Positions 1-64,000 of a DNA stretch of 64,000 nucleotides are shown here, one piece after another. The stretch lies in the NCBI RefSeq assembly GCF_005886805.2, contig NZ_CP045429.1, positions 2,698,501 to 2,762,500 of the forward strand. Reading direction: 5' to 3'. The notes below the pieces were generated by a model. That model did not search any database. It worked only from the letters and a program-made list of their open reading frames with translations, and had not been told where the DNA came from. How positions within the stretch are numbered: position 1 is the first letter of the stretch; every line of letters starts with the position of its first letter. The translations under genes were made by a program, and so were the position numbers. Source of the DNA: Pseudoalteromonas rubra. GTDB taxonomy: Bacteria; Pseudomonadota; Gammaproteobacteria; Enterobacterales; Alteromonadaceae.

Positions 1-719
1 TGCTCTGCCAGTGCGGTATCTGCGTGAATATCCCAGAATTCTTCCGGAATAAAGGCTTTGATTTCACGTTCACGTTCAACCAGCAAGCGTACCGCCACAG
101 ACTGAACACGACCCGCTGACAATCCACGCGCGACTTTTTGCCATAGCAAAGGTGACACCATAAAGCCAACCACGCGGTCCAAAAAGCGTCGTGCCTGCTG
201 CGCATACACCATGTCCGTGTTTAGCTGACCCGGTGCCTCAAACGCCTGTGTGATGGCATTTTTGGTGATTTCGTTAAATACAACACGTTTGTATTTACTT
301 GCATCGGCACCAATCACTTCTTCCAGGTGCCATGCGATGGCCTCTCCCTCTCTATCCAAATCGGTTGCGAGATAGATGGTGTCGGCATTTTCTGCGAGCT
401 TGGCCAGCTCCTGAACCACTTTTTCTTTGCCAGGTAACACTTCATAGTGCGGCTCCCAGCCCTTTTCCGGGTCTATCCCCATCCGGGCAACCAAGTTCGC
501 GTAATCTTTCTTTTTTCTGTACTCAGCTTTTTCCTCTGGCGACATTTTTCTCACTTCAGCAGGAGATTTAGTTGCCAGACCTTTGGTTTTGCCTGCGCCT
601 GAGGTAGGAAGATCACGGATATGACCGACACTGGATTTCACAATGTAGTCTTTACCCAGGTACTTATTGATAGTTTTTGCCTTTGCGGGAGACTCTACGA
701 TTACTAGCGATTTGCCCAT
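1..719 (-). CDS. topA: DNA topoisomerase I, N-terminal part (cut by window edge)
   Basis: Type IA topoisomerase that relaxes negative supercoils. The first 239 residues are visible, starting [20 protein letters not shown], the classic Toprim start with the catalytic Glu in IVESPAKA. The acidic Toprim motif ([13 protein letters not shown]) follows near residue 120, then the start of the gate domain ([10 protein letters not shown] and [12 protein letters not shown]). The active-site Tyr and the zinc-finger tail lie beyond the left edge. The gene reads leftward from an ATG at 717-719. About 250 bp without genes separate it from the next gene; this stretch must hold its promoter. Confidence 0.97.
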
Positions 720-937
720 AGCTGCCTATTTGACTTCTGTCTGGTTGTTGCCCTTCATTGGGCGCGATTAAATATAGGTATATCCACAAATACCTATTGT
801 TACAAGCTTTTCATTCGATCTTTTCGCCAAGCAGTGATTTTATGAACAATTGTTGCTGTTAATTTACCCAGGCGTATAGATTGCTTGATGGAAAGGGCGA
901 ATATAGCGGATATAAAAGGAATTTCAAGGGGTAAAGG

Positions 938-963
938 AAAAGGGCCAATGATTTGGCCCTTTT
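938..963. terminator. Bidirectional Rho-independent terminator
   Basis: A perfect 11-bp stem (938-948 with 953-963, GGGCC core, loop TGAT) carries A/T tracts on both sides, so either strand ends in a U run. It sits just after the stop of the Ig-repeat lipoprotein gene, which reads leftward. It probably ends that transcript before the topA promoter. Confidence 0.85.
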
Positions 964-972
964 TTAAGTCTA

Positions 973-3900
973 TTAACCCGCGTCTATAATTTGCATACTT
1001 TTTGAGACAATCGTCGGATCTTGTCCTTCAAACGGCGATGGAATGGTAAACGTAATCGTCAGATTACCCGTTGTCTTACTGTTTGCGGCCGTTTCCCGGG
1101 AGACTTTCACCACGGCTTTTTTGATCCCGTAGATATCATTGGCACTGACAATAGTATTGACTTCACTAATCGAAATTTCCCCATTATCTGCTGTGATACT
1201 GACAGTGGTTCCCGTAGGAAATGCATTACCGAACAGATCTGAATAATAGATCTCGACATCAGCTGACTCAACAATGGTTAAATCAACGACATTCAAATCA
1301 CAGTAATCCTCGTCTTCCGTCTGCTCCAGGCCACTGAAACCATTGATTGTGCCCGTACAGGCGGCACCGCCAATCAAGTTGCTGGCGATGACGAAGCGCG
1401 CGTACGGTACATCGCCTGCGATGATCAACTCCAGATCTCGGCGTACATCAACCAAATCACGCGTACAATGGCCACCTGTCAAAGCTTGTTCACCACATAG
1501 CAGGCCATTATATTTATTGTCTTCACTGGTGTAAGACAGATCGTTGTTGCCATCCAGGTAGGTCTCATTGTGACCGCCATCACTGAACCTGAACGTACAT
1601 TTATGTGCTTCAGCCGCATCATTACAATCTATGGCATCAAATGTGCCATTTTTGTTGTGATCTACAAAGGCTTCCGGTAAGTCAAACGCGCTGAAGAACT
1701 CACCTTCATCAAATATCCCGTTCGTTCTGCTAATATCTGCGCTGCTTTGCTTGTCTATAAAGCTCTCCTGACCTTTAGCAGTGGCCAATACAGTGATCCG
1801 TCCACCTCTGACCACAGGCAACTCAGCAGGTAACGTAACACCATCTACCACCTCGGTCATATCGTTACCATCTTGATCTTGCAAGAAATTACCGTCAGCA
1901 TCGGTATAACGATAGACAGATGGGAAACCATTGATACAGGGAACAGGTTGACCACCATATGTATCACAGACATCGCCAATGGTGTTACGCCAGGTATCTG
2001 TGTCGTTGTATGGGAACTCACCTTGCTTGCGCCATTGCACGGTACACACGCCATCCACAATCGCACACTGATATGAAGGAGAACCGCCCGTACCATCAAT
2101 ACTGCCGACCACGCCCGCTTCGGCTGTGACACTTGCCACCAGGTTATCACCGGTTAACTGGTTGAACTGGTCACCAAAATAAACAGAAATATTGGTCGTC
2201 ACACCTACGTAGTTTAATGCGTTTAACACTAGGTTATCAGCAGCAATATCAAAGCTATTCTGATCTGGTACACCCGACGATAATACGATACCTGAAGAGA
2301 CAGCATTGACCTGATCTGCAACGGGGATCAAGCGCAGCGTCAAGTTATCGTTCACATCTGGGCATCTCGGGTGAGTATTGTCTGCGGCACATTGATCTAT
2401 AACAGATTGCCAGCAAGTCGGATACTCATTCGTAGTGGCATAAGACGCAATAACCTCATCAGAGATGTAGCAGGCTTCAACCACGATGGCACCAGGCACA
2501 ACTCCGGATTGCACGGTTGTCTGCGCAAATCCTTCACTGTCTGTACTGCCTTTGTAGTTGGTAAGGTCAGCAGAGCCGGTCAAGTCCGCCAGTCTAAACT
2601 CAATTTGCTTCTGTTTTAACGGTCGGTCATCCGTATCCAGTAGCTTAAATTTCACCGTTGAGGTGGTGGGTGTGGCACCCAAGCCGGGCGGTAATGCAAT
2701 AAAGGCATTAGAGGCTTCAATAAACTGGATAGCTTGTACTGGCGCATCGTCAACCGTAAACACATAGCTTTCCGGGTCATTCACACCGCCGCCTGAAGTC
2801 ACCGTAACCACAATCGTATCATTGCCGCTACAACCCTGAGCACGGTATGTTGAAGATGCTTTACCGTCTTTAGAACGCACCTGTCCATCTATGGTTGCCA
2901 ACCCTTCATCAGCACAGGTCGAAGTAAACTCCACATCGACGGGCTGACCGTATATCGAATTATCCGGGTCTGCCTCATCAGTAAAAATCGTCGCGGTCAG
3001 AATAAAGCTGTCACCGGCGGCCAAACTGTCGCGATTACCACCGGAATCCAGTTCACTGCTTAAGCTTAAGAACAGATCCTGAATACCAACAGAGAAGTTT
3101 TTCGTATCGCTCTCATCAAGGTAACTCGCTGTAATCGTACCGGCACCACCTGAGTCACCCGGTTGCAGTTTCAGTAAGCCAACGCCTTGCAGATCAGTCA
3201 GAACTTGGCCAGAAGAAGGTAGAATTTGCCCCTTGTTGGTTTGGACACTAACAATCGCATTTTCAATGCCTTTATCCGGGTTCGCAGTCGGTGTCAATTT
3301 AACATACACTTCGGCCAATTCAGTTGAAGGGACATTAGTCACTTCATCACACTTTGCCAGATCTGCGTCCGTTATCCCTGTTGCATCTCGGTTACTATCC
3401 CAATCATCCTGACAATTGATCAGTAACCGGACAACCATCTTATACTCACCCTCATCAACAATCACTGCACCATCAGAGGCAAAGGTGACGCGAGGCGTTG
3501 AGAATGTCAGATACTCTGCATACACTTCACCGATCCCTGAAGTATTGGTCGCAAGTAGCTCAACACTCGCAAAGCCATTTTCATCAGTGACAGCACGGCC
3601 ACTTTGGGGGTTCATAGTAGCAACCGAATCTGTCGTAAACGTCACTAACTTTCCGGATAAGGGCAGACCATTTTCTATTAGCTGCACAGTGGCAATACCA
3701 TTATGATCCTCAGCGAGTTTATTTTCACCTGAAAGCTGAGTAGAAATGGCATCCCCGTCACTATCCAGAATGCTTACAATGGAAATATTTACCCCGCCGT
3801 CTCCGGCACTATTGAAATTAAAATTCTGAGTAACGATAACGCCATTATTGGCTTCATAACGTGCACTTACACGTCCTGCTCCTGAAATAGAATTGTCTAA

Positions 3901-5889
3901 TAACTGAATGGTTGCGATCCCCTCGTTATTAGTCAGTACCGAGCCTGACTCAGGGTCCAGGACACCAAATTCATTCACACTCAATTGAATATTTTGATTT
4001 TCCTGTACGTTACCATTGAACGTAAGACGTGCCTCAATGGTCAGCGGCATTTGCGCTGACAGTGAATTTGACTCATCACCCTGGGCGTTTTTACCGACCA
4101 GTGTCAATTGATAACCACTTGCACCGAAATTAGGATCGCCGCTTGAAAAATACCGGGCTGTTTTCGTTACGGCTGCGCCGCCGTCACCAAACGAAGCGGT
4201 GACCTCAGCCCAACCCTCCTCTTGATTCGGGATCAGGGTGACTCTTGCCTCACCGCTTGAGTTTGTATTAGATACGCCATCAGATGGAGAGGTTACCGCC
4301 TTTAAACCACCTGATACAGTGATCAATTCATTACTCAGCGGTGTGTCATCTTCGCGCAAGGTCACAACGACCTGACCTGGATTTGTCGCACTGAGCGGGT
4401 TGCCTTCATTAATAGCATTATCATTAAGGTCTAAAACAGTCACCGTCAACTGCACTCCAGCCCCTGCTGCAAGACCATTTGAGTAATAGCGGCCAGAACT
4501 CACTATTGTATTGGTCGTGTCTGTTTCTGTGTAGGTTACTGTAAACTGCTCCCATCCACGAGAATCGTTGACACTCAATGTCAGCTCAGCATCACCATTG
4601 CTGTCAGTCTCAGCGGTGCCATTGTCTGTGATATCAGCCAGCACCAGCTCACTCACAGTAACCAATTGCTTGATCAAAGGCTGACCATCTTTTTTCAAAT
4701 TAACTTTAAGGAATCCTTCCTTACCAAGACTCAAAGGATTCTCTTTGTTTATTTCTTCATTCTGGGCATCCTCGACACTCACGGTCAGCTGAATACCACC
4801 ATCGCCCGCACCAACATAGCTGGCAACCGTTCTTGCAGCCTCCTCACCCGCTAACATGTATGTCGCGGTAAAAGCATCGAGTTGTTGCGCAACCGTCGCT
4901 GTGCTCGTTGCAAAGAGCTGTATTTCAGCCTGACCAGTGGCATCCGTTCTGACTGATTCTGTTGGCTTGGCAAAGCGCGCACTTTCTTCCGCCTCAACCA
5001 GAATGTCGGCATTCGCAACAGGTTGTTCATTTAAAGTCAGCTGAATTTTTGCTGTTAATGGTGTCGCTAAAGAGAGATCTGAAGAGGTTTGATCATTTGC
5101 ATCAACCAGCTGAACGCTCAGATCATAGATTTCTTTGTCGTAAAAAGGGTTCCCCGCAGACTCGAAACCGATACGTGCATTAATATCTTCGTTGTATGTA
5201 ACCTGCACATAGCCGGCCCCTACTTCGTCTGTGGCTTGTACCAGTAGGCGGGCGGCACCATTTGCATCAGTTTGCACGTTAGAGTTACCATTGGTAACCA
5301 GCAGATTTTCACTATCCGCTTCTCTTGAAAACTCCAACACCTGACCACTCAGAGGTGTACCATTATCCGTGAGAACCGCAGTAACAGTGGCGATTTCTGA
5401 ACCCGCAATTGGATTGCTCGCATCGATTGCCAGTCCATCTGAACCAGTGATGGTCATCGCAATCTGAATACCACCATCACCATCAGCAGCATATGGCACC
5501 GAGCCTGTCACGGTATTTTCACCCACATCTGCGGTGGCAGAAATAGTACCTGCCCCCCCTGCCCGATTGGCAATAATGGTCACTTTGGCCTCACCGTTGC
5601 TATCAGTTAACTGAGAACTGACAGAAGCAAAGTCTGAAAACTCATCATTAGTGAAATTAACCAGGTTATTTGCAATGGGCGCACCATCATTGGTGAGCTT
5701 GGCCGTAATAGTAATAGGGTTGCTGATACTCAGGCTTCCCCCACTCGCGGAACTAGTAGTAAGTACCAATTCATAGTCGGTATTTGTACCGCCACCTCCT
5801 GAGGTGTCTTTTTCAATCGAACCACCGCCACCACAGGCGATCATCAGCAAGCTGAGCAAAGTAATACTAAACCAGCGCATCAGAGACAT
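973..5889 (-). CDS. Giant Ig-like (Big-1 type) repeat lipoprotein
   Basis: A 1638-residue envelope protein. It begins with a lipoprotein signal (hydrophobic run, then LMIAC with the lipidated Cys at residue 19) and a Gly/Ser-rich linker. The body is a chain of about nine roughly 100-residue Ig-like repeats, each ending in a T(D/N)xxGxAxxxL strand (TDSNGEAKVTI, TDANGAARLLV, TDENGFASVEL and others), the mark of invasin/intimin Big-1 domains. The last 400 residues differ: they hold several Cys pairs and an Asp-rich DHNKNGTFDAID stretch that could bind calcium. There is no LysM or autotransporter barrel, so this is not a true intimin. A role in surface adhesion is an inference. A good SD (AGGGAGA) precedes the ATG, and the gene is monocistronic. 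Confidence 0.85.
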   Translation of the reverse strand: MSLMRWFSITLLSLLMIACGGGGSIEKDTSGGGGTNTDYELVLTTSSASGGSLSISNPITITAKLTNDGAPIANNLVNFTNDEFSDFASVSSQLTDSNGEAKVTIIANRAGGAGTISATADVGENTVTGSVPYAADGDGGIQIAMTITGSDGLAIDASNPIAGSEIATVTAVLTDNGTPLSGQVLEFSREADSENLLVTNGNSNVQTDANGAARLLVQATDEVGAGYVQVTYNEDINARIGFESAGNPFYDKEIYDLSVQLVDANDQTSSDLSLATPLTAKIQLTLNEQPVANADILVEAEESARFAKPTESVRTDATGQAEIQLFATSTATVAQQLDAFTATYMLAGEEAARTVASYVGAGDGGIQLTVSVEDAQNEEINKENPLSLGKEGFLKVNLKKDGQPLIKQLVTVSELVLADITDNGTAETDSNGDAELTLSVNDSRGWEQFTVTYTETDTTNTIVSSGRYYSNGLAAGAGVQLTVTVLDLNDNAINEGNPLSATNPGQVVVTLREDDTPLSNELITVSGGLKAVTSPSDGVSNTNSSGEARVTLIPNQEEGWAEVTASFGDGGAAVTKTARYFSSGDPNFGASGYQLTLVGKNAQGDESNSLSAQMPLTIEARLTFNGNVQENQNIQLSVNEFGVLDPESGSVLTNNEGIATIQLLDNSISGAGRVSARYEANNGVIVTQNFNFNSAGDGGVNISIVSILDSDGDAISTQLSGENKLAEDHNGIATVQLIENGLPLSGKLVTFTTDSVATMNPQSGRAVTDENGFASVELLATNTSGIGEVYAEYLTFSTPRVTFASDGAVIVDEGEYKMVVRLLINCQDDWDSNRDATGITDADLAKCDEVTNVPSTELAEVYVKLTPTANPDKGIENAIVSVQTNKGQILPSSGQVLTDLQGVGLLKLQPGDSGGAGTITASYLDESDTKNFSVGIQDLFLSLSSELDSGGNRDSLAAGDSFILTATIFTDEADPDNSIYGQPVDVEFTSTCADEGLATIDGQVRSKDGKASSTYRAQGCSGNDTIVVTVTSGGGVNDPESYVFTVDDAPVQAIQFIEASNAFIALPPGLGATPTTSTVKFKLLDTDDRPLKQKQIEFRLADLTGSADLTNYKGSTDSEGFAQTTVQSGVVPGAIVVEACYISDEVIASYATTNEYPTCWQSVIDQCAADNTHPRCPDVNDNLTLRLIPVADQVNAVSSGIVLSSGVPDQNSFDIAADNLVLNALNYVGVTTNISVYFGDQFNQLTGDNLVASVTAEAGVVGSIDGTGGSPSYQCAIVDGVCTVQWRKQGEFPYNDTDTWRNTIGDVCDTYGGQPVPCINGFPSVYRYTDADGNFLQDQDGNDMTEVVDGVTLPAELPVVRGGRITVLATAKGQESFIDKQSSADISRTNGIFDEGEFFSAFDLPEAFVDHNKNGTFDAIDCNDAAEAHKCTFRFSDGGHNETYLDGNNDLSYTSEDNKYNGLLCGEQALTGGHCTRDLVDVRRDLELIIAGDVPYARFVIASNLIGGAACTGTINGFSGLEQTEDEDYCDLNVVDLTIVESADVEIYYSDLFGNAFPTGTTVSITADNGEISISEVNTIVSANDIYGIKKAVVKVSRETAANSKTTGNLTITFTIPSPFEGQDPTIVSKSMQIIDAG

Positions 5890-6055
5890 TTTCGATTCTC
5901 CCTTGCAATCTAATAATTTTGAGTTATTTTCACCATGTTAACCCAATTGTGGATCTAAAATCACAAATTTTTAGCGGCCGTCATCGATTTTTTCTGTTCA
6001 TCTTCAACTATCCTGTTAGGCTATAGCGATTTTGTAAATTAGAAGTGTTAGGACA

Positions 6056-7414
6056 ATGTCAAAGGCTATGTCACAAAACAAAAAAATGAGCCTAACAACC
6101 CGTATTATGCTGGGCATGGTATTGGGTGTTATTTTGGGTCTGTTAATACAATCCATACTAGGCGATAAGCCTGAAGTTGCAATCCCTCTGGGCCTGTTCG
6201 ATTTGCCGGTCAAAGGCTTTTTCGTTGATGGTCTGTTCCACATTGGCGGACAAATTTTCATCGCTAGTCTAAAAATGCTGGTTGTGCCTCTGGTCTTTAT
6301 TTCTCTCGTTGTCGGCACCTGTAGTCTGAGCGACCCAAAGAAACTCGGTCGTCTGGGTGGTAAGTCCATTTTGCTATATTTATCCACTACGGCTATCGCA
6401 ATAACAGTGGCTATCTCACTTGCTCTGCTAGTTAGTCCAGGTGGTGGGGTTGAAATTCCAACTACCGCTACATTTAACGCTCAACAAGCACCCACACTCA
6501 CTCAGGTTATTATCGGGATGTTCCCGACCAACCCGATCAATGCAATGGCAAGTGGCAATATGCTTCAGGTTATTGTGTTTGCGCTGTTGTTTGGTATCGC
6601 TATGGCATTAAGTGGTGATGCAGGTAAGCGCTGTGCAAAAGTGTTCGAAGATTTAAATACCGTAGTGCTAAAGCTGGTAACCCTTTTGATGAACCTGGCA
6701 CCCTATGGTGTTTTCTGTCTGATGGCCAAACTATTTACCAGTATTGAAATGGACCTGATTGTCGAGCTGGGTAAATACTTCCTCGTTGTTGTTGCAGCCC
6801 TGCTGATCCATGCGTTTGTCAACTACAGCATTTTGCTAAAAGTGCTGACAGGCCTGAGCCCACTCACCTTCCTGGCAAAAATGAAAGATGCCTGTATGTT
6901 CGCATTCAGCACATCAAGCTCAAGTGCCACTATGCCTGTGACACTGGAAACGGCCACCAAAAAGCTAGGCGCTAATAACTCGGTCGCCTCTTTTACCGTA
7001 CCTCTGGGCGCAACCATCAACATGGATGGCACCGCCATCATGCAAGGGGTTGCAACTGTCTTTATCGCACAAGTCTTCGCTGTAGATTTAACCCTGAGTG
7101 ACTATCTGATGGTCATTCTGACCGCCACTTTGGCTTCGGTTGGTACCGCAGGTGTGCCAGGCGTCGGCCTAATCATGCTGGCTATGGTCCTTAATCAGGT
7201 TGGCCTGCCTGTTGAAGGGATCGCCATCATAATGGGTGTTGACCGTCTACTGGATATGACTCGTACCGCCGTAAATGTTACCGGTGACTGTATGGTAACT
7301 TGTGTGGTGGCCAAGTCTGAGGGTGAACTGGATACCGAAGTATTCAATGATGCCGATGCAGCCAAAGCACTGGAAGAAGACATCGACTTAGACAAGCTGT
7401 CGAAAAAAGCTTAA
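6056..7414 (+). CDS. Dicarboxylate/amino acid:cation symporter (DAACS family)
   Basis: Inner-membrane secondary transporter of the GltP/DctA/glutamate carrier family, 452 residues with about eight membrane helices and two re-entrant hairpins. Family signatures are present: the serine-rich hairpin SSSSATMP, NMDGTA in helix 7, the GTAGVPG hairpin, and DRLLDMTRTAVNVTGD in helix 8 (substrate and cation site). It takes up glutamate, aspartate or C4-dicarboxylates with Na+ or H+; the exact substrate cannot be read from sequence. The start could be 6056 or the ATG at 6068. Single gene with its own terminator, convergent with the next gene. Confidence 0.9.
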   Translation: MSKAMSQNKKMSLTTRIMLGMVLGVILGLLIQSILGDKPEVAIPLGLFDLPVKGFFVDGLFHIGGQIFIASLKMLVVPLVFISLVVGTCSLSDPKKLGRLGGKSILLYLSTTAIAITVAISLALLVSPGGGVEIPTTATFNAQQAPTLTQVIIGMFPTNPINAMASGNMLQVIVFALLFGIAMALSGDAGKRCAKVFEDLNTVVLKLVTLLMNLAPYGVFCLMAKLFTSIEMDLIVELGKYFLVVVAALLIHAFVNYSILLKVLTGLSPLTFLAKMKDACMFAFSTSSSSATMPVTLETATKKLGANNSVASFTVPLGATINMDGTAIMQGVATVFIAQVFAVDLTLSDYLMVILTATLASVGTAGVPGVGLIMLAMVLNQVGLPVEGIAIIMGVDRLLDMTRTAVNVTGDCMVTCVVAKSEGELDTEVFNDADAAKALEEDIDLDKLSKKA

Positions 7415-7431
7415 GTGAGTAAATAAATTCC

Positions 7432-7466
7432 AAAAAAGGCAGGTTGCTTAAGCACCTGCCTTTTTT
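7432..7466. terminator. Bidirectional Rho-independent terminator
   Basis: A GGCAGGT/ACCTGCC stem (7438-7444 with 7454-7460) is flanked by A6 on the left and T6 on the right, so it works on both strands. It lies between the convergent symporter and dehydrogenase genes. Confidence 0.9.
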
Positions 7467-7498
7467 ATTTGTCAGCCTCGCCTCACAGAGACAACAAA

Positions 7499-8383
7499 CT
7501 ACTTCTTGTCATGAATGGCATCAAGACGCGCTAACAAGCTCGAGGTATCAAAGCGACCGCCTCCGAGTGCTTGTACATCGGCATAATATTGGTCGACCAT
7601 TGCAGTCAGTGACAATGAAGAGCCATTGCTGCGCGCTTCGTCCAGTGCAATGCCCAAATCCTTGCGCATCCAATCAACGGCAAAGCCAAAGTCATACTCT
7701 CCCGCTAGCATGGTTTTATAACGGTTTTCCATCTGCCACGAACCCGCTGCACCTTTGGCAATTGTCTCAACCACTTTTTCACCGTCCAGGCCAGCCTGTT
7801 TCGCAAAGTGAAGCCCCTCAGCCAATCCTTGTACCACACCAGCAATACAAATCTGATTCACCATTTTGCACAACTGACCTGAGCCCACTTCTCCGAGGAG
7901 CTGACTAAAACGACTGAAGGCCGCCATTACGGGTTTCACACGCGCAAATACTTCAGGGTCACCGCCCACCATCACGGTTAATACCCCATTTTCAGCGCCA
8001 GCCTGGCCACCTGATACAGGCGCATCCAGAAATGCAACGTTTTGCTCGGCAGCTCGCTGCGCAACCTCACGTGCTACCTTAGCCGAGGTTGTCGTGTGGT
8101 CAATCAAAACGGTATCCGGCTTCATACCAGCCAAAACCCCATTATCGCCATACACAACGGATCTCAGGTCATCATCGTTGCCCACGCACATGAATACCAG
8201 CTCAGCATCTGTAACGGCTTCTTTGGGTGTTGCAGCAAATGCCCCCTGATACTGCTGCGCCCAGCACTCTGCTTTTGTGGTTGTACGGTTGTAAACGGTC
8301 ACCTGATGACCCGCTTGTTGTAAATGACCGGCCATGGGATAGCCCATCACCCCCAATCCGATGAATGCAACTTTGACTGACAT
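7499..8383 (-). CDS. NAD(P)-dependent beta-hydroxyacid dehydrogenase (HIBADH/GarR family)
   Basis: A 294-residue cytosolic oxidoreductase. An N-terminal Rossmann fold (GLGVMGYPMAGHL, residues 9-21) is followed by the substrate motif DAPVSGGQAGAENG near residue 120 and the catalytic Lys in GSGQLCKMVNQ near residue 170, then the all-helical C-terminal domain. The family reduces or oxidises 3-hydroxyisobutyrate, tartronate semialdehyde or related acids. No pathway genes sit beside it, so the substrate is unknown. It starts at an ATG (8381-8383). Confidence 0.9.
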   Translation of the reverse strand: MSVKVAFIGLGVMGYPMAGHLQQAGHQVTVYNRTTTKAECWAQQYQGAFAATPKEAVTDAELVFMCVGNDDDLRSVVYGDNGVLAGMKPDTVLIDHTTTSAKVAREVAQRAAEQNVAFLDAPVSGGQAGAENGVLTVMVGGDPEVFARVKPVMAAFSRFSQLLGEVGSGQLCKMVNQICIAGVVQGLAEGLHFAKQAGLDGEKVVETIAKGAAGSWQMENRYKTMLAGEYDFGFAVDWMRKDLGIALDEARSNGSSLSLTAMVDQYYADVQALGGGRFDTSSLLARLDAIHDKK

Positions 8384-8515
8384 AAATTTGTCCTATTTGG
8401 CTGTTAAGCTAGAAAGATGGAGTTGTTATACCTGAGCCATCTAGCCATGGCAAATGAAAAATACCAGCTATGAATCAAGTGATTAAAAAGAAAAAACATC
8501 AAGGAGCCTGACAGG

Positions 8516-9031
8516 ATGGAGAACATTTATCGTTTCAGCGTGAAACTACTTAACGGCGAGACGCTGGCACTCAGATCCTTACAAGGCAGACCCGTGTTGA
8601 TCGTCAACATTGCCAGTAAATGTAGCTTTGCACCGCAGCTGAGCGCATTAGAAAAGTTATACAAAAAGTACCACCCTATGGGATTAGAGATTATTGCCTT
8701 TCCCTGCCACCAGTTTGGCCGCAATGAGCCACTGGAAAACGAAATGCTCAGGGAGTTTTACCAGTCGCACTTCAATCTGAGCTTTCACATTTCAGAAAAA
8801 ATACTGGTGAACGGTCCGGATGCTCACCCACTCTTTAATTACCTCAAGGTAAATACACGGGGGATCGCGCAAAACCGCGCTATTAAATGGAATTTTACTA
8901 AGTTTTTAGTAAACTCAGAGGGCGTTTTATTGTCCCGCTATGCGCCCAGGACAAAGCCCGAAACCTTAAAATCGATTATAGAGAGTCAAGTGTCCAATGA
9001 GAGTCGCCCTATTCAGTTCGCAAAAGTATGA
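8516..9031 (+). CDS. Glutathione peroxidase-like protein with altered catalytic tetrad
   Basis: A 171-residue thioredoxin-fold peroxidase of the GPx/BtuE family. The peroxidatic Cys is C36 in NIASKCSF, and the Trp-Asn pair is W125-N126 in IKWNFTKF. The motif normally reading PCNQFGxQEP is here PCHQFGRNEP, so the third tetrad residue, Gln, is replaced by Asn (N70). Activity may be changed. The family reduces hydroperoxides with thioredoxin or glutathione. The gene overlaps the following dehydrogenase by 35 bp, suggesting co-transcription. Confidence 0.85.
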   Translation: MENIYRFSVKLLNGETLALRSLQGRPVLIVNIASKCSFAPQLSALEKLYKKYHPMGLEIIAFPCHQFGRNEPLENEMLREFYQSHFNLSFHISEKILVNGPDAHPLFNYLKVNTRGIAQNRAIKWNFTKFLVNSEGVLLSRYAPRTKPETLKSIIESQVSNESRPIQFAKV

Positions 9032-9974
9032 GCTGCCATTTTTTGAGCATGCACTTACCCAGTTTCCTGATATTGAGTTTGAATTTTTTGAGCAAGCACT
9101 AAACGACAAGACTGTTGCACTGGCGCAGGGGTTCGATGCCATCTGCGTGTTTGTGAACGATCAGGTTGATGCCAATGTGTTAGCCGAACTGGCTGAGTTA
9201 GGTGTTCAAAGTATTGCACTACGCTGTGCAGGCTTTAACAATGTCGACATAGAGGCAGCGCACGCCTTGGGGATCAAAGTAGTACGTGTCCCTGCTTACA
9301 GTCCTGAAGCCGTAGCCGAGCATTGTATTGCCCTGATGCTGACACTGAGCCGTAAAACCCATAAAGCCTACAACCGGGTACGTGAAGATAATTTTGACCT
9401 CAACGGCTTACTGGGTTTTAACCTGCACAACAAAACCGTCGGTATCATCGGCTGTGGTAAAATTGGTCAGGCTCTGGTGGCCATTCTCAACGGCTTTGGC
9501 GCGCATGTGCTGGTCTACGATCCGAATATCGGAGAAGGCTCTTATACGCAAGTATCATTAGATATGTTGCTTGAGCAAAGCGACATCATTACCCTGCATT
9601 GCCCACTCACAGATGCCACGCATCACATGATCGATGACGCTGCGTTTGACAAAATGAAGCAAGGAGTAATGCTGATCAACACCAGCCGCGGTGCTCTGGT
9701 AGACAGCAAGGCCTGCATCCGCGCGCTGAAATCCAGAAAACTCGGCTACCTTGGGCTGGATGTGTATGAGCAAGAATCTGAACTGTTCTTTAAAAACCGC
9801 AGTGATGAAGTGATTCAGGACGATGTTTTTATGCGCCTGGCCAGCTTTCAGAATGTGCTCATTACCGGACACCAGGGGTTTTTCACCAAAGAAGCCTTAA
9901 CCGAAATCGCCCACACCACAGTGACTAACCTAAACGCCATTCGCACTGGGCAGACGCTGGAAAATCAGGTTTGA
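8997..9974 (+). CDS. ldhA: D-lactate dehydrogenase (fermentative, LdhA type)
   Basis: A 325-residue NAD-dependent 2-hydroxyacid dehydrogenase that reduces pyruvate to D-lactate. It shows the ALRCAGFNNVD substrate loop, the Rossmann motif GIIGCGKIGQAL near residue 150, the catalytic Arg in NTSRGALVDS and the catalytic His in TGHQGFFT near the C-terminus. Length and the C-terminal TGHQGF motif fit E. coli LdhA rather than serA- or ghrA-type enzymes. The ATG lies inside the preceding peroxidase gene, so the two are probably one transcript. Confidence 0.88.
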   Translation: MRVALFSSQKYELPFFEHALTQFPDIEFEFFEQALNDKTVALAQGFDAICVFVNDQVDANVLAELAELGVQSIALRCAGFNNVDIEAAHALGIKVVRVPAYSPEAVAEHCIALMLTLSRKTHKAYNRVREDNFDLNGLLGFNLHNKTVGIIGCGKIGQALVAILNGFGAHVLVYDPNIGEGSYTQVSLDMLLEQSDIITLHCPLTDATHHMIDDAAFDKMKQGVMLINTSRGALVDSKACIRALKSRKLGYLGLDVYEQESELFFKNRSDEVIQDDVFMRLASFQNVLITGHQGFFTKEALTEIAHTTVTNLNAIRTGQTLENQV

Positions 9975-9989
9975 ATATTTCATTCTTCT

Positions 9990-10030
9990 CCACACCAGCT
10001 CTTCTGCGCAGTTAAATAGAGTTGGTGTGG
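9990..10030. terminator. Long hairpin between convergent genes (possible terminator)
   Basis: A 12-bp stem with one G-U pair (9990-10001 with 10019-10030, CCACACCAGCTC arm) and a 17-base loop lies between ldhA and rdrB. Neither side has a clear U tract, so classical intrinsic termination is uncertain. Confidence 0.45.
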
Positions 10031-10046
10031 TGATAATAAAACAGCG

Positions 10047-12611
10047 TTACGTCAGCGCCGTTTTGTCAGCCTCACTGAACCAGTCCAGGTGATTTTGTCT
10101 GAACAGCTCCAAACCTCTTTGCCTTATTCGCTCTACCCAGTCTTCGGCAACCATTGCACCTACCTCATAATCATGTACCGCGACCTGCTCAAGGATCCGA
10201 TGCTCGTTGTCTATGGTAGTTGGCATAAGTGCCGCGTCATCAGTATTGACGCAAACTGCTACCGGGCCTTTTCGTAACCCAAACTGATTAAATTTTTCTC
10301 CCTTTTTTAACCAGTTTTTATTCGGTGGATCCCAACGATAGATAGGGTGCTCTTTGTAATGCTCAAACCGGCCAATAAAGATGTTAGACGTTGGACAGGC
10401 TTCGATGACGATACCTAAAGCGGCATAGTGTTCCATCTGCCAATCCTGAATGGCTTCGTAGAGCGTCAGTTCTGCCGCAGACACGGAGTCAAAGTACCGA
10501 CCATGACTAAAGCCAAAGGTTTGTGCACTTTGCTGAGCGGAACAGTCTACGCTTAACAGCGTACCTCTTCTTTGGCTAAATTCAGGGTCTCGGTTTGCAA
10601 ACAGATACTTCTCCCAAAGCTGTATATGTTTTGTATGGCCTGCCACTTTTGATTGTGCACCAAAGTCCATAACCCAGCCGCTCAATCTCGGGTCAAACTG
10701 TCCAACTACAGGCAATTTAAGTGCCTGCTGCGTATCTGATTTGAGAATGATGGGACAATTGCGCCTGAGCAACCAGGCATCGTATAAACGCTTGGGTGGT
10801 TGGGCTTCGCCATACAGGAACTCGCTCCAATAGTGGATTTTCTCCTGCAACAGAGGCAACACACCGACCATCTCAGGAACAGATTGAATGACCGACAGGG
10901 CCTTTTGATGGCACCAGACTAAGTTATCTAAATGCTCACCCACGGACAGATAGGCCCTGTCTTGCCTGCTGGCCCACTTTTTAGGACACACGCCCATGGC
11001 CAGTGCATGACCTAATCGGTCGCCCACACCATAATCACAAAATACGACTGCTTCATCTATTGCTCGCATACCAGATAAAAGATGACTAAAGTCCTCGCCA
11101 GCATGGACTGTAATAAATGGTTTAGGTAAGCGATTAAACTTTACACCCTGAGTCGGATATTTACTATCACGCAGCACCCGCAGTGCTGGCGCAAAAACTT
11201 CCACCGGTAACTCGTTTTCATTTCCAGCCACGTCATAACCACGGATAGCTTTGCGCAGATCCAGGTATGCAAACTTCGCAAGCCCTGATATCGTCTCACA
11301 CTCTTGCTCAGAAAAGGTAACCGAATGCGTAAAGTCCTGTAATAGTTCCGTCTGCTGCCTGAGGGCATGACGACGTGCTTCCTGAAGTTTGTCTTCTCGG
11401 CTGCCCGAACGCGTAAAGTGCAACACAAAGTGCGTATTTTCGGCAAACGAGTTCAGATACAACTGCTTTAGCGAGGCAAAAAATGCATCGGGCTTTATTT
11501 TTTGATTTTTCCCTTTTAGTAAAGTGTTGGGTGTTGTCCTGAACTCTCGCATCACCCCCTTATCCAGGTCAGCTTCGAGTGATTCATTCACAACACCAGC
11601 GCCAAGCGTATGGCTTTCGCCTCGCTGATATCGAGCGCCAAATCTAGACACCTCAACAAACTGAGATAAACCGACTCCCGACACCAACATATAATTTCGC
11701 AAAATATTTGTCAGACGCGCGAGCAAAAGCAAAGATCCTGACTCGATGCGTGACTCCACCAGAAGTCCAGTTAAGTACAACAACCAGCGCTTTGCCGAGG
11801 GTTGAGACTCACAAGTGGCTTTGGCAATAAATTGCTGTGGCGCGGTCTCTGCTTCGTAACACTTAATCGCATCCAGCGTTTTGTGCTCAAACTTATCGCC
11901 CGATGTTGTGTTGTCACGATACTGAATGGTTTTGTCATTGGTAAATACACCATGAGCGAGCGCGTCGCCAATCAGGCAGCACTGAGTAGCAATATCTTGT
12001 TTATTTAAGTAACCACTTTCATACACAGTGTATTCAGGTCTGACAGGCCAGTGAAACTTGTTTTTAATTTCAGCGCCATACAGGCAAAAGCTCAGTAAGC
12101 TTGGGCCAAGATAACCATGCCCACCCAGATGCACGTGATTGTCAGCAAACGACTTACTCATTCGCCTTGGCAGTGCAAATGGGCACTGAAATGACTCAAT
12201 ACAATGCGCTAATTCAGACACCGAGAACTCAAAATTGACGTGCAGATCCGCATAGGCCAGGGCAATGACCCAGCTGCCGTCAAGCAACGACAGTAAAGCT
12301 AGCCAGTCACTCAAGCGTTGCGGTTTTACAACAAAACAGTTGCCCTGCCAGTCCAGATACTCGTTTGCTAGTGACGACAACAAAGGCCGTATCGCGGTAT
12401 TGGTATCGGATAATTGATACAAGCTTATCATTGCCTGTACATCGTCCGTGCGCAGCTTGCGATGCACATAGGGCTGGTAATCCAGGATTGCTTTAGTAAG
12501 CAGCCCTTTACTGTGAGTACGTGACTTTGCCGGCAGGATATCTGACAACACCAATCTGTCGGAGGATAAAAACGCCGCCAGCACCGCAGTGCTATCAGTT
12601 ACCTTGAACAT
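10047..12611 (-). CDS. rdrB: RADAR system divergent adenosine deaminase RdrB
   Basis: An 854-residue protein with the full metal-site set of the adenosine deaminase amidohydrolase fold: H159-V-H161 in NHVHLGGHG, HAGE at 503-506, DRLGH with H535, EACPTSN at 737-743 and NTDD at 789-792. It is more than twice the length of a housekeeping adenosine deaminase (about 330-360 residues), with an N-terminal extension and large insertions, as in RdrB. In RADAR, RdrB assembles into a large shell and acts with RdrA during phage infection; RNA editing and ATP/dATP deamination have both been reported as its output. Its start overlaps the rdrA stop by 17 bp, implying translational coupling. The match is by motif, size and context. 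Confidence 0.85.
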   Translation of the reverse strand: MFKVTDSTAVLAAFLSSDRLVLSDILPAKSRTHSKGLLTKAILDYQPYVHRKLRTDDVQAMISLYQLSDTNTAIRPLLSSLANEYLDWQGNCFVVKPQRLSDWLALLSLLDGSWVIALAYADLHVNFEFSVSELAHCIESFQCPFALPRRMSKSFADNHVHLGGHGYLGPSLLSFCLYGAEIKNKFHWPVRPEYTVYESGYLNKQDIATQCCLIGDALAHGVFTNDKTIQYRDNTTSGDKFEHKTLDAIKCYEAETAPQQFIAKATCESQPSAKRWLLYLTGLLVESRIESGSLLLLARLTNILRNYMLVSGVGLSQFVEVSRFGARYQRGESHTLGAGVVNESLEADLDKGVMREFRTTPNTLLKGKNQKIKPDAFFASLKQLYLNSFAENTHFVLHFTRSGSREDKLQEARRHALRQQTELLQDFTHSVTFSEQECETISGLAKFAYLDLRKAIRGYDVAGNENELPVEVFAPALRVLRDSKYPTQGVKFNRLPKPFITVHAGEDFSHLLSGMRAIDEAVVFCDYGVGDRLGHALAMGVCPKKWASRQDRAYLSVGEHLDNLVWCHQKALSVIQSVPEMVGVLPLLQEKIHYWSEFLYGEAQPPKRLYDAWLLRRNCPIILKSDTQQALKLPVVGQFDPRLSGWVMDFGAQSKVAGHTKHIQLWEKYLFANRDPEFSQRRGTLLSVDCSAQQSAQTFGFSHGRYFDSVSAAELTLYEAIQDWQMEHYAALGIVIEACPTSNIFIGRFEHYKEHPIYRWDPPNKNWLKKGEKFNQFGLRKGPVAVCVNTDDAALMPTTIDNEHRILEQVAVHDYEVGAMVAEDWVERIRQRGLELFRQNHLDWFSEADKTALT

Positions 12612-15312
12612 CGCCCAGATCCAGCTTTAGAACTGCTTTGATCATGTTTTTCAGTCTCGTATCAAGACTGAGGAAGTCTCTTCTATTAATAAAATCAGGC
12701 TCCATTTTTTCAATAAGTATCTTTGCTTTCTGTACCTGTTCGCGCAATACTTCTGATTCCCGCGGGTTTTCATCATCGACCAATATCTTGTAAAGTGAGT
12801 TATATATTTTATCAAAAGTTTTAACCCTACGATCGACCTTAGTCCCTAAAAAGTTCATACACATAGTTAAACCTGCTTGCTCAGATTGAGAGAGACCAGA
12901 ATTCATTTTCGATAGTTCATCCAACGAGTTCATATAACTCATCGATACAATAATCGGGTGGGAGTTTAATCGTAATAATGGGTTAGAAATGTCACTAGTA
13001 ATATTAAATATTGGATGAGAGTTGACCGCATCATGTAATTTCATAATATAATTCGACGTTTCGGTATCTTTATGGCGAGCTTGGCTTGATGAAAGCTCCT
13101 CTTTAAGTATTGCTAGATTACGCTTGTAAACCCTTTCATATTTAAATATTTCTCGTTTGCTTCGCACGGTCTCACTTTTTGCGCCAACAAGAACATTTGC
13201 GTAGACTGCTTGCCCTTGTATACCGCAACGAATAAGAGCATTCAACACATTATATTTGAACCTTAACACCATGTCAGATAGGTGTTCATAACCAAACATG
13301 TTATGGCTAAAATTAGCTTTAATCACATTTAGCGCTGTAAAAGTACTGTTGAAGCAGTATGATAGAAGCGGTATGAGCCGAGGAATGTAACATTGCTCAA
13401 ACAAGTCGCAGTGCTCTTTCCGCCATATCTGAATTTTGTCACACAGAGCGAGGGTACTAAAATACAAATTACTATCGTCGTAACTATCATGCTCTGTATC
13501 TTCCTCACCTGTTAACGCAATCTTAGTATCTGTGAGAGCGGGTAAGCTATAGAACGGCTTTCTAGATAATATTTGATAGATATCTGATAACAGCGCTGAT
13601 TCATTTTTATTAGTCAAAATTGAATAAATAAGTAGCTCAAAAGATCGACTAAAAAAGACAAATTTATAGCTGTTGCTAAGCTGGGAGTAAAAACCAGATT
13701 CTGTGTAAACATCAAGCATGATGTCTTCTATATAACATTGTCCTTTTAATTCCCAACCAGAGTCCTGTGCGACCTTTACTAATGAATCGTTTGAGATCGA
13801 AATGGGGTCTGACTTTTCGTTTGCTGTATTTAAAGTTATATATAGTTTATCAACCAGAAATTCTAGCGGTGGCATTGCTTTTAAGCTCTTTCTGTCGCCA
13901 GTGCCAAGTGCCGCCTGCAATAAGCTTGCGTTATTAATTTTCTCCCCGCCCTGTTTTGCTAGCTCCTTTAATCTGCTCTCTTGCTCTTCCAGCACATGAT
14001 ACTTTGCCCAAGGGTAAAGATTCGCATCTGTTTGTTGCACCAGATTAAATGCCAGAATTTTGCGTATATCAAAGACCGCTTCGCTGTCGTGTAACAAGGA
14101 CAGAGCAGACTCGGCAAAGACCAGTGCTTCACCGTTTTTCTTCTGCATGGCCCAGTTTTTAAAATTGTTATAAAGTACAATCTGCTTGCTGATATCCGCA
14201 TCCTTTTCAGACTGCTCAAGTGATGTTGGCGGCAAAGAGCGAACCAGCTGGGTTAGCTCCCGGGCCGACTCTGGCATAGTCCAGTTTCTTCTGGCATCGC
14301 GGTTGCGACAAAGAAAGTAAAACTGATTGAACACGCTTTCCTGATAATCCAGATAAGAAATGCTGCGCTTGCTATCCTGACCATATTTGAGCTGCATTTT
14401 ATTGAGCAGTCGTTCAATCGAGAACAGATTGATTCGCATTGGCGAAGGAAAGACCTTGGTCAGATAAGCCATAGTTAAATGTTCACTCAGCTCCTTGCCT
14501 TTATCCGTCAGCTTTGCGTCCCGGCAGCGATTGTCGTAGGCTTTATCGTCAAAGTGCTTCTGAGTCATATGCTCATACAGCTTAATTTCACCACTGACAA
14601 TCGGGATCAAATAAGGGCAGCCCAGAAAACGCCTGACGTCGTCGACCACTTCAAAAGCGCGCTCCATTGCCATATCCACATCGTCGATTGAAACCACAAT
14701 GGCCTTACAGCCTAATATTTTTATGGCTGATTCAACAAACAAGTGAAAGTAGCTTTCCAGCTGAATACCCGAGCTATATTTCAGGATTTTATCTATCCCG
14801 ATTGCGCCGTTAAATTCACAGGTTTTACCCATCGCATCTGCCAGCTTTTTTAATCGGCGGTGGAAGTCATCGCGCTCATTTCTAGATTGCTCATCACAGC
14901 AATTAGAGCGCTCAAGTTTGTTGTTAACTGCCTGATATATTTGCGCCACGATGACATTTGCAAAGGAGTCTTGTGCCATCAACATGGTTGGATCTATCAC
15001 GTCAAGAAACAACAGGGCATCTTTCTTATCTGTGTTTTCACTGCGCCACATTGCTTCGCAGTTGCGCAGAAACACCGTTTTTCCCGAGCCCCTCGGGCTG
15101 GTAACCAGAATCGCATTATGCGATAACCAGGTTTCCCTGGGGTTAACTGCCCTGCCTCTTCCATACTGCTCTGCGTCATTTAAAATCGCGGTTAAGTTAC
15201 TAACCAGCTGTTGCCTGGCATATACCTGCCAAAGCTCTCCACTGCCAGTTGACGAACTAAAATCATCATTGAATTCAGCCCGGTTTAAATCAAACACATA
15301 ACCTTCACTCAT
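12595..15312 (-). CDS. rdrA: RADAR system P-loop ATPase RdrA
   Basis: A 905-residue protein with an N-terminal STAND/AAA-type ATPase domain: Walker A SPRGSGKT at 72-79, Walker B AIVVSIDDVD around 204-213, and a sensor-like IPIVSGE at about 236-242. The remaining 650 residues are helical with no familiar domain, as expected for RdrA, which forms a ring and partners RdrB. It follows the membrane-protein gene with a 2-bp gap and a clear SD (AAGGAAG). Its middle part is visibly more AT-rich than the flanking housekeeping genes, consistent with horizontal transfer. Alone it would be just an AAA ATPase; the adjacent deaminase is what identifies it. Confidence 0.83.
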   Translation of the reverse strand: MSEGYVFDLNRAEFNDDFSSSTGSGELWQVYARQQLVSNLTAILNDAEQYGRGRAVNPRETWLSHNAILVTSPRGSGKTVFLRNCEAMWRSENTDKKDALLFLDVIDPTMLMAQDSFANVIVAQIYQAVNNKLERSNCCDEQSRNERDDFHRRLKKLADAMGKTCEFNGAIGIDKILKYSSGIQLESYFHLFVESAIKILGCKAIVVSIDDVDMAMERAFEVVDDVRRFLGCPYLIPIVSGEIKLYEHMTQKHFDDKAYDNRCRDAKLTDKGKELSEHLTMAYLTKVFPSPMRINLFSIERLLNKMQLKYGQDSKRSISYLDYQESVFNQFYFLCRNRDARRNWTMPESARELTQLVRSLPPTSLEQSEKDADISKQIVLYNNFKNWAMQKKNGEALVFAESALSLLHDSEAVFDIRKILAFNLVQQTDANLYPWAKYHVLEEQESRLKELAKQGGEKINNASLLQAALGTGDRKSLKAMPPLEFLVDKLYITLNTANEKSDPISISNDSLVKVAQDSGWELKGQCYIEDIMLDVYTESGFYSQLSNSYKFVFFSRSFELLIYSILTNKNESALLSDIYQILSRKPFYSLPALTDTKIALTGEEDTEHDSYDDSNLYFSTLALCDKIQIWRKEHCDLFEQCYIPRLIPLLSYCFNSTFTALNVIKANFSHNMFGYEHLSDMVLRFKYNVLNALIRCGIQGQAVYANVLVGAKSETVRSKREIFKYERVYKRNLAILKEELSSSQARHKDTETSNYIMKLHDAVNSHPIFNITSDISNPLLRLNSHPIIVSMSYMNSLDELSKMNSGLSQSEQAGLTMCMNFLGTKVDRRVKTFDKIYNSLYKILVDDENPRESEVLREQVQKAKILIEKMEPDFINRRDFLSLDTRLKNMIKAVLKLDLGDVQGN

Positions 15313-15314
15313 TA

Positions 15315-16103
15315 CTACTTCCTTAACCCTTTAATGATATTAAATGCGCTGTCATGGACTTTGTAATGGTCACCCATGATCTCTTTATCCAGTCGCGCTA
15401 CATTGTCTTTTTCCAGTTGGAATAAACTCGCAAACGCGTCTGCCTGCACGCGCTCCAGCTCAAACCTGCCACAGTTAAAGCTCGCTATTTCATACTCACG
15501 CCGCAATCGTTTAAGGTTATGAATCATGATTTGATTTCGCGTCGTTGCAGAGGTATATCCGAACAGCCGATTAACCATATAAGTGCCAACATAGACAATC
15601 ACGTTTATTATTCCTGCGACCGCGACCATTTGCTGTGTAAAGCAAAATAGGAACAATGACAAAAACAAAACAACTTGCAAAAAAGGTAAGGTATGAAGCA
15701 AATTCTCTTTACGATATGCAAATTTAGGGTTGTATCTTGGGCCTAAAATTATTGCTAAGCAAAGGTGGCGCAGGTGCAACTTTTGACGTGTACACACTAT
15801 CAATGCGACGAGAAATACGGGCAGGCCTAACACAATGGCCATGTTGAAATCATAACCATCATGGAGTGTCTGTATCGCAAACAGGTTGAGCTTTGGGAAT
15901 ACCGTATTCAGCCCAAAATAGCTCAAAAATACAAAAGCAAGAATGGCCGAGTTTGCACTGATAGTGCGGGTCAACTTGCTAAGTTTTTGATATTTTAGAT
16001 ATGCGGGCTGATAAATGTTATTGATAAACCAGTTAATTTCACTAATCACCGGATCCTGAGGGCTTTTTGGGGGAAGCCTCCCGCTGACTACACAGTTTTC
16101 CAT
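15315..16103 (-). CDS. RADAR-associated multi-pass membrane protein (RdrC/RdrD-like accessory)
   Basis: A 262-residue protein with about four hydrophobic helices: near 45-60 (AILAFVFLSYFGL), 80-100 (AIVLGLPVFLVALIVC), 135-155 (VVLFLSLFLFCF) and 160-180. A charged cytoplasmic C-terminal helix region follows. RADAR operons often carry an accessory membrane protein, either a SLATT-domain protein or a Csx27-like protein. Sequence alone does not decide which this is. I chose the ATG at 16103 because AAGGA lies just upstream. The longer reading frame starting at 16145 would run through an inverted repeat and has no SD. First gene of the operon. Confidence 0.7.
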   Translation of the reverse strand: MENCVVSGRLPPKSPQDPVISEINWFINNIYQPAYLKYQKLSKLTRTISANSAILAFVFLSYFGLNTVFPKLNLFAIQTLHDGYDFNMAIVLGLPVFLVALIVCTRQKLHLRHLCLAIILGPRYNPKFAYRKENLLHTLPFLQVVLFLSLFLFCFTQQMVAVAGIINVIVYVGTYMVNRLFGYTSATTRNQIMIHNLKRLRREYEIASFNCGRFELERVQADAFASLFQLEKDNVARLDKEIMGDHYKVHDSAFNIIKGLRK

Positions 16104-16128
16104 CTTATCCTTGTTCCTATGAATACAC

Positions 16129-16161
16129 ATCAATTTGATAAACAAGATTCATCAAATTGAT
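16129..16161. promoter_or_regulatory. 11-bp perfect inverted repeat upstream of the RADAR operon
   Basis: ATCAATTTGAT at 16129-16139 and its exact reverse complement at 16151-16161 are separated by 11 bases, so the arm centres are about two helical turns apart. The repeat begins 26 bp upstream of the chosen start of the first RADAR gene. Symmetric arms at that spacing are typical of a dimeric repressor operator. No regulator gene is adjacent. Confidence 0.5.
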
Positions 16162-16294
16162 ACATTAACGTCACAAGATATACAGATTGAAGCGGCTTAG
16201 CAACTAATCGCGATCAAAGTTGCATTTGTTTCTAGCGTGCGGTTGAATTAGTCACTACTCGATTGAATAAAACACTAACCCTATGTGTTTAAAT

Positions 16295-16320
16295 ACAAAA
16301 AAGCCCGGCAATACCGGGCT
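16295..16320 (-). terminator. Rho-independent terminator of the NSS transporter gene
   Basis: On the minus strand an AGCCCGG/CCGGGCT stem (16314-16320 with 16302-16308) is followed by a run of six T. It lies 24 bp after the stop codon. Confidence 0.9.
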
Positions 16321-16343
16321 ATTCAGAGCTCAATTTGCCACTG

Positions 16344-17669
16344 TTACTTAAAGAACGCTACATTCGCAAAGACGGCAGTCATCAGCACCGGACAAACAAA
16401 GCGCACATACTGGGCAAACCAGTACATTTTTCCACTACACTCCAGAGCAAGCTGGTTACCACGACGCCATATCCAACCGACAGTAATAAAGTAGAACAGG
16501 CCCATCAATGGCAGCTGATATTGGGTGAATACCTGTATGACCAGACCAAATAACCAATCAAAATTCATGATAATGGTGCCTGAACAGACGAACAGCACCA
16601 GAGTCACCATCCAGGTTGCCTGTGAGCGTTTAAAGCCATGGTTTTCTACCAGAAATGACACCGGAATTTCGGTGGATGAAATGGTTGAAGTCAGCGACGC
16701 TATAGACATCAGCACAAAAAAAGTCAACCCGACGAATAAACCAATCTCGCCCATGGTTGCAAATAGCTCAGGCAGAATCGCAAAGATAAGCCTACCCTCG
16801 CCAACCAGTTTACCATTTTGGAAAACTTCAACCCCATTATTCTGAGCGATAAACAGAGCCGGGATGATCAATAATCCGGCCAGAAACGCCACTCCGGTAT
16901 CCAGCATTGCCACGCTGAAAGTCAGTTTAGGCAGGTTCTCATTTGGTTTCAGATAAGAGCCATAAATCATCATGCAGCCTACGCCCAGGGACAAAGAAAA
17001 GAATGCCTGCCCCATTGCTGCAATGATTAATTCAGGATCACCAATTTTGCTGAAGTCTGGCACCAGATAGGCTTTGAAGCCTGCCGCAGCGCCTTCTAAC
17101 GTGCCCATATAAGCAATCAGCGCAATAAGTAACAGCAACAACAGTGGCATTAAACGGCGAGACCAGGCCTCAATACCGGATTTCACCCCCTGCAAAATAA
17201 TCGCAGCGGTCAACAGCAGCATCAAAGGGGTAAAGATAAAGTTCCGTAAGGTTGAATCGCCCGACAAAAATTGGCTGGCGGCATCCCAGCCAGTCAAACG
17301 TGCGAGCGGCTCAAGAGAATGCGCCAACATCCAGCCAGCAACAATAGAATAGAAACTGAGCATAACAATAGCACCGGCAAGGCCGATGTAACCAGCAGAC
17401 GCACCGATTTTAGGCTGCTTCTCCTGCCACGCCTGCTTGAGCGCTTTCACCGGGTTGGCTTGCGCCTGATGACCCAGATACAACTCCGTATACAAAGCAG
17501 GTAATGCCAGTAAGAATATGACGATAAAGTAGACCAGCAAAAACGCGCCACCACCGTGGTTCGCTGCCTGAGTGGGAAATCCCCAAATATTACCAAGTCC
17601 GACTGCCGCACCGGCTGCCGCTAACACAAAGCCCAGACGGCTTTGAAAACCTTCACGCACTTGAGCCAT
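16344..17669 (-). CDS. Sodium-dependent transporter, NSS/SNF family
   Basis: A 441-residue inner-membrane symporter of the neurotransmitter:sodium symporter family (LeuT fold). The N-terminal signature GFVLAAAGAAVGLGNIWGFP (about residues 12-31) forms helix 1 with the unwound Na+/substrate site. About eleven membrane helices follow, including the helix 6 region FFSLSLGVGCMM and the helix 8 region TSTISSTEIP. Bacterial members import amino acids; the substrate is not evident here. It stands alone, with its own terminator and a roughly 180-bp upstream gap. Confidence 0.92.
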   Translation of the reverse strand: MAQVREGFQSRLGFVLAAAGAAVGLGNIWGFPTQAANHGGGAFLLVYFIVIFLLALPALYTELYLGHQAQANPVKALKQAWQEKQPKIGASAGYIGLAGAIVMLSFYSIVAGWMLAHSLEPLARLTGWDAASQFLSGDSTLRNFIFTPLMLLLTAAIILQGVKSGIEAWSRRLMPLLLLLLIALIAYMGTLEGAAAGFKAYLVPDFSKIGDPELIIAAMGQAFFSLSLGVGCMMIYGSYLKPNENLPKLTFSVAMLDTGVAFLAGLLIIPALFIAQNNGVEVFQNGKLVGEGRLIFAILPELFATMGEIGLFVGLTFFVLMSIASLTSTISSTEIPVSFLVENHGFKRSQATWMVTLVLFVCSGTIIMNFDWLFGLVIQVFTQYQLPLMGLFYFITVGWIWRRGNQLALECSGKMYWFAQYVRFVCPVLMTAVFANVAFFK

Positions 17670-17852
17670 AATCGAATGCCAAGTTAATTATTGTTGTAGA
17701 CTGGCGATTATACGCACTTGTAAACAAATTGCGAGTGTCAGTTCGGGCAAATCGGAACAGCCAACAATGACAAGGGGTTATGCCCCCAGAACAGAGCTGG
17801 CCTGTCGGCCTAAACCTGGTACAGCAAGCTCGAAAGCGCAGCTCAGCAAAGC

Positions 17853-18383
17853 TTAAAAACTCGAACCAGGGGTTTGCAAAAAAGCCAATTCTTCAGCGCT
17901 CGACTCACGCCCTAAAATGGCATTGCGATGGGGGTAACGGCCAAACTGTTCAATGATTTTTTTATGCGCCAGCTCAAACTCATAGTTTGGTAATGATTTA
18001 AACAAGGCATTCGCCTGCTGATGTACGCTCAGACTTTCACTGTGCATGTAGGGCAAATACAAAAAGGTGCGCTGGGTTTTCTCTAGTTGCTGATCAAGCC
18101 CTTTTTCAACGGCGTGCTGCGCTAAACACAAAGCCAGCGGATCGCTGGCAAACGCTGCCGGCGTGTCGCGGAACATATTGCGCGAAAACTGATCGAGTAC
18201 AATGATTTCACACAGCGCCCCCACCGCAGTCTTTCGCCATTCAGCCAATTCCCCGGCCACAGCCTGCTGGTGTATGTGGGCAAACCGCGTCGTGATTTTA
18301 TTGTCGAACTGTATCGACTTTTGCCACCAATCCTGTTCCTGACATTCGACAAACCAGAACTGATAAATTTCCTGATATTCCAT
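17853..18383 (-). CDS. DUF924 family protein
   Basis: A 176-residue all-helical cytosolic protein of unknown function. Family hallmarks are the start YQEIYQFWF, the LCEIIVLDQFSRNMFRDTPAAF core and the FLYLPYMHSESLSVHQ stretch; the fold is TPR-like. The ATG at 18383 is preferred over the GTG at 18389 because AGG lies seven bases upstream. It sits downstream of lysC in the same direction with a 90-bp gap, so co-transcription is possible. Confidence 0.88.
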   Translation of the reverse strand: MEYQEIYQFWFVECQEQDWWQKSIQFDNKITTRFAHIHQQAVAGELAEWRKTAVGALCEIIVLDQFSRNMFRDTPAAFASDPLALCLAQHAVEKGLDQQLEKTQRTFLYLPYMHSESLSVHQQANALFKSLPNYEFELAHKKIIEQFGRYPHRNAILGRESSAEELAFLQTPGSSF

Positions 18384-18473
18384 GGACACACCTGTGAGTA
18401 ATTGATTTCGGTATCAGAGCGAGTATTACCCGCTCGTGATAAAGTGTCCAGTCTGACTTGCCAGACCCCTGAA

Positions 18474-19820
18474 TTATGCCGCTTCCAGTAATCGGCTGTG
18501 GATCGCCTGCACGACTGCATCCGATTCCGTTTGCTCAACCAAAAAGCACAGATTATGGCGACTTGCACCGTGACAGATCAGGCGAATATTAAAATCTGCC
18601 AGTACCTGCATCAGACTCGCTTCACCATGACGCAGCTGGATCTCAGAGCCTATCATAGCCACCAGTGTCAAATTGTTTTCGACACTGACCTGACAAAACT
18701 CTCCCAGCTCATCCAGGCACGCCTGCGCCAGCTCGGGGCGTGCGGCATTTGGCGCATTGTCCAGCGTCAATGCAACGCTAATCTCAGAAGTGGTTACCAA
18801 ATCAACCGAAATATTATATGCACTCAGAATGGTGAATATACGTGCCAGAAAACCACTTGCAAGTAGCATTTCCGGGCTCTTCAGTGTTAACAGGATCTGG
18901 TTCTTACGTTGTGTAACTGCACGGATCCCAGGTTCCGAGCGGTTGTTCTTTTCAATCCAGGTGCCACCAGCATGCGGGTCTTTACTTGAGCCCACAAACA
19001 CTGATATTCCGCTGCGGCTGGCAGGTAATATCGTTGCAGGATGTAGCACTTTAGCACCAAAGGTTGCCATTTCTGCGGCTTCATCAAAGCTCAACCGGGC
19101 AATTGGCTGCGCTTTTTGGCACAAACGCGGATCTGTACTGAAGATACCTACGACATCCGTCCAGATATGTACACTGCGTGCTGCAATTGCCTCAGCCAGT
19201 AGCGCCGCACTGTAATCAGATCCGCCACGTCCCAACGTGGTGGTTTGTCCCTGATTATCACTGCCTATGAACCCTTGCGTGACCACCACCTGCTCCTGCA
19301 ACAAGGGGATTAAATGAGCCTCGGCGGCTTCACGTGTTGCGTCAATATCAGGCACTGCTTTACCAAACTGGCGGTCCGTTTTAAGCACCTGTCGCACATC
19401 AAATCGGCTGCAGGCGACCCCTAAATCTCTCAGTACCTGAGTAAACAGATAAGATGAAAAGCGCTCTCCAAAACTCAGCATTTCGTCACACTGCTGTGCA
19501 TCCAGCGCAGGTAATTGAGCAAGTGCGTGAAAGGCATCCCGTGTTGCATTAAACCCCGCTTCCAGATCAGCATCGAGCGTTAGACATGCCAGAATACTCT
19601 GTTGAATATCCATAACAGACTGAAACAGTGCCTGGCGTGCCTCTGCGTCGACTTTTTGCTGCGTCAGGGTTACCAGGTGATTCGTCACACCGGCGCTCGC
19701 GCTCACGGCCACAACACGGACATTCGGATCATCGTGGACTATCGTGGCGCATCGCTGCATGGCTTCGAAGTTTGCAACACTAGTGCCACCAAATTTAGCA
19801 ACGACATACTGGGAATTCAT
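18474..19820 (-). CDS. lysC: Lysine-sensitive aspartokinase III
   Basis: A 448-residue aspartate kinase making aspartyl phosphate, the first step to lysine, threonine and methionine. The kinase domain begins with KFGGTSV (9-15) and includes GFIGSDNQGQTTTLGRGGSDYSAA around 195-215. Two C-terminal ACT domains (from about residue 300) give allosteric control. Size and domain layout match E. coli LysC (449 residues), not the fused ThrA/MetL enzymes. The SD AAGGAGA (19825-19831) is strong and lies directly before the ATG. A lysine riboswitch occupies the leader. Confidence 0.95.
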   Translation of the reverse strand: MNSQYVVAKFGGTSVANFEAMQRCATIVHDDPNVRVVAVSASAGVTNHLVTLTQQKVDAEARQALFQSVMDIQQSILACLTLDADLEAGFNATRDAFHALAQLPALDAQQCDEMLSFGERFSSYLFTQVLRDLGVACSRFDVRQVLKTDRQFGKAVPDIDATREAAEAHLIPLLQEQVVVTQGFIGSDNQGQTTTLGRGGSDYSAALLAEAIAARSVHIWTDVVGIFSTDPRLCQKAQPIARLSFDEAAEMATFGAKVLHPATILPASRSGISVFVGSSKDPHAGGTWIEKNNRSEPGIRAVTQRKNQILLTLKSPEMLLASGFLARIFTILSAYNISVDLVTTSEISVALTLDNAPNAARPELAQACLDELGEFCQVSVENNLTLVAMIGSEIQLRHGEASLMQVLADFNIRLICHGASRHNLCFLVEQTESDAVVQAIHSRLLEAA

Positions 19821-19824
19821 TTTA

Positions 19825-19866
19825 TCTCCTTGGGATCACACTGGGCGATCAACATCAATAAGGAGA
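19825..19866 (-). promoter_or_regulatory. SD-sequestering element of the lysC leader
   Basis: The lysC Shine-Dalgarno (AAGGAGA in the mRNA, 19825-19831) has an exact complement, TCTCCTT, 28 bases upstream (19860-19866). Pairing them would hide the ribosome site. This predicts translational shut-off as the expression platform of the riboswitch. No strong intrinsic terminator is visible between the aptamer and the gene. Confidence 0.65.
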
Positions 19867-19899
19867 ACTTGGCAATAGGATGGACTAACCATAAAGAAA

Positions 19900-20076
19900 T
19901 GACCTCTGCCAGAAGCTCTCCACCTGAAAACGGTGACAGTCCCGAGGATTCAACCTCAAGGACCGAAAAATCACGCTGACGCAACCTGACTTTTCTCGGC
20001 GAGTACTTCCCTCACTGATGGTCACGGGTAATCGTCACCTCACATCAGCTACCTAAGCATCGCGCCTCTTCTGTTT
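19900..20076 (-). ncRNA. Lysine riboswitch (L-box) aptamer
   Basis: Read on the minus strand, the leader has the conserved L-box landmarks in order: CAGAAGAGGCGCG, AAGTA with GAGG, CGCCGAG, TTGAATCCTCGGGACTGTCACC, and the closing GTGGAGAGCTTCTGG. CAGAAG near 20073 pairs with CTTCTG near 19909 to close stem P1. Lysine binding should shut off lysC. The 375-bp gap between lysC and nhaD is fully explained by this leader plus the nhaD terminator. Confidence 0.93.
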
Positions 20077-20103
20077 ATTTTGCCGGGGTTTAACTGAATC
20101 TTG

Positions 20104-20136
20104 GCAAAATAAAAGCCCGCATTTTAAACGGGCTTG
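20104..20136 (-). terminator. Terminator downstream of nhaD
   Basis: On the minus strand AAGCCCG (20129-20135) pairs with CGGGCTT (20113-20119), followed by TTATTTT. It separates nhaD transcription from the lysC leader. The lysC promoter must overlap or follow it closely. Confidence 0.85.
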
Positions 20137-20195
20137 AAAAAGGTATCTTTTAGACGTCTAGGTGTCAAGCACAAAATTGTCCCTGTCACCAAAAT

Positions 20196-21443
20196 TTAAA
20201 TAAATTGCCCCATAAAATAGGCGCCCGCATAGCCCGCCGTATAGGCAATTAACAAGTACAGGCTCATTCTTAAGTAGCTAGTAAAAGTTAGCGCTTTTAC
20301 TTTACTCATGGCAATGATCCCCGCGGCAGAGCCGATAATCAGCATAGAGCCACCGACACCCGTTGCATAAGTAAAAGTCAACCACTGCTGAGGGCTCATG
20401 ACAATGTCCGCCTTTAACAACGCAGCCGTCAGAGGTACGTTATCTACCGCTGCACTCATCAGGCCAACGAGGTAACTGGCATACTGAGGATCAATGAATT
20501 CATACAACTGGGTAAACATATTCAGGACACCCACCTCTTTCAGTGCCCCAACCAGCAACAATACACCGACGAAAAACAGCAAAGTGTCGTACTCTATCTC
20601 ACGAATATAATCGATGATCTTTTTGTTGACGTCTTTCTTGCGCATCAGAAACTGCGCCATCAAAAACATCACCGACAGGCCACACAGGAAAGTCAGCATA
20701 GGTGGGACTTGATATTGCACGCTCAGGTACAGCGTGGTGAGTACGGTAGTCATAAAGATAACGGCAATCGTAATGTCCGTTTTCTCTATCCGACGCAGTG
20801 CTTGCTTTTCGAATACCAGTTGATCTTTCATGCCAATGGACAACAGCGTAGCCAGCAGCAACACACTGACAATCGAAGGCGCAACCAGCAGCAGGAGATC
20901 GGGAATGGTGACCTTGCCAGCCAGGAAAATCATCAGTGTCGTGACATCGCCGGTGATGAGCGATACACCACCTGAGTTAACACTAAAGATGATCAGTGTG
21001 GCATACTTAATCAGCTTTTTTGGGTCGAGTTTGAGTGACATGACCACAGCGAGCGAGATAAGTGTCGCAGTAATGTTGTCAGAAATCGAAGAAAACAAGA
21101 AAGCAAAACCGCCAACCAGGAACATCATTTTACGTTCGCTGATCTGAGTTGGCATCACACGATGCACAATGTTTTGTATAAAACCTTTGGAATTAAGGTA
21201 AGCAACAAAGGTCATCGCAGCCATCAGGAATAACCACAATGTGGCGATTTCCAGAATGTTGTGATCGAGCCGATGTTGTATAGTTTCTGAGCTTTCGCCA
21301 TGGATCGGAGAGATAAATAGGATAATCCAACATAAAGTGCCAAAAAAAAGGGTCGTTTTGGCCTTGTTTACATGGATAATATCCTCTATAACGATAAGCA
21401 CAAAAGCGACCGCTATCAGGGTTAGGATAATGGGCGTGACCAT
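20196..21443 (-). CDS. nhaD: Na+/H+ antiporter NhaD
   Basis: A 415-residue inner-membrane antiporter of the ion-transporter superfamily that expels Na+ (or Li+) against protons, important for salt and alkali tolerance in marine bacteria. It has about 12 hydrophobic helices. Family motifs include IEDIIHVNKAKTTLFFG near the N-terminus, ISDNITATLISLAVVMSL, SVNSGGVSLITGDVTTLMIF and SAAVDNVPLTAALLKADI. I chose the ATG at 21443; a GTG at 21512 would add 23 residues. Neither has a good SD, so the start is uncertain. Divergent from mksF. Confidence 0.9.
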   Translation of the reverse strand: MVTPIILTLIAVAFVLIVIEDIIHVNKAKTTLFFGTLCWIILFISPIHGESSETIQHRLDHNILEIATLWLFLMAAMTFVAYLNSKGFIQNIVHRVMPTQISERKMMFLVGGFAFLFSSISDNITATLISLAVVMSLKLDPKKLIKYATLIIFSVNSGGVSLITGDVTTLMIFLAGKVTIPDLLLLVAPSIVSVLLLATLLSIGMKDQLVFEKQALRRIEKTDITIAVIFMTTVLTTLYLSVQYQVPPMLTFLCGLSVMFLMAQFLMRKKDVNKKIIDYIREIEYDTLLFFVGVLLLVGALKEVGVLNMFTQLYEFIDPQYASYLVGLMSAAVDNVPLTAALLKADIVMSPQQWLTFTYATGVGGSMLIIGSAAGIIAMSKVKALTFTSYLRMSLYLLIAYTAGYAGAYFMGQFI

Positions 21444-21600
21444 ATGCGTAAACAACCTGTAATTAAAAGTAAAAATTGTGAAGAGTAACGTAATCGGCGC
21501 GGAGTCTAACACTTAGCAGCACACTGTGCCATGAGTAGTTACACATTATGACAATTTTCTTACCTGATACCGTCACAAAATTGATACACACTGGAAAGCT

Positions 21601-22857
21601 ATGATCCCAGCCAAAAAAGTATTAAATACGCTGAATGAACACTGGGGCGTCCTGGAGCTGCTTTTTAAACGCTTTAAGATGGCCGATTTCAGCCTAAAAG
21701 ATGTGCAAAACATCATCAAATTGAAAAACCCAAACTGGTCAAGTGAACGTATTTATAGAGAAACCAATCGGTTACTAAACCAGGAAATAATTATTCCTCT
21801 GGCCAAATCATCGCAACTCGAAATTAACCGAGCCGTGGCCGACTTCGCTAGTTTTTTATTGCAGGAAGAACACCTTGGCCTGGCTGAAGAAATCACAGTA
21901 TTAGTTAAAGATCTGCAACGACTGGGAGAGCGCTTGGCCCAGGCAGGCGATGAAGGTGATCACAGTGAGCTGCGTCGTTTTAGTCGTATTATGGATGAGC
22001 GCGTGCGCAAAATCGTCAAGCTGTATCATCATAATGAAAGTGCCATCATGAACCTGGTGGAACAGGCCAAATCAGATCAAGGTAATTTGTCTTTGCAAAA
22101 ACGCTATCGCGCCGTGATTGAAGCATTTGATGAATATATCGAGCCAATGCTGGAAATGGTCGATATCCACGGGCCCTTCCAAGCCTGCTTTACGACTATA
22201 GAGCATCAGATCAGTGAACAGATCGCGCAAATCGAACAACTTGGCCGTGGTGCACAGGACAAACGAATGCTCGAGCAATTGCGCACCCGGATCCTCGATA
22301 TGCACCTGATCGGGCGTGAGAGCTTAGGTAAAAGTGCCGATATGCTGATGCCACTGCGCGAAGAACTCAGACGCAACACACTCATTACCCGCCAGGCGGC
22401 AAAAGTCCTGGGCTTGATCCGTAAAAATGGCGTTGATCGTATGCTCAGCCCGGTGCAGCCCTACTTTGTCTCAGACATACAGCGCTTCAGCCTGGGTCAG
22501 CAACGTCATATGGTGGCTTATATGGCCAGCCTTAGCGAGTTCGAACACGAGGAATATCAATTGCCGGATCAGCAGGATGTGCCTGCATATCAAAGCCCAA
22601 ATATTCCGGATTATTCGGACGTGCGTAAATCGTTTAAAGGGTCCGGTAAAAAGCGTACCGCCTTGCTTGGCTTTTTGAGTGATCAATATCCGGCACTGGA
22701 AGCGGATGAAATGCTGTTCCTGTACCAAAAGCTAATCAGCGATCCCGAACTCGATATCGCCCAGGACGAGCAACAACAGACGATGCAAATCGCCAATACC
22801 CGCATTCGACTTTATCCGTTCAGTGCAACGGACAAGCAATCAGATAACCAGAATTAG
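21601..22857 (+). CDS. mksF: MksF, kleisin-like subunit of MksBEF condensin
   Basis: A 418-residue protein, almost entirely helical, in first place of an F-E-B condensin operon. The first 80 residues look like a winged-helix domain (WSSERIYRETNRLLNQEII). Helical segments and a C-terminal winged-helix region follow, as in MukF/MksF. MksF bridges the heads of the MksB dimer and recruits MksE. Related genes in Wadjet systems are called JetA. The identification rests on size, order and the downstream SMC gene; primary sequence similarity in this family is weak. Confidence 0.75.
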   Translation: MIPAKKVLNTLNEHWGVLELLFKRFKMADFSLKDVQNIIKLKNPNWSSERIYRETNRLLNQEIIIPLAKSSQLEINRAVADFASFLLQEEHLGLAEEITVLVKDLQRLGERLAQAGDEGDHSELRRFSRIMDERVRKIVKLYHHNESAIMNLVEQAKSDQGNLSLQKRYRAVIEAFDEYIEPMLEMVDIHGPFQACFTTIEHQISEQIAQIEQLGRGAQDKRMLEQLRTRILDMHLIGRESLGKSADMLMPLREELRRNTLITRQAAKVLGLIRKNGVDRMLSPVQPYFVSDIQRFSLGQQRHMVAYMASLSEFEHEEYQLPDQQDVPAYQSPNIPDYSDVRKSFKGSGKKRTALLGFLSDQYPALEADEMLFLYQKLISDPELDIAQDEQQQTMQIANTRIRLYPFSATDKQSDNQN

Positions 22858-22865
22858 TAAACACC

Positions 22866-23417
22866 ATGACACACATTAATCTAGACGAACTCAGCCAGTT
22901 ACAGGCGATCAATAAGAAATTGGTCAGTGGCTATCATATCAGCGAGCAGGACACGACACAGTGGCAAGAGCTGGATCAACACATAGAGTCTTATCAGGCA
23001 CTGTTCAGCGCCCTTGGCCATGACCTGCAACACGACAGTCGTGGTTTCTATTATCTGGCCAGCGATGAAAGCACACCTAACATGGGGAAGATCTCCCGTG
23101 CCATTGCCCTGACTGTCTTTATCCTGATCGAGCACTTTGCCAACCAAGGTAAAGACCCGCTACGTGCTTTGTTTGACGAAGTACTGGATTTAGAGCTAAT
23201 GCAGACTCTGGTTCAACTTAATAAACATCTGTTTGATCAGCTTGAGATTTTCTCAGGTTCCGATCTTCGCAAAGACGTGTGCCTGCGTATGGTTCGCCTG
23301 GGCCTGGCTCGCGAAGTAGAGCAAGGTTTCTCGCTGCTGGCACCGATATATCGCTATATCGACGCGTTGATGGAAGTGAACGAAGATAATTACGACACAC
23401 TTGAGGAAGAAGTATGA
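22866..23417 (+). CDS. mksE: MksE, KITE-like subunit of MksBEF condensin
   Basis: A 183-residue protein of the MukE/MksE/JetB type (DUF4194-like), with tandem winged-helix character: DSRGFYYLASDE, the helix around IALTVFILIEHFANQGKDP, and the C-terminal LGLAREVEQGFSLLAPIYRYID. MksE binds the kleisin MksF and DNA. It starts 8 bp after mksF and overlaps the mksB start by 4 bp (ATGA), so the three proteins are translationally coupled. Confidence 0.78.
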   Translation: MTHINLDELSQLQAINKKLVSGYHISEQDTTQWQELDQHIESYQALFSALGHDLQHDSRGFYYLASDESTPNMGKISRAIALTVFILIEHFANQGKDPLRALFDEVLDLELMQTLVQLNKHLFDQLEIFSGSDLRKDVCLRMVRLGLAREVEQGFSLLAPIYRYIDALMEVNEDNYDTLEEEV

Positions 23418-26191
23418 ACAAGCTGTATGGTCTCAGTAAACTCGCCCTGCTCAACACCGCAGGCTATGCCAAGTGTGTGATCCCGCTGAATAAAAGTGCC
23501 TCAATCTGTGCCCCAAACAACACAGGTAAGAGTTCAGTGATCAATGCGCTGCAATTCCCGCTTATCAATGATTTACGCCTGACAGAGTGGGATGGTCACG
23601 ACCTGGAAGAAACCCGCAAGTTCTACTTTTCGAGCGATCAGTCTTACATCCTGCTTGAAGCAAATCTGCCTCATGGCGACGTCGTCATCGGCGTTGCAGG
23701 GTTAGGCAAAATTGCCGGTTTTGCGCACCAGTTCTTTTGCTATAACGGCAAACTCAACTTGGATGACTTTACCCAGGGAAAAAGCATCATTAAATACACC
23801 AAGTTGTTTAATCACTTGCAGGAAAAAGGCTTTAAGCCCGTTGAGCTTAAAGCGGCCGAACTGAATGCCTTGCTGACTGGTGGAGCAACGCCGTACGATG
23901 GTGACATCAACCTCAAGATGATCCCGCTGAACAACGTCCAGGATGCCGCGGTATACAAAGAGATCTTCCGCCGAATTCTGAACCTGCATAAACTGGGTGC
24001 CCATGATGTCAAACGCTTTATGCTCAAAGTCTTTGAGCGTCATATGTCCAACTCCAAAGTCGACTTTTATGAAGTGTGGCGCCGTGCGTTTGATAAAGTA
24101 AACCGCTCTCGCCGTGAGCTGAATGCCCTGGAGTCCATGCAGGAACCCATTGCCGCGCTGGAACAAATGATTGAGGGCGAAGCGACCCTCAAAGGCAAGC
24201 TTGCCGCCTACGCACCTAAGCTCGATAAAGCCATTGTCGAGTTCGATGAGTATCAGCAGAGCCAGATCGGAGAGCTCAATGATCAGCTCGAAAATATTGA
24301 GCAGGAAAAACGCGAGTTTGAAGAAAAACAGCAGCTCTATGTGCAACAGTCGCGTGATATTGAGCGTAAGCAAACACAGATAGAGCAATGGTTTACTGAC
24401 TACCACGCGCTCAAATCTGAGTTCGAGCTCACCAACCATGCAACGCTAAAAACCAACCTGACGCTACTGAAAAAAGAGTACGAACAGCTGTCGTTCTCGA
24501 TAAACAGCGCACAAGGCCAGAGCCTCCACACACTGGACTACCGTATTGGCGAAACGCAAAAGCAAGTCAAGAGTCTGAAACTTCAGTTGAAAAACCTGGA
24601 ATTCAACCTCTTTACCCGCATGCGTGAAGACCTGTCACTGAAAGAAGTAGAAGAGATCTCTCGGATTCTGAACCCAGATATTTTGTCTTTTGCCACTACA
24701 GGGAAAGGCGAAGTAGAGATCAGTGATGACGACGCTTTTGGCGACTTCCTTGCGCAATTATCTGCGGCAGTCAAAGGCGGTGAACTTAAGCTGCCCGGTG
24801 CCACCATTAAGCTTAAAAAGCTGGCGCCGGTGCAAATGCAAAGCGGCGAAAACAAAACCCAGCTACAGGCGCAGCTGGAGGCGCTGCAACAGTCACTGCT
24901 AGAACTTAAACAACAGCGCGAAGTATCTGCCAATGTGGCCGAAAAACAACAAGAGCGTGATGCACTCTACGATGAACTAATGGCCACCGAAGCGGCATTG
25001 AAGCGCTTTGAGCAATTTCAGACCATGGCACAGTCGGCTGAAGCACAACAGGCATTACAGGAACAGCTGCAAGCTGAGCGCGAGCAGGTAGACGATTATT
25101 TACAGGATGTGCAACGTAATGCCGGGTCAATTTCAGATCGCCGCTCTATTATCAAGAGCAAACAAGATCTGATCCTGCGCCAGGCGGATCGCCTGAAGCA
25201 AGTAAAGTCTGAACGCATCGATCATTCGCTTGACTTGTATAGTGGCAAACAAACGCCCTATCCGATTGAGATTAAGCTGGACTTCGACAACCTGGCCGAA
25301 GTGATCCATCAATTTAACAAAGACTGTCAGGAACTACGTAACCTGGATGTCAATGTGCGCAATACTTACCTGCACATCTACAACGCCGGTATTACTAAGT
25401 TCGACAACGAGACAGACGATGCGACCAAGTACGCTAAGCTCATCAGCGCCTATCACAACATAGATAATGAGCGTGATGCAGTTGAACGTCAGGCCCGGGT
25501 AGCACTCACTGAAGTCGCTGCAACCATCAAAGGTCTGCGTGAAGACTTAAATCGCCTGCGCCGGGAAATGAACAGCTTTAATAAAGGGATCAGTCAGCAT
25601 CGCATCTCTAACCTCAAGGCATTTAAGATCAACGTGATCCCAAGAAAGATGCTAGTTGAGAGTATAGATACCATCATCGCAACATCCGACTTATACGAAC
25701 AGGGTGAAAGCTTTGACTTGCTCAGCGAGCAACCCGCCGACAGCAATGCAGTCAACGAAGCCAAAGATCACATTATCAAGCTAGCCAGTGACAAAGCTGG
25801 TCTGACGCTCACCGATCTATTTGATATTCGCTTTGAAGTGGTAAACCGCGCTGGCGATACGGAGCATTTTGACAAAATTGACTCTGCCGGCTCAAATGGT
25901 ACTCGGATCACCATTAAACTCCTGTGCGGTATGTTGTTTATCCGTTATTTACTGTCGGATCAGGAGCAGGCAATGTATCGCATTCCCATCTATATTGATG
26001 AAGCAGCCGATATTGACCCGCAGAACCAAAAGGCGATCATCGAAACCGCCCTCAGCTTTGGCTTTGTGCCGATTTTCGCCTCGGTTAAACCGCAAATAAG
26101 CTGTGATTATCTGGTGCCGATCCGCAGCGTCAATCAGGGCAGCCAGAACTGGGTTGACGAAAAAGACTGGATCGAAGTCGAACACAATTAA
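23414..26191 (+). CDS. mksB: MksB, SMC-like ATPase of MksBEF condensin
   Basis: A 925-residue SMC-type ATPase. The N-terminal Walker A is APNNTGKSS (33-41). Long coiled coils (about 260-360, 480-560 and 680-720) surround a short central hinge. The C-terminal head has the ABC signature GSNGT (826-830) and Walker B IYIDEAADID, with D862 and E863 as catalytic residues. This size is far below MukB (about 1480) and fits MksB. The complex compacts and segregates the chromosome. No nuclease subunit (MksG/JetD) follows, so this looks like a chromosome-maintenance condensin and not a complete Wadjet plasmid-defence locus. Confidence 0.85.
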   Translation: MNKLYGLSKLALLNTAGYAKCVIPLNKSASICAPNNTGKSSVINALQFPLINDLRLTEWDGHDLEETRKFYFSSDQSYILLEANLPHGDVVIGVAGLGKIAGFAHQFFCYNGKLNLDDFTQGKSIIKYTKLFNHLQEKGFKPVELKAAELNALLTGGATPYDGDINLKMIPLNNVQDAAVYKEIFRRILNLHKLGAHDVKRFMLKVFERHMSNSKVDFYEVWRRAFDKVNRSRRELNALESMQEPIAALEQMIEGEATLKGKLAAYAPKLDKAIVEFDEYQQSQIGELNDQLENIEQEKREFEEKQQLYVQQSRDIERKQTQIEQWFTDYHALKSEFELTNHATLKTNLTLLKKEYEQLSFSINSAQGQSLHTLDYRIGETQKQVKSLKLQLKNLEFNLFTRMREDLSLKEVEEISRILNPDILSFATTGKGEVEISDDDAFGDFLAQLSAAVKGGELKLPGATIKLKKLAPVQMQSGENKTQLQAQLEALQQSLLELKQQREVSANVAEKQQERDALYDELMATEAALKRFEQFQTMAQSAEAQQALQEQLQAEREQVDDYLQDVQRNAGSISDRRSIIKSKQDLILRQADRLKQVKSERIDHSLDLYSGKQTPYPIEIKLDFDNLAEVIHQFNKDCQELRNLDVNVRNTYLHIYNAGITKFDNETDDATKYAKLISAYHNIDNERDAVERQARVALTEVAATIKGLREDLNRLRREMNSFNKGISQHRISNLKAFKINVIPRKMLVESIDTIIATSDLYEQGESFDLLSEQPADSNAVNEAKDHIIKLASDKAGLTLTDLFDIRFEVVNRAGDTEHFDKIDSAGSNGTRITIKLLCGMLFIRYLLSDQEQAMYRIPIYIDEAADIDPQNQKAIIETALSFGFVPIFASVKPQISCDYLVPIRSVNQGSQNWVDEKDWIEVEHN

Positions 26192-26195
26192 TATC

Positions 26196-26223
26196 AAAAG
26201 GGCACAATTGAGTGCCCTTTTTT
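26196..26223 (+). terminator. Rho-independent terminator of mksFEB, first copy
   Basis: GGGCAC (26200-26205) pairs with GTGCCC (26212-26217) across a six-base loop, followed by T6. It lies within the first unit of the 150-bp tandem duplication. Confidence 0.93.
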
Positions 26224-26226
26224 GTG

Positions 26227-26340
26227 CGCCTCGGTTAAACCACAAATAAGCTGTGATTATCTGGTGCTGATCCGCAGCGTCAATCAGGGCAGCCAGAGCT
26301 GGGTTGACGAAAAAGACTGGATCGAAGTCGAACACAATTA
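26227..26340 (+). pseudogene. Duplicated C-terminal fragment of mksB
   Basis: The second copy of the tandem unit keeps an open frame for the last 37 residues of MksB (with Pro to Leu and Asn to Ser changes). It lies after the mksB stop codon and terminator and lacks a start codon and an SD. It is a dead remnant of the duplication. Confidence 0.85.
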
Positions 26341-26345
26341 ATATC

Positions 26346-26373
26346 AAAAGGGCACAATTGAGTGCCCTTTTTT
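26346..26373 (+). terminator. Rho-independent terminator, duplicated second copy
   Basis: An identical GGGCAC/GTGCCC hairpin with T6 lies 150 bp after the first. Two terminators in tandem should give nearly complete insulation of the following lipoprotein gene. Confidence 0.9.
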
Positions 26374-26445
26374 GTGATGATCTTCGTGCTTTAACTGTCG
26401 TATACTAAGGTAAGCGTTAGATTTTTTGTTTTTAAGGAGTAAACC

Positions 26446-27027
26446 ATGCTGAACCAATTTAAAAAATACCTTGTCAGCACCAGGACCTATGCCGTCGTGG
26501 CAAGTTTACTGATGCTCAGTGCCTGTGGCACCACCCCGGACTGGGACTACGACAAGTCTGTTGAATTTACAAACTACGAAACCTATGCCTGGTCAGCAGA
26601 AGCCAGCTTACAAGCACGCCCGCAAAATTATCAGATCAACGGGTTAATGGAAAAACGCATTCGTAATGCCATTACTGAACAAATGGCAAATCAGGGATTC
26701 AAGCTGGTTGATGCCACAGTGGCTGATATACTGATCAACTATCATGTCGCAGTTGATAAAAAACTGGAAGTGGATACTTTTAAAGTCAGCTATGGTGCGC
26801 GTTGGAGCTACTGGGGTTGGGGCGTAGACCACCATACGACAGCAAGAGAGTACAAGGTAGGCACACTTGTGGTAGACATTATTGACCGCACTTCTAATCA
26901 GCTGGTCTGGCGCGGTGCCAAAGAAAGCAGAATACGTGCTAAACAAACGCCGAAGCAACGTACCGAGTCTATTAACAAAACCGTTACTGAAATCCTGGCT
27001 AACTTCCCACCTGAAATCCAGCACTAA
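26446..27027 (+). CDS. DUF4136 domain lipoprotein
   Basis: A 193-residue predicted lipoprotein. The signal peptide ends in LMLSAC, with the lipidated Cys at about residue 27. The mature part follows the DUF4136 pattern: FTNYETYAW near the start, IRNAITEQMANQGFKLVDATVADILINYHVAV in the middle, GTLVVDIIDRTSNQLVWRG and a C-terminal VTEILANFPP. The function of the family is unknown; an envelope location is predicted. A strong SD (AAGGAG) lies about 7 bases before the ATG. Monocistronic. Confidence 0.88.
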   Translation: MLNQFKKYLVSTRTYAVVASLLMLSACGTTPDWDYDKSVEFTNYETYAWSAEASLQARPQNYQINGLMEKRIRNAITEQMANQGFKLVDATVADILINYHVAVDKKLEVDTFKVSYGARWSYWGWGVDHHTTAREYKVGTLVVDIIDRTSNQLVWRGAKESRIRAKQTPKQRTESINKTVTEILANFPPEIQH

Positions 27028-27040
27028 ATCATCATTCATA

Positions 27041-27071
27041 AGCCGGTGTTATCTGTACGATATCACCGGCT
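27041..27071. terminator. Hairpin between convergent genes
   Basis: Arms 27041-27053 and 27059-27071 (AGCCGGTG core) form a 13-bp stem with one mismatch. There is no good U tract on either side, so terminator function is likely only from its place between two convergent stops. Confidence 0.45.
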
Positions 27072-27095
27072 ATATAATGTCCAAACCAGGTTCAG

Positions 27096-29762
27096 TTAGA
27101 ATTTATAACCAAACTTCAGGTAGGCCTGACGACCCAGAGCACTGTGGGTTTTGTTATCAATCCCCATCGACTCAGATGGAGCCAGCGGCGCCTCTTCATT
27201 CAACAAATTTGACGCACCTAAGGTTACTGTTAGTTTGTCGTAACCGACATAACTGACACTGGTATCAACCGTCGTCCAGGAGTCAATTTCATACTTGTTC
27301 CCATTGCTGTCTGCCAGATCTAAATTCTTATCAACATAATTGAAACTCAGGTTGGCAACAAAGTCATCCATTGACCAATCAACCCCTGCTGTCCAGCGGT
27401 ATTTCGGGTGCTGATACTCACCATTAAGATCTTCTACGACGGTGCTGGTATTACCGGCGTCATCACTTTCCAATGACTGCTCTTCAAAATTCAGCGTATA
27501 AGTCAGATTGTAATTGAAGCGGAACTCACCCATATCAGACGTATTCAGCAAATATTCGATGTCCAGATCTAAACCATCCGTTTCTCTGCCACCAATATTC
27601 ACAAAGGTATCGTTGATTGTCAGGATTTGACCTAAGGTACTTCCCTGATTCGGTGCACGCACCACCAGATTCGGATCGGTACCACAACAATCAACCAATT
27701 TCTGAGCACCAATTTTCTTAATCAAATCTTCCTGATCATAGTTCCAATAGTCCACGCCAATACTGAAGGTATCCGTCGCCTGCCAAATCACGCCCAGATT
27801 GAAGTTTTCCGACTCTTCTGGCTGCAATTGCTTATTACCTGCGACGATTGCTGTATATTCAGTCGGTGAACAATCGGCATCATCACCTGTTTGTTTACAA
27901 CGCTCTTTATCAATCACGCTTGGTGATTCATCAGTGCGACCCAGATGTAACTGAACAAGCGAAGGTGCACGGAATGCTGTTCCCCAGGAGCCGCGAACTA
28001 CCACAGAATCGATGGGCGTCCAGCGAAATGCCACCTTAGGATCGGTCGTATTACCGAAATCGCTATAGTCTTCATGACGTAGTGCAAGTTGAAGCTCTAA
28101 GTTCTCCAGTAACGGGGCACTGAATTCCGCGAATATTGCGGTATTATCGCGGTCACCATTCGCCTGAGTGGCTTCTGTACCAAAGATCTCTCCTCGGATA
28201 TACTGACTATCCGGGTTATCTTCAATTTTTTCATAGCGGTGCTCAAAACCAAATGCCGCCGACACATAACCATCCCCAAATTCAAACAATTCACCAGAAA
28301 TAGTACCGTCTAATGACTGCATAGTGGATGAGCCGTAACGCGTTGTAGTGGTCTCAAAGAAATCCAACCCTGCCTGTGTATTCGTGCTGGGTTCAAACGG
28401 GTTCCAAAGCCCTGTATCAATTGCTTGCTGGGCACGCAATTTGTTCGGGAAACCATCGAAGCCTTTTTCAACAGCACTGGAACGAATCGCGGAATATGCA
28501 AACTCCCACTCCCAGTCCTGCCACTGACCTCGCATACCCATCACAGCGCGATAGTATTCTGAGTCGACGTCTTTCTTTCGGTTACCAATGTCTACGGTAC
28601 GACGGCGCATTGAGATATCCACACCATGCAGGTAATGACCGGGCTGATCAGCTAAGGGGTGATTAGAGTTATCACCTGCCATATTCAGCTCCGTAAAGCT
28701 CGGGCTACCGGCCCCCTGGATAAAGGTTGAGGCATGTTGCGCTGAAAATTCCGCAAAACCTTCAACACCGTCCATGATCTCCTGTACACCATTATAGTTA
28801 AAAGTAACTCGCTCAGTTGAAGGCACTAAACTCATATGTGGTGCGTAATCATAACGACAAACTTCGTTTATGATCATATCAGCCGGGCAAACATCATTTC
28901 CCCACTCGTCAGCGAACAAAGTTTGACGAACCTGAGTACCATCATCCTCGGTACGCACTACTGGCAGCCGTTCCCACTGCTCATCTGTCAACATACTGCG
29001 TACTACTTCAATGCTGCCAGGGAAGCCAGACGAGCTCAGTGAGTTATTACCGCCCCGGAAAGTCTGATCAGCCGTTGCCGTATAATCTCTGTCTGAATAA
29101 AAAATATCGCCGCGCTTAAAATAGTCAAGCGTAAAGTTGTGATGACCTTTACTGGTTGAGTTACCCCATAATAAAGTGAAATTTTGCTCTTCTCCGCCAC
29201 CGTCTGAGGTATCAGAAATTTTAGCCGCCACCTCAAAACCATCGATGTCATTGCGCAGGATAATGTTAATCACCCCCGCAACCGCGTCTGAACCATAGGT
29301 TGCCGATGCCCCGTCTTTTAACACGTCAACACGCTTTACTGCTGAAACCGGTATAGTGTTTAAATCAACAAATGACGTTTCAATGTCTTTTGCAAACGGA
29401 CTGACCGCAACCCGTCGCCCATTAATCAATACCAAAGTAGATGATGCCCCAAGCCCACGAAGCGCAACGCTGGAGCCGCCGTTTGCTGTATCATCACTCG
29501 AGTTTCCTTGTGTACTAAAAGTACCAGTACCTGCGACTGGCAACTTTTGTAACGCACCTATCAGGTCGGTTGAACCTGTTGCGGCCAGATCAGCCGCAGA
29601 GATGCTTTGTACTGGCGAAGGTCCTTCCATATCAGAGCGCTTGATATGCGAACCTGTAACTTCTATGCGTTCTACTTCACCCTCTTCAGCCTTCGCTGCT
29701 TGTAGGCTACCTGCAAGTACTGTTGAGACTGCCAGTGCAGTGAGTGTAATCCCCTTTTTCAT
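27096..29762 (-). CDS. TonB-dependent outer-membrane receptor
   Basis: An 888-residue outer-membrane transporter. A signal peptide (residues 1-25, ending QAAKA) precedes VERIEVTGSHIKRSD, a TonB-box-like start. The plug domain follows (SVALRGLGASSTLVLINGRRVAV near 95-117, VDVLKDGASATYGSDAVAGVINI near 145-167), then a 22-strand barrel ending in the outer-membrane terminal Phe (LKFGYKF). The plug resembles the large marine receptors for peptides or carbohydrates, not classic siderophore receptors, but the substrate cannot be told. SD AGGAAGA precedes the ATG. No partner genes are adjacent. Confidence 0.93.
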   Translation of the reverse strand: MKKGITLTALAVSTVLAGSLQAAKAEEGEVERIEVTGSHIKRSDMEGPSPVQSISAADLAATGSTDLIGALQKLPVAGTGTFSTQGNSSDDTANGGSSVALRGLGASSTLVLINGRRVAVSPFAKDIETSFVDLNTIPVSAVKRVDVLKDGASATYGSDAVAGVINIILRNDIDGFEVAAKISDTSDGGGEEQNFTLLWGNSTSKGHHNFTLDYFKRGDIFYSDRDYTATADQTFRGGNNSLSSSGFPGSIEVVRSMLTDEQWERLPVVRTEDDGTQVRQTLFADEWGNDVCPADMIINEVCRYDYAPHMSLVPSTERVTFNYNGVQEIMDGVEGFAEFSAQHASTFIQGAGSPSFTELNMAGDNSNHPLADQPGHYLHGVDISMRRRTVDIGNRKKDVDSEYYRAVMGMRGQWQDWEWEFAYSAIRSSAVEKGFDGFPNKLRAQQAIDTGLWNPFEPSTNTQAGLDFFETTTTRYGSSTMQSLDGTISGELFEFGDGYVSAAFGFEHRYEKIEDNPDSQYIRGEIFGTEATQANGDRDNTAIFAEFSAPLLENLELQLALRHEDYSDFGNTTDPKVAFRWTPIDSVVVRGSWGTAFRAPSLVQLHLGRTDESPSVIDKERCKQTGDDADCSPTEYTAIVAGNKQLQPEESENFNLGVIWQATDTFSIGVDYWNYDQEDLIKKIGAQKLVDCCGTDPNLVVRAPNQGSTLGQILTINDTFVNIGGRETDGLDLDIEYLLNTSDMGEFRFNYNLTYTLNFEEQSLESDDAGNTSTVVEDLNGEYQHPKYRWTAGVDWSMDDFVANLSFNYVDKNLDLADSNGNKYEIDSWTTVDTSVSYVGYDKLTVTLGASNLLNEEAPLAPSESMGIDNKTHSALGRQAYLKFGYKF

Positions 29763-29938
29763 TCTTCCTCTTCTCCATAGTGTTAATTATATTTGTAATT
29801 GCAAATATTTTATAACACACAGAAAACAACTTAAGAACACATAAATACAAAACATCAAACTTAAAAAAACAAAAAAGGTTATAGATTAAGCAAACACTAG
29901 ATTTTCACGGCCCAAGAATGAATTTTTCGCTGAGATCA

Positions 29939-29967
29939 AAAAGCCCGGCATACCAGGCCGGGCTTTT
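29939..29967 (-). terminator. Rho-independent terminator of the small secreted protein gene
   Basis: AAGCCCGGC (29941-29949) pairs with GCCGGGCTT (29957-29965). On the minus strand it is followed by a T run, about 25 bp after the stop of the gene at 29989. Confidence 0.9.
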
Positions 29968-29988
29968 AATTGCATTGATAGCAAATAT

Positions 29989-30423
29989 TTAGATAGCAGT
30001 ATTATTGATATTTTTAATAAACTGCTTAACAGGTACATCGTTACACTTCAGGTTACGAGCCTGATGACGGTATTTATCCAGGCTAGATAGCCCCTCTTTA
30101 GCCGCCTTAAGACATAATTCAGTTGCAACCGTTCCATTTTTGGCCACAAGCTTTACTTTTGCTTGCTCATTCGCCGACTCAGCTTTAACTTGCTTGGCAA
30201 ATGAACGAATGTCTTCGCCGTTACACTCAAGTGTTTTGGAAAAACGTGATACGAATACACCGTGCTTGGAACCGTACGCACGTGCAGCACTCAGGCCTTG
30301 CTCTGCCGCGATAGCGCATACTTTAGATTCTGGTGATGCATTGCCGCTCACAACCTGTGCGCCAGCAGAAGCAGAAAAAGATGCAATCGAGATCAGTGTA
30401 ACAAGAGAGAGAGACTTAAACAT
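29989..30423 (-). CDS. Small secreted protein with a duplicated Cys-pair motif
   Basis: A 144-residue protein with a signal peptide (cut near residue 22, SASAGA-Q). The mature part contains two related halves. The first has C-A-I-A-A-E-Q-G-L-S, then C-N-G-E-D-I-R-S-F-A-K; the second has C-L-K-A-A-K-E-G-L-S, then C-N-D-V-P-V-K-Q-F-I-K. Each half thus has two Cys, probably disulfide-bonded in the periplasm. It resembles short secreted proteins common in Alteromonadales (possibly DUF3718). The function is unknown. It has its own promoter and terminator. Confidence 0.75.
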   Translation of the reverse strand: MFKSLSLVTLISIASFSASAGAQVVSGNASPESKVCAIAAEQGLSAARAYGSKHGVFVSRFSKTLECNGEDIRSFAKQVKAESANEQAKVKLVAKNGTVATELCLKAAKEGLSSLDKYRHQARNLKCNDVPVKQFIKNINNTAI

Positions 30424-30453
30424 AATTTACCCCAAATGAACGAATTGGTGCGC

Positions 30454-30481
30454 ATTATATATACAAGATATTTCGTGTAAA
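30454..30481 (-). promoter_or_regulatory. Sigma70-type promoter of the small secreted protein gene
   Basis: On the minus strand TTTACA (30476-30481) and a perfect TATAAT (30454-30459) are separated by 16 bp, about 30 bp upstream of the start codon. The rest of the 320-bp gap 30424-30743 must hold the xthA promoter, but I see no clear element or small gene in it. Confidence 0.7.
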
Positions 30482-30743
30482 TGGTAAAAACAAACTTTCC
30501 TGATCATTTAATAGCCTATTCACAACTCCCTAATCAGGCGCTTTAAAGCAGTTACAATTTTCGCGTTCATTAACAAGTCACCGCATCATAAATACCGCTT
30601 TATGGAACGCAAATCACACCCACAAATAAGCTGTCTTCAAGCCCAATTACTAGCAATGTAAAATCGCACTACCCTCTCCATTCACGCAGACATAAGTGAT
30701 AGACTTACCATCACTTTATTCTGCACATTAAAGAACAACAACT

Positions 30744-31553
30744 ATGAAAGTTATCTCATTCAATATAAATGGTCTGCGTGCCCGCCTGCATCAACTCCAG
30801 GCTCTGATCGACAAGCATCAACCTGATATCATCGGTTTGCAGGAAATTAAAGTCCATGATGAAGCCTTCCCAATTGCTGACGTTGAAGCGATGGGCTACC
30901 ACGTCTATTTTCACGGTCAAAAAGCCCACTATGGTGTAGCACTGCTCTCAAAAAAGCCGGCTAAACAGATCCAAAAGGGATTCTCAACAGACACAGAAGA
31001 GTCACAAAAGCGCATGATAATCGGCACCTTTGAAAGCGATAGCGGTGAAGATGTTACGGTTATGAATGGTTACTTCCCACAGGGTGACAACATTAACCAC
31101 GAAACCAAGTTTCCGTATAAACGTCAATTTTATGTGGATTTGATGACCCACCTGGAAAACACTGCCGATAACAGTGAGCATTTAATTGTAATGGGTGACA
31201 TTAATATTTCTCCTGTCGATCTGGATATTGGCATCGGTGAACCTAATCGTAAGCGCTGGCTAAAAACGGGTAAGTGTTCATTCCAGCCCATAGAACGTGA
31301 ATGGCTGCAAACCTTACTCGACTGGGGCCTGAAAGATACTTTCCGTGAGCTAACACCGGATGCAAGCGAAAAGTACTCGTGGTTTGACTATCGTTCTAAA
31401 GGGTTTGACGACAACCGCGGCCTGCGCATCGACGTTGTCCTTGCCACTGCGCCATTGATGGCCAAATGTGTTGAAAGTGACATCGACTATGAGCTGCGCG
31501 GTATCGAAAAACCATCAGATCATGCGCCAGTCTGGGCGACTTTTGACCTGTAA
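30744..31553 (+). CDS. xthA: Exodeoxyribonuclease III
   Basis: A 269-residue AP endonuclease and 3'-5' exonuclease of base-excision repair. It is colinear with E. coli Xth[21 protein letters not shown] at the start, LQEIKVHDE with the metal-binding Glu near residue 34, [22 protein letters not shown] with catalytic Asp and Asn, and the C-terminal [10 protein letters not shown] with the catalytic His. Starts at an ATG. It is followed 5 bp later by a membrane-protein gene and then rlmA, so the three may form one transcript. Confidence 0.96.
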
Positions 31554-31558
31554 CTGAC

Positions 31559-32185
31559 ATGTTCACAGCACTCATGGCCATGGGCTTATTCGCCCTGAGC
31601 TTCAACAAACAGCAGTACCAGGCATTGCTACAAACACCGGCAAGACAAACCGGCGTACTCGCATGTGCTCTGGTGCTGGCGTTGCTGTGGCAAATCCAGG
31701 CTGGCATCTTGCCACACCTGTCCATCCATATATTGGGGATCACTGCAGCAACTCTCACGCTCGGTTGGCATATGGGCCTGTTATCCACCACGCTCGCAAC
31801 TTTGCTCAGTTATTTCTTTGGCCCCATGCCCATCGATAACTTGTGGACATTCTGGCTATTTACCGCGCTACTTCCGGTTTACCTCAGCTACGGCCTGTTT
31901 TTACTCTGTTATCACTTTCTCAATCGCCATTTCTTTGTCTATATCTTTGTCTGTGCATTTTTGTGCGGAGGCCTGGTTGCAGCCAGTAAAATAGCGATAA
32001 GTGCACTATATTACCTGAGTATCGGCCTTTATGACTGGCCTGTGCTGGTCGACAATTATATCTTTTATGCGATCATCATGTGGTTCCCGGAAGCCATGCT
32101 TAATGGCATGGCCATCACCTTACTGATCACTTACCGCCCACACTGGGTTAAAACTTTTTATGATAGGGATTACTTAGATAAATGA
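31559..32185 (+). CDS. CbiM-like energy-coupling-factor family membrane protein
   Basis: A 208-residue integral membrane protein with about six hydrophobic helices. It resembles the small COG3235/CbiM-like group annotated as energy-coupling-factor transporter permease, with HLSIHILGITAATLTLGW in the first half and the conserved IIMWFPEAMLNGMAITLL near the C-terminus. True CbiM proteins bind Ni or Co with N-terminal His residues. No ATPase or T-component gene lies nearby, so transport function is unproven. It overlaps the rlmA start by 4 bp. Confidence 0.7.
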   Translation: MFTALMAMGLFALSFNKQQYQALLQTPARQTGVLACALVLALLWQIQAGILPHLSIHILGITAATLTLGWHMGLLSTTLATLLSYFFGPMPIDNLWTFWLFTALLPVYLSYGLFLLCYHFLNRHFFVYIFVCAFLCGGLVAASKIAISALYYLSIGLYDWPVLVDNYIFYAIIMWFPEAMLNGMAITLLITYRPHWVKTFYDRDYLDK

Positions 32186-33000
32186 CGCTACATTATCGCT
32201 GCCCCATTTGCTCAGCGCCTTTGGCTGAGCGACACAAAACGCTGCATTGTGAGCACAATCATCAATTTGATGTAGCGAAAGAAGGGTATGTTAATCTCCT
32301 TCCGGTCCAGTTTAAGAAATCCCGTCAGCCGGGTGATAATTTGGATATGGTTCAGGCTCGGCGCAACTTTTTTGCCACCGAGCACTATCAATTTTTACAA
32401 ACTCATCTGGCGCGCACCATAGCAGCGCTGCCCTGTGGATCTGTTATCGATATGGGCTGTGGAGAGGGCTTTTATACCCAGGCAATTGCCAACGCCCTGC
32501 CTGCAACCAGCCAGGTATTTGGTGTAGACATCTCAAAACCGGCTATCCGTTATGCGGCAAAACGCTACCCTCAGGTCCAGTTCAGCGTTGCTTCGATCAA
32601 AGATGCACCGTTTGTGGAACATGAAGCAGATGTGTTGCTGAGTGTTTTTGCGCCGGTATTTGCTGATGAAATGGCCCGTTTACTCAAACCTGATGGCCAG
32701 TTGCTGGTTGTCAGCCCTGGTCCTAAGCACTTGTACGAGCTTAAAACACATATTTACGATGAAGTGAGATTACATGACGCACCGGATTGCCCACAGGGCT
32801 TTACTGAAGTAGTTCAGGAGCACCTCGTACAGACGCATAAAGTCTCAACAGACGTCATTAAGCACTTGATCAAAATGACGCCTTTTGCGTGGAAGTTTAA
32901 AGAAAGCCATTACCAGACGTTAGAACAGGCAAGCTTCCACGAAGTGACGTTTTCTTTTCTGATCACTCGCTATCAAAAATCTGAACAGTTGACTGATTAA
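32182..33000 (+). CDS. rlmA: 23S rRNA (guanine-745-N1)-methyltransferase
   Basis: A 272-residue SAM-dependent enzyme that methylates G745 of 23S rRNA. The N-terminal zinc site is C7-x2-C10, C23 and H27, followed by the diagnostic HQFDVAKEGYVNLLPVQFKKSRQPGD, very close to E. coli RlmA. The Rossmann SAM motif is VIDMGCGEGFYT near residue 90. It is translationally coupled to the upstream membrane-protein gene. Confidence 0.95.
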   Translation: MTLHYRCPICSAPLAERHKTLHCEHNHQFDVAKEGYVNLLPVQFKKSRQPGDNLDMVQARRNFFATEHYQFLQTHLARTIAALPCGSVIDMGCGEGFYTQAIANALPATSQVFGVDISKPAIRYAAKRYPQVQFSVASIKDAPFVEHEADVLLSVFAPVFADEMARLLKPDGQLLVVSPGPKHLYELKTHIYDEVRLHDAPDCPQGFTEVVQEHLVQTHKVSTDVIKHLIKMTPFAWKFKESHYQTLEQASFHEVTFSFLITRYQKSEQLTD

Positions 33001-33012
33001 TCCTTTTAGAAC

Positions 33013-33044
33013 AAAAAAACCTCTGACATATCAGAGGTTTTCTT
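33013..33044. terminator. Bidirectional terminator between rlmA and yfbV
   Basis: AAACCTCTGA (33017-33026) pairs perfectly with TCAGAGGTTT (33031-33040) across a 4-base loop. T tracts lie on both strands. The right arm includes the yfbV stop codon. Confidence 0.88.
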
Positions 33045-33477
33045 TTGCAAATGCTTTGTCCATTTTCTCAAACATATCGTTTAGCAGTTTCGCCAATTCA
33101 CGATACTTAGGATCTCGTGCAGCGTCGGCCTGATACCCATTAGCCACCATTTTGTGATAAAGCTCCTTATACCAACTATTCAAAGCCGGATTCAACCGTG
33201 TATCAGCCCGCTTACCCAACCAGAGCAACCCCTGGACAGGCAAAGACAAGAAGAACAACGCAATCGTAATAGCCTGAGGTAAATAAGCCATTCCCAAGTA
33301 TGAAGTCTGGATAAAGACCGAAATAATCGCCAGCGCAGGCATAACCTGAAGGGCAAACTCAGTGGCTTTGATCACTCTGAATTCGGGAAATAACAGCGTC
33401 AATTCCTTGCGCATTGGCCATTCTTTGGCGTACTGACGTCCAAGTTGCACTTGTGAAATAAGACTTTTCTGCATCAT
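33031..33477 (-). CDS. yfbV: UPF0208 membrane protein YfbV
   Basis: A 148-residue inner-membrane protein with two hydrophobic helices (around 45-62 and 68-86) and soluble ends. The conserved signatures GRQYAKEWPMRKELTLLFPEFRVIKAT and LNSWYKELYHKM identify the YfbV family, which in E. coli also lies next to ackA-pta and helps keep the Ter macrodomain apart from its flanks. It is divergent from ackA across about 320 bp. Confidence 0.93.
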   Translation of the reverse strand: MMQKSLISQVQLGRQYAKEWPMRKELTLLFPEFRVIKATEFALQVMPALAIISVFIQTSYLGMAYLPQAITIALFFLSLPVQGLLWLGKRADTRLNPALNSWYKELYHKMVANGYQADAARDPKYRELAKLLNDMFEKMDKAFAKENL

Positions 33478-33729
33478 AACTCCCGGGTGCGAGGGAAAAC
33501 TCTCTGCGCATTATATTGATTTAAAACCGCAACGGGCAACTTACATTTAGTCAATTCCAGGAAACCAAGCAACACCATTAACCCATTGCTTACCTGCCAT
33601 CGACTAGCACTTGCTTAACAATCAATAAAACTCGCAATAAAACACGATAAACCAATATCGATGGCCTAACGTTTCTCAAAAAAATCGGGTAAAATTAACT
33701 TTATACTCGTCAATTATACCTTAGTCTAA

Positions 33730-33765
33730 TATTAAGCTAAACGCGCCTTTTCATTTAGCTTAATA
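33730..33765. promoter_or_regulatory. 12-bp perfect inverted repeat upstream of ackA
   Basis: TATTAAGCTAAA (33730-33741) and its exact complement (33754-33765) flank a 12-base spacer, ending 35 bp before the ackA start. It may be an operator or an mRNA leader hairpin. A TATACT box at 33702-33707 could be a -10 element, but no good -35 is seen. The rest of the roughly 320-bp gap 33478-33800 shows no gene. Confidence 0.5.
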
Positions 33766-33800
33766 CGCAATAACAGTTATTGTCAAAACGGATAGTCATT

Positions 33801-34997
33801 ATGTCATCTACCCATGTTCTGGTACTCAATTGTGGCAGCTCCAGCCTCAAGTTCGCAATCATAGACCCAACAACCACTCAGGAACACCTTTCTGGCCTCG
33901 CTGAACGCCTTGGCGAAGACAGCCCACAAATTAAATATAAACACGATGGCGAAAAACACATCATCTCACTCAATGCAGGCGATGCACATCAAATTGCTAT
34001 CGACAAACTCGTCGAGCTGGTCAAATCCCTGGGTCTGGACAAAGAACTGGTTGCCGTGGGTCATCGCGTCGTACATGGCGGTGAGCACTTCACACAATCC
34101 GCACTGATAGATGACACAGTACATCAGGCCATCGTTAAAACAGCGGATCTGGCGCCATTGCATAATCCAGCTAACCTGTTGGGTATTGACGCAGCAACGC
34201 AGGCATTTAGCCACTTACCCCAAATTGCCGTCTTTGATACTGCGTTCCATCAGAGCATGGCTCCCAGTGCCTACCTGTACGCTTTGCCTTATGACCTGTA
34301 TAAAACCCATGGTATTCGTCGCTATGGTTTCCATGGTACCAGCCACTACTTTGTATCGACTCAGGCCATCAAAGCATTAGGGCTTGAGCAGAAAAGTTCT
34401 CGTATTATTACTGCGCACCTCGGTAATGGGTGCTCAGTGTGTGCGATAAAAGACGGAAAATCCGTCGATACCAGCATGGGGCTCACGCCACTGGAGGGTC
34501 TGATCATGGGCACTCGCAGTGGCGACATCGATCCAGGGCTTTTCTCCTATCTAGTTAATCAGCTTAATTACAGCGTTGAGCAAGTCGACACGTTACTGAA
34601 CAAACAAAGTGGCCTGTTGGGGATCAGCGAATTGTCTAATGACTGCCGCACCATTGAAGAAGCGGCAGCGGACGGACACCCACAAGCAACGCTGGCACTG
34701 GAGATGTTCTGTTATCGCTTAGCTAAACAAATTGCCAGTTTTGCCGTGCCTCTGGGTGGCGTAGATGCCGTGGTGTTCACCGGCGGTATTGGCGAGAATT
34801 CAGATGTGATCCGGGCAAAAGTTGTCGAGCAACTCGGGTTCTTGGGTATGACCATTGATACGACAGCAAACCTGGATGCTCGCTTTGGCAAACAGGGCGA
34901 AATTACACGCACAGGTACTGGCCCCAAGGCATTAGTCATCCCTACCAATGAAGAGTGGGTGATTGCCCATGATGCAGCGCAACTGGCACAGGAGTAA
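33801..34997 (+). CDS. ackA: Acetate kinase
   Basis: A 398-residue enzyme interconverting acetyl phosphate and acetate with ATP. It has VLNCGSSSLKFA at the N-terminus, GHRVVHGG, HNPANLLGI, FDTAFHQSM, RRYGFHGTSHYF and the C-terminal FTGGIGENS, all standard. The ATG at 33801 matches the E. coli start; the reading frame extends upstream to a TTG at 33780, which is unlikely to be used. It is followed 6 bp later by pta, making the acetate overflow and acetyl-phosphate pathway. Confidence 0.96.
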   Translation: MSSTHVLVLNCGSSSLKFAIIDPTTTQEHLSGLAERLGEDSPQIKYKHDGEKHIISLNAGDAHQIAIDKLVELVKSLGLDKELVAVGHRVVHGGEHFTQSALIDDTVHQAIVKTADLAPLHNPANLLGIDAATQAFSHLPQIAVFDTAFHQSMAPSAYLYALPYDLYKTHGIRRYGFHGTSHYFVSTQAIKALGLEQKSSRIITAHLGNGCSVCAIKDGKSVDTSMGLTPLEGLIMGTRSGDIDPGLFSYLVNQLNYSVEQVDTLLNKQSGLLGISELSNDCRTIEEAAADGHPQATLALEMFCYRLAKQIASFAVPLGGVDAVVFTGGIGENSDVIRAKVVEQLGFLGMTIDTTANLDARFGKQGEITRTGTGPKALVIPTNEEWVIAHDAAQLAQE

Positions 34998-35003
34998 TAA
35001 GCC

Positions 35004-37151
35004 ATGAGCCGTCGTATTATGTTAATCCCTATTTCCACCGGTGTTGGCTTAACGTCAGTGTCAGTTGGGATAGTCCGTGCACTGGAACAAAAAGCCGTTG
35101 CGGTTAACTTTTTTAAGCCGATTGCACAACCACGAAAAGAAGACACCGGCCCTGAAAAATCAACTTTAATCGTACAACAAGGCTCTTCGATTTCTCCACC
35201 AAAACCGTTTGAGCTCAGCTACGCAGAGCAAATGATCGGTGACGGGAAAGGCGACGATTTACTGGAAGAAATTGTTGAGCGCTTTGAAAGCGCTATCAAC
35301 CCGGGTGAAGTAGCTATCATCGAGGGGATGGTCCCTACCCGCCGTCAGCCTTATGCAGGTCGTGTCAATCGGGAAATCGCGCAAACGCTCGGTGCGGACA
35401 TCGTATTTGTGCTCACCCCGGGTAATGACAGCAATGATCAACTCGAGGATCGTCTGGAGATTGCCGCCGGGAACTATGGTGGCGTCGACCATCCGCGGGT
35501 ACTGGGTTGCATCTTTAACAAAGTAAACGCACCGTTGGACGAAGATGGCAGAGCGCGCGCAGATCTGGTTGATCAACATGAGCCCGAGCAGCTTGAAAAT
35601 GAACTGAACAGGCTCGCCTCGTTACCCGTCTTCCGTAAACACCCATTTATGTTGCTGGGCGCTATCCCCTGGGACTTTGATCTTGTTGCGCCACGTGTCG
35701 TTGATCTGAGTAATTACCTGGGTGCAGAAGTGATAAACGCAGGAGACATGGCGCACCGACGTTTAAGACGCGTGACCTTTTGTGCCAGAACAGTGTCAAA
35801 TATCCTGAACCATTTTACGCCAGGTGCACTCTTGGTTACGCCGGGTGATCGTTCTGACATTCTCGTTGCTGGCTGTCTGAGTGCCATGAACGGCACTAAG
35901 CTGGGTGCCATTTTGCTCACCGGTGGTTTCAAACCAGAAGCCAAAATCATGGAGCTGTGTGAGCAGGCTATGGCAACTGGCCTGCCTATCTTGGCGACCA
36001 CAGCCGATACCTGGCGAACATCTTTACTGCTGCACAATTTCAACATGGAAGTGCCTGCTGACGATGAACAGCGTATCGACAAAGTAAAGCAGCATAACGC
36101 TGATAACATTGATGCTGAATGGCTGGATTCGTTGGCTCAGGGTGTAGCCCGAACACGAAAATTATCGCCGCCAGCCTTTCGCTTCTTATTGACCGATTCT
36201 GCGCGAAAAGCAAATAAGACCATAGTACTGCCGGAAGGTAACGAGCCTCGTACAATTAAAGCGGCAGCAATTTGTGGCGAGCGTGGGATTGCTAAAACGG
36301 TACTACTGGGTGAGCGCGAAGAGATAGAACGTATCGCTGCACAACAAGGTGTTGAGCTCAACGACAATGTCACCATTCTAGACCCGCAGGAAGAAGTTGA
36401 GAAGTACATTGCACCTATGGTTGAACTGCGCAAAAACAAAGGCCTGACTGAAGTGGTCGCTGCTGAGCAGTTACAAGACAATGTGGTACTGGGAACTATG
36501 ATGCTGGCTGAAGATAAGGTTGATGGCCTGGTATCAGGTGCAGTCAACACCACTGCAAACACGATCCGCCCGCCACTTCAGCTCATCAAAACGGCCCCGG
36601 ATTCATCCCTGGTTAGCTCCGTGTTCTTTATGCTGCTGCCCGATCAGGTCCTCGTTTATGGTGACTGTGCCATTAACCCTGATCCAACCGCAGAGCAACT
36701 GGCTGATATCGCGATTCAATCTGCTGAGTCTGCCGCCGCATTTGGCATTGAGCCCAAAGTGGCCATGATCAGTTATAGTACGGGTACTTCTGGCCAGGGG
36801 GCTGACGTAGACAAGGTACGTGAGGCAACCCGCATTGCGCAGGAAAAACGCCCGGATCTCGATATTGACGGACCGCTACAGTACGACGCTGCTATCATGG
36901 AAAATGTGGCACGTAAGAAAGCGCCGAACAGTAAAGTTGCAGGCAAGGCGACAGTGTTTGTATTCCCGGACCTCAATACTGGTAACACCACCTACAAAGC
37001 CGTTCAGCGGAGTGCCGATCTGATCAGTATTGGACCCATGCTACAAGGTATGCGTAAGCCCGTGAACGACCTTAGCCGTGGTGCACTGGTTGATGATATC
37101 GTGTATACCATTGCACTGACCGCAATTCAGGCGGGACAAAACGACCACTAA
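35004..37151 (+). CDS. pta: Phosphate acetyltransferase
   Basis: A 715-residue long-form Pta that converts acetyl-CoA and phosphate to acetyl phosphate. It has the N-terminal P-loop-like domain ([18 protein letters not shown]), the central DRTGG-type regulatory domain (around 230-350) and the C-terminal catalytic domain from about 385 ([55 protein letters not shown]). The layout matches E. coli Pta (714 residues). In an operon with ackA. Confidence 0.96.
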
Positions 37152-37173
37152 CATCTCCGGTTTACCCGTAGCC

Positions 37174-37205
37174 TAATTCGGGAAGTTTGCCTACTTCCCG
37201 AATTA
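37174..37205 (+). terminator. Strong hairpin after pta
   Basis: A 13-bp perfect stem (37174-37186 with 37193-37205, AATTCGGGAAGT arm) and a 6-base loop lie 22 bp after the pta stop. No U tract follows, so it may act as an attenuator or an mRNA-stabilising 3' hairpin. Confidence 0.55.
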
Positions 37206-37297
37206 TAACCTGACAGGCTGTGCAGCCAACGGAAAAAGGTTTCTTTTGGCCATGCTTGACTATACTATTACAGAGTCACAGGTGTCGGGACTCGGAT

Positions 37298-37678
37298 ATG
37301 TCGAAGCAAACATTACAGGTATTGCCACACAATTTTACCATCCATAGTCTGGATAGTGATCAGGCTGTGCCCGCCGAAGTAATGTCAGCTGAGATCTTCT
37401 TCATCGCCAAAACCTCTGAAGAACTCTCAATTGTCTGCCCCAGCGACCTGGTTTTTAATAGTTTCGCCACTGAGCCACACTGGCGCGCACTGGAAGTCAT
37501 TGGCCCACTTGGTTTTTCACTCACAGGCATCATGGCCAATATATCTGGCGTCTTGGCCAGTGCCAATGTCTCCATTTTTTCCATTTCCACCTACGACACT
37601 GACTATATTCTGGTTAAAGAAGCCCAACTTCCTGACGCTATTAAGGCGCTCAAAAAAGACGGATACCTGTTTGTCTGA
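37298..37678 (+). CDS. ACT domain-containing protein
   Basis: A 126-residue small protein with two ACT-like halves of the CASTOR type: SAEIFFIAKTSEELSIVCPSD in the first, and GPLGFSLTGIMANISGVLASANVSIFSISTYDTDYILVKE in the second. ACT domains usually bind amino acids. It is likely an amino-acid-sensing regulator of unknown target. The ATG at 37298 is the natural start; the upstream extension to 37220 is not protein-like. Its stop overlaps the next ATG (TGATG). Confidence 0.85.
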   Translation: MSKQTLQVLPHNFTIHSLDSDQAVPAEVMSAEIFFIAKTSEELSIVCPSDLVFNSFATEPHWRALEVIGPLGFSLTGIMANISGVLASANVSIFSISTYDTDYILVKEAQLPDAIKALKKDGYLFV

Positions 37679-38184
37679 TGCATTTATCACAGCAAATTAA
37701 TTACGCCCCCATTGCCCAAATTGCTAACCCAATCATGCATATTGCCAGCCCTTTTACGGGCAAGGCCCACCCTGCAAGTCAGCACCCTGAGGCGTTATTT
37801 TCAAGCGGTATGCTGGGCCCCGGAGTCTGTGTAAAATTGAATTCTGCGATGATGCTGGCACCCTGCCCAGCCAAGGTAGAAAAAATCAGTCAACATGGCT
37901 GTGAGTTTGTCCTGAGAACAAAATCGGGATTGCTCCTGCTATTGCACCTTCTGATCCCGGCAGAGTACCGCAGAACAGAACATCTCATCCAGCACAGCTA
38001 TGGCAAAAAACACGTCGCAATGGGAGATATCTTGTGCTACTTCGATGTACCGAGCGATGTTGATGTGCTGGGCACCCTGTTATTGCTCAATGCAGACAAA
38101 CTGGGACCATGTTATTATCCTTTAAATCAAGTCACTGCGGGTAAAGATCCGCTTATCACATTATCCAGAGCATGTAATTTATGA
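37678..38184 (+). CDS. Orphan EIIA(Glc)-like protein lacking His75
   Basis: A 168-residue protein, almost the length of Crr (169), with the duplicated-hybrid-motif fold of glucose PTS EIIA: SPFTGKA, the conserved FSSGMLGPGV, MLAPCPAKVEKI and LLLLLHLLIP. H90 aligns with the phospho-accepting His90. The other active-site residue, His75, is replaced by Cys (HGCEFVL in place of NHAFSI). No other PTS genes are adjacent. It may be a regulatory paralogue that takes but does not pass on phosphate. Overlaps both neighbours, so it is part of a coupled operon. Confidence 0.78.
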   Translation: MHLSQQINYAPIAQIANPIMHIASPFTGKAHPASQHPEALFSSGMLGPGVCVKLNSAMMLAPCPAKVEKISQHGCEFVLRTKSGLLLLLHLLIPAEYRRTEHLIQHSYGKKHVAMGDILCYFDVPSDVDVLGTLLLLNADKLGPCYYPLNQVTAGKDPLITLSRACNL

Positions 38185-38531
38185 CCACCATTATGTACGG
38201 TATCAGCAACTGCGATACGATTAAAAAAGCAAAGAAATTCCTTGAACAAAACGACATCAATTACACCTTTCACGACTACCGCAAAGACGGGCTCGACGCG
38301 CAAATGCTAGCTGAATTTGTTGCGGCACTGGGCTGGGAAAACGTACTGAACAAACGTGGTACTACCTATCGTGGACTCAGCGATGAAGACAAACAAAACC
38401 TGGACGCTGACAGTGCACAAACACATATGTTAGCCGCCCCCGCCATGATAAAGCGCCCTATTCTGCTGCACGCAGGCCAATATCACCTGGGCTTTAAAGC
38501 GCCGCAATATCAGGAAATTTTCTCGCAATGA
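38181..38531 (+). CDS. yffB: ArsC/Spx-family thioredoxin-fold protein, YffB type
   Basis: A 116-residue protein with the ArsC fold: start [19 protein letters not shown] with a single N-terminal Cys, [21 protein letters not shown], and [11 protein letters not shown] ending in the cis-Pro loop. The YffB group is conserved directly upstream of dapE in gammaproteobacteria, as here. The function is unknown; a glutathione-linked thiol reductase has been proposed. Overlaps the EIIA-like gene and dapE by 4 bp each. Confidence 0.88.
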
Positions 38532-39667
38532 GTGAGACACACAGTGACGTAGTCGCACTGGCCAGGGCACTTATCCAGCGCCCTTCAGTCACCCCTGAGG
38601 ATGCCGGGTGTCAGGCAATGATTAATGCTCGCCTGAGTGCGCTGGGGTTTAATGTCGAAGAGCACTTCTTCGTTGATACGCTCAATACCTGGGCACGCAA
38701 AGGAGATGAGGGGCCACACTTTTGCTTTGCAGGCCACACCGACGTGGTGCCCGTTGGCAACGAACGTGACTGGCAATACCCGCCTTTTTCAGGTGAAATC
38801 CACGACGGTATGCTGCATGGCCGTGGTGCTGCCGATATGAAAGGCTCACTGGCTGCTATGGTGGTGGCGACTGAACGTTTTGTCACGCGTTTTCCAGACC
38901 ACAAAGGGTCGATCAGCTTTTTAATAACCTCTGACGAGGAGGGCCCCTTTGTCAATGGCACCACCAAGGTAGTGGATCTGCTTGAAGCAAGAAATGAAAA
39001 AATAGACATGTGTTTGGTTGGCGAACCGTCGTCCAGGGACCAACTTGGTGATGTGGTTAAAAACGGCCGTCGTGGCTCGCTCACGGGACACCTAACCATT
39101 AAAGGAGTACAAGGCCATGTTGCCTACCCTCACTTAGCCAAGAATCCAATCCACCTGAGTACACCCGCACTGACTGAGCTCAGCACAGCGCAATGGGATC
39201 AGGGCAATGCTTTTTTCCCGGCTACCAGTTTTCAGATCTCGAATATCCACGGCGGCACCGGAGCCGGTAATGTCATTCCTGGCAGCCTGGATGTGCAGTT
39301 TAATTTTCGTTTTAGTACCGAAGTCACCGCAGAGCAACTCAAGGCACGTGTGACCGAGATACTCGACAAACATAGCCTTGACTATGAGCTTCACTGGACA
39401 CTCAACGGTCTGCCCTTTTTGACAGAGCCAGGACCCTTACTGAGTGTAACCCTGGACGCCATCAAAACAGTCACCGGGATTGATTCGAACCCGGAAACCA
39501 CTGGCGGAACATCGGACGGTCGCTTCATCGCGCAAACTGGTTGTAAAGTGATTGAACTGGGCCCAGTGAATGCCACTATCCATCAGGTCAATGAATGTGT
39601 GAGTACGGAATCGCTCGAGCAGCTTGCGGAAATCTATGAGTTAATTCTGGAAAAGCTATTTACATGA
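38528..39667 (+). CDS. dapE: Succinyl-diaminopimelate desuccinylase
   Basis: A 379-residue dinuclear zinc amidohydrolase (M20 family) of the lysine and peptidoglycan diaminopimelate pathway. Metal and catalytic motifs are visible: [36 protein letters not shown] with the catalytic Glu pair, and the C-terminal [12 protein letters not shown]is. It lies far from lysC but serves the same pathway. Overlaps its neighbours by 4 bp on each side. Confidence 0.96.
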
Positions 39668-40344
39668 GCCAACTCAGCACGCTTGCCTCACAGGCATCTG
39701 GCCTCTCCACCAGCCATTTGGTTGAGTTCAATAATGTGTATGTGCACAGTGCCGTACAACGTGATCTCAGCGCGCTTAGCGAAGCTGCCGAGCGCGCTGG
39801 ATTTACTTTCAGTATCGCCTCAGCACATCGCGACTTTCATCGTCAGTGCCTGATCTGGAACAACAAGATTAAAGGCATACGCCCGGTATTGAACAATCAA
39901 AATGAACCAGTTGACCTGTCTTTGCTATCGCCACAAGCACGTGTTCACGCAATCATGCTCTACTCGGCGCTGCCAGGGGCAAGCCGACATCACTTTGGCA
40001 CCGATCTGGACGTTTACGCGCGCAACTGTCTGTCTGACGGACAGCAGCTTCAACTCGAACCCTGGGAGTATGAGCGTGATGGGCCTTTTGGTGAATTTAA
40101 TGCCTGGCTGAGCGAACATTTGGCAGAATTTGGGTTCTTTCGACCCTATCAGCGTTACCAGGGCGGCGTTGCAGCTGAGCCCTGGCATATCAGTCACCGT
40201 AGTTGTGCGACAGAAATGATGACGGCGTTATCGTTGGAAACATTGACAACTGTTATCAGTACTCATGACGTTGCGGCGAAGGAAACAATTTTGGCTATGC
40301 TGCCAACGCTGTACGACCAGTACGTTGACAACATATGTGACTAA
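39664..40344 (+). CDS. M15 family D,D-carboxypeptidase-like protein (VanY type)
   Basis: A 226-residue zinc peptidase fold. Metal ligands are H109 and D116 in [11 protein letters not shown]172 and H175 in AEPWHIS supply the catalytic base and third ligand. [19 protein letters not shown] is the usual substrate-side motif. The family trims D-Ala from peptidoglycan peptides. No signal peptide is seen, which is odd for a cell-wall enzyme. Its translational coupling to dapE suggests a link to diaminopimelate or murein recycling, as an inference. Confidence 0.87.
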
Positions 40345-40345
40345 A

Positions 40346-40373
40346 TCAGCAATACAGAATTCGTTATTGCTGA
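40346..40373. terminator. Hairpin between convergent VanY-like gene and alaA
   Basis: TCAGCAATA (40346-40354) pairs with TATTGCTGA (40365-40373) across a loop that contains GAATTC. The stem overlaps the alaA stop codon. No U tract is seen, so terminator activity is uncertain. Confidence 0.4.
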
Positions 40374-41581
40374 CGATAGTGTTCAAAAAACCGCTGCATT
40401 CGCTCCATCGCTGGCTCCAGCTCATCCATATGCGGTAAAAACACCAAACGGAAATGGTCCGGCTGGGGCCAGTTGAACGCTCTTCCATGCACCAGCAGAA
40501 TTTTCTCTTCACGCAACAAATCGAGCATCATTCGCTCATCATTTTTCACATTGAAATGTTGCGTGTCAATTTTAGCGAATGCGTACAACGCGCCCATGGG
40601 TTTGACACAAGATACTCCCTGCATATCATTCAGCCCTTGCCACGCAATCTGGCGTTGCTCATATAACCGCCCACCAGGTTGGATCAATGCATCTATCGAC
40701 TGTACCCCGCCCAATGCCTGCTGAATTGCAAATTGCGCCGGCACATTGGCACATAAACGCATGGATGCCAGCATATTCAAGCCATCGATGAGGTCTTTCA
40801 TGGCGGAGACTTTGCCACTCAGCACCATCCAGCCCATACGTAAACCTGCTGCCCGATACGTCTTAGCAAGACCATTAAAGGTGATCACGGGTAGATCATC
40901 GCACAATGAAGCAATTGACCAATGCTGGGCACCATCGTAAAGGATCTTTTCATAGATTTCATCGCTGAGCAGCAACAGGTTATGCTCTCTGGCAATATCA
41001 ATGAGTCCCTCCAGCAAAGCTTTGCTATACACAGCGCCGGTTGGATTATTCGGATTGATCAGTACCAGCGCACGTGTATTGGGGGTAATTTTGGCCCGTA
41101 TATCAGCCAAATCCGGAAACCAGTCAGCCGCTTCGTCACACAAATAGTGTACCGGCTTCCCCCCTGACAACTTAACAGAAGCGGTCCATAACGGATAATC
41201 AGGGGCCGGGATCAGTACCTCATCGCCATCATTTAGTAGTGCCTGAGTGACCATCTGAATAAGTTCACTGACGCCATTACCAATAAAAATATTATCTACG
41301 CTGATATTTGGCAGATTTTTTTGCTGATAATGCTGATAAACGGCCACTCTCGCAGAATAAAGCCCTTTAGAATCACAGTAACCCTGAGCGTCTGACAAAT
41401 TACGAATGATATCACGGTGCATATCCTCAGGCATATCAAAGCCAAAGGCAGCCGGATTGCCGATATTCAGCTTGAGAACCTTAGTGCCCTCGTCTTCCAT
41501 TTTCTTTGCCTGCGATAACACAGGACCACGAATGTCGTAGCACACCCCATTGAGTTTGCTGCTTTTAGTAATTTTTATCAT
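40364..41581 (-). CDS. alaA: Alanine-synthesising transaminase AlaA
   Basis: A 405-residue PLP-dependent class I/II aminotransferase that makes alanine from pyruvate and glutamate. It is colinear with E. coli AlaA: SSKLNGVCYDIRGPVLSQAKK, KLNIGNPAAFGFDMPEDM, AQGYCDSKGLYSAR, INPNNPTGAVYS, and the PLP Lys in FNGLAKTYRAAGLRMGWM. Monocistronic. The 200-bp gap upstream holds only the HPt terminator. Confidence 0.94.
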   Translation of the reverse strand: MIKITKSSKLNGVCYDIRGPVLSQAKKMEDEGTKVLKLNIGNPAAFGFDMPEDMHRDIIRNLSDAQGYCDSKGLYSARVAVYQHYQQKNLPNISVDNIFIGNGVSELIQMVTQALLNDGDEVLIPAPDYPLWTASVKLSGGKPVHYLCDEAADWFPDLADIRAKITPNTRALVLINPNNPTGAVYSKALLEGLIDIAREHNLLLLSDEIYEKILYDGAQHWSIASLCDDLPVITFNGLAKTYRAAGLRMGWMVLSGKVSAMKDLIDGLNMLASMRLCANVPAQFAIQQALGGVQSIDALIQPGGRLYEQRQIAWQGLNDMQGVSCVKPMGALYAFAKIDTQHFNVKNDERMMLDLLREEKILLVHGRAFNWPQPDHFRLVFLPHMDELEPAMERMQRFFEHYRQQ

Positions 41582-41713
41582 TATTTCTCCCCATTCAGCC
41601 TCCTAGAATAGCGCCCCAATGACAGGAAGAAAAGGAGATTTCTTGATGAAGATAAAAACAAGGTTTAAGGGAAAGTAGAGTGATTTTACAAAAAAAGAAT
41701 AAGCTGCTAGTAA

Positions 41714-41746
41714 CGAAAAAAACAGCTCATCATGAGTAGTGAGCTG
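41714..41746 (-). terminator. Rho-independent terminator of the HPt gene
   Basis: On the minus strand CAGCTCA (41740-41746) and TGAGCTG (41723-41729) form a stem followed by T7, about 40 bp after the stop codon. Confidence 0.85.
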
Positions 41747-41787
41747 CCTATTGGAGCAACGCTCGTACGCGAGCGAAGCACATCATT

Positions 41788-42132
41788 CTATGCATTGGCC
41801 ATCAACCATTGCTGCAATTTTACAGTAGAGCCAGCTACCTGTTGAGATAAGTTGCCTAACGACTCTTTGGCAGAATTGACATCTCCCTCAAGCAGAAACA
41901 GCTCAATCTCACGGGCACTGTCAGACAAACTCATTGCACCAAACTGTGCCGCATTCGATTTTAGGCTGTGCGCATTGCGTGTCGCTGCCTCCAGATCTCC
42001 AGGTAACGACTCACGGACTTCACGTTCCAGTCGTTCAAATTCACTGATGCAAAATACTAAGGTGTCTGAAAATTGCTCACCTAACAGGGACTGCATCGTA
42101 TCCAGGCAAGCTTCATCAATTATTACATTCAT
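41788..42132 (-). CDS. Hpt domain phosphotransfer protein
   Basis: A 114-residue four-helix histidine phosphotransfer domain. The phospho-accepting His is in RNAHSLKSNAAQFGA (H55 from this start). It relays phosphate between a hybrid sensor kinase and a response regulator; no partner gene is adjacent. I chose the ATG at 42132, preceded by AAGGA six bases upstream, over the ATG at 42147, which lacks an SD. Confidence 0.87.
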   Translation of the reverse strand: MNVIIDEACLDTMQSLLGEQFSDTLVFCISEFERLEREVRESLPGDLEAATRNAHSLKSNAAQFGAMSLSDSAREIELFLLEGDVNSAKESLGNLSQQVAGSTVKLQQWLMANA

Positions 42133-42261
42133 ATTAGTCCTTTTCATTATCAGGCTAACAAACCCAGCAAAAGCCTCTCTATATTGTTAATGCTAGCTAA
42201 GAGGGTCCTAAACTGCAAACTATGATATGATCTGTAACAGAAAAAACAGTAAAATAATGCG

Positions 42262-42870
42262 ATGAAACGAGCCTTTTGCGACCACTGCCACTTTCCATTA
42301 CGGACATGCGTTTGCCCATTCCTGGGCAGCCTCATTCACAATCGCTGTAAGATAGTGATATTACAACACCCCAGTGAGGTCAAAGTAGCCAAAAACACCG
42401 TTCGATTACTGTCACTGCAACTCAGTAATATCGAGGTCGTTCAAGGGGAATCTGAAGCCGACTTTAGCGATATCCGTAGCCGACTGAAATCGCAAGTCTG
42501 TGCCCTGCTTTATCCCTCTGAAAACGCAATGACGCTCGATGAAACGAGAGTTCAGCAAGAGCAGCCAAACATAGAAACATTGGTCGTGCTAGACGGTACC
42601 TGGAAGAAGGTACACAAAATGCTCATGCTTAATCCCTGGTTGATGAGCCTGTCACATGTGTCGTTCGCGAACTTGCCTGAAAATCAGTATCATATTCGTA
42701 AAGCTGAGCAGGCATTCAGCCTCTCGACCCTAGAAGCGACCGCCCATTTTTTACATCTTTATGAACAGATCTCACCAGCCCCTTTCTATCAGGCACTGGC
42801 TGGTATGATTGAGCAACAGACCAGGCACATGCCAGATCACGTAAAGCTTAGGTATCTGAGTGACGAATAA
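42262..42870 (+). CDS. tapT: tRNA-uridine aminocarboxypropyltransferase (DTW domain)
   Basis: A 202-residue DTW-domain enzyme that makes acp3U47 in tRNAs from SAM. The N-terminal zinc site is C6-x2-C9 and C16-x-C18. The DTW signature appears as VVLDGTWKKVHKM, and the SxLEA motif as LSTLEATAHFL. It fits E. coli TapT (YfiP) in layout, though slightly shorter. Its end overlaps the next gene by 11 bp. Confidence 0.88.
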   Translation: MKRAFCDHCHFPLRTCVCPFLGSLIHNRCKIVILQHPSEVKVAKNTVRLLSLQLSNIEVVQGESEADFSDIRSRLKSQVCALLYPSENAMTLDETRVQQEQPNIETLVVLDGTWKKVHKMLMLNPWLMSLSHVSFANLPENQYHIRKAEQAFSLSTLEATAHFLHLYEQISPAPFYQALAGMIEQQTRHMPDHVKLRYLSDE

Positions 42871-43663
42871 TAGGTCGACTAACCGATTAAAACGCCAGTT
42901 TTTCCGTAATGGTCCGGATTACCGCTTTGGCGATCAAGCCAGTTTTGATGAAATCAAAACCACTTTCGGTTTTAAAACCATTACCTTAGGCGCCTGGGTG
43001 AGTAAGGAAGAGCAGTATATAGCAGCTAACCTGCTCTACGATGCGCTGGCTGATCTTACTCAGATCTTGTCACTGCCCCCTGTTGCGATTGGTTTGCGAG
43101 GTACATTGAATCTGGCCTTCGGTAGCGGTGGACAGGCCGGTGTGCAGGCCCATTATGACAGCAACAAGCGTACCCTGGCACTGGCTAAGAACGCAGGAGG
43201 CGGTGCACTCGCGCACGAATGGTGGCATGCTTTTGACCACTACATTGCCAAACACATGTTCCATGAGGCGCGCGCGCACGACTTTGCATCCGCACTTTGG
43301 CTGGTGCAGCCGCCTATACTGTCACACCCGCTTAATCAGCAGCTCGATGCATTATTTCGCTTGTTATTTCTGAGCAGTAGCGCAAACGAGCCGAGTGATT
43401 ATTTTAAACATGCGGTGTTGCTGGATAAAGCACGTGGTGGCCAGTATTATGCGAGACCACAGGAGCTAACCGCACGCGCATTTGAATGGGTCGTCGCGAA
43501 TCACCCCCAGATCCATAATGCTTTTTTAGTGGACGACGTACTCGACTCCACATTACAACTCCAGGGCGGCTTTCCCGACCCCGGCATCGCGGCAGCAACG
43601 CTCGCAACCACAACTAACTATTTTCAGATGCTAGGTGCTGCGTTATATCGTCAAGCGCAATGA
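42860..43663 (+). CDS. CLCA_X family putative metalloprotease-like protein
   Basis: A 267-residue protein with H119-E-W-W-H123, a zincin-type HExxH inside GGGALAHEWWHAFDHYIAKH, and an upstream GTLNLAFGSGGQAGVQAHYD strand region. It matches the CLCA_X family and resembles the LPD1-like AHEWGHALD motif of polyvalent proteins. Peptidase activity is not proven. It begins with GTG inside tapT (11-bp overlap). Its last 50 bp overlap the end of the convergent EAL-domain gene on the opposite strand. Confidence 0.75.
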   Translation: MTNNRSTNRLKRQFFRNGPDYRFGDQASFDEIKTTFGFKTITLGAWVSKEEQYIAANLLYDALADLTQILSLPPVAIGLRGTLNLAFGSGGQAGVQAHYDSNKRTLALAKNAGGGALAHEWWHAFDHYIAKHMFHEARAHDFASALWLVQPPILSHPLNQQLDALFRLLFLSSSANEPSDYFKHAVLLDKARGGQYYARPQELTARAFEWVVANHPQIHNAFLVDDVLDSTLQLQGGFPDPGIAAATLATTTNYFQMLGAALYRQAQ

Positions 43664-46124
43664 ATTGTGTTAACCACGCCTTATATTCTTCAAACGGAAG
43701 TGGTCTGGAAATATAAAACCCCTGGCCAATATCACAGCCAAACGCTTTCAACATTTGGTAGCAATGCACGCTTTCAACGCCTTCAGCAACTACCATAGAA
43801 CCTAAATTGTGTGCCATATCACAGGTCGCCTTGCAAATCGTCTGATTGGTCGCTGAGCTGGCAATATTCATTACAAAACTCTTATCTATCTTTATCTCAT
43901 CAACTCCAAGCTGGCTCAGGTAAGCCAGTGAAGAATACCCAGTGCCGAAATCGTCTATGGCCATTTTGACACCAAGGCGCTTAAAACCATCAATGATCTC
44001 ATTCAGGTCGACTTCATTAGCAAGAGTTACGGACTCTGTGATTTCCAGCATAAGCTGAGATGGTGCCAAATTTAACTGACTGATTAGGGTTATCAATTGT
44101 ACCGCCAAATCTTTTCGGCCAATGTCTTTGCCCGAGACGTTGAGTGACAAAACATGTTGCGAATAAATGCTACACAGCTCGGCTTGTAAAGATAATGCCT
44201 GCTCAACCACCCAGTCGGTAATTTCAGGGATCATGCCAAAGGCTTCAGCAATAGGAATAAATTCATCCGGCGGAATAACACCTAACTCGGGATGATGCCA
44301 GCGCAACAACACCTCTGCGCCAAATACCTCCCCTTGCTGCAACTTAACCTGAGGCTGGAAATACAAGGTAAACTGATTTTGCGAAACCGCATATTTCAGC
44401 GAAGACGCCACCTTAACCCGCCGCTCCAAATACAAAGAGTCATTATGATCGAACAACTGCCATTTTTGCGTGCCCAGCGGCCGTGCCGATATCGCCTGTA
44501 AAGCACGTTGCATTAATGCTTCGGTGGATTGTGCATGAACTGGGTTACTGGCTACGCCTATTTCAAGCTGATCAACAAGTAACTCTCCTTTAAAATTGAT
44601 CCCTTCTTCAAAAATTGAAGCCAGCAAGCATGCATATTGCTCAACCTGGCTTAGCTCTAACTTGCCACGCAAGACAATAGCAAAAAGGGTGTCATCCAGC
44701 CGATAGATCTGCGTTTTGCTGTTCGGCTCAGCGGCGATTGTCACCCGGCCATAGGTATCCAACTGCACTTGTACTTTTTTCAATAAAGACTTGAGCTGAA
44801 TCGCAGCATAATCCCAGCCCATATTCAGTCTGATCACGCTCAGTACCTTTGGTCGAAACATCACCAATGTGTGATGCTGATGCGTGCTTTGCAAACCATC
44901 AAGGGCTTTTTGTAGCATATGTCGATTAGGTAACCCGGTTTCTTTATCATGGTTTGCATACTGGAGTAACAGCAGCTTTTTCTGCCTTTCATGCCAATAG
45001 ACGAAATAAGCCAGCAATAACACATGCCCCGTCAGTAAAGCATGATTGAGCAGGTAGTAGCGTGAACTGGCAAGCACACCCAGCTGACCCAGCATCAGGA
45101 TCACCAGTAACACCAATGCGGGCGTAAAAACAAGGGCCAGCAAACGCGCTTCGCGTTGATGTTGGGGTGGCTGCACACACAGTATATAGGCCACATAAGC
45201 GGTCACAACCAACGCGGCCATCACCTGAAACAACAGCTGGTAACTGGCATGTAGTGGCGCGCTGATACACACCACCAGCAAAAGCGCCCACAGCAAACGC
45301 CATAGATAATACTTATGCTGCTCATTGAGGCGCTTTTGGGCTGTAAAATAATGGAAGAAACACAGCAAGCAAGCCAATGAAAGTAAGAAGAACTGACTAT
45401 TGTATGTCACCAGTGCACCACTCATTACTGTCGGGAACAACAACACATTTATTCCGCTCTCAGCGCCACTGATAACCGCAATCAGTATGACGTAGCCCGC
45501 AATAGCCAGTAACCCAGGCCGGAACTGCGAAACAGCCATCATGACAAGAAAAAAAGCAACAAAATAGATACTGCCCGTCTCAACACCAAACAAGAATACT
45601 CTGTGACTAAATAACTGCACAAAGTCGGGTTCTGACGCCATAGAAATGGATAATACCTGGGGGTGCGTGCCCTGAGCCTGAATAAAAAGCTGCGCGCTCA
45701 GCTCACTTCGTGGCACTTTAATATGCGGCAGTACCGCCTGAGCAGGTGAGGCAAGCTCTTTTGCCGGAGCAATCAGTGTATACTGGATCAGCTTACCTGA
45801 GCGCTCAAGATAGAACCTGAGAACCCCCTGGATTGGCTGAGCATATATCACTTGCTCACCTTGTGTATTGGCCGGAATCTCGACGCGTACCCAAGTTGCA
45901 ATGCCACGCTGCAATTTAATATTCTGATTTGACCCTGACATTTGCGCCGTCATTTGACGGATCTCCGCCAGAGTCAGTTGATTTGTCGCATCATTATAAG
46001 TTGTGAGCGAAATTGGCGCCTGATTGCCTGCGAATAGATCACTGGGCTGAGCATGGCTCTCTAAAATCAGGCCTGTCGTTACAATCAACAATACTGCTAT
46101 CACGCGTATCACGCCTGACCACAT
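43614..46124 (-). CDS. 7TM-DISM sensor with degenerate GGDEF and intact EAL domain
   Basis: An 836-residue c-di-GMP signalling protein. A signal peptide (to about 25) is followed by a periplasmic sensory domain (about 35-165), seven membrane helices (about 170-370), a GGDEF-like domain (about 390-560) and an EAL domain (about 575-830). In the GGDEF part the active loop reads YRLDDTLFAIVL, so cyclase activity is unlikely. The EAL part keeps E604 in AEVLLRW, LEITES, DDFGTGYSS (724-732) and IKIDKSF, so it should be a phosphodiesterase. The ATG at 46124 is chosen because a perfect AAGGAGG precedes it. Confidence 0.88.
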   Translation of the reverse strand: MWSGVIRVIAVLLIVTTGLILESHAQPSDLFAGNQAPISLTTYNDATNQLTLAEIRQMTAQMSGSNQNIKLQRGIATWVRVEIPANTQGEQVIYAQPIQGVLRFYLERSGKLIQYTLIAPAKELASPAQAVLPHIKVPRSELSAQLFIQAQGTHPQVLSISMASEPDFVQLFSHRVFLFGVETGSIYFVAFFLVMMAVSQFRPGLLAIAGYVILIAVISGAESGINVLLFPTVMSGALVTYNSQFFLLSLACLLCFFHYFTAQKRLNEQHKYYLWRLLWALLLVVCISAPLHASYQLLFQVMAALVVTAYVAYILCVQPPQHQREARLLALVFTPALVLLVILMLGQLGVLASSRYYLLNHALLTGHVLLLAYFVYWHERQKKLLLLQYANHDKETGLPNRHMLQKALDGLQSTHQHHTLVMFRPKVLSVIRLNMGWDYAAIQLKSLLKKVQVQLDTYGRVTIAAEPNSKTQIYRLDDTLFAIVLRGKLELSQVEQYACLLASIFEEGINFKGELLVDQLEIGVASNPVHAQSTEALMQRALQAISARPLGTQKWQLFDHNDSLYLERRVKVASSLKYAVSQNQFTLYFQPQVKLQQGEVFGAEVLLRWHHPELGVIPPDEFIPIAEAFGMIPEITDWVVEQALSLQAELCSIYSQHVLSLNVSGKDIGRKDLAVQLITLISQLNLAPSQLMLEITESVTLANEVDLNEIIDGFKRLGVKMAIDDFGTGYSSLAYLSQLGVDEIKIDKSFVMNIASSATNQTICKATCDMAHNLGSMVVAEGVESVHCYQMLKAFGCDIGQGFYISRPLPFEEYKAWLTQFIALDDITQHLASENS

Positions 46125-46417
46125 CCCAACCTCCTTGAGCAAGTGGTATATATAGCTCAGCCGATCAGCGAACCAGTTGCAGCAGAGGCTTGTTTCGCTG
46201 ACTTCAGATAAGTACCAACACCACTGTGCGCGTATTCAATTTTGCACATCGCGATGTAGCGGTAATGTTAAGTATGGAACCTGAAGTTTGAATTGCCAGT
46301 ATCAAGTTAAAATATTCTCACTGCTGCTGGCATAAGAAGGGGCAAGTAAGACAGCGGTAAGTGGCGTTTGGAGGTGCGCTACTTACTCGCTGGTAGATTT
46401 AATCTGCGCTCACGCTA

Positions 46418-47005
46418 TCAGCGATTATCATCACTGATCCGACTTGCGATTGCACTGTTCTGCCCTTTGTATTTCGCATCTTTTCGCATGTTGTAAGGTG
46501 CTTCAGCAGGGCTGCTCAGGGTTTCAAAACTCAGTGCGCCTATCTTCATCTTAGGCCTCAGTGCCAATGGTAACTTTCCCGAATTATAAAACTCCAGCAC
46601 GATATTTCCCGACCAACCCGGATCAATGCGATGTGCCGTTACATGTACCATCAAGCCAAGCCGAGCTAGCGAGGAGCGCCCATCCAGCCAGCCAACTAAA
46701 TCTGCCGGTAAAGTCACGGATTCATAGGTCATTGCCAACGCCAGCTCACCAGGGTGCAGGAAAAATGCCTGACCATCTTCGAGCACAATTTCATCACTCA
46801 TGATGGATTCCATTGCAGCATTAATCTGCTCTTTTGGTCCGCTCAGATCAACGTAAGGCGCAGCATGGTCCTGAAACACTCGAAACTTGTTGCCCAGGCG
46901 CAGGTCAACGGTAACCCCTGAGATCATCTCATCTGCCGGCGATGGCTGGATTTGAATGTGTTGTTTCTTTATAGCTTCTTTTATGTCTCTGTCAGAGAGT
47001 CTCAT
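46418..47005 (-). CDS. dcd: dCTP deaminase
   Basis: A 195-residue trimeric enzyme converting dCTP to dUTP for thymidylate synthesis. It shows [28 protein letters not shown], the active-site [17 protein letters not shown] with catalytic Arg-Ser, and [17 protein letters not shown] with the catalytic Glu. The length fits E. coli Dcd (193). It follows apbC with a 3-bp gap, one transcript. The 293-bp gap upstream of the EAL gene (46125-46417) shows nothing recognisable. Confidence 0.96.
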
Positions 47006-47008
47006 TAG

Positions 47009-48091
47009 TTAGTCATCCGTTATTAGAATTTCGACCCCTTGAGTCGATTGTGATTGTAAATACAACATGCTGCTGATCAGCTGCGCGCAATAAATGTAGT
47101 GATCTTTTATCGCCAGCGACTGAGCTGTGATGTTCGCACCTTGTTCAGAGTTTTCCCGGATCCCAGTATCAAGCGGAATTTCAGCCAGCAAAGGAACACC
47201 ATGACGTGCGGCCAGTTTGGCGCCCCCTTCACTACCAAAAATCGCATTTTTACCACCGCAATGCTGACACGAAAAATAACTCATATTCTCGATCAGACCA
47301 ATAATGGGCAGGTTAACTTTATTGAACATTGCGACGCCTTTTTGTGCATCGGCCAGAGCCAGGTCCTGCGGCGTAGTGACCACAATTGCCCCGCTGGCAG
47401 GCACTTTTTGCGTCATGGTCAACTGAATATCTCCCGTCCCCGGAGGCATGTCCACTATCAAATAATCCAGCTCACCCCAGGCTGTTTCATTCAGTAGTTG
47501 CGTTAATGCTTGTGAAGCCATGGGCCCGCGCCATACCGTTGCGTCGTCCTCCGGTACCAAAAAGCCAATGGACATCGCCCGAATACCGTCCTTTTCAAAC
47601 GGTTTTAAAGTCTTTTCATCAATTGCCTCGGGTTGTTGACCAGTCAGTCCCAGTAATGAGGGGATCGACGGACCGTAAATATCCGCATCCAGAACACCAA
47701 CTTGTGCGCCCTGGGACGCAAGCCCGGCAGCCAAATTAACGGCAGTGGTCGACTTGCCCACTCCCCCTTTACCTGATGCCACCAAAACAATATGTTTGAT
47801 TTGCTTAAATTGAGCTGTGCCCGCAACCTTACTTTGACAGGTAACCTGAATATCTGTACTGAGAGAATCGCTCAGATGTGAGGACAAAACAGCGCCCTGT
47901 CCTGACGCCGCGAAAGGTAACATCAGTGATACTTGCCAGAGCCCATCCTGCGATTTGTCTGGGGTGATCTCTGTTATCCACTGCGTATCAATTCCCATTG
48001 GAAATATTGCACTGCGGTAGTGCTGCAGGTGAGTTTTGATCTGTTCTTTGATTGGGTCCTTCCTGGTAAATAGTTTTTCAATACCAAACAT
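47009..48091 (-). CDS. apbC: Iron-sulfur cluster carrier ATPase ApbC/Mrp
   Basis: A 360-residue Mrp-family P-loop ATPase that carries 4Fe-4S clusters to target proteins. Its deviant Walker A is VASGKGGVGKST. The cluster-binding CxxC is in MSYFSCQHCGG, and VDMPPGTGDIQLT is the switch region. A short MIP18-like N-terminal domain precedes them. I take the ATG at 48091 (MFGIEKLF); the upstream extension to 48142 is not conserved-looking. Divergent from metG, as in many gammaproteobacteria. Confidence 0.94.
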   Translation of the reverse strand: MFGIEKLFTRKDPIKEQIKTHLQHYRSAIFPMGIDTQWITEITPDKSQDGLWQVSLMLPFAASGQGAVLSSHLSDSLSTDIQVTCQSKVAGTAQFKQIKHIVLVASGKGGVGKSTTAVNLAAGLASQGAQVGVLDADIYGPSIPSLLGLTGQQPEAIDEKTLKPFEKDGIRAMSIGFLVPEDDATVWRGPMASQALTQLLNETAWGELDYLIVDMPPGTGDIQLTMTQKVPASGAIVVTTPQDLALADAQKGVAMFNKVNLPIIGLIENMSYFSCQHCGGKNAIFGSEGGAKLAARHGVPLLAEIPLDTGIRENSEQGANITAQSLAIKDHYIYCAQLISSMLYLQSQSTQGVEILITDD

Positions 48092-48332
48092 ACAAATAAA
48101 ACGCCTTGAGGTGATGAAATGGGCGCTGGAATTATGTAACATTCACCTCATTAAAACCAGTCAAATTCGCGTCTGCCGGGATTTTCCCAGCCGTTCTGGT
48201 CAGTCTTTTATCAATAATTGACGCACTGACCGGTCCGAAGTTTTTGTTCTCTGCCCAGATAAGCACCGAGCGTGATGCCAGTCGCCAGATCTGCAGAGTC
48301 AAACTGAGCCGCTCTATATTCGTGGAATAACT

Positions 48333-50369
48333 ATGACAAAGAGAAAAATTCTCATAACAAGTGCATTGCCGTACGCCAATGGACCGACTCACCTGGGTCA
48401 CCTGTTGGAATATATTCAAACTGATATCTGGGCGCGTTTCCAGAAACAACAAGGCCATGAAACCTATTATGTCTGTGCCGATGATGCACACGGCACCCCA
48501 ATTATGCTGAATGCACAAAAGCAAGGCATTACACCTGAAGAGATGGTTCAGCAAGTCAGTATCGAAAGGCAACGTGATTTCGCCGACTTCAACATTGAAT
48601 TTGACAACTACCACAGCACGCACAGTGATGAAAACCGCGAGCTGAGTGAATTAATTTATACGCGCCTTAACGACAAAGGTCATATCAAAAAGCGCACTAT
48701 TTCACAGTTGTTTGACCCAGAGAAAAGCATTTTCCTGCCTGATCGCTTTGTCACGGGAACCTGTCCAAACTGTAAAGCAGAAGACCAAAATGGCGATAGC
48801 TGTGATGCCTGCGGCGCAACATACAGCCCAACCGAGTTGATTGAGCCTAAATCAGCGATGTCTGGTGCAACGCCAATTTTGAAAGATTCAGAGCACTTTT
48901 TCTTTGATTTGCCAGCATTTGAAGACATGCTGAAAACCTGGCTACGTTCAGGCAGCTTGCAAGCTGAAATGGCCAATAAGCTGGACGAGTGGTTTGCAGA
49001 TGGCCTGCAACAGTGGGATATCAGCCGTGATGCACCTTACTTTGGTTTTGAAATCCCTGGAGCCCCCGGCAAGTACTTTTATGTCTGGCTGGATGCGCCA
49101 ATCGGCTACATGGCCAGCTTCAAAAACCTGTGTGACAAGCAGGGCCTGAACTTTGATGAGTTCTGGGCGGAGGGCTCAGATGCAGAGCTTTATCACTTCA
49201 TTGGTAAAGACATCATCTATTTCCACAGCCTGTTCTGGCCAGCGATGCTGGACGGGGCAAACTTCAGAAAGCCGAACAACGTTTTTGCTCATGGCTTTGT
49301 CACCGTAAACGGCGCGAAAATGTCTAAGTCAAAAGGTACTTTCGTCAAAGCACGTACCTACTTAGAACATCTGGACCCAGAGTACCTGCGTTATTACTAT
49401 GCCGCTAAACTAAATAGTGGTGTAACTGATCTTGATTTAAACCTGGAAGATTTTGCACAGCGCGTCAATTCAGACCTGGTTGGCAAGGTCGTAAACATCG
49501 CCAGCCGCTGCGCAGGCTTTATCACCAAGAAATTTGACGGTAAGCTCAGCAGCACAGTCATGGACGAAGCATTACTAAACAGCTTTGTCGCAGCCAAAGA
49601 CAGCATTGCCGGCCACTATGAGAACCGCGAATACAGTCGTGCAGTTCGTGAGATCATGACCCTTGCCGACAAGGCGAACCAGTTCATCGACGCTGAAGCA
49701 CCCTGGGTACTGGCCAAAAATGAAGATACTCTGGAGCGTGCGCACCAGGTATGTTCACTGGGTCTGAACCTGTTCCGGGCATTGCTGACTTACCTCAAGC
49801 CTATTCTGCCTGGTATGGCAAAAAATGTTGAAGCATTCCTGAATACGCAACTGTCTTGGGAAAGCCTGGACAAACCACTGGTTGATCATGAAATCAACAA
49901 GTTTAAAGCCCTAATGCAACGTGTTGAACTGGAGAAGGTGAATGCTATGGTTGATGCTTCTAAAGAAAGCCTGGAGAAAAAAGTCGGTGGTCAGAGCGCT
50001 CAGCCTGCGGCGGATAGCCCACTGGCCAAAGAGCCAATCGCGGACGAAATCGAGTTCAATGATTTTGCCAAAGTTGATTTGCGCGTCGCTAAAATTGCCA
50101 ACGCAGAGCACGTAGAAGGCGCAGACAAACTGCTGAAACTGACACTGGACTTAGGTGGCGAAACCCGCCAGGTGTTTGCAGGTATTAAGTCTGCCTATGC
50201 ACCCGAAGATCTGATCGGCAAACTCACCGTCATGGTTGCCAACCTGAAGCCCCGCAAGATGCGCTTTGGCATGTCTGAAGGCATGGTTCTGGCAGCAGGT
50301 CCTGGTGGCAAAGAAATCTATATTCTTAACCCGGATGAGGGCTCACAACCGGGCATGCGCGTGATGTGA
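48333..50369 (+). CDS. metG: Methionyl-tRNA synthetase
   Basis: A 678-residue class I synthetase with the HIGH-type motif [15 protein letters not shown], the zinc-knuckle insert [21 protein letters not shown] near 145-165, KMSKSKGT near residue 333, the anticodon-binding helical domain and a C-terminal tRNA-binding OB domain (from about 570, [21 protein letters not shown]) that dimerises the enzyme. The layout matches E. coli MetG (677 residues). Confidence 0.97.
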
Positions 50370-50396
50370 TCAGCGCTGCTATTAAGCTAGATTGAA

Positions 50397-50421
50397 CAAA
50401 CGGGCCATCAGGCCCGTTTTT
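50397..50421. terminator. Terminator of metG
   Basis: ACGGGCC (50400-50406) pairs with GGCCCGT (50411-50417) over ATCA, then T run. It is placed between convergent metG and the NADAR gene. The opposite strand has a shorter T tract. Confidence 0.9.
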
Positions 50422-50422
50422 G

Positions 50423-50986
50423 TTAAGCGGTTTGAGTGTCCTGAGACAATTCGTCGCGCACTACCATCAGGGCATAGCCCAGCAGGTTTAGTCCATTCCA
50501 CTTCTGAGGCACACTTGCAAATTCGTGATCTTCTGCCAAACCAATCCCCCAAATTTTATCAACCGGACTGGCCTCAACCAGAACCCTTTTGCCGGTTGAA
50601 AGCAAGAACTCCTTCAGTTCAGGGTTTTGTGCAAACTTCAGCATGTTTGCACTGACAACAATATCGAATCGCTTAGCATTCCAGGTGGCTTCATCAAAAC
50701 CGGTGACAGCCCTGCCCAGCTTTTTAGCCTCGCCAGGATGACCACATTCTAAAATACGCAGCGCCACTTCATGATTATCAAATAGCATCGCCTTGTGGTA
50801 CATCATGTAATGCTCAGCAGTTTTAAACATCAACCCATGCTGCTCAAAGTAAGCCGGATACCATTGACTGAAACAGGACTTAGAAACACCTGATTTGGCT
50901 TTTTGGTGACCCCAGAAAAAAACAAACTTCGGCTTTTTTGATTTCGCAATATACTCGATTAATTGCGTGTTACTACTTATTGCCAC
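50423..50986 (-). CDS. NADAR family protein (YbiA-like)
   Basis: A 187-residue single-domain protein. NADAR hallmarks are FFWGHQ near residue 24, SCFSQWYPAYF, FKTAEHYMMYHKAMLF, ILECGHPGEAKKLGRAV, and the C-terminal GIGLAEDHEFASVPQKWNGLNLLGYALM. YbiA-type members cleave N-glycosidic bonds of riboflavin precursors; other NADAR proteins remove ADP-ribose from modified DNA or NAD derivatives. This length fits YbiA. No DarT-like partner is adjacent. Confidence 0.9.
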   Translation of the reverse strand: MAISSNTQLIEYIAKSKKPKFVFFWGHQKAKSGVSKSCFSQWYPAYFEQHGLMFKTAEHYMMYHKAMLFDNHEVALRILECGHPGEAKKLGRAVTGFDEATWNAKRFDIVVSANMLKFAQNPELKEFLLSTGKRVLVEASPVDKIWGIGLAEDHEFASVPQKWNGLNLLGYALMVVRDELSQDTQTA

Positions 50987-51060
50987 AAAGACTTCCTATG
51001 TATAATGTGTGTCACTCATGCACAGAGGCTGTTCACCGCCTCTGTGCACCTGATTACTCG

Positions 51061-51501
51061 CTAAGTTAATGTATGTGCCATGATGAACTTCTGTCCGTCC
51101 ATATCAATGACACTAAATCCATGAGATTCATATAATTTCACCAGATGAGCTTCACAGCGAAGATAGAGTGCAGGCAACTTGAGCTTAATTGCCTTGGCAA
51201 TCGCAAACTCAACCAAAGCCGTTGAGATGCCTTTGCCACGATGCTCAGTCGGCACATACACGCCATCAAGCCAATGCTGATAGCCTGAATAACTGGACGT
51301 TATTCGCTGCGTGATTTCGCCCGCACCAACCAACTCATCGCCAATATAGGCGGCAAAACCTGTTCGCGAATCAGATGAGGATAACTTGTCAGTCACGCTT
51401 TGCAATGTTGCATTTGGGTCTTTACTGTCCCATTGCTGGTAATACCAATTAGCGATGACCTCAATGTCTGAATGGTCACTCGATAAGTCTGAGACTTTCA
51501 T
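51061..51501 (-). CDS. GNAT family N-acetyltransferase
   Basis: A 146-residue acyl-CoA N-acetyltransferase fold. The CoA-binding loop is VYVPTEHRGKGISTALVEFAIAKA near 82-103, preceded by FAAYIGDELVGAGEI. The C-terminal strand pair (YLRCEAHLVKLYESHGFSVID) is typical. The acceptor is unknown. It stands alone; a 630-bp stretch with the repeat array lies upstream. Confidence 0.9.
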   Translation of the reverse strand: MKVSDLSSDHSDIEVIANWYYQQWDSKDPNATLQSVTDKLSSSDSRTGFAAYIGDELVGAGEITQRITSSYSGYQHWLDGVYVPTEHRGKGISTALVEFAIAKAIKLKLPALYLRCEAHLVKLYESHGFSVIDMDGQKFIMAHTLT

Positions 51502-51980
51502 TTGGACTGTCCTAGGTGATTGTTATTGTTCTTAATTCCATTATATGTTCAACGTTTCTTAACCCGTTGAAGTGCCGGCATGGTACAGAGGGTTGAAATT
51601 ACCCTAGGCATCGCAAAGCCCTAATCTAGTAATTTGTTGAGAGTATTGTACAGTAATTTGGTCCAGTGTGCTTTGTGCATTTCACCTTGCGCAAAGGCCG
51701 TGCTAAAGCACGACTTTACACGATAAAGCGTTCGGCGAGCTGCGAAGCGTTGCTTCGGTCTCAGAAAGGTACGAGTGGACACATATCCCTATGGAGGGCT
51801 CCCGGGTTAAATATCAGCGACCCAAGCTCAATGCACATCCAGCTAAAATGGCTCATTTCACCTTGCGCAAAGGCCGCGCTAAAGCACGACTTTACACGAT
51901 AAAGCGTTCGGCGAGCTGCGAAGCGTTGCTTCGGTCTCAGAAAGGTACGAGTGGACACATATCCCTATGGAGGGCTCCCG

Positions 51981-52000
51981 GCTTTTCATCCATGAAAAGC
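51981..52000. repeat. Palindrome joining repeat units 2 and 3
   Basis: A 9-bp perfect stem (GCTTTTCAT with ATGAAAAGC) around a 2-base CC loop spans the joint between two 81-bp units. Confidence 0.9.
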
Positions 52001-52075
52001 GTTCGGCGAGCTGCGAAGCGTTGCTTCGGTCTCAGAAAGGTACGAGTGGACACATATCCCTATGGAGGGCTCCCG

Positions 52076-52095
52076 GCTTTTCATCCATGAAAAGC
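52076..52095. repeat. Palindrome joining repeat units 3 and 4
   Basis: The same 9-bp perfect palindrome as at 51981-52000, 95 bp further on, at the joint with the truncated fourth unit. Confidence 0.9.
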
Positions 52096-52131
52096 GTTCG
52101 GCGAGCTGCGAAGCGTTGCTTCGGTCTCGCC

Positions 52132-55100
52132 TCACCCAACCATTTCTTCGCCCTTGGGCGGGGAATATGGGACCCTGATAGTCACTTCAATGCCCTCACC
52201 CGGGCTTGAGTTTGCTGAAATTTCCCCTTTGAGCAGTTGCGTAACCAGGTTATAGACGATATGCATGCCCAACCCACAGCCGCCCTGGCTTCTTTTCGTC
52301 GTTACAAAAGGATCAAACAAGGTTTTCAGACCTGCTTTTGGCATGCCAACGCCGTCATCACGATAGGTCAGTAACCAATACTCTCCAGCCATGCTTGTTG
52401 ATACCTCAACCTTGCCCTGAGGATGGGCTTCAAAGCCATGGATCATGGAATTGTTGAATAAGTTCGTCATGATTTGATAGATGGCGCCCGGGTAGGTATT
52501 CACCAGCATGTCTTCGTCGCCCGTAATGGTCAGGCTGATCTCTTTGCCTTTGCTCAGTGGTAACAAAGAGCTGAAGACATCGGCAATATAGTCCTTCACA
52601 TTGATGTCTCGTTCAACTTCACTGGATTGATCCACAGCAACCTGTTTAAAGTTGCTGATCAGCATTTGTGCCCTGTCCAGGTTGCGTAAAATAAGCCGAT
52701 ACCCTTCCTCCTGCTCGGCATTAAAACGCTCTAAATCCGTCTGGCGTAGTTGCTTTTCCTGAAGCTTTTCATTGATGTTGTGCAGACATTCCTGATTGTA
52801 GGTCAGCGCCGTTATAGCGACGCCCAGTGGCGTATTTATCTCATGGGCGATGCCTGCTACCACATTACCCAATGAGGCCATTTTCTCACTTTCTATGAGC
52901 TCTTGTTGGGTACGCTTAAGCTCCATCATAGCTTGTTCCAGTTTCTGGTTTTTCTTGTACAGCTCATCCGTACGCATTGCGACTTTGATTTCAAGTTGTT
53001 CATTAAGGGTTTGTAAAGCATTTTGATGCGCCTTCAGCTCCGCGATATCCTTCAATGCCCCAACAATACGCTGCGGTCTGCCATGATGGTCACGGCTCAC
53101 CACCTTGCCGCGCTCCAACACCCAACTCCACTGGTCTTTTAACGTTTTGACCCGCATGGCGATTTCATAGGTATCCAGCTCTCCTTCAAGGCATGACTCG
53201 ATCTTTTCTTCCCAGGCAATACAATCTTTAGGATGCACAAACTGATCAATGTCTTCAACTGTCATAGAGGTTTGATTTTTACCATAGTCAATGCGCGGTT
53301 TTACGCAGTAACGATAGACTTTTTTGTCCTCCAGATGCCAGTCCCACAGTTCGTCGCCACTGGCCCACAAGCTCAGCTCAAGGCGTTGTTGTAGTTCGTT
53401 CATGACTCTGTTGTCATTCACAACCTGACGATAACGTGCCTGGCGTTGCCTGAACCACAAAGCGAAGCTGAGTGTTAAGGCCACGATATAAAAAGTTTTA
53501 GAGTACCAGTCCCACCACCAGGGCGCCTTTATCTGGATCGTAAAACGATGCACAGGGGACTTCTGGTTGAAGCGATTCACCGTATAAGTCTGTACCTGAT
53601 AATTACCGGGTTCCAGTTTCAGCAAATTAATTTGCCTGACACCATCTGCGAGTTTCAACCACTGGTCGCTCAACCCAACAATACGATAAAAGAAATTCAG
53701 TCGCTCAGAGCCATAATCCAGGCTGGAGTAATGCAAGGAAACGATATCCTGATTGTAATTAAGCAGCAGTTTTTCAGTCAGCTCAGGCGCCAGTGTCAGT
53801 TCGCTACTGGCTTCAGGATGTAAAACTTCGCCAAGCAGCTCGATATTGGAGATCAGTAAGGGACGGATCCCAAACGCAATGCGGATCTGTTCAGGGTAAA
53901 ACTGGTTGAACCCTTTGGCGCCGCCAATAAATACCCGACCATCAGGGGCTAACCAGGCTGCATTGTAATTAAATTCATTGTCCTGTACGCCGTCTACAAC
54001 TAGGAAATTATCGATATTATGATCGTGAATATTAATCCGGCTCAGACCGCCGCTGGTTCCGAGCCAGATATGTTCCTGCTGATCAAAGACCATGGCCCAG
54101 ACCGCTTCATTGGCCAGTCCATCGGTCACTTTGAGTACTTTTTCCACCTCGAACTGCTTGTTGAGAATGCTGACACCGGATTCGCTGGCCACCCAAACCG
54201 CGCCGAGCGAGTCGCGGGACAACATGAACACAATATCTGATGCCAGCCCATTGTTGGTCGTAAGAGATTTGATATTTTGGCCATCGTAATGAAATAAACC
54301 ATCACCAACACTTCCGAAGTAGAAGCCGTCGCCGTCTACCAGCAATGAAGAGACATGATTGGGTGCCGACACAGATGAAGCAAAGAAGGGCAACAGCTTT
54401 TTCTGGGCTTCGTCGTAATAAAGCAAACCCAAAGTACGCGAGCTAAGCAAAACCAGCTGTTTAAATACGGTGATATCATTGAAGCTCAGCTCGGGTCCGT
54501 TGCCAAAATCAGGCATAAAATAGGTGACTTCACCGCTTATCAGGTTTAACCGTGCGACTCCGGCGCCACGCGACGTCAGCCAGGCATGCTCACCGACAAT
54601 CTGTATCTTAGTGATAAAAGTATTGGAAAAGCGGGCTAGCTGAGGATAAACCTGCTCCACTTTCACAAACCTTTGCTGCTCAAAAATATAACCACCACTG
54701 GAAGTTGCGACCCACAGCCTGTCCGATTCATCCAGCGCGAAGCTGCGCACATCTGAATTAGTTAACGGAGAGTGTGGATAATTATACTCGCCCACATGAC
54801 CAAAGGTTTCGCTGAGCTGACTAATAAAATGCAAACCCCGAGTCTCTGTCCCTATCCACAGGTCGCTGTTGCTATCGCGAAATACCGAGAGGATACTGCT
54901 ATCCTGCAAACCCGATTTATTATTGCCACGTTTATACCAACGCTTTTTAATTTCCCCTTTCATATCAAGCAAATAAACACCATGACTGGTTGCGACAAAA
55001 AGCTCACCAGCAGACGCAAAAACCGAGTGCAGCACCAACTTGGCATCGGGTGTGATTGCGCTTTGCCATAACGCGCGCTCAAACAGCGTATCATAGGCGG

Positions 55101-55824
55101 TAAGCTGGTTATCTTTACTGATTAAAAAAGCGCGCTCGCCACTAACCATGAGAGATTTATAATCGCCATCCAACAACAGGGTTGTTATGCCCGTTTGGCG
55201 GTTGTTGACCATTAACCCTTCATCAGAAAGGTAATAAACCAAATTTTTATACACGGTCACATAGCGTATAAAATCCCCTTCCAGCGCCACTTCCTGTGGC
55301 TCCAACGTAGCCTTATCAATTACATAATAAAAACCATCTTCTGTGGTCACGGACACTGCGGCGCCCTGGCAGCCAATTGATTGCACCCGATCTGATAGGA
55401 TCAAAGGGCTAAAATCACTCAAAAAGCTTTGAAATCGTCCTGTCACGGTGTGGTAGACACTCAGCCCGGTGCTGGTGCCAATCCAGAGAGATTCCCCACT
55501 GTGGCACAGGGCTGTAATAAATGCCCCGGCCAACGCAAAAGGATCTTGCTGGCGGCTAATAAATTGCTTAAAAGAATGGCCGTCAAATCGATTCAGGCCA
55601 GCCTGAGTACCTATCCAGATGTAGCCCAGCTGGTCTTCTTCAATGGCGGTAATACTGACCTGACTGAGACCTGATTCATAATCATAATGACGCATCACCT
55701 GTGCAGTATCCGAAAACACAGGGACGGCAAACGCGATTGCAGAGTATAGCCAGATCATGAGCGATATGAAGATACTGGCACCTAACTTTGTTTGTTTTGT
55801 CTGCTGCTGATACAACCCTATCAC
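52132..55824 (-). CDS. Two-component-regulator-propeller sensor histidine kinase
   Basis: A 1230-residue membrane sensor. An N-terminal hydrophobic segment (about 16-36) is followed by many propeller repeats of the IWIGTxxGLxRFD kind (IWIGTQAGLNRFD, LWIGTSTGLSVY, IWLGTSGGLSRI) to about 690, then a Y_Y_Y domain ending near 765, a membrane helix (about 775-795), a PAS-like domain (about 810-910), a coiled coil and a kinase core. The H-box is VAGIAHEINTPLG with H994, the N-box NLFNNSMIHGF near 1122, and the G-box GGCGLGMHIVY near 1182. There is no receiver or DNA-binding domain, so an unlinked response regulator must exist. Such kinases often sense polysaccharide breakdown; that is an inference here. 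Confidence 0.9.
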   Translation of the reverse strand: MIGLYQQQTKQTKLGASIFISLMIWLYSAIAFAVPVFSDTAQVMRHYDYESGLSQVSITAIEEDQLGYIWIGTQAGLNRFDGHSFKQFISRQQDPFALAGAFITALCHSGESLWIGTSTGLSVYHTVTGRFQSFLSDFSPLILSDRVQSIGCQGAAVSVTTEDGFYYVIDKATLEPQEVALEGDFIRYVTVYKNLVYYLSDEGLMVNNRQTGITTLLLDGDYKSLMVSGERAFLISKDNQLTAYDTLFERALWQSAITPDAKLVLHSVFASAGELFVATSHGVYLLDMKGEIKKRWYKRGNNKSGLQDSSILSVFRDSNSDLWIGTETRGLHFISQLSETFGHVGEYNYPHSPLTNSDVRSFALDESDRLWVATSSGGYIFEQQRFVKVEQVYPQLARFSNTFITKIQIVGEHAWLTSRGAGVARLNLISGEVTYFMPDFGNGPELSFNDITVFKQLVLLSSRTLGLLYYDEAQKKLLPFFASSVSAPNHVSSLLVDGDGFYFGSVGDGLFHYDGQNIKSLTTNNGLASDIVFMLSRDSLGAVWVASESGVSILNKQFEVEKVLKVTDGLANEAVWAMVFDQQEHIWLGTSGGLSRINIHDHNIDNFLVVDGVQDNEFNYNAAWLAPDGRVFIGGAKGFNQFYPEQIRIAFGIRPLLISNIELLGEVLHPEASSELTLAPELTEKLLLNYNQDIVSLHYSSLDYGSERLNFFYRIVGLSDQWLKLADGVRQINLLKLEPGNYQVQTYTVNRFNQKSPVHRFTIQIKAPWWWDWYSKTFYIVALTLSFALWFRQRQARYRQVVNDNRVMNELQQRLELSLWASGDELWDWHLEDKKVYRYCVKPRIDYGKNQTSMTVEDIDQFVHPKDCIAWEEKIESCLEGELDTYEIAMRVKTLKDQWSWVLERGKVVSRDHHGRPQRIVGALKDIAELKAHQNALQTLNEQLEIKVAMRTDELYKKNQKLEQAMMELKRTQQELIESEKMASLGNVVAGIAHEINTPLGVAITALTYNQECLHNINEKLQEKQLRQTDLERFNAEQEEGYRLILRNLDRAQMLISNFKQVAVDQSSEVERDINVKDYIADVFSSLLPLSKGKEISLTITGDEDMLVNTYPGAIYQIMTNLFNNSMIHGFEAHPQGKVEVSTSMAGEYWLLTYRDDGVGMPKAGLKTLFDPFVTTKRSQGGCGLGMHIVYNLVTQLLKGEISANSSPGEGIEVTIRVPYSPPKGEEMVG

Positions 55825-55893
55825 CTTTTATACAGGCTCTTTGTTGTAACTATAGCAAAACTTTACAATCCGGCTGAGATGTCGTTTGCAGGA

Positions 55894-57762
55894 TTAGCCT
55901 GGTGATTCGTCATGTTCGGACAATGAGAACTCGGTCATTTGGCCATCTCCCTGTAACAACCGATAGCGACTTAAACGCCCCAGCTCCAATTCAACCAGGC
56001 TAATGGCGGAAGCACTCACCAGATAACGCCTGCCGGGGCTATTGCTGTGATGTTTACGCACCGATAATTGCCAGCGTTTGGTAAATAAATTAAACGGGCT
56101 CCATGTAGCAAACAGCCAAGTGTCCAGCTTCTCCAGAATATGCAGCAGGCGTTTTGGAAACTCATTTTTAATACCCGAAGAGGTAAGCTGCCAAATGCGA
56201 TTGTCATGGCGGCCAAATCGCGCAGCAACCGAAAAGCAAAATGAATAGTGAACATCGCCCGAGAGTATAATCGTCTCAGAGGGCGTATCTTCACGTTTAA
56301 AAATATCGATCAGCTTTTTCGCTGCGCCCTCATGGGCCATCCAGTTTTCAACATCGACCACCAGAGGTTGACCACATACGTTAAATACCGCTTGTATAGT
56401 CTCAATAGCCTTTACCCCAAAAACCGGCGCCGGGCTGACCAACAGCACACTCTCCTGTTCCAGCATTTGCTCCTGCAATTCCATCAGTGTTTCCCAATCC
56501 ATGAGCCCACTGGGTTCGTTAAAGTCCTGTTCGTTGCGCCAGCGGTGCGTGCGCGTATCTAACACCACCACTTTCGGCTGGGTTTCAAGGCAATAATGCC
56601 ACTGAGTAAAACGGTGCAAGGTTTTATCAAAGCTGGTCAGAGCCCATCGGTTATGAGCAGTGAGACTTTGTGTAAAACCCTCAATCAGCTTACCCGAAGC
56701 CGTCAGGGCATCATTCCCCAGCCCCTGAAACAGCCAATAGGCGATCAGACCATTGGCAATGATCCGCCGGCTTGCCGGCGAATTCGCTATATTCTGCTCC
56801 CATCGAGCGGTCAGATTCCAGTCATCAGTCACATCGTGATCGTCAAACATCATCAGCGTAGACACATTTGCAAACAGCCGCTGCGCAGCAGGCAGCGTCT
56901 CTATAAAGCCCTCCAGCGCTCGCTTATCGGCTGCAAACTCTAGTGCCTGTGGGTGGCTCAGTGATTGACCATGTAACTGCGATAAGTCAACCAACTGCCA
57001 GGCCTGATAACTGAAGTTAAGCAAATAACAGCCAATAAACTCCTCAAGTGTAATGAGGTGATTGCCAGCCTTAACGCTGGAAAAATGGGCTTCATCTTTT
57101 TTCAGCCAATGGCTAATTGTCCACTTACTGCGTTCCTGCCAAGGGGTTTTGGGTAACCAGTGATGGCGCTGATAAAGTTGCTGCTCCAGTGATTCAGGCA
57201 AGCTCAGTGTCAGGTTGTCCTCAGGATAAATTTCCAGTAGTGAAATCAGCTTATGAACGGCTAAAAGCATTGGACCAGCCACATCGTCGGCATAGATTTG
57301 ATCGCCAGACATCAACAATAAGGCGGGTCGTTTGACGCTATCATCCAAAGTTTGATTCAGGTAGTCGTCGGCGCTTGCCAGGCTGTCGCGACTGTGATGA
57401 TGTGGATTGCGACATGAACCATGCAACACACTGCGCAATGTGTCTGGTATCAATAACTGAGGCGCATCCGTATAACTCAGGCTGCTCATATCAAGCCATT
57501 GCCCGCCAGCTTTAACACGATAGCTCAGGTTGGTATCGCACTCGAAGCGACCCGTTTTAGGTGTTACCAGCACAAAGCACAGATACAGATAGGTGCCCAG
57601 GCGTATTTCACTCAGCTGTGACGACACTTCGAAGCCATCAATAGCGACTTCAAACTCAGGAACGTCCGTGGTAACAAATTGCAGGCAAATTTGTGTAGGC
57701 TCTGCCCGGCGCACCATAGGGCCGAGCAATACATAGGGAAGTGCAGAACGATTAGCTGGCAT
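55894..57762 (-). CDS. PhoD-like alkaline phosphatase family protein
   Basis: A 622-residue metallophosphatase of the PhoD type. Motifs include HGSCRNPHHH near 120, the metal-binding LLMSGDQIYADDV near 158, MMFDDHDVTDDWN near 310 and ILSGDVHYSFCFS near 500. There is no signal or Tat peptide, unlike secreted PhoD, so it is probably cytoplasmic. The ATG at 57762 is preferred; the frame runs on to a TTG at 57783. It overlaps the end of tatD by 11 bp and is last in the tmk operon. Confidence 0.87.
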   Translation of the reverse strand: MPANRSALPYVLLGPMVRRAEPTQICLQFVTTDVPEFEVAIDGFEVSSQLSEIRLGTYLYLCFVLVTPKTGRFECDTNLSYRVKAGGQWLDMSSLSYTDAPQLLIPDTLRSVLHGSCRNPHHHSRDSLASADDYLNQTLDDSVKRPALLLMSGDQIYADDVAGPMLLAVHKLISLLEIYPEDNLTLSLPESLEQQLYQRHHWLPKTPWQERSKWTISHWLKKDEAHFSSVKAGNHLITLEEFIGCYLLNFSYQAWQLVDLSQLHGQSLSHPQALEFAADKRALEGFIETLPAAQRLFANVSTLMMFDDHDVTDDWNLTARWEQNIANSPASRRIIANGLIAYWLFQGLGNDALTASGKLIEGFTQSLTAHNRWALTSFDKTLHRFTQWHYCLETQPKVVVLDTRTHRWRNEQDFNEPSGLMDWETLMELQEQMLEQESVLLVSPAPVFGVKAIETIQAVFNVCGQPLVVDVENWMAHEGAAKKLIDIFKREDTPSETIILSGDVHYSFCFSVAARFGRHDNRIWQLTSSGIKNEFPKRLLHILEKLDTWLFATWSPFNLFTKRWQLSVRKHHSNSPGRRYLVSASAISLVELELGRLSRYRLLQGDGQMTEFSLSEHDESPG

Positions 57763-58540
57763 TACCACGCTGAGCCAGGCCAAACAAACGGTAGAAATTC
57801 TCCGTTGTCGCGCTAGCTAACTCCTTGTAACTAATGCCTTTTAAATCCGCAATAAAATAAGCCACGTCCTGTACATAGGCAGGCTGATTGGTTTTGCCTC
57901 GATGTGGCACAGGTGCCAGATACGGTGAATCCGTTTCAATTAGCAGCCGCTCAAGTGGCAGGCGCTTTACAACTTCTTGCAGCTCAACGGCATTCTTAAA
58001 AGTCACAATCCCTGAGATGGAAATATAAAACCCCATATCAATGGCTTGTTTGGCCATTTCCCAATTCTCAGTAAAGCAATGTAAGACACCGCCACACTGC
58101 TCTGCCTGATGCGCGCGCATAATATCCAGTGTATCCTGTCTGGCATCGCGGGTATGGATGATCAAAGGCTTATTGAGCTCATTGGCAATATCGATATGCT
58201 GCGCAAAGCTGTCTCTTTGTACCTGATGCGTGTCTTTTGAATAGTAGTAATCCAGTCCCGTTTCACCAACCGCGACCACTTTTGGGTGCTGCGCCAGTTC
58301 CTTTAATAGTGCAGGATCCAGCGCGTCTTCCTGATTGAGCGGGTGCACGCCACACGATGCCGACACATCATCAAAGGGCAGAATTTTTTCCAGCATGGCA
58401 GGAAACTGTGCCAGCGTCACGCTCACACACAGAAAGTGTTCAACCTGTTTAGCTCTGGCATCGCCCAGGATCTCGGGCAACGTTTTTCCAATTTTATCAA
58501 AATCCAGTCTGTCCAGGTGACAGTGAGAATCTACAATCAT
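57752..58540 (-). CDS. TatD family metal-dependent hydrolase (YcfH type)
   Basis: A 262-residue TIM-barrel metal hydrolase with DSHCHLDRLDF (metal HxH at the N-terminus), GETGLDYYYS, PLIIHTRDA, GVLHCFTEN and IETDSPYLAPVPHRGKTN. The family has 3'-5' DNA exonuclease or deacylase-like activities; YcfH is the member next to holB and tmk in E. coli, as here. It starts 8 bp after pilZ. Confidence 0.93.
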   Translation of the reverse strand: MIVDSHCHLDRLDFDKIGKTLPEILGDARAKQVEHFLCVSVTLAQFPAMLEKILPFDDVSASCGVHPLNQEDALDPALLKELAQHPKVVAVGETGLDYYYSKDTHQVQRDSFAQHIDIANELNKPLIIHTRDARQDTLDIMRAHQAEQCGGVLHCFTENWEMAKQAIDMGFYISISGIVTFKNAVELQEVVKRLPLERLLIETDSPYLAPVPHRGKTNQPAYVQDVAYFIADLKGISYKELASATTENFYRLFGLAQRGNAS

Positions 58541-58548
58541 AACAACTC

Positions 58549-58875
58549 TTACATGGTGTAGGTGGGTTTGCCAGAATTCAGCTTAGTACCCAATATTTTT
58601 ACTATTTTATCATTCAGCAATTCGTCTTCGGTCTCGAAGCCTACCCCTACCCCTGGCGGGTTGGAGTTCTGCGCGCCCTGTGGTGTTATCCAGACCACCT
58701 TGCCCGTAACAACATCTTCTTCCAGCGCATCTGGTAAGGTAATACGCAGCGTCAGCGCCTGACCCATTTCATAGCGGCTATTGGTTTGTACAAATAAACC
58801 GCCACTTTTTTGATAAGGCATGTAGCTACGATATAGCTCGTCAATGTCTTCAAAATCAACTAGTAACTCTTGCAC
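58549..58875 (-). CDS. pilZ: PilZ domain protein
   Basis: A 108-residue PilZ-fold protein of the type-IV-pilus PilZ group, always found between holB and tatD in this neighbourhood. Visible are QELLVDFEDIDELYRSYMPY, GGLFVQTNSRYEMGQALTL and the C-terminal GVGFETEDELL. It lacks the RxxxR c-di-GMP site, as expected for true PilZ. The GTG at 58875 is the likely start: AGGAG lies five bases upstream, and it lies downstream of the holB stop. The longer frame (from 58914) would overlap holB by 31 bp. Confidence 0.88.
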   Translation of the reverse strand: MQELLVDFEDIDELYRSYMPYQKSGGLFVQTNSRYEMGQALTLRITLPDALEEDVVTGKVVWITPQGAQNSNPPGVGVGFETEDELLNDKIVKILGTKLNSGKPTYTM

Positions 58876-58883
58876 CTTGACTC

Positions 58884-59789
58884 CTATCTTAAGGTTTGCT
58901 GCAACTGATAGCACAATCGTGACAGACTCAGGGACAAGTTTAAGCCTAACACAGTGTGTTGGTCTACTGAAAACCGCCTGAGCGTGACAATTGCGGCCTG
59001 CGCTTTGTCGAATGCCAGTTCACCACGCGCTATTTTAGTGTTGATTGCCGCCAGTGCAAAGCCACAAAATACCTTGACCAGGCAGGTGTCGGCTTGTAAA
59101 GCTTTGGCTAATGCTTCGGCGTCAGCGCCTTCACCAAGACGTTGAGCTTCCTGCCACAGGTTATCAATAGCACCCAGCTGCTGCGCTTGCGCCCATCTAA
59201 GTAATAATAGCGGCTGGGAGATAAAGTGAGCGACCCAAGGGTATTGTCCGCTGTGGATCCCTTGCTGTGCCAGCCAGGCTTCAGCGCTATTAACATCAGC
59301 AACCCCCACATTCATCTTGTTACAGCGACTCAAAACGGTCGCCGTAACACGCGCAGTATCGTTGCATAGCAGCAGCAAGTAGCGCCCTTTTGCGGGTTCT
59401 TCGAGGGTCTTCAGTAACGCATTAGCAGCAGATTCTGTGAGCTTTTCTATGCCATCAATCACCACCACTTTGTTGCCCCCCTGCTGTGCAGAGTGGAATA
59501 TGAAATCATTTAAGCTGCGGATCGCCTCTACACTGATACTGTGTGATTCAGCCGTGATCAACAGTTTGTCCGGATGATTATCCGCGTCTACCAATAGACA
59601 GCTTTTGCACTGCCCACAAGCGCGCAACGAAGTACCTGCCTGCTTGCACAACAATGCAGCCGTGAGCGACTGCGCCAGCTCCAGTTTGCCCACGCCAGTC
59701 ATACCATGGAACATCTGCGCATGATGAAAGCGCTGTTGCTGAAAACTCATCTGCAACTGCGCAAAAACCGTTTCTAACCACGGGTACAT
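58884..59789 (-). CDS. holB: DNA polymerase III delta-prime subunit
   Basis: A 301-residue clamp-loader subunit. It has the HAQMFHGMTGVGKLELAQSL P-loop-like motif, the zinc site CKQAGTSLRACGQCKSC near 50-66, DGIEKLTESAANALLKTLEEP, and the SRC motif (LSRCNKMNV). It does not need ATPase activity. The ATG at 59789 is preferred over the one at 59837, which would overlap tmk. Co-transcribed with tmk and pilZ. Confidence 0.94.
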   Translation of the reverse strand: MYPWLETVFAQLQMSFQQQRFHHAQMFHGMTGVGKLELAQSLTAALLCKQAGTSLRACGQCKSCLLVDADNHPDKLLITAESHSISVEAIRSLNDFIFHSAQQGGNKVVVIDGIEKLTESAANALLKTLEEPAKGRYLLLLCNDTARVTATVLSRCNKMNVGVADVNSAEAWLAQQGIHSGQYPWVAHFISQPLLLLRWAQAQQLGAIDNLWQEAQRLGEGADAEALAKALQADTCLVKVFCGFALAAINTKIARGELAFDKAQAAIVTLRRFSVDQHTVLGLNLSLSLSRLCYQLQQTLR

Positions 59790-59802
59790 ATCAACAGACC
59801 TG

Positions 59803-60456
59803 TCAACGATTTGTGTTATCACGGCGACTGGCCGCAATCACAGAATCAACGACCCTCAGGCAGGCTGACAATACAGACTGTTTATCTTCCGACGCATCAA
59901 TCACACTAAAATGCTCCGGGTCAGCCTTTGCCTGAGCAAGGTAGCCCTCTCGTGCGCGATGCAAAAATTCCATTTTCTCATCCTCAAGTCTGTCGAGCCC
60001 TTCGCCTCGTTGATTGACGCGTTGCAGCCCCAGCTCAGGGTCTAAATCTAAGATGAGATTCATGTCGGGCTTGAATCCGCCGAGCGCCAGTTCATTAATG
60101 GTCTTTATGGTCTCAAGATCAATACCGCGCGCGTAATGTTGAAAACTAAAAGTTGCAGCGTCAAAACGGTCCGAGATAACAACCTTGCCGGCCTCCAGGG
60201 CTGGGCGGATTTTTTCTTCTACGTGTTGTGCCCGGGCTGCACCAAACAGCATCAGCTCGGTCATTGAGCTCATTTCTGGTGTACTGGGATCCAATATTAC
60301 GCTACGGACCTTTTCACCAATCGGAGTGCCTCCGGGCTCGCGGGTCAGTACTACTTCAAATCCCTGCTGCTCGAGATAGTCGGCAATGCCCTGAATCACT
60401 GTTGTCTTGCCAGCACCGTTACTGCCATCACAAACCAACATAAAACCTTTACTCAT
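59803..60456 (-). CDS. tmk: Thymidylate kinase
   Basis: A 217-residue dTMP kinase. The P-loop is DGSNGAGKTT (10-19), the DR motif is VISDRFDAATFSFQ near 95, and the lid region is LDLDPELGLQRVNQRG. It makes dTDP for DNA synthesis. First gene of the tmk-holB-pilZ-tatD-phoD-like operon, starting with ATG at 60456. Divergent from the DUF6765-like gene. Confidence 0.95.
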   Translation of the reverse strand: MSKGFMLVCDGSNGAGKTTVIQGIADYLEQQGFEVVLTREPGGTPIGEKVRSVILDPSTPEMSSMTELMLFGAARAQHVEEKIRPALEAGKVVISDRFDAATFSFQHYARGIDLETIKTINELALGGFKPDMNLILDLDPELGLQRVNQRGEGLDRLEDEKMEFLHRAREGYLAQAKADPEHFSVIDASEDKQSVLSACLRVVDSVIAASRRDNTNR

Positions 60457-60604
60457 ACACTCTCTCTGACGTACCGCTCGGTACCCTGTACCGTTATCTA
60501 AAAAATAATTGACATTATAGCGGTTTCACGTCGCTATCAGTAGGATTAATTCTTTGAATAGTGTACCGTTTAGTGCATCAATCGATTTTCGCAGGGATAA
60601 AGTA

Positions 60605-61666
60605 ATGCAAATTGATCTTCATCACGCTATGACCTGGGTCGTTGCCAGAGACGCAGGGTTCTCACCCGCCCAGGCCACCACCATTGCTCATGCGGCACAA
60701 TATGTAGATGATGCCACCAACTATGGTCATATCAAGTTTCAGAATGGTGCCGCTTACGAGCGTATTGCGACTGCGCATAAAATGCTTGAGTATCGTAATC
60801 TGGATAGCCTGAAAAACATGAAAGTGTGGGTACCGTTTCATTTTTTGCCTGGCAACGGAGGGTTACCTGCTGGTGAAAATCCTGCGGGTAGCTTTATTCA
60901 GAAACTTGTTTGCCGACCAGACTCTTTTGTGGCAAAAGACATGGTAGCTGAAGTATTAGCGGATAAAGACCGACCTCATTCATTACATCGCCTGGGGATC
61001 ACCGCACACGTCTTTATCGATACCTGGGGACATCGGGGCTTTGCAGGGGTCGACCACCCAGTCAATCACGTTCGCGACATCAAAGATCATAATGGTCAGA
61101 CCCACGAGACGCTCATCGCAAAAGTCAGCGATTACTTTGCCAATATTCTGCAGGACAATATTCCCAGCCTGGGCCATGGTCAGGCGCTGTCCCACCCTGA
61201 TCTGCCACATCAGCACTGGTCTTATCAAAATGGCCTTGGTGAAGCTGTTGAACGCAATAATCCGGTTGACTTTTTGCAAGCAGCAAACGCGCTGTGTAAA
61301 GTATTTCAGACCTACCTGGTCAGGCCCATCACCGGGTTGTCACCCGACGTAAAGCGAGAAATTGCCCAGTGCTTTAGTCAGTTTGTCAGTGATAACGGCG
61401 CAACACGCCACCAGCAATGGTTGGATGCCATCGCCGCCGATCGCTTTGGCCTCGGCCCACACCAACTGACTTACATCGCCAAAGGCCTAGGTTCCTGGAA
61501 ACATCAGGCGCTGGGGACCACGCTGGCGGATGGCGATGAAGATTGCTATCAGTATCATCCGGACTTTCTGCATAGTGACTGGAAACATTTCCATGATGCG
61601 GCGAAAAAACATCGCCAAAGTATCATAGTCGATATCTTGCCCAGATACGGGATCTGTGTCAGTTAA
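60605..61666 (+). CDS. DUF6765-like His-rich protein
   Basis: A 353-residue soluble protein that begins MQIDLHHAMTWVVARDAGFS and contains AHAAQYVDDATNYGH, PFHFLPGNGG, HRLGITAHVFIDTWGHRGFAG and DHPVNHVRDI. The spacing of His and Asp residues recalls a metal-dependent phospholipase-C-like or HD-type hydrolase fold, but no family function is known. The ATG at 60605 is chosen because AGGGA lies upstream; the frame extends to 60554. It lies alone, convergent with a cupin gene. Confidence 0.7.
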   Translation: MQIDLHHAMTWVVARDAGFSPAQATTIAHAAQYVDDATNYGHIKFQNGAAYERIATAHKMLEYRNLDSLKNMKVWVPFHFLPGNGGLPAGENPAGSFIQKLVCRPDSFVAKDMVAEVLADKDRPHSLHRLGITAHVFIDTWGHRGFAGVDHPVNHVRDIKDHNGQTHETLIAKVSDYFANILQDNIPSLGHGQALSHPDLPHQHWSYQNGLGEAVERNNPVDFLQAANALCKVFQTYLVRPITGLSPDVKREIAQCFSQFVSDNGATRHQQWLDAIAADRFGLGPHQLTYIAKGLGSWKHQALGTTLADGDEDCYQYHPDFLHSDWKHFHDAAKKHRQSIIVDILPRYGICVS

Positions 61667-61672
61667 ACCCGT

Positions 61673-61704
61673 TTGCACCGTAATCAGAATCTGATGCGGT
61701 GCAA
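61673..61704. terminator. Hairpin between convergent genes
   Basis: TTGCACCG (61673-61680) pairs with CGGTGCAA (61697-61704); an inner ATCAGA/TCTGAT stem extends it. No clear U tract is seen. Confidence 0.45.
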
Positions 61705-61710
61705 TAACGG

Positions 61711-62142
61711 CTAGTCTTGTTTTAGTGTGACAGGCTGATCTTTGACGCCGGCGTAGAACACCACTATCTGCGCGGCTTCTTTACCCACACTTTTCCCCCA
61801 GTGCCAGGTGTCAACAACCTCAACCAGGGTATCACCCGCTTTGATGTGGATCGTTTCCCCGCTTTGTGTCTCAACCTGAAGTTCTCCTTTTAACAACAGC
61901 CCTGCATTGATATAAGGATGTTTGTGAATTGGCAAAGTCTGCCCGGAAGGGATGGTAAAACGCATAATCCGCACCTCTGGCTGGCCTTTTGGGTAAGCTG
62001 GCAACACTGCACCATTCCAGCTATGTTGCTGCTTTGTCAGCGTTTCTACCTTGATCTGTTCAGTACTGTGCGCTTGCGCTGTACTGATGCTCGTGATACT
62101 CACTAACCATAAAGCCGATAAGGAAAATACAGTGCTGTTCAT
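61711..62142 (-). CDS. Secreted cupin-domain protein
   Basis: A 143-residue protein with a signal peptide (cut after AQA near residue 24) and one cupin barrel. The motifs GQTLPIHKHPYINAGLLLKGELQVE (His metal ligands) and AGDTLVEVVDTWHWGKS are visible. The signal places it in the periplasm. The enzymatic or binding role is unknown. It lies between the DUF6765-like and glycerate-kinase-like genes with no overlap. Confidence 0.85.
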   Translation of the reverse strand: MNSTVFSLSALWLVSITSISTAQAHSTEQIKVETLTKQQHSWNGAVLPAYPKGQPEVRIMRFTIPSGQTLPIHKHPYINAGLLLKGELQVETQSGETIHIKAGDTLVEVVDTWHWGKSVGKEAAQIVVFYAGVKDQPVTLKQD

Positions 62143-62190
62143 AGGTGATAATCCATAAGAGTTTTGCGTATCCTAAAACGTTAATGTGTT

Positions 62191-63063
62191 TTAATTGTGG
62201 ATCTCTGTCGACGCTGCAATATCGCGCTGTGGCGACAGTTGTAAATGGACATCACACTGAGCGGGTAAAGTTTCCAGCCCCCATTGTGTCAGACGCTGAA
62301 AAAAATGGACAAAGTGTGCAACCTCTTGTTGCGACATACGGCGGGACTGTGCGCCAGACAAGCTAAGTTTCTGCTCTTGCTCAAAGCGCCAGCGGGCAAC
62401 ATGAGAGAAACACCCTGCGTCGAGGAATATGAGCTTATCCACCTGTCTAAACAGGCTCTGATAGTCCGCTTTGAGAAATTGATTGACGGCATGCCGATAA
62501 CGCCCATCCGGATCCCGGCTTTGTTCCAACTGATTGACAGGACAGCTTAGCTGCTCAGCTGACTGTGCTTCAACCCCAAGACACCAGCCTTCCAGGATCA
62601 GCACATCCAAAGTGCGGGTATGCGTCCACAGTTCAGATGCAAACGGCTCATCCATGGATTTGTCGAATCGGGGTAATATGAGCGGCTGCCGGGCACGGAA
62701 TCGCGTCAGAACCTCTTCGGCCAGTGCGGTGTTATGCGTACCAGGTACTCCTCGGGTTTGAAACAAGGGATGAATATCAGCGGCACGCTTTGCGCGCTCC
62801 GACCGGCTCAGATAGAAGTCATCCAAAGACACGCTGTCAGCACGCAACCCGCGCTGTGTCAGGTCAGCCTTTAAATACTCTGCCAGTGTCGATTTGCCGC
62901 TGCCCTGAGACCCACTAATCCCCAGACATAAAGGCGCCGGATGTGCTACCTGTTGTGCTAGCCAGCGTGTGACAGGAGACAGCGACTGAATGTAGTCTAC
63001 AGTTAATCCGTGGTTGCAACAAAATTGGCGCTGCCAGGGCGCTATAACACAGGAGTCATTCAT
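62191..63063 (-). CDS. D-glycerate 3-kinase-like P-loop kinase
   Basis: A 290-residue kinase of the phosphoribulokinase/uridine kinase superfamily. P-loop GSQGSGKST is at 51-59. DSVSLDDFYLS holds the base-like Asp, and the GVPGTHNTALAEEVL, LPRFDKSMDEPF and LILEGWCLGV motifs match the plant- and yeast-type D-glycerate 3-kinase (COG4240). It would make 3-phosphoglycerate. It starts 4 bp upstream of the response-regulator stop codon region, so it is co-transcribed with the two-component pair. Confidence 0.85.
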   Translation of the reverse strand: MNDSCVIAPWQRQFCCNHGLTVDYIQSLSPVTRWLAQQVAHPAPLCLGISGSQGSGKSTLAEYLKADLTQRGLRADSVSLDDFYLSRSERAKRAADIHPLFQTRGVPGTHNTALAEEVLTRFRARQPLILPRFDKSMDEPFASELWTHTRTLDVLILEGWCLGVEAQSAEQLSCPVNQLEQSRDPDGRYRHAVNQFLKADYQSLFRQVDKLIFLDAGCFSHVARWRFEQEQKLSLSGAQSRRMSQQEVAHFVHFFQRLTQWGLETLPAQCDVHLQLSPQRDIAASTEIHN

Positions 63064-63067
63064 TGAA

Positions 63068-63742
63068 TTATGAATTGTCGGTCAATTCATATTTATAACC
63101 TGCGCCATAAATAGAGTGGATGAACTCGCTGTTCGGGGACAATTGGGACAACTTTTTGCGAATTTTTTTGATATGACTGTCTATCGTACGATCACTGACG
63201 ATGCGGTCATCATCGTATATATTGTCCATCAAACGCGAACGGTTATAAATACGTCCGGGATGTGCTACCAGAGTTTGCAACAACACAAATTCCACCTGTG
63301 TCAGTTCCACAGAATTGTTTTGGTAAGTTACAAACAAGGTGTTTTCATCAAGCAGCAGCTGCTCTGACTGTGGTGCACTGGCACCCACCCGGCGCAAGAT
63401 GGCTTTGACCCGTGCCACAACCTCTCGTGGGCTGTAAGGTTTGCACACGTAATCATCGGCTCCCACTTCAAGACCAAGCAAGCGATCTATCTCTTCAACT
63501 TTGGCGGTCGTCATGATAATGGGCACCATAGAGTTGCGCCGAACTTCCCGACAGATAACAATGCCATCGACATTAGGTAACATCAAATCGAGCAATATGA
63601 TATCTGGCTCAAAGTTCTCAACAGCGGCTAACGCCTGGGCGCCATCATGGACCATCTGTAATTCATAGCCCGCCTGAGTGACGTACTTGCCCAAAATAGC
63701 CGCAAGCTTTTTCTCGTCTTCTATGATCAGTACTTTTTGCAT
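63068..63742 (-). CDS. OmpR-family response regulator, BaeR-like
   Basis: A 224-residue regulator with a receiver domain (acidic EDE near 9, phospho-acceptor D52 in LLDLMLP, Lys in VCKPYSPRE) and a C-terminal winged helix (SRLMDNIYDDDRIVSDRTIDSHIKKIRKKL). The segment EEIDRLLGLEVGADDYVCKPYSPREVVARVKAILRR is close to E. coli BaeR, which controls envelope-stress and efflux genes. It lies 73 bp downstream of its sensor kinase. Confidence 0.9.
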   Translation of the reverse strand: MQKVLIIEDEKKLAAILGKYVTQAGYELQMVHDGAQALAAVENFEPDIILLDLMLPNVDGIVICREVRRNSMVPIIMTTAKVEEIDRLLGLEVGADDYVCKPYSPREVVARVKAILRRVGASAPQSEQLLLDENTLFVTYQNNSVELTQVEFVLLQTLVAHPGRIYNRSRLMDNIYDDDRIVSDRTIDSHIKKIRKKLSQLSPNSEFIHSIYGAGYKYELTDNS

Positions 63743-63815
63743 CTTAGGCGCTCACTTTCACCTTGGGTCTTCTCCTCCCCAAAATTAAGTGAAATCGCTT
63801 GAATTTACAACCCTT

Positions 63816-64000
63816 TTAAGAAAACCGCATCACCACAGCTAAACCACCAAGTTCACTTTCGCGAGCCTTAATCGTGCCATTATGCGCCTGCACGATACTG
63901 GTACAGATTGCCAACCCCAGGCCTGAACCACCCGAGGCGCGATCTCTGGACTGTTTTACTCGATATAATCGATCGAACAACTTGTCTAGCAGCTCGGGTT
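63816..64000 (-). CDS. Sensor histidine kinase C-terminal end, BaeS-like (cut by window edge)
   Basis: Only the last 61 codons are present. They show the end of the ATP-binding domain: the F-box-like LFDRLYRVKQSRDR, the G2 box GGSGLGLAICTSIVQAHNG and the final strand ending VVMRFS. Stop TAA is at 63816-63818. The pairing with a BaeR-like regulator downstream suggests a BaeS-type envelope-stress sensor. The frame was read by hand from the sequence. Confidence 0.88.
   Translation of the reverse strand, partial: PELLDKLFDRLYRVKQSRDRASGGSGLGLAICTSIVQAHNGTIKARESELGGLAVVMRFS

Follow-up and report, generated by a model that had tools for sequence, protein, structure and literature searches.

RADAR systems and the operon of Pseudoalteromonas

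RADAR has been described as acting through an ATP-to-ITP mechanism in PMC9994260, where the C-terminus of RdrA is also put forward, as a proposal only, as the phage sensor, and the limitations passage of the same article calls the RADAR trigger unclear. Csx27-associated RADAR combines RdrA and RdrB with a Csx27 gene, as outlined in PMC7699616, and PMC11676413 lists it as one more variant with a membrane or accessory component. In this type Csx27 lies beside rdrAB; in the window (the whole stretch of DNA analysed here, 64,000 nucleotides), no Csx27 is among the matches listed.

The operon studied here, from a marine Pseudoalteromonas, is a RADAR anti-phage operon, as the earlier note on this DNA said. 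It very probably represents a three-gene RADAR system of the SLATT/RdrD-like membrane-protein type, with a cassette exchanged between species and an RdrA C-terminal half replaced by recombination. The solved RADAR systems (PDB 8fnw, 8fnt, and 8hr7) have homologous RdrA and RdrB and share the RdrB active-site residues and the RdrA Walker core with the window operon; the window operon differs in the membrane gene added at its head, and the sequences are far apart, with phmmer aligning only parts of them. RdrD-type RADAR (NF041745), found in Pseudoalteromonas genomes G007 and G099, likewise joins RdrA and RdrB with a membrane protein in which four stretches are hydrophobic; there, however, RdrD follows rdrB and passes its model, whereas the window gene precedes rdrA and scores 11.6 bits where 230 are required. 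Another close system is that of a sister species (G051; loci L138 and L002), which has the same insertion site and gene order and an RdrB that is 96% identical, but another RdrA C-terminal half and an RdrA of 937 aa instead of 905 aa. The features of the window are collected in Table 1.

Table 1. Features of the RADAR cassette and its surroundings (positions in the window)
Feature	Position	Strand	Evidence
rdrB, 854-aa RADAR adenosine deaminase	10047..12611	−	NF041744, PADLOC, PDB 8fnw, invariant residues
rdrA, 905-aa AAA+ ATPase	12595..15312	−	NF041743, PADLOC, PDB 8fnt, Walker cores
Putative membrane protein of 262 aa, RdrD-like (SLATT type), with four hydrophobic stretches	15315..16103	−	Profile-profile chain
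3' portion of rdrA encoding the C-terminal half, probably replaced in comparison with sister species	12595..13950 (upper edge approximate)	−	Identity, synonymous sites
Cassette between two core genes, ~6.3 kb	9975..16293	.	Flank similarity ends and resumes in empty sites
Left flanking core gene, 2-hydroxyacid dehydrogenase, outside system	8997..9974	+	Pfam 2-Hacid_dh_C
Right flanking core gene, sodium symporter, outside system	16344..17669	−	Pfam SNF
Terminator-like hairpin after symporter gene, near right edge of cassette	16302..16320	−	Consensus scan

RdrA, RdrB, and the proposed mechanism

In the list of open reading frames, the three genes form one tight minus-strand operon, as had been described: rdrA and rdrB are adjacent on the same strand and overlap by 17 bp, the gap between the membrane gene and rdrA is only 2 bp, and none of the three frames is interrupted. 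Scanning for sigma-70 promoters gave 14 hits, a number consistent with chance (11.7 expected, sd 3.4), and the promoter is therefore left unnamed.

The earlier note had assigned a RADAR composition to the ATPase and the deaminase and suggested a comparison with RdrA and RdrB models, and both proteins exceed the curated cut-offs, RdrA narrowly. With NF041744 (cut-off 800), RdrB reaches 918.6 bits; with NF041743, RdrA reaches 609.7 bits, 9.7 bits over the cut-off of 600, with the model matched whole (1–742) at RdrA residues 9–768. PADLOC calls both proteins (RdrA, 9.6e-171; RdrB, 2.1e-240), and phmmer matches RdrA to PDB 8fnt at 1.8e-26 and RdrB to PDB 8fnw at 6.1e-17. The deaminase does not score as a housekeeping enzyme: none of the six adenosine deaminase models listed exceeds 44.5 bits, whereas their cut-offs lie between 216 and 530. 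The findings that the earlier note held would speak against RADAR, a core protein lacking RADAR profile hits or a deaminase grouping with housekeeping enzymes, were not seen, because RdrA and RdrB pass the RADAR models and the housekeeping deaminase models stay far under cut-off.

The deaminase metal site is complete, with H159, H161, H503, E506, H535, D791, and D792 invariant in 28 aligned sequences. In the PDB alignment, H503, E506, and H535 align with chain residues 498, 501, and 530, which are named as active-site residues of E. coli RdrB in PMC9994260; H159 and H161 of the histidine tetrad lie outside the coverage of this alignment and are assigned by motif and family alignment only. The residue pattern suggests that the deaminase is active. 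The description of RdrA as a P-loop ATPase stands in its core, with RGSGKT (74–79) and D210/D211 kept, but the first P-loop position, S72, is atypical. A glycine occupies this position in 65 of 70 RdrA proteins, and the sensor-1 aspartate, present in 55 of the 70, is E242 in the window. Given the narrow NF041743 margin, S72, and E242, the ATPase activity of RdrA is therefore not certain.

The window system most likely works like known RADAR, by phage-triggered ATP-to-ITP deamination. By homology, RdrA would assemble an AAA+ ring, detect infection with it (most likely through the C-terminal half), and dock on the RdrB shell; the docked complex would switch on the deamination of ATP/dATP to ITP/dITP, which would stop phage replication at a cost paid by the cell. 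The RdrD-like protein would probably act in this response as a partner bound to the membrane or as a pore-type effector.

Variability of the RdrA tail

Conservation along RdrA and RdrB was compared in pairs that use each protein once, are not independent by descent, and draw on an RdrA pool collected mostly by similarity to the window RdrA (proteins under 760 aa left out, 173 of 177 kept). With pairs chosen on the first 400 residues, the last fifth was the least conserved in 32 of 36 RdrA vs. 2 of 26 RdrB pairs and fell below 60% identity in 11 vs. 0 pairs; with pairs chosen on the whole length (at least 75%), it was lowest in 26 of 36 RdrA vs. 2 of 49 RdrB pairs and below 60% in 5 vs. 0. Choice on the last 400 residues gave 8 of 16 vs. 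2 of 42, and no pair of either protein fell below 60%, because such a choice removes swapped tails. Of 37 non-overlapping RdrA pairs, 6 are at least 95% identical over the last 180 residues. A quick tree, calculated without the mixture model from 57 of 87 rows (L026, RdrB under 800 aa, and loci L053–L079 left out), contains long branches (L144, L051, and others).

A swapped ATPase tail would fit the tail-as-sensor proposal of PMC9994260 and points to a possible site of phage recognition in RADAR. More broadly, RADAR may be a modular receptor, a reading to which we give an even chance: a conserved chassis of RdrA ATPase, RdrB, and RdrD would be kept, and recombination would exchange the C-terminal half of RdrA, chiefly the final 150–200 residues, to change the recognised phage signal, a design akin to the variable recognition domains found in NLR-type sensors. 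Possible, but doubtful, is that the tail is a poorly constrained appendage whose variability is uninformative on sensing. Variability also arises from relaxed constraint, and distant RdrA proteins share little beyond the ATPase domain according to PMC9994260; on the other hand, the tails of close alleles can be aligned (about 29–35% over roughly 173–204 columns), one Desulfovibrio RdrA has pentapeptide repeats past the RdrA model, and PMC9994260 describes an ordered helical lobe in two RdrA structures. Operons that are close relatives and whose main difference lies in the C-terminal half of RdrA amount to natural chimeras, and the sensing question therefore becomes a direct comparison of natural RdrA alleles, which could test the C-terminal sensing proposal.

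The membrane protein and its probable kinship with RdrD

The open reading frame of the membrane gene, 15315–16145 on the minus strand, encodes 276 aa from a TTG start; the ATG at 16103 yields 262 aa, and this methionine is invariant in 12 aligned relatives. Kyte–Doolittle hydropathy places the hydrophobic stretches at residues 47–65, 86–104, 144–162, and 163–181, the last being weak (1.32). In PADLOC, Pfam, and NCBIfam searches, the protein is over no family cut-off; Csx27 is absent among the matches listed for it, and some members of its family match SLATT/RdrD models weakly. Plasmid records gave no match to it, and no match in a viral contig was confirmed.

The earlier note had taken this protein for the accessory RADAR membrane protein; a profile link to RdrD supports this, but the RdrD equivalog model itself was missed (E 0.18 at the score given above). 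Of 12 family members, 5 match this model at E up to 10, with a best value of 1.4e-4, and unrelated Pfam and NCBIfam families are matched about as weakly as RdrD/SLATT, among them Halogen_Hydrol by 5 of the 12 (best 3.9e-4) and MSC_0624 by 2 of the 12 (best 1.2e-3). The protein fails the RdrD model, so the case for its kinship with RdrD is made through intermediate proteins. Profile-profile comparison links the window family to the intermediates, which were chosen for matching it, at 5.6e-32, and the intermediates to tail-placed RdrD, of which only two of the six proteins were themselves checked against NF041745, at 4.2e-16; directly, the window family matches tail-placed RdrD at 1.1e-6, with a probability of only 91%. 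Four reversed-profile controls gave 1.3e-3 to 0.2, so the RdrD/SLATT profile similarity goes beyond membrane-protein chance. The third gene thus looks, by profile similarity, like a very divergent relative of the RADAR membrane protein RdrD (SLATT type).

RdrB over the cut-off occurs in 18 of 108 Pseudoalteromonas genomes vs. 3 of 390 other genomes of the order (Fisher p 2.5e-10), the latter being the 394 sampled order genomes minus the 4 Pseudoalteromonas among them. RdrB matches in the genus total 21, three of which (G095, G001, and G013) are under the family cut-off. RdrD exceeds its curated cut-off in 2 of the 20 Pseudoalteromonas RADAR genomes in which a membrane partner was found. RADAR is thus frequent in Pseudoalteromonas, and its membrane partner there goes unrecognised. 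The three genomes with RdrB under the cut-off are all among the 18 with the membrane family.

It is unlikely, in our estimate, that the rdrAB core suffices alone and that the membrane gene simply travels with it or forms a module of its own. PMC9994260 presents RADAR, in its account of RdrA and RdrB activity, as a two-protein system, and G079, one of 21 genus genomes with RADAR, has no such gene adjoining. However, all 18 genus genomes that match the membrane family also match RdrB, the three strong family matches (E below 1e-50) among the 394 order genomes all accompany RdrB over the cut-off, and the gene is closely spaced to rdrA. Weak membrane-profile matches (E 3.6e-4 to 9e-4) occur in three genomes without an RdrB match, G494, G391, and G127, and are treated as chance, two of them belonging to frames that are longer, at 490 and 444 aa. 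A fusion of RdrA with a membrane domain in G079, a candidate from a hydropathy count of four peaks, was rejected by eye, one peak being the N-terminal end and two lying in the ATPase region.

Cassette and insertion site

The cassette is missing at this site in seven close relatives (G106, G093, G007, G053, G052, G094, and G061), in which flank similarity stops at 9974–9980 and restarts at 16285–16295. At E 1e-120, the left flanking gene is present in 102 of 108 genus genomes and the right one in all 108. The hairpin near the right edge consists of an 8-pair stem and a T run, and a similar hairpin is found in the empty sites. The cassette appears to have been exchanged between species. RdrB has no match in phage records and 7 in plasmid records; identity is below 60% in every one, and 2 of them cover 80% of the query or more. 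G007, empty at this site, carries a tail-type RADAR elsewhere in its genome. Whether the insertion site is a defence hotspot was judged by eye on 14 chosen stretches between the two flank genes in other genomes; these hold transposase-like, unknown, or ordinary genes, and a hotspot is therefore not claimed.

Probable replacement of the RdrA C-terminal half

In 200-bp steps, the window cassette is 84–98% identical to the same-site RADAR of the sister species outside the 3' half of rdrA, with 90–98% in 14001–15400 and 92–98% in rdrB; within the 3' half (about 12600–13950, steps 12601 to 14000), DNA identity is 54–80%. From RdrA residue 526 on, 0.69–0.84 of synonymous sites differ, which amounts to saturation, vs. 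0.06–0.29 in rdrA residues 1–450 and 0.135 in rdrB. The corresponding dS values are 0.15 for rdrB, 0.27 for the membrane gene, and 0.06–0.37 for rdrA residues 1–450; five flanking genes have dS of 0.63–1.41, vs. saturation in the rdrA C-terminal half. This synonymous-rate evidence comes from two pairs with DNA, window/G051 and L045/L066, the latter with rdrA divergent nearly throughout; in a third pair, L031/L047, synonymous divergence is high in both genes and does not decide.

The best reading is that the RdrA C-terminal half was replaced by recombination. Immune sensors frequently diversify through mutation, and fast drift or positive selection on point mutations could also lower the identity of this half without recombination; identity inside the half indeed drops stepwise rather than at once, and the window of residues 451–525 is intermediate. 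This alternative is nevertheless improbable, since amino-acid selection alone leaves synonymous divergence unraised, whereas it is high from residue 526 on, and the divergent block ends at the rdrA/rdrB junction. Least probable is a decayed or inactive RADAR copy, to which the unusual P-loop residue S72 and the sensor-1 residue E242 might point, given the three open frames, the complete RdrB metal site, the strong constraint on rdrA residues 1–450 relative to G051 (pN 0.006–0.014, pS 0.06–0.29), and the same operon kept by the sister species at the same site.

Operon identity and layout

The three minus-strand genes listed in the table, which an earlier note had taken for a complete three-gene RADAR anti-phage operon of RdrA, RdrB and an accessory membrane protein, are borne out as a RADAR operon, with NCBIfam cut-offs, PADLOC, PDB matches and active-site residues identifying RdrA and RdrB. 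RdrB scored 918.6 bits against the curated model NF041744 (cut-off 800) and RdrA 609.7 bits against NF041743 (cut-off 600), PADLOC calls for both proteins were concordant with NCBIfam, and the top PDB matches of both were the solved RADAR proteins. RdrB contains the metal tetrad and the catalytic glutamate, and RdrA retains the cores of both Walker motifs; the first P-loop position of RdrA is a serine (3 of 70 RdrA-like proteins) and its sensor-1 position is a glutamate (4 of 70). The membrane protein gene and rdrA are separated by a 2-bp gap, and rdrA and rdrB overlap by 17 bp. The nearest named proteins and loci are from Pseudoalteromonas, the RdrB of P. rubra S2471 being 96% identical, and the genome assembly comprises 5.94 Mb in two contigs. 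The operon is a true RADAR, and, judged from sequence, it very probably represents a three-gene anti-phage system of the membrane-protein type. The head-placed RdrD-like gene (5' of rdrA) and the exchanged RdrA C-terminal half, both described below, make the operon worth testing.

Features of the window
Feature	Position	Strand	Product or content
Ig-like repeat protein	973-5889		1638 aa, repeated bacterial Ig-like (Big_1) domains
RADAR cassette	9975-16293		about 6.3 kb
rdrB (last gene)	10047-12611	-	854 aa
rdrA (middle gene)	12595-15312	-	905 aa
Membrane protein gene (first gene)	15315-16103	-	262 aa
Putative condensin locus	21601-26191	+	three linked ORFs, 418, 183 and 925 aa
Following ORF	26446-27027		DUF4136

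Insertion site

The two flanking genes were matched in 102 and 108 of the 108 genus genomes, respectively, and lie at most 250 bp apart in 54 of the 102 genomes having both (hand count). In seven close relatives (G106, G093, G007, G053, G052, G094 and G061) the gap between them is 64–226 bp, with similarity to the window ending at 9974–9980 and restarting at 16285–16295. One of these, G007, is empty at this site and carries a tail-type RADAR (membrane gene after rdrB) elsewhere. At the empty site of G094 (L150), the junction is 226 bp, versus 64–81 bp in the six other relatives, with extra bases at the cassette position. The longest additional ORF in the cassette is no more than 116 aa; therefore, no mobility gene of its own was seen among the ORFs beyond the three operon genes. 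The G+C content of rdrA (0.415) is below that of all 610 sliding 2.7-kb windows.

The membrane protein and its placement

The membrane protein had no match over cut-off in any family library searched; of 5.8 billion proteins searched, 11 gave a match at E ≤ 1e-3. Its family profile found matches in 18 of the 108 Pseudoalteromonas genomes, all of which fall among the 21 genomes with an RdrB match (over cut-off in 15 of the 18). The curated RdrD model, NF041745, matched six of the 108 genomes, two of them over cut-off, and the four below cut-off were also recovered by the membrane protein profile. In profile–profile comparisons, the window family matched 14 intermediates at 5.6e-32, and the intermediates matched six tail-placed proteins, two of which are RdrD over cut-off, at 4.2e-16; the latter link is the more telling, because the intermediates were selected by their match to the window family. 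The direct comparison of the window family with the tail-placed proteins gave 1.1e-6 (probability 91%), against 1.3e-3 to 0.2 for four reversed-profile controls. Four hydrophobic stretches are also found in a tail-placed RdrD, and the N, G and T of an N-x-x-x-G-x-T motif are invariant across 23 aligned head-type proteins, with D-x-x-x-G-x-T as the counterpart, by eye, in tail-placed RdrD. We call the protein RdrD-like; it is not assigned to NF041745, since it scores below the cut-off of that model. SLATT domains are described as predicted pore-forming effectors (PMC7159879), and SLATT-associated RADAR as a subtype (PMC7699616); any role for the membrane protein in this operon is a guess.

In 16 of the 21 Pseudoalteromonas genomes with an RdrB match, the membrane gene shares a contig with rdrA and lies upstream of it; in three (G007, G099 and G013) it lies downstream of rdrB, in one (G073) it is on a separate contig, and in G079 it was not found. 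Upstream placement also occurs outside the genus, in Shewanella (L004), Photobacterium (L010) and Thalassomonas (L023) loci, and a quick tree built from 57 RdrB rows requires two head/tail changes among the rows having a membrane gene. The RADAR of G013 (L144) is very divergent (RdrB, 172.8 bits), and its tail-placed membrane gene matches the head-type family. In G001 (L143) and G007 (L125), rdrA is split into two frames, reflecting broken genes or assembly errors.

Probable exchange of the RdrA C-terminal half

The cassette is also present, at the same site, in G051, a sister-species genome equated with P. rubra S2471. DNA identity between the two cassettes, taken in 200-bp steps, is 84–98% over the membrane gene and the 5' part of rdrA, falls to 54–80% from about 13950 down to the rdrA end, and jumps sharply to 96–98% on entering rdrB, across which it is 92–98%. 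The proportion of differing synonymous sites is 0.135 in rdrB, 0.23 in the membrane gene and 0.43–0.64 in five flanking genes; within rdrA it is 0.06–0.29 for residues 1–450, 0.54 for 451–525 and 0.69–0.84 for 526–900. From these values, we infer that the cassette was probably exchanged after the two species split, and that the RdrA C-terminal half was probably replaced through recombination. A second pair, compared at the protein level, agrees with such replacement: the RdrA proteins of McH1-42 (P0133) and PPB1 (P0134) are 98.6% identical over residues 1–440, and 18–66% identical in 50-residue steps past residue 450. The four close systems have three distinct C-terminal halves between them.

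P0134, from Pseudoalteromonas sp. PPB1, scores 599.8 bits, 0.2 short of the cut-off of 600, and is annotated as a hypothetical protein; its residues 1–440 are 96–99% identical to RdrA proteins over the cut-off. An altered C-terminal half can thus conceal RADAR from annotation. In Undibacterium rugosum and U. crateris (L045 and L066), the RdrB proteins are 95% identical (dS 0.17) and rdrA has high synonymous divergence across nearly its full length, which looks like replacement of almost the entire gene.

RdrB converts ATP and dATP into ITP and dITP, a reaction that RdrA enhances, and phage sensing has been proposed for the helical RdrA C-terminus, whose last four helices reorient between two structures (PMC9994260). 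A swapped C-terminal half would be the pattern expected of a phage sensor. Variability in this region may alternatively stem from relaxed constraint, and conservation outside the RdrA ATPase site is described as low (PMC9994260). Among 37 non-overlapping pairs from 173 RdrA proteins, with at least 85% identity over residues 1–400, median identity was 94% in the first 400 residues, 88% in the middle and 77% in the last 180; tail identity trailed that of the N-terminus by 20 points or more in 15 pairs, was below 60% in 13 and reached at least 95% in six. When RdrA and RdrB pairs were selected alike by their first 400 residues, identity was lowest in the last fifth for 32 of 36 RdrA versus 2 of 26 RdrB pairs, and was below 60% there in 11 versus none; when chosen on whole length, the counts were 26 of 36 versus 2 of 49, and five versus none. 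As to the replacement itself, swaps between near-identical RADAR systems were not seen mentioned in the parts of PMC9994260 consulted.

The curated RdrA model stops at residue 768 of the window protein. In the Desulfovibrio gilichinskyi RdrA (P0244), it matches residues 14–783, and pentapeptide repeats follow past the model end at about 940–1030, a different domain near the position of the variable tail.

Other loci in the window

The middle ORF of the plus-strand locus is MksE (Pfam PF21980) and the third is weakly similar to JetC (3.8e-6), and on these two grounds the locus looks like an MksBEF-type condensin locus. A nuclease as the ORF after it was ruled out by the DUF4136 assignment. The Ig-like repeat protein is encoded five kb from the RADAR cassette.
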